NCBI GenBank assembly: GCA_002010065.2
Contig: MTMD02000004.1
Span: 1 to 14,159 of the forward strand
Direction of reading: 5' to 3'
From: Candidatus Pyrohabitans jungbluthii
GTDB lineage: Archaea; Hydrothermarchaeota; Hydrothermarchaeia; Hydrothermarchaeales; BMS3B
Length of the DNA stretch: 14,159 bases
The notes beneath the pieces are model-generated. The model did not search any database. It saw only the letters and a list, made by a program, of their open reading frames with translations, and was not told where the DNA came from. Both the position numbers and the translations under genes were made by a program. Below, one piece after another: positions 1 to 14,159 of this stretch (position 1 is its first letter; every line of letters starts with the position of its first letter).

Positions 1-86
1 ACGACAAGGAGTTCGAGCAGGCGGCGGACAAGCTTCTGGTGGTGGAGAAGAAGGCGGGTGTTTCGCGGGTGATTGAGGCTACCTAG
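1..86 (+). CDS. C-terminal end of an unidentified protein (partial)
   Basis: The third frame is open from the window edge to a TAG at 84-86 and encodes about 27 residues ending KAGVSRVIEAT. The residues are charged and helix-prone (DKEFEQAADKLLVVEKK), as expected of a real C-terminus, whereas the other two plus frames hit stops between 70 and 75. The family cannot be recognised from so little. The stop overlaps the stop of the convergent minus-strand gene within a shared CTAG at 83-86. Confidence 0.6.
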   Translation, partial: DKEFEQAADKLLVVEKKAGVSRVIEAT

Positions 87-1120
87 CGCCTGTGCAGCAC
101 CATATCCACCAGCCCGACTGCGCCGGTCATCATCACGTCTCCAGCGGGAGAAGCGAACTCCACCTTTAGCGAGGAGTTGCGAAGCATACCGCGGTTTGGG
201 CCGGTGACCATTATCCTCTTCACCCTATCTATACCAACGCCCTCGCGAATCACGCACCCATGCCCGGAGTCGTTGTATACCTCCTCGTTGGTAAGCTTAC
301 CCTCGGCGAAGCGCACTACAAGCTGCTCCAGCTTTTCCTTATTTAGCAGCGATGTGTGGTGCTCCATGAAGCCTGCGACGCGGTTATCCTCATCCACAAG
401 CGCAACGAGGGTGTGGCCGTTGCCCACATCTATGGATATTGCCGGGCGCTCCTCTATGCCATGGAGCGCGCCCACTATCGCAGCTATCTTCGAATCTGCG
501 ATGAAAGGCTTAGCCTGAGTTTCCCTCTCTATCAACCGCCTCACGGCGCACATTCGGGTATAGTACTCCGGTGGCGACTCATAACCCAAATCGAGCATGT
601 GCTTGCGTTGCTTCACAAACTCTGCAATCTTCTCAAATCGGAAAACGCGATCCGACTTACCGCGAGGCGCTCTGCCGTGGTCCTGCACGGCTACAGCGAA
701 ATAATCAAAGCTGAAGGGCTCACCCACCTGTGTAAGTATGCTCCGGAATAGCTCAAAGTCAATGTCCCCGGTCTCCAGCTTGGCGAAGCCGTTGAGCTTT
801 TCCACCTCCTCCTCTGGGATTACCTCAATCCCCATCTCCTTGACTTGCTCTAAATCGTCGCGCACACTCATCGCAGCGCGGGGTGTCATAACCACACGGT
901 AGCCCCTGCGCAGATGCTCTGCCAGAGCAAATGCGAGAGGACCACCGCCCATGGTTTCGCCGGTTAAAAGCAGGTCGCTGGCTGTGCTTGCCACCTTTGC
1001 GGCGAGTATACGCGTGGGCGAGGGAAGCACAAGCTTCGGGTTATTCTCCAGGTTGCGCGAGGAGTCGAAGACCAGCACATCCTGCGTGCCCATGCCTACA
1101 TCTATGGCAAAAATTCGCAC
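83..1120 (-). CDS. DUF1786 family actin-like (ASKHA-fold) protein
   Basis: This looks like a DUF1786 protein, an archaeal and bacterial family often labelled 'pyruvate formate-lyase activating enzyme related', a label that does not imply a radical SAM enzyme. No CX3CX2C cluster is visible. The N-terminus has a phosphate-1-like motif, AIDVGMGTQD, and a second nucleotide-binding-like strand, ISIDVGNGHTLVALV, lies about two thirds along. This spacing resembles actin/Hsp70/sugar-kinase ATPases. The frame is open back to an ATG at 1159, but the extra residues MLPSTHNTLSEPS are unlike a family N-terminus. The GTG at 1118-1120 (VRIFAIDVG) fits better and lies about 45 bases downstream of a TATA-like box at 1162-1169, whereas the 1159 ATG would be only about 6 bases from it. 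The biological role is unknown. The gene stands alone, divergent from the DUF835 gene. Confidence 0.8.
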   Translation of the reverse strand: MRIFAIDVGMGTQDVLVFDSSRNLENNPKLVLPSPTRILAAKVASTASDLLLTGETMGGGPLAFALAEHLRRGYRVVMTPRAAMSVRDDLEQVKEMGIEVIPEEEVEKLNGFAKLETGDIDFELFRSILTQVGEPFSFDYFAVAVQDHGRAPRGKSDRVFRFEKIAEFVKQRKHMLDLGYESPPEYYTRMCAVRRLIERETQAKPFIADSKIAAIVGALHGIEERPAISIDVGNGHTLVALVDEDNRVAGFMEHHTSLLNKEKLEQLVVRFAEGKLTNEEVYNDSGHGCVIREGVGIDRVKRIMVTGPNRGMLRNSSLKVEFASPAGDVMMTGAVGLVDMVLHRR

Positions 1121-1161
1121 CGAAGGCTCAGAAAGAGTATTATGTGTAGAAGGCAGCATAG

Positions 1162-1169
1162 TTTAATAT
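1162..1169. promoter_or_regulatory. Near-symmetric TATA-like element between divergent genes
   Basis: TTTAATAT(T) reads almost the same on both strands (AATATTAAA). It lies about 41 bases before the ATG at 1206 and about 45 bases before the GTG at 1120. It could therefore serve both genes with short leaders of roughly 15-19 bases. This is inferred from position and base composition only. Confidence 0.4.
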
Positions 1170-1205
1170 TGCAGATTCCCATAGTAAACATTACTGAGAT
1201 GCCAT

Positions 1206-3188
1206 ATGATAGCACGAGTGATTTTTGCTCCCATTGCAAGAGGTTTAGTGTACCTGATAGAGAAAGATAAAGAGGATAGAAGCACATATGTTCTTCTATT
1301 CTCTACAGCCACAGTGCTCTTGGCGTCTCTTTTCCTCTACCTCTCCCTCACCCAGGATCCATACTCAGCGGGGTTGAAAATTGGGCTGATCGTAACCCTG
1401 CTGCTGAGCGCACTCTCCGGAGAGGTGCTGCGCCACCTTGCCTCTGCCTCGGAAATAAAACGTGTCCTCGACGCCAGCCTCGACTTTGTGGTTTATGCCT
1501 CTGCGCTTTACTCCTTCTCCATGGCAATAAATCCGCCTCTCCTCCTGCCATGGGTGGGCCTCCGGGAGTACATGCTTCTCTTTCTCCTTCTCGTGGCAGG
1601 CGCTGTGTTACATGCAAAATACGGTGCCGAGGTAACCCGCTGGCTGAGCCTCAGAGCGGAGAGGCTCTTAATTTTCACCCTGTTTCTTATCGCGGGATTC
1701 TACTACTCAGCATTTGAGGCTAGCATGCTTCTCGGGCTTGGATTCCTTGTGGGTGTATTATACTTAAGCGTTGTTTTGAGGCAGCTCGCGAGGGTAAATG
1801 TAAGTCTCCCAAGGCTCAGGTTGAGCCCTCTGAAAGGCATGCTGAAACTTTCTCTCAAGATTTCTTTCAGGTTGCTCTCTGCCTCAGCAGGAGCCCTGCG
1901 CACGCTCTTCTATGCAATAGGTGGGATTTTTAGCAGAAAGCGAGCCCACGTGGAGCAGGAGGAGCCAGAGGAAGAGTTTGAGGAGCCGTATAGGGGGCAC
2001 AGGTTTACAGTGATGATAACCGATGAGATGGAGAATCCCATCTCTGGTGCGAGGGTGGTAATTCAGAATAAAGATACAGGACTGGAGGAGGTTCGAGTAA
2101 GCGACTCCAGTGGCAGGTGCACCTTTGAAGGGATTGCTCCGGGGCTGTATCGTATTATCATAGATGGTGAGGGAATAGCACCAGAGGAGCACGAGCGCTA
2201 CATAAGCATGGACCACGGCGAGGTTTTCGCAGTAAAATTAAAAGCCAGCGACCTGAGCGTGGTGGTTAGCCGCCGCGGACTGGGCACGCCTGTGAAAGAT
2301 GCACGAGTGGTGCTCATAAGCGATGGCTCTCGGAAGGAGGCAAGAACCAATAACCTGGGCGTAGCCTACTTCGACTCCCTCGAGGTAAAGGAGTATCTTC
2401 TGGAAGTTGAGGCCGCAGGCTATGAGAGGTACTCGAGACCTATAAGCCTCTTCGCGGAGAATGTCGTCGCTGTAGCGCTTGAACCAAAACAGGAGACAAA
2501 GGCGGAGGTGCCTCAGAAAGAAGCTGAGGCAGAATCACAAGCAGAAGAGGTGGAAGCTGAACCAGAGGCTAAGCCCAAGAGGACTAAGCCTCCTGCCGAA
2601 AAGAAGGCTCCCAAGGAAGAGGAGCCTGCCGCTGAAGAGATCGAGATAACCCCCGAGGAAGAGGAGGTTATTTTTGGCGAGTCTGCGCTAATTGAGTACA
2701 CCTCTGACGCCAGGCTGAGCGAGGTGGTGGCGAGCATAGTGAGGGAGCATATTGCAAATGAGCGCGATGTGTTTCTTGTGAGCATGCAGCCCCGCACTGA
2801 GGCGTATCGCCGGGAGTTTGCCAAGCTGATAGGCGAGGGCAGGGTGAGAGTGATAAACCTGGCTACTAAGGGCTCGCCACCAAAGAGCGACTCGGGGATA
2901 GAGGAGGTGCCAATCTCTAACCTTGAGTACTTCAATGCCGTGTTTGAGGAGATGCCCGCAGGTGCGCTTTTCATCTTTGAGCCTCTGTCAAGTGTGGTTC
3001 TCACCCTTGGTGCAGAGCATGCGTACCGCTTTATCTCTCGTACCGCCGAGCACCTGAGCAACGAGGGGCTCTTCTTCATCTGCTTTATCAATAAGGAGAT
3101 GCACAGCGCTAAGGAGATCTCAAGCTTCAGAGAGCTTTTCATGAATGTTGCGGAGATAAAGGATGGAAGGATAAGAAGGGTTAGGTGA
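1206..3188 (+). CDS. Membrane protein with two beta-sandwich repeats and a C-terminal DUF835 domain
   Basis: This 660-residue protein has four visible parts. Residues 1-195 hold about six hydrophobic helices (roughly 28-48, 56-75, 92-108, 120-137, 153-169, 173-191). After a basic amphipathic stretch and an acidic patch (QEEPEEEFEEP) come two related predicted beta-sandwich units, about 266-346 and 349-427. Each shows a carboxypeptidase-regulatory/PEGA-like pattern: '(N/T)PxxxARVVxxxxD', then a turn such as SSGRCTFEGI or NNLGVAYFDSL, then 'YxxxxxxxGY/EG'. Residues 428-487 are a Glu/Ala/Lys/Pro linker. The end (about 488-655, GESALIEYTS to ELFMNVAEIKDG) matches DUF835, a RecA/KaiC-like archaeal domain often found in sensory proteins. 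With an even number of helices both ends would be cytoplasmic. A signalling or scaffold role is a guess. The ATG at 1206 fits the preceding TATA box. Confidence 0.8.
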   Translation: MIARVIFAPIARGLVYLIEKDKEDRSTYVLLFSTATVLLASLFLYLSLTQDPYSAGLKIGLIVTLLLSALSGEVLRHLASASEIKRVLDASLDFVVYASALYSFSMAINPPLLLPWVGLREYMLLFLLLVAGAVLHAKYGAEVTRWLSLRAERLLIFTLFLIAGFYYSAFEASMLLGLGFLVGVLYLSVVLRQLARVNVSLPRLRLSPLKGMLKLSLKISFRLLSASAGALRTLFYAIGGIFSRKRAHVEQEEPEEEFEEPYRGHRFTVMITDEMENPISGARVVIQNKDTGLEEVRVSDSSGRCTFEGIAPGLYRIIIDGEGIAPEEHERYISMDHGEVFAVKLKASDLSVVVSRRGLGTPVKDARVVLISDGSRKEARTNNLGVAYFDSLEVKEYLLEVEAAGYERYSRPISLFAENVVAVALEPKQETKAEVPQKEAEAESQAEEVEAEPEAKPKRTKPPAEKKAPKEEEPAAEEIEITPEEEEVIFGESALIEYTSDARLSEVVASIVREHIANERDVFLVSMQPRTEAYRREFAKLIGEGRVRVINLATKGSPPKSDSGIEEVPISNLEYFNAVFEEMPAGALFIFEPLSSVVLTLGAEHAYRFISRTAEHLSNEGLFFICFINKEMHSAKEISSFRELFMNVAEIKDGRIRRVR

Positions 3189-3200
3189 GGTTCTATAAGA

Positions 3201-3869
3201 CTAATACCCCTCGTATAGGCGCTGTGCAAGAATCGCAGGCAAACCCGCGCGTAGTATGTCCTTTGCCACCCTCGAAATGTCGTACTTCACCCTGACTATC
3301 TCCACCTCCAGCGTTGCGAGGTCTATACATGCGAAGCTCGCCCTCGGATCGCCATCACGAGGTTGCCCCACACTGCCAGGGTTAACAATAAGCGTGCCTC
3401 CAAGCTTTCGTGAGAAGGGTATGTGCGTGTGCCCCATCGCTAATACAGCGCGAGAAGCAAGCTTCAGGAATGCGCTGAGCACTTCCTCCGGGTAATCTGG
3501 GTAAACATACTCCTCCAGCTTGCGGCGCGGGCTGCCGTGCACTGCGTAAACTTCATTTTTAATCTCCAGCGGCAGCGATGCAAGGTATGCAAGCTCCTCT
3601 CTGCGAAGCTGTTCGCGGGTCCACTCTATAGCTCTTGCAGCCACCGGGTTGAACCAGGCTGTATCTCCTGTTACCACAGCATGGTCGTGATTTCCCAGCA
3701 CTGAGGCGATGCGCTTCTCTCTCAAAAGCTCAATCACTTCCCTGGGGTAAGGGTTGTAGCCTACCACATCGCCAAGGTGAATGGTCTTTGCCCTGGGAAG
3801 CTCATCTAGCACTGCCTCTAACGCGGGGAGATTCGCATGTATGTCCGCGATCAAATTCAGCTTTGCCAC
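3201..3869 (-). CDS. Metallophosphoesterase, YfcE/MJ0936 family
   Basis: This is a calcineurin-like dinuclear-metal phosphodiesterase. All family motifs are in order, numbered from the proposed start: DIHAN (Asp9, His11), GDVVGYNP (Asp34), GNHDH (Asn60, His61), VHGSP (His111), GHTHIPF (His147, His149), then NPGSVGQPRDGDPRASF. About 222 residues is usual for small archaeal members, which cleave model phosphodiesters in vitro; the natural substrate is unknown. The frame extends to an ATG at 3896, but the GTG at 3867-3869 gives VAKLNLIADIHAN, the normal family N-terminus. That GTG lies about 27 bases downstream of a TATA-like TTTATG which contains the 3896 ATG, so a leaderless message from the GTG is likelier. 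It converges with the DUF835 gene (12-base gap) and is divergent from the glycosyltransferase gene. Confidence 0.92.
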   Translation of the reverse strand: MAKLNLIADIHANLPALEAVLDELPRAKTIHLGDVVGYNPYPREVIELLREKRIASVLGNHDHAVVTGDTAWFNPVAARAIEWTREQLRREELAYLASLPLEIKNEVYAVHGSPRRKLEEYVYPDYPEEVLSAFLKLASRAVLAMGHTHIPFSRKLGGTLIVNPGSVGQPRDGDPRASFACIDLATLEVEIVRVKYDISRVAKDILRAGLPAILAQRLYEGY

Positions 3870-3893
3870 GGTTATGCTTTTAACCCTTGAGAG

Positions 3894-3899
3894 CATAAA
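3894..3899 (-). promoter_or_regulatory. TATA-like box of the metallophosphoesterase gene
   Basis: On the minus strand the sequence reads GGTTTATGC. Its centre is about 27 bases before the GTG at 3869, the normal archaeal distance from TATA box to transcription start. This predicts a leaderless transcript and excludes the upstream ATG, which falls inside the box. Confidence 0.4.
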
Positions 3900-3946
3900 C
3901 CTTTTTGGCTGGTTACCCGTCTCGCGTAGCGATAGGGGGACGAAGG

Positions 3947-5635
3947 ATGCTCGTTAAAAGCTTCAGAGCACTGCTGTACCTCGAAAGGAGAGAAGCAACT
4001 TTTCTCTTCGTCGTGTATCTTCTTGGTCTTGGGCTGAGGCTTATCCCAAGGCTGAGCGTGGATCCGCATCTGCTCACCTTTCAGGGTGACATTTGGTACC
4101 GCCTAGCTATGGCGCAGTACATTTTAGATTATCATGCCCTGCCTGAGCCAGACCTCAGGTATCGGACCTATGGCTATGTTCCCATGTGGTATCCTCCGCT
4201 CGCGCCAGTGCTTTTTGCGCTGGGAAACTTGGCTTTTGGAGTTGACCTGCCTACGCTGTGCTCCCGGGTGCTCCCCTTTCTGGAAGCTGCCACCCCCCTT
4301 TCTATCTACTTCCTTGCTAGGCACCTCGCCGGAAGGTTCGCCGCAGCAGTCGCAACCATCACCCTCGCTTTAACCCCAAGCTTTGTGTTCTGGAGTGGCA
4401 TCGCCGACCCCCAGAGCTTCACCCTCTTCGCCATACCCCTCTACATCCTCTACTGGATGTGGTATGCCAACACGAGGGAGATTCTGGGCAGCAGGAAAGC
4501 GATCTATCTCGTTATACTAGGCGTAGCTCTTGGTATAAACTTCCTGCTCCACCTCTCCTACTTCCTGGTTCTCCTCTCTCTGCTGATGGTGAGCATTGGG
4601 CTCATTATCAAAAAAGAGGCAAAAGCTAGCCTGCTCCTAGACCTCATAGCTGTTATCGCCATCTCGCAGGCATTCGCTGCCCCGTGGTGGCTTCCGCGCA
4701 ATCTGTACTGGTGGTGGATTAATGCGCTCGTTACAAGCAGCGGGATGTACCCTGTGGAACGCCAGCTGGAAGAGTACGGCATAATCGCCGCTTTGCTAGG
4801 CTTCGCTGGTATGCTCTACCTGCTCCTCCGCTCCCCACGCAAGCACGCGCCCCTGCTCCTCTGGGCGCTGCCGATTTTTCTTGAAACCCAGAACGAGGTT
4901 ATTCTGAATGCGCTGGGAAGGGTGGACCTTACCTGGCATACTCTGGCGAAGCCCCTTGAAGGCTTCCGCTTTTACCCCTTCCTCGCTCAGCCCGTTGCGA
5001 TTGCTGTGGGAATTTTAGCAAGCGATGCGATGAGGTGGGTTACCCTGAGCCGCGCACAGGGTGACAGAGCGAAACACTGGAGAGGCGCCCGCAACTTTGT
5101 ACTCCTAGCTTTAGCAGGGCTACTTCTTGCAGGTTGCTACGAGTATGGCTTGGACTCCCGCTTCCTCGCCTCAGGGCTTGTGCCGGAGGAGTACCAGGCA
5201 GCGCTCTGGTTCAGAGATAACACAGGCGAAGAGGCGAAGATAATTGCCGACTACTACCGCGCTCAGATGTTCGCAGGTGTAACCGCAGGCAGGGCTTTGC
5301 TTGGAGGAATGTTCCCACTGCGGAATGTAGACTATCCCTACATAAAAGCCCCGGGGCAGGTGCAGAACGATCTCTACATACTCTACAACACCTCTTCATC
5401 GAGAGAAGCCTGGGAAATTGCAAAGCGCTACAACGCTACGCACATCTTCTACTCCAGAAACATGGAAAAGTACGGCAATCTGTTGAGCTACTTCAAGCCT
5501 GCCACAGAGTATGGCGTTGAGGTAGACTTAGAGAAATTCGAGGATGTGAGTTACTTCATAAAGGTGTACGACAGCAATAAAAGCGGTCTGGGCGAGGTTA
5601 GGATATACAAGGTCAGAGTTTATGTTGAGCCTTGA
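3947..5635 (+). CDS. GT-C-fold multi-pass membrane glycosyltransferase (STT3/PMT-like)
   Basis: This is a 562-residue membrane protein with about ten or more hydrophobic helices and a soluble C-terminal third. After the first helix (about 18-32) comes an outside loop with FQGDIWYRLAMA and then HALPEPDLRYR and WYPPLAP. A conserved acid in this first loop (here Asp48) is the hallmark of GT-C glycosyltransferases, which use lipid-linked sugars. The C-terminal region (AALWFRDNTGEEAKI, then AGRALLGG) resembles the outer domain of archaeal STT3-like proteins. The WWDYG motif of true AglB oligosaccharyltransferases is not present, so donor and acceptor are unknown. An upstream TTG (3905) extends the frame, but the ATG at 3947 follows a purine-rich AGGGGGA about seven bases away and begins just before the first helix. 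No other glycosylation gene is adjacent. Confidence 0.75.
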   Translation: MLVKSFRALLYLERREATFLFVVYLLGLGLRLIPRLSVDPHLLTFQGDIWYRLAMAQYILDYHALPEPDLRYRTYGYVPMWYPPLAPVLFALGNLAFGVDLPTLCSRVLPFLEAATPLSIYFLARHLAGRFAAAVATITLALTPSFVFWSGIADPQSFTLFAIPLYILYWMWYANTREILGSRKAIYLVILGVALGINFLLHLSYFLVLLSLLMVSIGLIIKKEAKASLLLDLIAVIAISQAFAAPWWLPRNLYWWWINALVTSSGMYPVERQLEEYGIIAALLGFAGMLYLLLRSPRKHAPLLLWALPIFLETQNEVILNALGRVDLTWHTLAKPLEGFRFYPFLAQPVAIAVGILASDAMRWVTLSRAQGDRAKHWRGARNFVLLALAGLLLAGCYEYGLDSRFLASGLVPEEYQAALWFRDNTGEEAKIIADYYRAQMFAGVTAGRALLGGMFPLRNVDYPYIKAPGQVQNDLYILYNTSSSREAWEIAKRYNATHIFYSRNMEKYGNLLSYFKPATEYGVEVDLEKFEDVSYFIKVYDSNKSGLGEVRIYKVRVYVEP

Positions 5636-5672
5636 GTGCATTGTATGTTGCAGCTTACCAAAATTGCCATAA

Positions 5673-5883
5673 TTACTGCTTTAGTCTCTCTACAACCTTT
5701 GTGATAACTTCCTCGGTTTTCTCTGATTTAAAATGTCCCACTTGGTAAAGGATAATTTACGATCGGTGGTGATTCGTAATTTGACAGAGAATTAAGTCAT
5801 CACATTCCAATACAGCTAAAACAAGGGCAGGACGCCTTTTCCTCTGTGTAAGGTCTGAGAAAGGAAAGCCTGCCAAGCTTCAT
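5673..5883 (-). pseudogene. Decayed MazF/PemK-type toxin remnant
   Basis: Reading the minus strand from 5870 gives GFPFSDLTQRKRRPALVL followed by DDLILCQITNHHRS. This is the core of the MazF/PemK endoribonuclease family (PFPFTDLSxxKxRPALVLS ... DxILCQIT). An in-frame TAA stands at 5757-5759. The same frame then continues with IILYQVGHFKSEKTEEVITK and ends at TAA 5673-5675, which resembles the family C-terminus (SLIxYKVGKL..EK..EVI..). The residues normally between these two blocks are missing, so an internal deletion plus a stop has removed the middle. The N-terminal M-x-x-G-D-I-V-L block before PFPF is also lost; an ATG at 5881-5883 (MKLG) is in another frame. The gene cannot make a working toxin. 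The decayed antitoxin lies just upstream. Confidence 0.82.
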
Positions 5884-6034
5884 CCTCCTCTGGTCAAAGC
5901 CAGTCTTTTAAGAGATGATTCACTGGTAATGGCGATTTCAAATCTAAATCTCAAATCTAATGAAGTCTATCATCTCCTCCAGAAGTGCATCTGACACATG
6001 TCAATTTTCCGGTAAGATACCAGAGCTTCAACAT
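5870..6034 (-). pseudogene. Decayed antitoxin remnant paired with the MazF-like toxin
   Basis: Three minus-strand pieces in successive frames rebuild a small antitoxin of the kind encoded just before MazF/PemK toxins: (LPEN)-SDALLEEMIDFIRFEI, then EIAITSESSL, then KDWL-stop-PEEDEAWQ. The last block matches the common C-terminal signature 'SExxLAKDWLRPEEDEAW'. The stop in it (TGA at 5894-5896) is one C-to-T change from CGA (Arg), the expected residue. The first frameshift is explained by a 13-base tandem duplication at 5938-5960; removing one copy restores DFIRFEIAITSES. A second frameshift lies near 5906-5910, and a further stop separates LPEN from HVSD. PEEDEAWQ then runs directly into the toxin's GFPFSDL region, so the antitoxin end and toxin start were probably deleted together. 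The N-terminus before LPEN is not recognisable. Confidence 0.75.
5938..5960. repeat. 13-base tandem duplication inside the antitoxin pseudogene
   Basis: The 13-base unit TCAAATCTAAATC (5938-5950) is followed directly by TCAAATCTAA (5951-5960), a ten-base second copy. Because 13 is not a multiple of three, it shifts the frame of the antitoxin remnant, and the residues FEI are readable in both frames on either side. Confidence 0.75.
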
Positions 6035-6041
6035 TCCAAAC

Positions 6042-6488
6042 TCACAACGCCTTAATCACGTCCCCCCGCGTTATTATGCCCATCAGCTTCTCACCCCTGA
6101 CTACAGGCAGGCGGTTTATGTTGTGCTTTGCCATTAATCGCGCCGCCTCCTCAACGCTTGCCTCCTCATCTATGGTTATCACCTTGCGGGTCATAACGTC
6201 TTTCACCTTAGAGGCAGCAAGCTTTTTTACCGTCTCCTCCAGCTTCCGGTGCATCTTTATCGGCAGCTCTATCAGGTCGAAGGGGCTGGGAAGTATAAGG
6301 TTGAGGCTCATATCGTCCTGAAAGAGCCTCATCAGGTCAGCCTCGCTGAGTATCCCTACTATTCTCTCTCCCTCAACCACAGGAGCACCGCTGATTTTGT
6401 TCTCTCTCAGTAGCTTCGCAGCCTCTCCTATGCTCGACTCGGGGGTAAGGGTTATAACCTCACGTGTCATCACATCCTTAACCTTCAA
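6042..6488 (-). CDS. Twin CBS-domain protein
   Basis: This 148-residue protein consists of two CBS motifs and little else. CBS1 covers about residues 1-60 (VKDVMTREVITLTPESS ... GAPVVEGERIVGILSEADL) and CBS2 about 93-148 (VKDVMTRKVITIDEEAS ... RLPVVRGEKLMGIITRGDV). They are joined by about 30 residues with a predicted helix (MHRKLEETVKKLA). CBS pairs form Bateman modules that bind adenosine nucleotides or S-adenosylmethionine; the ligand cannot be read from the sequence. The start is a TTG at 6486-6488, supported by GGAGGG seven bases upstream and by the usual VKDVMT beginning. The gene lies 12 bases downstream of argC on the same strand and is probably cotranscribed, but a role in arginine synthesis is not implied by that alone. 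Confidence 0.92.
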   Translation of the reverse strand: MKVKDVMTREVITLTPESSIGEAAKLLRENKISGAPVVEGERIVGILSEADLMRLFQDDMSLNLILPSPFDLIELPIKMHRKLEETVKKLAASKVKDVMTRKVITIDEEASVEEAARLMAKHNINRLPVVRGEKLMGIITRGDVIKAL

Positions 6489-6500
6489 AATTCTGCCCTC

Positions 6501-7535
6501 CTATGGGTGGATCCCCACGCTTCTCAATCCCTCCTCCTCGCGGAAGCCCAGCATTATGTTCATGTTCTGCACCGCCTGCCCTGAAGCGCCTTTTACCAGA
6601 TTGTCTATCGCTGAGACGACTATAACCCTTTCACGCTCCCCGTCAATGGCGAAGCCGCCTATGTCGGTGAAGTTTGAGCCTCGCACAGCGCTCAAGCGGG
6701 GTACCTCACCTACGTCGAGCACGCGCACAAAGGGTTCATTCATGTAGTACTCCTCGTAGAGCTTCCTAACCTCTTCAGGGCTGAGCTCTTGGGTGAGGAA
6801 GCAGTGCAGTGTGCTCGTAAGTCCACGAATGACTGGTACAATGTGTGGGACGAAGGACACTCTCACCTCACTGGAGAAGCGGCGAAGCTCCTGCTCTATC
6901 TCAGGCAGGTGCTGATGCGCCGTCATTTTATAGGCGAGCACGCTCTCAGCGGCGTTTGGAAAATGAGTGGTCTCTCTGGGTTTGTTTCCTGCGCCAGAGA
7001 TTCCGCTCTTGGCATCGGCAACTATATGGGGGGCATCTATAACCCCTGCCTTAAGCAGCGGCACAAGTCCAAGGATAATGCTCGTTGGGTAGCAGCCAGG
7101 GTTTGCCACCAGCTCAGCGCGCCTTATCTCTTTCCTGTGAAGCTCAGGTAAACCATAGGCTGCCCTAATATCAGGAGCGACATGCTTCTTTCCATAGTAC
7201 CTCTCGTACACCGCAACGTCCTCGAAACGAAAGTCACCGCTCAGGTCTACAACGCGCACGCCATGCTCCAGAAGGGTGGGCACTATCTCCATGCTCGCTC
7301 CGTGAGGTGTGGCGCAGAAGACGAGGTCGCAGCGCTCAGCAACGCGCTCGTAGGGGATATCCTCAAAGCTCAGGTTGAGCACGCGGCGCAAGTTGGGGTG
7401 CACCTTGTAAGCAGGCTTGCCAGCATGCATGCGAGAGGTAATACAGGCTATCTCTACCTCGCTGTGCTGCGCCAGGATGCGGAGAAGCTCACCGCCAGTG
7501 TAGCCAGAGGCGCCGACTATGCCAACCTTTACCAT
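6501..7535 (-). CDS. argC: N-acetyl-gamma-glutamyl-phosphate reductase
   Basis: ArgC makes N-acetylglutamate semialdehyde from N-acetyl-gamma-glutamyl phosphate with NADPH, the third step of arginine synthesis, in the cytoplasm. The 344-residue protein has the nucleotide-binding start VGIVGASGYTGGELLR, the central DLVFCATPHGAS and VVDLSGDFR blocks, the catalytic cysteine in VANPGCYPTS (Cys148), and the GISGAGNKP and THFPNAAES segments. Some archaeal homologues (LysY) act on LysW-carried substrates for lysine, and without LysW nearby the specificity is not settled here. The frame extends to a GTG at 7556, but the ATG at 7535 gives the standard MVKVGIVGASG beginning and lies about 25 bases from a TATA box that the longer ORF would nearly overlap. 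No other arginine gene is adjacent; a CBS protein follows in the same transcript. Confidence 0.95.
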   Translation of the reverse strand: MVKVGIVGASGYTGGELLRILAQHSEVEIACITSRMHAGKPAYKVHPNLRRVLNLSFEDIPYERVAERCDLVFCATPHGASMEIVPTLLEHGVRVVDLSGDFRFEDVAVYERYYGKKHVAPDIRAAYGLPELHRKEIRRAELVANPGCYPTSIILGLVPLLKAGVIDAPHIVADAKSGISGAGNKPRETTHFPNAAESVLAYKMTAHQHLPEIEQELRRFSSEVRVSFVPHIVPVIRGLTSTLHCFLTQELSPEEVRKLYEEYYMNEPFVRVLDVGEVPRLSAVRGSNFTDIGGFAIDGERERVIVVSAIDNLVKGASGQAVQNMNIMLGFREEEGLRSVGIHP

Positions 7536-7556
7536 GGTGAGAAATAAGCATGCCAC

Positions 7557-7563
7557 AATATAA
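7557..7563 (-). promoter_or_regulatory. TATA-like box of argC
   Basis: The minus strand reads GGTTATATTGTGG. The TTATATT core is centred about 25 bases before the argC ATG at 7535, which suggests a leaderless argC message. A purine-rich AGGAGGG further upstream (about 7569-7575) is then not a ribosome site for this gene. Confidence 0.45.
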
Positions 7564-7626
7564 CCTTTACCCTCCTGTGGGAAGAGAGACTAACATCTCC
7601 AACTTGCAGATTTTAAGGCACGAGTA

Positions 7627-8544
7627 TCAGCGGAACGCATCCTTCCCGTGCTTCTTCATCCTCTCAACAATCTCCCTGAACAACTCCCTGTAGTTATCCT
7701 CCGTAACCTCCTTCTCGATCTTTGCACCTGCGGCTACCTCTCTTCCCCCACCGCCGAAGAGCTGGGCAAGCTTGCGCAGGTTTACTTTGGGGTTGTTCCT
7801 GCGGAAGCTCAGCTTGCCGTCTGGGTAGACTACGACCACGAAATCTGTGCCCTTCTCCTGAAGGTAGAGCGACGCAAGGGTTGAGCTCAGGTACTTTTTA
7901 GACAGCGCCATGGCGCAAGTGTAGCCGTAAATATTAAACACCTCTAGGTGCTCATCAAGGTATGCGTAGCCCTTCTCCTTTGCTCGCTGGTATCGCTGAT
8001 AGGCTTCCTCAAACTCCTCATTCCAGAACTCACCCCGTGAGAGGGCTTCAACAAATCTCAGCTTATCGTAACCAGAGGAGATGACATCGTAGAGCTTCCA
8101 TGCAAGCTCGCTTTCCTCGCGAAAGTCGTGGGCATGGGCGAGGCGTGCGATCTCCTTTGAAACTTCGTCGCTGGGCATGAACTCCTGCTGCACAAGCTCA
8201 GCGGCGCATAGCTTGGAGCTGTGGATGAATCGAAGTTTTAGCTTCAGAATCTCCTCGCCCCCCTGCCAGTCGTGATGGTCTATCCAGATTACCTCGTTTG
8301 CTTCACAGAGCTTTGCCAGTGCGTCCTTGGCAGAGAGCACCCTTGAGTTGTACCCCAGGTCTGCGATTATTACCTTTTCGCCTTCAGTCTCTTCACTAAG
8401 CTTCACAATTATCTCAGTGAGGTCGTCGTAGTCAGCAAAGTAATGGGTTACCTCCTCACCTATTTCACGCGCAAACCTGCGCATTATCGCATGGCTTCCA
8501 AGACCATCGAGGTCCTTCTTGTGGGCTATGCATATGCAACCCAT
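7627..8544 (-). CDS. DHH/DHHA1 family phosphoesterase
   Basis: This 305-residue protein has the DHH metal-binding motifs: CIAHKKDLDG at residues 5-14 (His8, Asp11, Asp13), IADLGYN (Asp62), and the name-giving IDHHDW (Asp89-His90-His91). The C-terminal DHHA1 substrate domain ends in FGGGGREVAAGAKI, where the more common form is GGGGHxxAAG, so Arg replaces the usual His. DHH proteins of this size include nano-RNases, cyclic dinucleotide or pAp phosphatases and RecJ-like nucleases, and the sequence does not decide among them. The frame continues upstream to 8610, but that start lies beyond the TATA box. The ATG at 8544 (MGCICIAHKKD) is about 27 bases from the box centre and gives the usual short lead into motif I. 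The gene is divergent from the YedE-type transporter genes. Confidence 0.88.
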   Translation of the reverse strand: MGCICIAHKKDLDGLGSHAIMRRFAREIGEEVTHYFADYDDLTEIIVKLSEETEGEKVIIADLGYNSRVLSAKDALAKLCEANEVIWIDHHDWQGGEEILKLKLRFIHSSKLCAAELVQQEFMPSDEVSKEIARLAHAHDFREESELAWKLYDVISSGYDKLRFVEALSRGEFWNEEFEEAYQRYQRAKEKGYAYLDEHLEVFNIYGYTCAMALSKKYLSSTLASLYLQEKGTDFVVVVYPDGKLSFRRNNPKVNLRKLAQLFGGGGREVAAGAKIEKEVTEDNYRELFREIVERMKKHGKDAFR

Positions 8545-8567
8545 GGGCTGGTTATAGGAAAACGCGA

Positions 8568-8574
8568 TAATAAA
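8568..8574 (-). promoter_or_regulatory. TATA-like box of the DHH phosphoesterase gene
   Basis: The minus strand reads AATATTTATTATCGC. The TTTATTA core is centred about 27 bases before the ATG at 8544, implying transcription starts at or next to the start codon. Confidence 0.45.
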
Positions 8575-8623
8575 TATTCGGGTGTGCATGAGATTTCCAA
8601 ACCCATGCATAATTTAGAAAAAC

Positions 8624-8630
8624 TTAAATA
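8624..8630 (+). promoter_or_regulatory. TATA-like box of the YedE-type transporter operon
   Basis: TTAAATA in the context AACTTAAATAGCG lies about 51 bases before the ATG at 8678. Transcription should begin near 8653, giving a leader of about 25 bases that carries the strong ribosome site GGAGGT at 8665-8670. Confidence 0.45.
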
Positions 8631-8633
8631 GCG

Positions 8634-8653
8634 CCGGTTTGAGTTTAAACCGG
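8634..8653. promoter_or_regulatory. Perfect inverted repeat between TATA box and ribosome site (candidate operator)
   Basis: CCGGTTT (8634-8640) and AAACCGG (8647-8653) are perfect 7-base inverted repeats with a 6-base spacer. They lie directly after the TATA box and reach the predicted transcription start. A DNA-binding dimer here would block initiation. Because most of it lies before the expected start, an operator is likelier than an RNA hairpin. The binding protein is unknown. Confidence 0.4.
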
Positions 8654-8677
8654 GTCAAGCCGAAGGAGGTCCAGAAG

Positions 8678-9169
8678 ATGGGAGTGAAGGAGCTTATTCA
8701 TGAGCCATTGGATGAAAAGAAGGGTGGTATCGCCCTGGGCATTATACTGGTACTTTTGGTAATCCCCGCTCTTGGTTATGGAAGAGCATGGGCGTTCGCT
8801 GGTGGCCTGCGTTGGATGGACTACAAGATACTCGAGGCAGCCGGCGCGTATTCGCTGCTCAGCAACAGCTTCTGGTCGCTTATAAAAGCGCCGATGCTGG
8901 TTTTCATATTCCTCGTTGCCTTCGTGGTGGGCAGCTTTATAGCAGCGAAGATAAACGGTGAGTTCGTAAACACCTGGGACAAGTCCACCATACACTACCA
9001 GATAATCGGTGGCTTCCTCATGGGCGTCGGCATAGTGCTCATAACCACCTGCAACATAGGCATCTTCCTAAACTCAATGCCCCAGCTCAGCATTGGCGGC
9101 TACATAGCTGCAGTGGGACTAGTGATAGGCACCTACATAGGGGCAAAGATATACGAGCGCACAATGTGA
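8678..9169 (+). CDS. YeeE/YedE (TsuA) family transporter, N-terminal-half subunit
   Basis: This 163-residue membrane protein has about four hydrophobic stretches (roughly 18-35, 70-90, 108-130, 138-157). The signature GGFLMGVGIVLITTCNIGIF (Cys125) matches the GCN-containing repeat in the first half of full-length YedE. The family imports sulfur or selenium compounds; the structurally studied TsuA carries thiosulfate using conserved cysteines. Full-length YedE has both halves in one chain of roughly 350-400 residues, whereas here the halves are two genes in the same order. A TTG at 8639 extends the frame, but it lies inside the inverted repeat. The ATG at 8678 follows GGAGGT by seven bases and is preferred. 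The partner gene starts 10 bases after this stop. Confidence 0.88.
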   Translation: MGVKELIHEPLDEKKGGIALGIILVLLVIPALGYGRAWAFAGGLRWMDYKILEAAGAYSLLSNSFWSLIKAPMLVFIFLVAFVVGSFIAAKINGEFVNTWDKSTIHYQIIGGFLMGVGIVLITTCNIGIFLNSMPQLSIGGYIAAVGLVIGTYIGAKIYERTM

Positions 9170-9179
9170 GGTGAGGTAA

Positions 9180-9740
9180 ATGACCGACTATACGCTTGCA
9201 AATTACGCTGGTGCAATAGTTTTTGGTCTGCTTCTTGGCTTTGTGGTGCAGCGCTCCCGCTACTGCATGACAGGCGCAATACGCGATTACTTCCTATTCG
9301 GGATAACCCGCAACCTGCAGATGACCTTCATAGTGCTTGCGATAATAAGTTTCTTCTACACGCTGTTCCTCACCTATGGGGTATTTAGACCCACGATGGT
9401 ACCCGCTGGTTGGTTCACCCTTGTTGGCGGGATAATCTTTGGAATAGGCATGGCCATTGGCGGAGGCTGCGTGACGTCGACGTTCTACAGGATAGGCGAG
9501 GGACAGTGGAACTACGTCGCAAGCGTAATCTTCATGCTCGTGGGAATAATCGCTGGCTCCTGGCTCTTCAATGTTGCGCCCTACGCCTTCTTCTATGAGG
9601 GTTACACCTTCTTGGGCTACGACTACGGTCTCGTTTGGCTCAATGACCTTCTGGGTGACCTCCCGCCTGTGGCGGTTGGCGTGGTGCAGGCAGCGATATT
9701 CGCTATCGCTTACTACAAGCTCTCAAAAAGCGAGGCGTAG
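9180..9740 (+). CDS. YeeE/YedE (TsuA) family transporter, C-terminal-half subunit
   Basis: This 186-residue membrane protein carries the two motifs found in the second half of full-length YedE: GFVVQRSRYCMTGAIRDYFLFG (Cys29; positions about 20-41) and GGIIFGIGMAIGGGCVTSTFYR (Cys97; about 83-104), followed by GEGQW. Together with the upstream subunit's Cys125 the pair has three motif cysteines, consistent with the cysteine-relay idea for thiosulfate passage in TsuA. The gene follows its partner by 10 bases with its own ribosome site GGTGAGG, so the two are probably made together and assemble as a heteromer. No TusA/YedF-type sulfur carrier is next to them, so the substrate (thiosulfate, another sulfur species or selenium) is inferred from the family only. 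Confidence 0.9.
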   Translation: MTDYTLANYAGAIVFGLLLGFVVQRSRYCMTGAIRDYFLFGITRNLQMTFIVLAIISFFYTLFLTYGVFRPTMVPAGWFTLVGGIIFGIGMAIGGGCVTSTFYRIGEGQWNYVASVIFMLVGIIAGSWLFNVAPYAFFYEGYTFLGYDYGLVWLNDLLGDLPPVAVGVVQAAIFAIAYYKLSKSEA

Positions 9741-9753
9741 CCCCCTTCTCTCC

Positions 9754-9759
9754 TTTTTT
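9754..9759 (+). terminator. Oligo-T terminator after the transporter operon
   Basis: A run of six T residues (CTCCTTTTTTCCGG) starts 14 bases after the transporter stop. Archaeal RNA polymerase terminates at such T tracts without needing a hairpin, and the next gene has its own AT-rich promoter. Confidence 0.4.
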
Positions 9760-9802
9760 CCGGATATAACAGCAAAGTTTGCAGTGGTTATACATTAAGC
9801 AA

Positions 9803-9818
9803 TATTATAAAAATATTT
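9803..9818 (+). promoter_or_regulatory. AT-rich promoter region of the 48-residue ORF
   Basis: The stretch TATTATAAAAATATTT contains TATA-box matches about 20-30 bases before the ATG at 9833. A second TATA-like site, TTATACAT near 9788-9795, would give a short leader that includes AAAGGAGAG. Both are only sequence-level candidates. Confidence 0.4.
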
Positions 9819-9832
9819 TAAAGGAGAGAAGG

Positions 9833-9979
9833 ATGAAACTGAGACTGCGTGTGGACGAGTTGATTAGCATACTTGTGAAGTCGGAAGAGTCGCTGCTCAA
9901 GAAGTACGACCTGGATGCGGCCAAACTTAAGAAGCTCCAGAAGTCACTTCAGGAGGGGAACTGGAGACTTATTCCCTGA
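9833..9979 (+). CDS. Small charged protein of unknown function (48 residues)
   Basis: I do not recognise this protein. It is 48 residues long, rich in Lys, Leu and Glu, with no cysteine and no membrane helix. Residues 6-40 (RVDELISILVKSEESLLKK, then DLDAAKLKKLQKSLQEG) should form two short helices. The frame is open further upstream to 9779, but the ATG at 9833 follows AAGGAGAGAAGG and an AT-rich promoter, whereas upstream codons fall in promoter-like sequence. It lies between the YedE-type operon (same strand, separated by a T-rich terminator and its own promoter) and tatC. Its last 11 bases overlap the 3' end of tatC on the opposite strand. A real small gene is likely because of the start signals and amino-acid make-up. 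Confidence 0.6.
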   Translation: MKLRLRVDELISILVKSEESLLKKYDLDAAKLKKLQKSLQEGNWRLIP

Positions 9980-10661
9980 TTTTTAATAGAAAGCTTGCTA
10001 CTAAAATACTCATTTCGTAGAGTATTATCAGGGGGAAGGAGAGGAGAAGCTGGCTCATTGGCGTAGGGTCAGCAGTTATAATTGCGGCTAGGGTTACTAT
10101 ACCCACATAGACAAACTTCCGCTTTTGTTTTAGAGACTCAACGCTCACGAAGCCGTGAAGCGCCAGCCAGGTTACCGCGAGGGGCAGCTCAAAGAGCAAG
10201 CTGAATATGACGGTAGTGAGGAATGCGAAGAAGATAAACTGGTTAATGCTGTAGTACGCAAGCACTCCTGCCTCGGTGGTAAGCGTCGTTAGCACTTTCA
10301 CAGCAGTGGGCAAAAGCAGAAAGTAAGTGAAGCCAAAGCCAAGGAAGAGGAGGGCAAGGGCTGCGATAAGCCACAGCAGTGTGCTTGCCTTAAACCTGAA
10401 ATGCAGGGTTCGCAGGATGATGAAGAGGGTGAGGGGGATAATCGCTATGCCCGTGAGCACAAGCGCTATCTGTAGCTTCACCATCACCGTCTCCAGCATC
10501 CCCGTGGCAATCAGTCTTGCGCTCTCGGGCAGGAGATCCTGCTTCATTCTGTGTATAATGAAGCCTGAGAGGTAGAAGAAGAGGGTGAAGAAGGCAAGGC
10601 CTGTGCCTAAGAGGAACCATGCATGCCTGCGCAGCAGGAGGAGGTATCTAAACAAAGCCAT
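9969..10661 (-). CDS. tatC: TatC-like twin-arginine translocase subunit, divergent
   Basis: TatC is the membrane receptor of the Tat pathway, which exports folded proteins with twin-arginine signals. This 230-residue protein has about six helices and aligns through the family: LPESARLIATGMLE, then FGFTYFLLLP, then FELPLAVTWLALHGFVSVESLKQKRKFVYV, then ITADPTPMSQLLLSFPLIILYE. The membrane-buried glutamate of the FEVP motif is kept (Glu158). However, the N-terminal HLxELRxR motif reads YLLLLRRH, so the signal-binding glutamate (E. coli Glu15) is Leu. The first cytoplasmic loop reads RTLHFRFKAS, with no equivalent of E. coli Glu103. Both residues are central to twin-arginine recognition in bacteria. 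No TatA is adjacent. The gene starts 10 bases after purP and is the last of a four-gene minus-strand operon. Confidence 0.85.
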   Translation of the reverse strand: MALFRYLLLLRRHAWFLLGTGLAFFTLFFYLSGFIIHRMKQDLLPESARLIATGMLETVMVKLQIALVLTGIAIIPLTLFIILRTLHFRFKASTLLWLIAALALLFLGFGFTYFLLLPTAVKVLTTLTTEAGVLAYYSINQFIFFAFLTTVIFSLLFELPLAVTWLALHGFVSVESLKQKRKFVYVGIVTLAAIITADPTPMSQLLLSFPLIILYEMSILVASFLLKIRE

Positions 10662-10671
10662 ACCCTAAGCC

Positions 10672-11757
10672 TCATGTTATGAGAAGCTCCTCCTTCTCCT
10701 GCTCTAAAGCGAGGCGTAGCTCTCGCGCTATCCTGCGACCCATGCTCATGTTGTCACCGTACAGCAGATAGCTGTAGGGCGAGCCCGAGATGAAGGGGTT
10801 GGTGCCGGCTACGATTCGCGCTGAAATCTCGAAGGCTATGAATTCGAGGTCATGCGTAACCATGGTCTCCAAGCAAAAGGGACCAAGCATTCCCGGCGGG
10901 GCGATCTCCTTCGAGACTTCCACCAGGCGGTCGCCCATCTCAAGCACTCGAGGCAAGAGTGACTCCCTCGCAACGAGGGGTGCATTACCAACGACGACGT
11001 AGCTTGGCTCAATGTAGGTCTCTGTCTGGTCAATCGCGGGTATTCGCGTGAGCCCGTCGATGTTTGCCTCGTACCTGCGGTCTATGCCAAAGAGTTCCAC
11101 CTCGTTGGTTAGGGGGGAGTAAAAGTAGGAGAGGTACATATTTACCCCTGGTATGTACTCCTGAATCGTCGCCTTCTCCAGGTCTTCGCGGGTAATACTT
11201 CCGCGGCGTATCAGTCGCTCAGCTTTCCTCTTGAAGTCTTTGTAGCTTGCTACGATGAAGTAGCCTCTTCCGCCGCGAGCACCTGGAAACTTGACCAGGC
11301 TTAACCTGTCTATATCTCTGGGGTCCTTTGTCTCTTTGGGCATCTTTATTCCCGCTTTGGTAAGCCACTGCCTCTCAAGGTTGCGATCCGCCTCCCAGCG
11401 CAGTATGTGGCGGTTGCCAAGGAGAGGGACGCGAAGCTTTTCCTCTATGTTCCTCACGCCAACATATGCGATTAGCGAACCATGAGGAACAAGAAGGGCG
11501 TTGAGCTTTCTAAGCTTCTCCAGCGTCTTCTCTGAGATAGTCTCCGAGTAGCTATCCAGAGTTATTATCTCGTCAGCTACGCGAAAGCGGCGATAAAGAT
11601 CCGCGCGGTCTCGTTTGCAGACTACGACCGTTCTGAAGCCTTCCTCCTTCGCTCCTTTCAGAATCTGGAGCGCTGAGTGGCTACCCAGCGTAGCTATGGC
11701 GAGATCGCTCCTGTCATAGCCTCTGTAGATTTCCAGAATATCCTCTCTTTCAAACAT
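10672..11757 (-). CDS. purP: Formate-dependent FAICAR synthetase (PurP)
   Basis: PurP is an ATP-grasp ligase that uses formate and ATP to turn AICAR into FAICAR, the ninth step of archaeal IMP synthesis, replacing the folate-dependent PurH transformylase. The 361-residue length is the same as I recall for the Methanocaldococcus jannaschii enzyme. Diagnostic blocks are all present: LGSHSALQILKGAK (His27), VPHGSLIAYVG, VPLLGNRHILRWEADR, the ATP-binding VKFPGARGGRGYF (155-167), QEYIPG, GIDRRYE (224-230), PSYVVVGN, and the C-terminal GPFCLE and FEISARI segments that supply metal and nucleotide ligands. It starts 8 bases after its paralogue, with GGTGAGG as ribosome site, and precedes tatC by 10 bases. 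Function is assigned with high confidence from motif conservation. Confidence 0.95.
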   Translation of the reverse strand: MFEREDILEIYRGYDRSDLAIATLGSHSALQILKGAKEEGFRTVVVCKRDRADLYRRFRVADEIITLDSYSETISEKTLEKLRKLNALLVPHGSLIAYVGVRNIEEKLRVPLLGNRHILRWEADRNLERQWLTKAGIKMPKETKDPRDIDRLSLVKFPGARGGRGYFIVASYKDFKRKAERLIRRGSITREDLEKATIQEYIPGVNMYLSYFYSPLTNEVELFGIDRRYEANIDGLTRIPAIDQTETYIEPSYVVVGNAPLVARESLLPRVLEMGDRLVEVSKEIAPPGMLGPFCLETMVTHDLEFIAFEISARIVAGTNPFISGSPYSYLLYGDNMSMGRRIARELRLALEQEKEELLIT

Positions 11758-11765
11758 GCCCTCAC

Positions 11766-12902
11766 CTACGTCACAATCTCTTCCAGCCTGCCGAGCCTCA
11801 CCGCTTCGGCGATCTCCATCATGGCCAGGTCAAGCGGGTCTTCTATTCGTCTGCCGTACTTTATGCTGAGGTTGCGCATCTCAGGCGAGGTAGGTCCCAT
11901 TGCAGGATCGCCAGGAACGCGGGGCGAAACATCGAAGACCACAAACTCCAGCGTTTTGTTGTCTTCAGGCGAATACGCTATTGCACCCTGGAGGGAGAAG
12001 GGACCTATCATCTTTGGTGGGTACTCCTTCTCGACCACCCTGCGGAAGCGGTAGGCGGCATCGTAAACGAGGTGCTGCTTGCTCTCCCGCATGGTTACAC
12101 CGTAATGCCCTATCTCCTCGTTGGTCACGGGTACGCGAATCTTCAGCTGGTCCTTCGCGGGTAGATTGAGGAAACCCTGCAGATTTACCTGCCTCCTGTC
12201 TGAAAAGCCCACCAGATCAAAATCGCCAAAGATATCCTCTAACGCATAGCCATGGAAGTTGGCATTGAAGCGAGCACCCAGCACGTACTCCTCTATCCTC
12301 GCCTTGCTCAGCGTCTCCTCACTTATTATACCCTGTTTCAGAAGCTCCTCAGCCTGGCGATAGTAATCTTCTGGCGAGTCAACGTAGAAGAACGCCCTCT
12401 CCAGAGGGTTTGCGGCCTGCTGCACCTTGACTATGCACAGCCTGTCTATATCCTCCGGCTTTTCAAAGTGCTTCGGCGTTCTTATGCCCGCCTTTTTAAG
12501 AAGATAGTACTGCCCGCGCTCATCTTCGCGATCTTCTGCGCGCAGGATAAAGCGGTTGCCATACAGGGGCACGCGAAACTCGTTCTCAATCCCATCATAG
12601 CCCACATAAACGGCGAAGGAGCGGTTGGGAATAAAGATGGTGTTCAGCTCGCGAAGGCGCTCCTGCACCTCTTCATTGAGCATGTCCTTGAAGCGTTCTA
12701 CGGTTATTATCTCGTCATAGAGATGGCGGTTGTAAGTGGTATAGAGCTTCTCCCTGCCCTTCTGCACCACTATAGCAGTGCGGAAGCCAGCCACCTTTGC
12801 AGCGGCGCCTATCTCCTTGGCAGAGTGCGAGCCAAAAATGCCTATGGTTATATCCTTGCCATAGCCTGCGGCGATTTTCTGAATCTCCTCTCGCTTAAGC
12901 AT
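11766..12902 (-). CDS. Divergent PurP paralogue (ATP-grasp ligase-like, PurP2)
   Basis: This 378-residue protein is clearly homologous to the neighbouring PurP along its whole length: FGSHSAKEIGAAAK (His26), FIPNRSFAVYVG, VPLYGNRFILRAEDR, EEYVLGA, DQLKIRVP, MIGPFSLQ, VVFDVSPRV. The defining ATP-grasp glycine-rich stretch is gone, however. Where PurP has VKFPGARGGRGYF, this protein has VKVQQAANPLERAFF (158-172). GIDRRYE becomes GFSDRRQVN, and ISARIVAGTNPF becomes VSPRVPGDPAMG. Paralogues of PurP are known in many archaea without an established reaction. It may use another substrate, or act as a non-catalytic or regulatory partner of the PurP next door; the sequence alone does not decide. It starts 5 bases after the aMBF1 stop, with GGGGTAGG as ribosome site. 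Confidence 0.85.
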   Translation of the reverse strand: MLKREEIQKIAAGYGKDITIGIFGSHSAKEIGAAAKVAGFRTAIVVQKGREKLYTTYNRHLYDEIITVERFKDMLNEEVQERLRELNTIFIPNRSFAVYVGYDGIENEFRVPLYGNRFILRAEDREDERGQYYLLKKAGIRTPKHFEKPEDIDRLCIVKVQQAANPLERAFFYVDSPEDYYRQAEELLKQGIISEETLSKARIEEYVLGARFNANFHGYALEDIFGDFDLVGFSDRRQVNLQGFLNLPAKDQLKIRVPVTNEEIGHYGVTMRESKQHLVYDAAYRFRRVVEKEYPPKMIGPFSLQGAIAYSPEDNKTLEFVVFDVSPRVPGDPAMGPTSPEMRNLSIKYGRRIEDPLDLAMMEIAEAVRLGRLEEIVT

Positions 12903-12907
12903 ATTTC

Positions 12908-13396
12908 CTACCCCTTTTTCTTTATCTTGATAATATCGCCAATTGTTAGCTCCCCTGAGGCTTTGCCTGAAGCGGAGTACTCCTCCTCTTCGGCAATCTC
13001 CTCGAGGATTTTAATGTCCAGCGCCCTCTCAAGCTTCTTTGCGATTTCCACGCTGGGCTTCATTTTACCTGCCTCAAGGCGCGCTATAACGGAGACCTTT
13101 TCATTTATCTTCCTGCCCAGCTCCTCCTGGGTGAGCTTTCTTGCCTCTCTCGCGCGGCGTATTATGTTGCTATAGTCCTCTACGACCTCCACGATGGGTT
13201 CGCGCTTACCCCCGTAGGGATACCTCTTCTTCGTTACGGTAACCGCCTTCCCGGGCTCCCGTCTGGGCAGGCGTGACCAGGTCTTCGCCTCCCTGCCGAA
13301 GCGCGCACATTGTTTACAGGTTTTCATCTCCGTGCCTTCAATTACCACCGAAACAGGCTTTCCCCAAATCTTGCGCCCGCACACTTCACACTCCAT
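12908..13396 (-). CDS. mbf1: aMBF1, archaeal multiprotein bridging factor 1 homologue
   Basis: This 162-residue protein has an N-terminal zinc ribbon, CEVC (Cys3, Cys6) and CKQC (Cys27, Cys30), then a basic linker (about 45-66) and a Cro/C1-type helix-turn-helix. The latter covers about residues 76-130: IIRRAREARKLTQEELGRKI, SVIARLEAGKMKPS, AKKLERALDIKI. The tail is lysine-rich (IIKIKKKG). This order is that of archaeal aMBF1 (TIGR00270-type). Eukaryotic MBF1 bridges activators and TBP; the archaeal protein has been linked to ribosomes, and its exact role is not settled. It heads a four-gene operon with PurP2, PurP and TatC and is divergent from endA across 79 bases. AT-rich boxes at about 13411-13419 and 13426-13433 are its candidate promoter. 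Confidence 0.93.
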   Translation of the reverse strand: MECEVCGRKIWGKPVSVVIEGTEMKTCKQCARFGREAKTWSRLPRREPGKAVTVTKKRYPYGGKREPIVEVVEDYSNIIRRAREARKLTQEELGRKINEKVSVIARLEAGKMKPSVEIAKKLERALDIKILEEIAEEEEYSASGKASGELTIGDIIKIKKKG

Positions 13397-13443
13397 AACC
13401 AGAGCCTTCCTTAAAAATTGATGGGTTAATTATCTGTGGAGTA

Positions 13444-13453
13444 TTTTTAAATA
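13444..13453 (+). promoter_or_regulatory. TATA-like box of endA
   Basis: TTTTTAAATA is centred about 27 bases before the ATG at 13476, and no ribosome site precedes the ATG (the sequence there is GAGAATATCTCAGT). This predicts a leaderless endA message. Confidence 0.5.
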
Positions 13454-13475
13454 TTTTCCTCGAGAATATCTCAGT

Positions 13476-13973
13476 ATGAAAGGCTACCTTGTAGAAAAGT
13501 ATGTGATTCTCACCGACCAAAAGGCGATTTCCCAGCTTGTGCAGAAGGGCTATGGGAAGAAGAGGGAGGGCAAACTCTACCTCTCACTGGTTGAGGCGCT
13601 GTACCTTGTGGAGAAGGGCAAACTTGAGGTGTTTAGCGGAGAGCGCTCTTTAAGTCATGAGGAGCTTCTGGCTACGCCTGAGGAGGAGCTTCTGGTCAGG
13701 TATACGGTTTACCGCGACTTACGCGAGCGTGGCTATGTTGTGAAAACTGGCTTCAAATTTGGCTCGCATTTCCGCGTTTATGAGCGGGGAACTTACCCCA
13801 AGGAGCACTCCCGCTATCTGGTGCATGCGGTGCGCGAGGATAGCGCGATAAGCTTCACAGAACTCGCTCGCGCAGTGCGCTTAGCACATGGCGTGAGGAA
13901 AAAGATGCTCTTCGCTGTGGTGGATGAAGAGGGCGATGTTACATACTATGCCGTGGAGAGAATGACGCCTTGA
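13476..13973 (+). CDS. endA: tRNA-splicing endonuclease (homotetrameric type)
   Basis: EndA cuts introns out of pre-tRNA and pre-rRNA at bulge-helix-bulge structures, leaving 2',3'-cyclic phosphate ends. The 165-residue, single-repeat length fits the homotetrameric archaeal class (as in Methanocaldococcus jannaschii) rather than the double-length or heteromeric classes. The catalytic triad is visible: Tyr102 in FRVYERG, His111 in HSRYLVHAV, and Lys142 in VRKKMLFAVVD. The N-terminal domain (1-75) includes the typical LYLSLVEALYLVEKGKLEV segment, and the stretch FTELARAVRLAHGVRKK is strongly conserved. It has a TATA box at leaderless distance and converges with the acyltransferase gene (7-base gap). 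The four-subunit class predicts that target introns have standard bulge-helix-bulge motifs. Confidence 0.97.
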   Translation: MKGYLVEKYVILTDQKAISQLVQKGYGKKREGKLYLSLVEALYLVEKGKLEVFSGERSLSHEELLATPEEELLVRYTVYRDLRERGYVVKTGFKFGSHFRVYERGTYPKEHSRYLVHAVREDSAISFTELARAVRLAHGVRKKMLFAVVDEEGDVTYYAVERMTP

Positions 13974-13980
13974 GTTCCAT

Positions 13981-14159
13981 TTATTTCTTCATCTCCCTCG
14001 ACTCAAGCTCCTGCCTGACCACGAGAAAGCTGTTTCTGGGCACGTCGCGATAAACTATAACCCCGGGGCCAACGAAGGAGCCGGAGCCTATCTTGCGCCC
14101 CGCGTTTATCATCACGTTTAGGCCAAGCTTTACGTTGTCGCCTATAACAGCGCCCATCT
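13981..14159 (-). CDS. C-terminus of a hexapeptide-repeat acyltransferase (partial)
   Basis: The minus-strand frame is open from the window edge to TAA at 13981-13983 and encodes about 59 residues. It shows left-handed beta-helix repeats, [LIV]-G-x4 in rhythm: AVIGDNVKLGLNVMI, then AGRKIGSGSFVGPGVIVYRDV, followed by a charged tail (VVRQELESREMKK). This resembles the C-terminal end of archaeal bifunctional sugar-1-phosphate nucleotidylyltransferase/acetyltransferases (GlmU-like), but the nucleotidylyltransferase part would lie beyond the window and is not seen. A stand-alone hexapeptide acetyltransferase is the alternative. It converges with endA. Confidence 0.8.
   Translation of the reverse strand, partial: MGAVIGDNVKLGLNVMINAGRKIGSGSFVGPGVIVYRDVPRNSFLVVRQELESREMKK

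Follow-up and report, generated by a model that had tools for sequence, protein, structure and literature searches.

The window analysed here is a stretch of 14,159 nucleotides of DNA from Candidatus Pyrohabitans jungbluthii, a hydrothermal-sediment archaeon of the Ca. Hydrothermarchaeota, and it makes up one whole contig (C4) of a 1.99 Mb genome (G000) in 15 contigs, with ends that have exactly 55 bases in common with contigs C11 and C6. Its gap of interest lies between two convergent genes: a plus-strand membrane-protein gene (3905-5635), STT3-like by eye and placed from the open reading frame list and the sister locus L023, and a minus-strand gene for a CBS-domain protein (6042-6488; Pfam PF00571). 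The membrane-protein gene has no Pfam match, and its last codons differ from those in the sister genome. About 34 bases near its annotated start (3912-3945) recur at several places in G000 and in the sister genome G001, and are perhaps a repeated upstream element or the mark of a misjudged start codon. In the gap, on the minus strand, we find an antitoxin pseudogene (5870-5982, corresponding to profile columns 19-62 of 64 and reading LEEMIDFIRF ... EIAITSESSL KDWL*PEEDEAWQ), and downstream of it a MazF/PemK-type toxin pseudogene (5676-5867, columns 14-110 of 110, with about 33 internal columns missing). An initial annotation, made from the letters alone, had proposed a fossil MazEF-like toxin-antitoxin module at this position, and the peptide pieces that it quoted are all present on the minus strand of 5636-6041.

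General family libraries had little to say about the gap. The read-through pieces gave a single Pfam match, a weak one below the cut-off to PemK_toxin (PF02452, E 0.086), with no Pfam match for the antitoxin remnant by itself, and nothing relevant was found in NCBIfam, where a match to an acyl carrier protein (E 0.023) was judged to be due to chance. Since these searches gave only one weak match, the verdict rested on two profiles built from relatives, 14 open toxins and 15 open antitoxins. In frameshift-tolerant profile alignments, the minus strand scored 137 half-bits for the antitoxin (5982-5870) and 235 half-bits for the toxin (5867-5676), compared with 39.9 and 44.5 half-bits for the best of 300 dinucleotide shuffles, and with 23.3 (antitoxin) and 31.1 (toxin) half-bits for the plus strand of the gap. 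The antitoxin precedes the toxin, as in the relatives, and the KDWL.PEEDEAW C-terminal motif stands directly upstream of the toxin in the relatives' overlapping frame relation. Similarity to both partners was thus found, so that the outcome named by the initial annotation as its refutation did not arise, and homology of the gap to both profiles can be taken as conclusive at the level of sequence. The toxin profile found no match among solved structures at E 0.001. The toxin remnant follows the PF02452 profile, its RPA and QIT segments included, and belongs to that family as a pseudogene; it is no working gene with a frame open over the whole fold, since it lacks about 10 and about 33 codons and carries a frameshift and a TAA. 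We consider it very probable that the gap holds the non-functional remnant of a type II module in which a DUF2281-type antitoxin gene overlapped a downstream gene for a MazF/PemK-type mRNA interferase.

A scan of bacterial and archaeal genomes, with the window toxin start joined to the toxin of a genus mate (G004) as the query, yielded 26 related loci, with identities to the query of 62-84% in most cases. About 15 relatives, from both archaea and bacteria, have both genes open, with gene order and overlap as in the window. Their antitoxin has about 64 residues and ends in KDWL.PEEDEAW.DL; its final codons extend about 13 bases into the toxin gene, whose product has about 110 residues. The relatives' toxins match PF02452 above the cut-off, which together with the profile scores bears out the proposal of a decayed module with a MazF/PemK-type toxin. 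The antitoxins belong elsewhere. DUF2281 (PF10047) is matched above the cut-off by the G004 antitoxin and by two of four others, the remaining two falling just below, and no AbrB/MazE family is among the Pfam matches of the antitoxin relatives. Because none of these matches MazE, the term "MazEF-like" fits the toxin only. Judging from these families, the toxin is a putative mRNA-cleaving enzyme and the antitoxin its putative inhibitor, and the intact module would encode an endoribonuclease together with a small protein that restrains it.

In the literature, DUF2281 proteins figure as antitoxins to PIN/VapC toxins, with one pair tested in E. coli (PMC12654330), and a DUF2281 antitoxin with a PIN/VapC toxin also appears in a listing (PMC4963859). 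The MazF branch to which the window module belongs pairs with a DUF2281-type antitoxin, in contrast to the pairings in these two papers, the ones found to name DUF2281 as an antitoxin (PMC4963859, PMC12654330). Within the genus, full-length DUF2281 antitoxins stand beside PIN-like toxin genes at three other loci (L083, L084 and L085, in G001, G003 and G004), and the PIN gene of L085 appears truncated. At L119 (G015:C65), an antitoxin of the DUF2281-MazF family is followed a little downstream by a PIN-like frame, with no MazF toxin, a possible case of partner exchange.

Both genes of the window module are damaged in several ways. A 13-base tandem direct repeat in the antitoxin remnant (5935-5960), found by repeat search and alignment, consists of copies at 5935-5947 and 5948-5960 with 12/13 bases identical, and coincides with a loss of about seven codons. 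The proposed second frameshift is also present, at about 5909 (5907-5909 in the alignment), on the KK of the KKDWL motif. An in-frame TGA then interrupts the C-terminal motif at a position that codes for Arg or Lys in relatives, and the suggested derivation from CGA is plausible. The first antitoxin codons, 1 to about 18 (5983 to about 6030), cannot be made out with confidence. What had been described as a deletion fusing the antitoxin end to the toxin start is partly the native overlap, although about 10 toxin codons have been lost in frame directly behind the start (LAGF-PFSDL, vs. LAGF-VKGDVVVVPF-PFSDL in L048). The alignment also shows the proposed internal toxin deletion, of about 33 codons, but the TAA assigned to it (5759-5757) arises from a separate frameshift at about 5758, near the edge of that deletion, so the two count as two lesions.

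It might be supposed that the lesions are sequencing or assembly errors in a module that is intact in the cell, as this is a draft genome of 15 contigs, probably metagenome-assembled, and the single-base indels in several relatives could be errors. Base-call errors do not typically remove about 10, 33 and 7 codons or produce a 13-base repeat, however, and the neighbouring genes are open. In addition, the exact 55-base sharing at the contig ends resembles short-read graph assembly, for which indel errors would be rare. We therefore regard errors as an extremely improbable source of the damage.

The surviving stretches are 87% (toxin segment 1), 52%, 70% and 75% identical to the family consensus, and the corresponding leave-one-out means for intact members are 88%, 65%, 77% and 83%, with all of the window stretches within the intact range. 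As the remnant is about as conserved as its living relatives, the word "fossil" overstates its age; the module died recently, and mostly by way of insertions and deletions. The alignment shows that both genes were disrupted by deletions, the tandem duplication, frameshifts and one nonsense change. We found no difference in relative substitution level from which the lesions might be ordered, both genes being about equally fresh, and because both carry similar damage the order of events is not readable at the window locus.

The longest open toxin stretch (5757-5876, minus strand) runs from a TTG start through 39 codons to the TAA, and its portion at 5769-5876 matches the relatives' toxin, with the conserved KRRPALVL and QIT segments retained. 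The survival of this frame, and the position of the remnant between two convergent gene ends, might suggest a new role as a short peptide, a transcript end or a small RNA. The frame lacks most of the fold, though, with neither the N-terminal strand nor any of the C-terminal half; the window has no Rfam family or tRNA match, the gap has no inverted repeat, and the junction is absent from relatives. We think such a role very improbable, and the remnant, lying between convergent genes at a gene-order junction, most likely does nothing.

Compared with G001, the window divides into three mosaic blocks, which lie there on three contigs: 1-5613 (95% identity), 6044-7573 (80%) and 7658-13991 (93%). 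Similarity to G001 stops at 5613 and restarts, on another contig, at 6044 (6042 in the case of G004, again on another contig), and neither of these gene-order breakpoints, 5613 and about 6042, is common to the sister genomes. The segment between them (5614-6041) was delimited by blastn to sister loci and a genus-wide DNA search, in which the junction holding the remnant was found in no relative. In both G001 and G004, the homologue of the membrane-protein gene is followed by a PAP2-family gene and an aminotransferase-like gene, while the CBS gene is followed by two genes, one uncharacterised and one leuD-like (names assigned by eye); G000 retains these old neighbours of both flanking genes elsewhere, on contigs C8 and C13. 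It is thus the segment between two breakpoints that the remnant fills. The argC-CBS block (6044-7573), at 80% identity to G001, stands out from its flanking blocks (93-95%) and from the old CBS neighbours (93%), and may stem from a replacement by DNA of a more distant relative.

The module could instead have died elsewhere and come in already broken, as part of the rearrangement by which the flanking blocks were joined. The remnant takes up precisely the stretch from one breakpoint to the other, beside a block much more diverged than the other two, as one would expect in such a case. No donor locus bearing these lesions turned up, however, and the gaps next to the relocated former neighbours, on C8 and C13, have nothing convincing in common with the remnant. 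On balance we consider arrival in a broken state rather unlikely. Nor does recent carriage by a mobile element find support, as there were no relatives among phage records, one among viral contigs (49% identity) and nine distant ones on plasmids. G000 has no match to PF02452 or PF10047 at E 0.001, and so no related module that could cross-react with the remnant or be a target for cross-protection.

The genus search did identify a close copy of the module (DDLILCQIT ... IILYRVGHLKPEKI) in G004, Ca. Hydrothermarchaeota S141_67_esom, on contig C48 (WANW01000048.1; L010/L055). It is of the same family, from the same genus, and its toxin too is broken near the start, the N-terminal part being absent; it lies at another locus, however, has other lesions, and, unlike the window, has an open antitoxin frame.

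The initial annotation had also suggested that the toxin decayed first, and while this is not something that the window can tell us, the family can be surveyed for it. A broken toxin beside an open antitoxin was found at nine loci (L050, L051, L055, L061, L062, L064, L066, L094 and L120), and breakage of the antitoxin only at none. Besides the window, two loci have both genes broken (L060 and L063), and about fifteen have both open, with the antitoxin of L053 cut by a contig edge. If lesions fall by gene length, with toxin-only to antitoxin-only breakage expected at 63:37, 9:0 has P 0.016; removal of single-base indels, possibly draft-genome errors, leaves 6:0 with P 0.064. The count omits the orphan-looking antitoxins L119 and L121, which have no alignable toxin remnant, as well as the distant L065 and also L067, where 16 residues of toxin remain and there is no antitoxin. 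Nearly all of the surveyed loci were found via the toxin, which should favour detection of antitoxin-only breakage rather than hide it. At L120 (G318), in a genome that is a single contig, the antitoxin is open and the toxin has lost about seven codons and its frame. The survey suggests that toxin-first decay is a tendency of the family, although the statistic is small and weakens from P 0.016 to P 0.064 without the single-base indels.

In the light of this pattern, the likeliest route for the window module is that the toxin was disabled first and the antitoxin thereby became dispensable. We also put forward, tentatively and with some doubt, that decay in this family is directed: the toxin would be repeatedly disabled, often by deletions just behind the antitoxin stop codon that spare the antitoxin, and the open antitoxins might for a while guard against related modules, until they too are lost, as in the window. 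The deletions that we have in mind are those of L055 (the G004 copy), L064 and L066, which start just behind the antitoxin stop codon, and the 10-codon loss in the window. Taken by itself, the window module is an ordinary pseudogene of a known kind, and the family-wide pattern is modestly interesting. The module is an end-stage example in a family whose copies, from living through half-dead to dead, can be compared side by side, which opens to a test by counting the long-assumed rule that the toxin must be the first to go.

The nearest known counterparts are the DUF2281-MazF/PemK modules of the Methanosarcinales, ANME-1, Nitrospirae, Omnitrophota and others (L042-L059), which share gene order, overlap and protein sequence with the window, but in which most frames are open, whereas both are broken here. 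Canonical MazEF has its toxin family, PF02452, in common with the window module, but an AbrB-type MazE antitoxin in place of the DUF2281-like antitoxin with its C-terminal KDWL.PEEDEAW motif. As for the manner of decay, chromosomal modules with many defective toxin genes are known from ccdO157 of E. coli (Mine et al. 2009, by way of PMC2654758, PMC7167474 and PMC7280312) and from xre-res of Pseudomonas (PMC7280312, PMC7167474, PMC2654758). Like the window module, ccdO157 sits in the chromosome and has been lost through deletion and nonsense changes, its toxin gene often defective; its toxin family is unrelated to that of the window module, and its many strains permit a step-by-step comparison.
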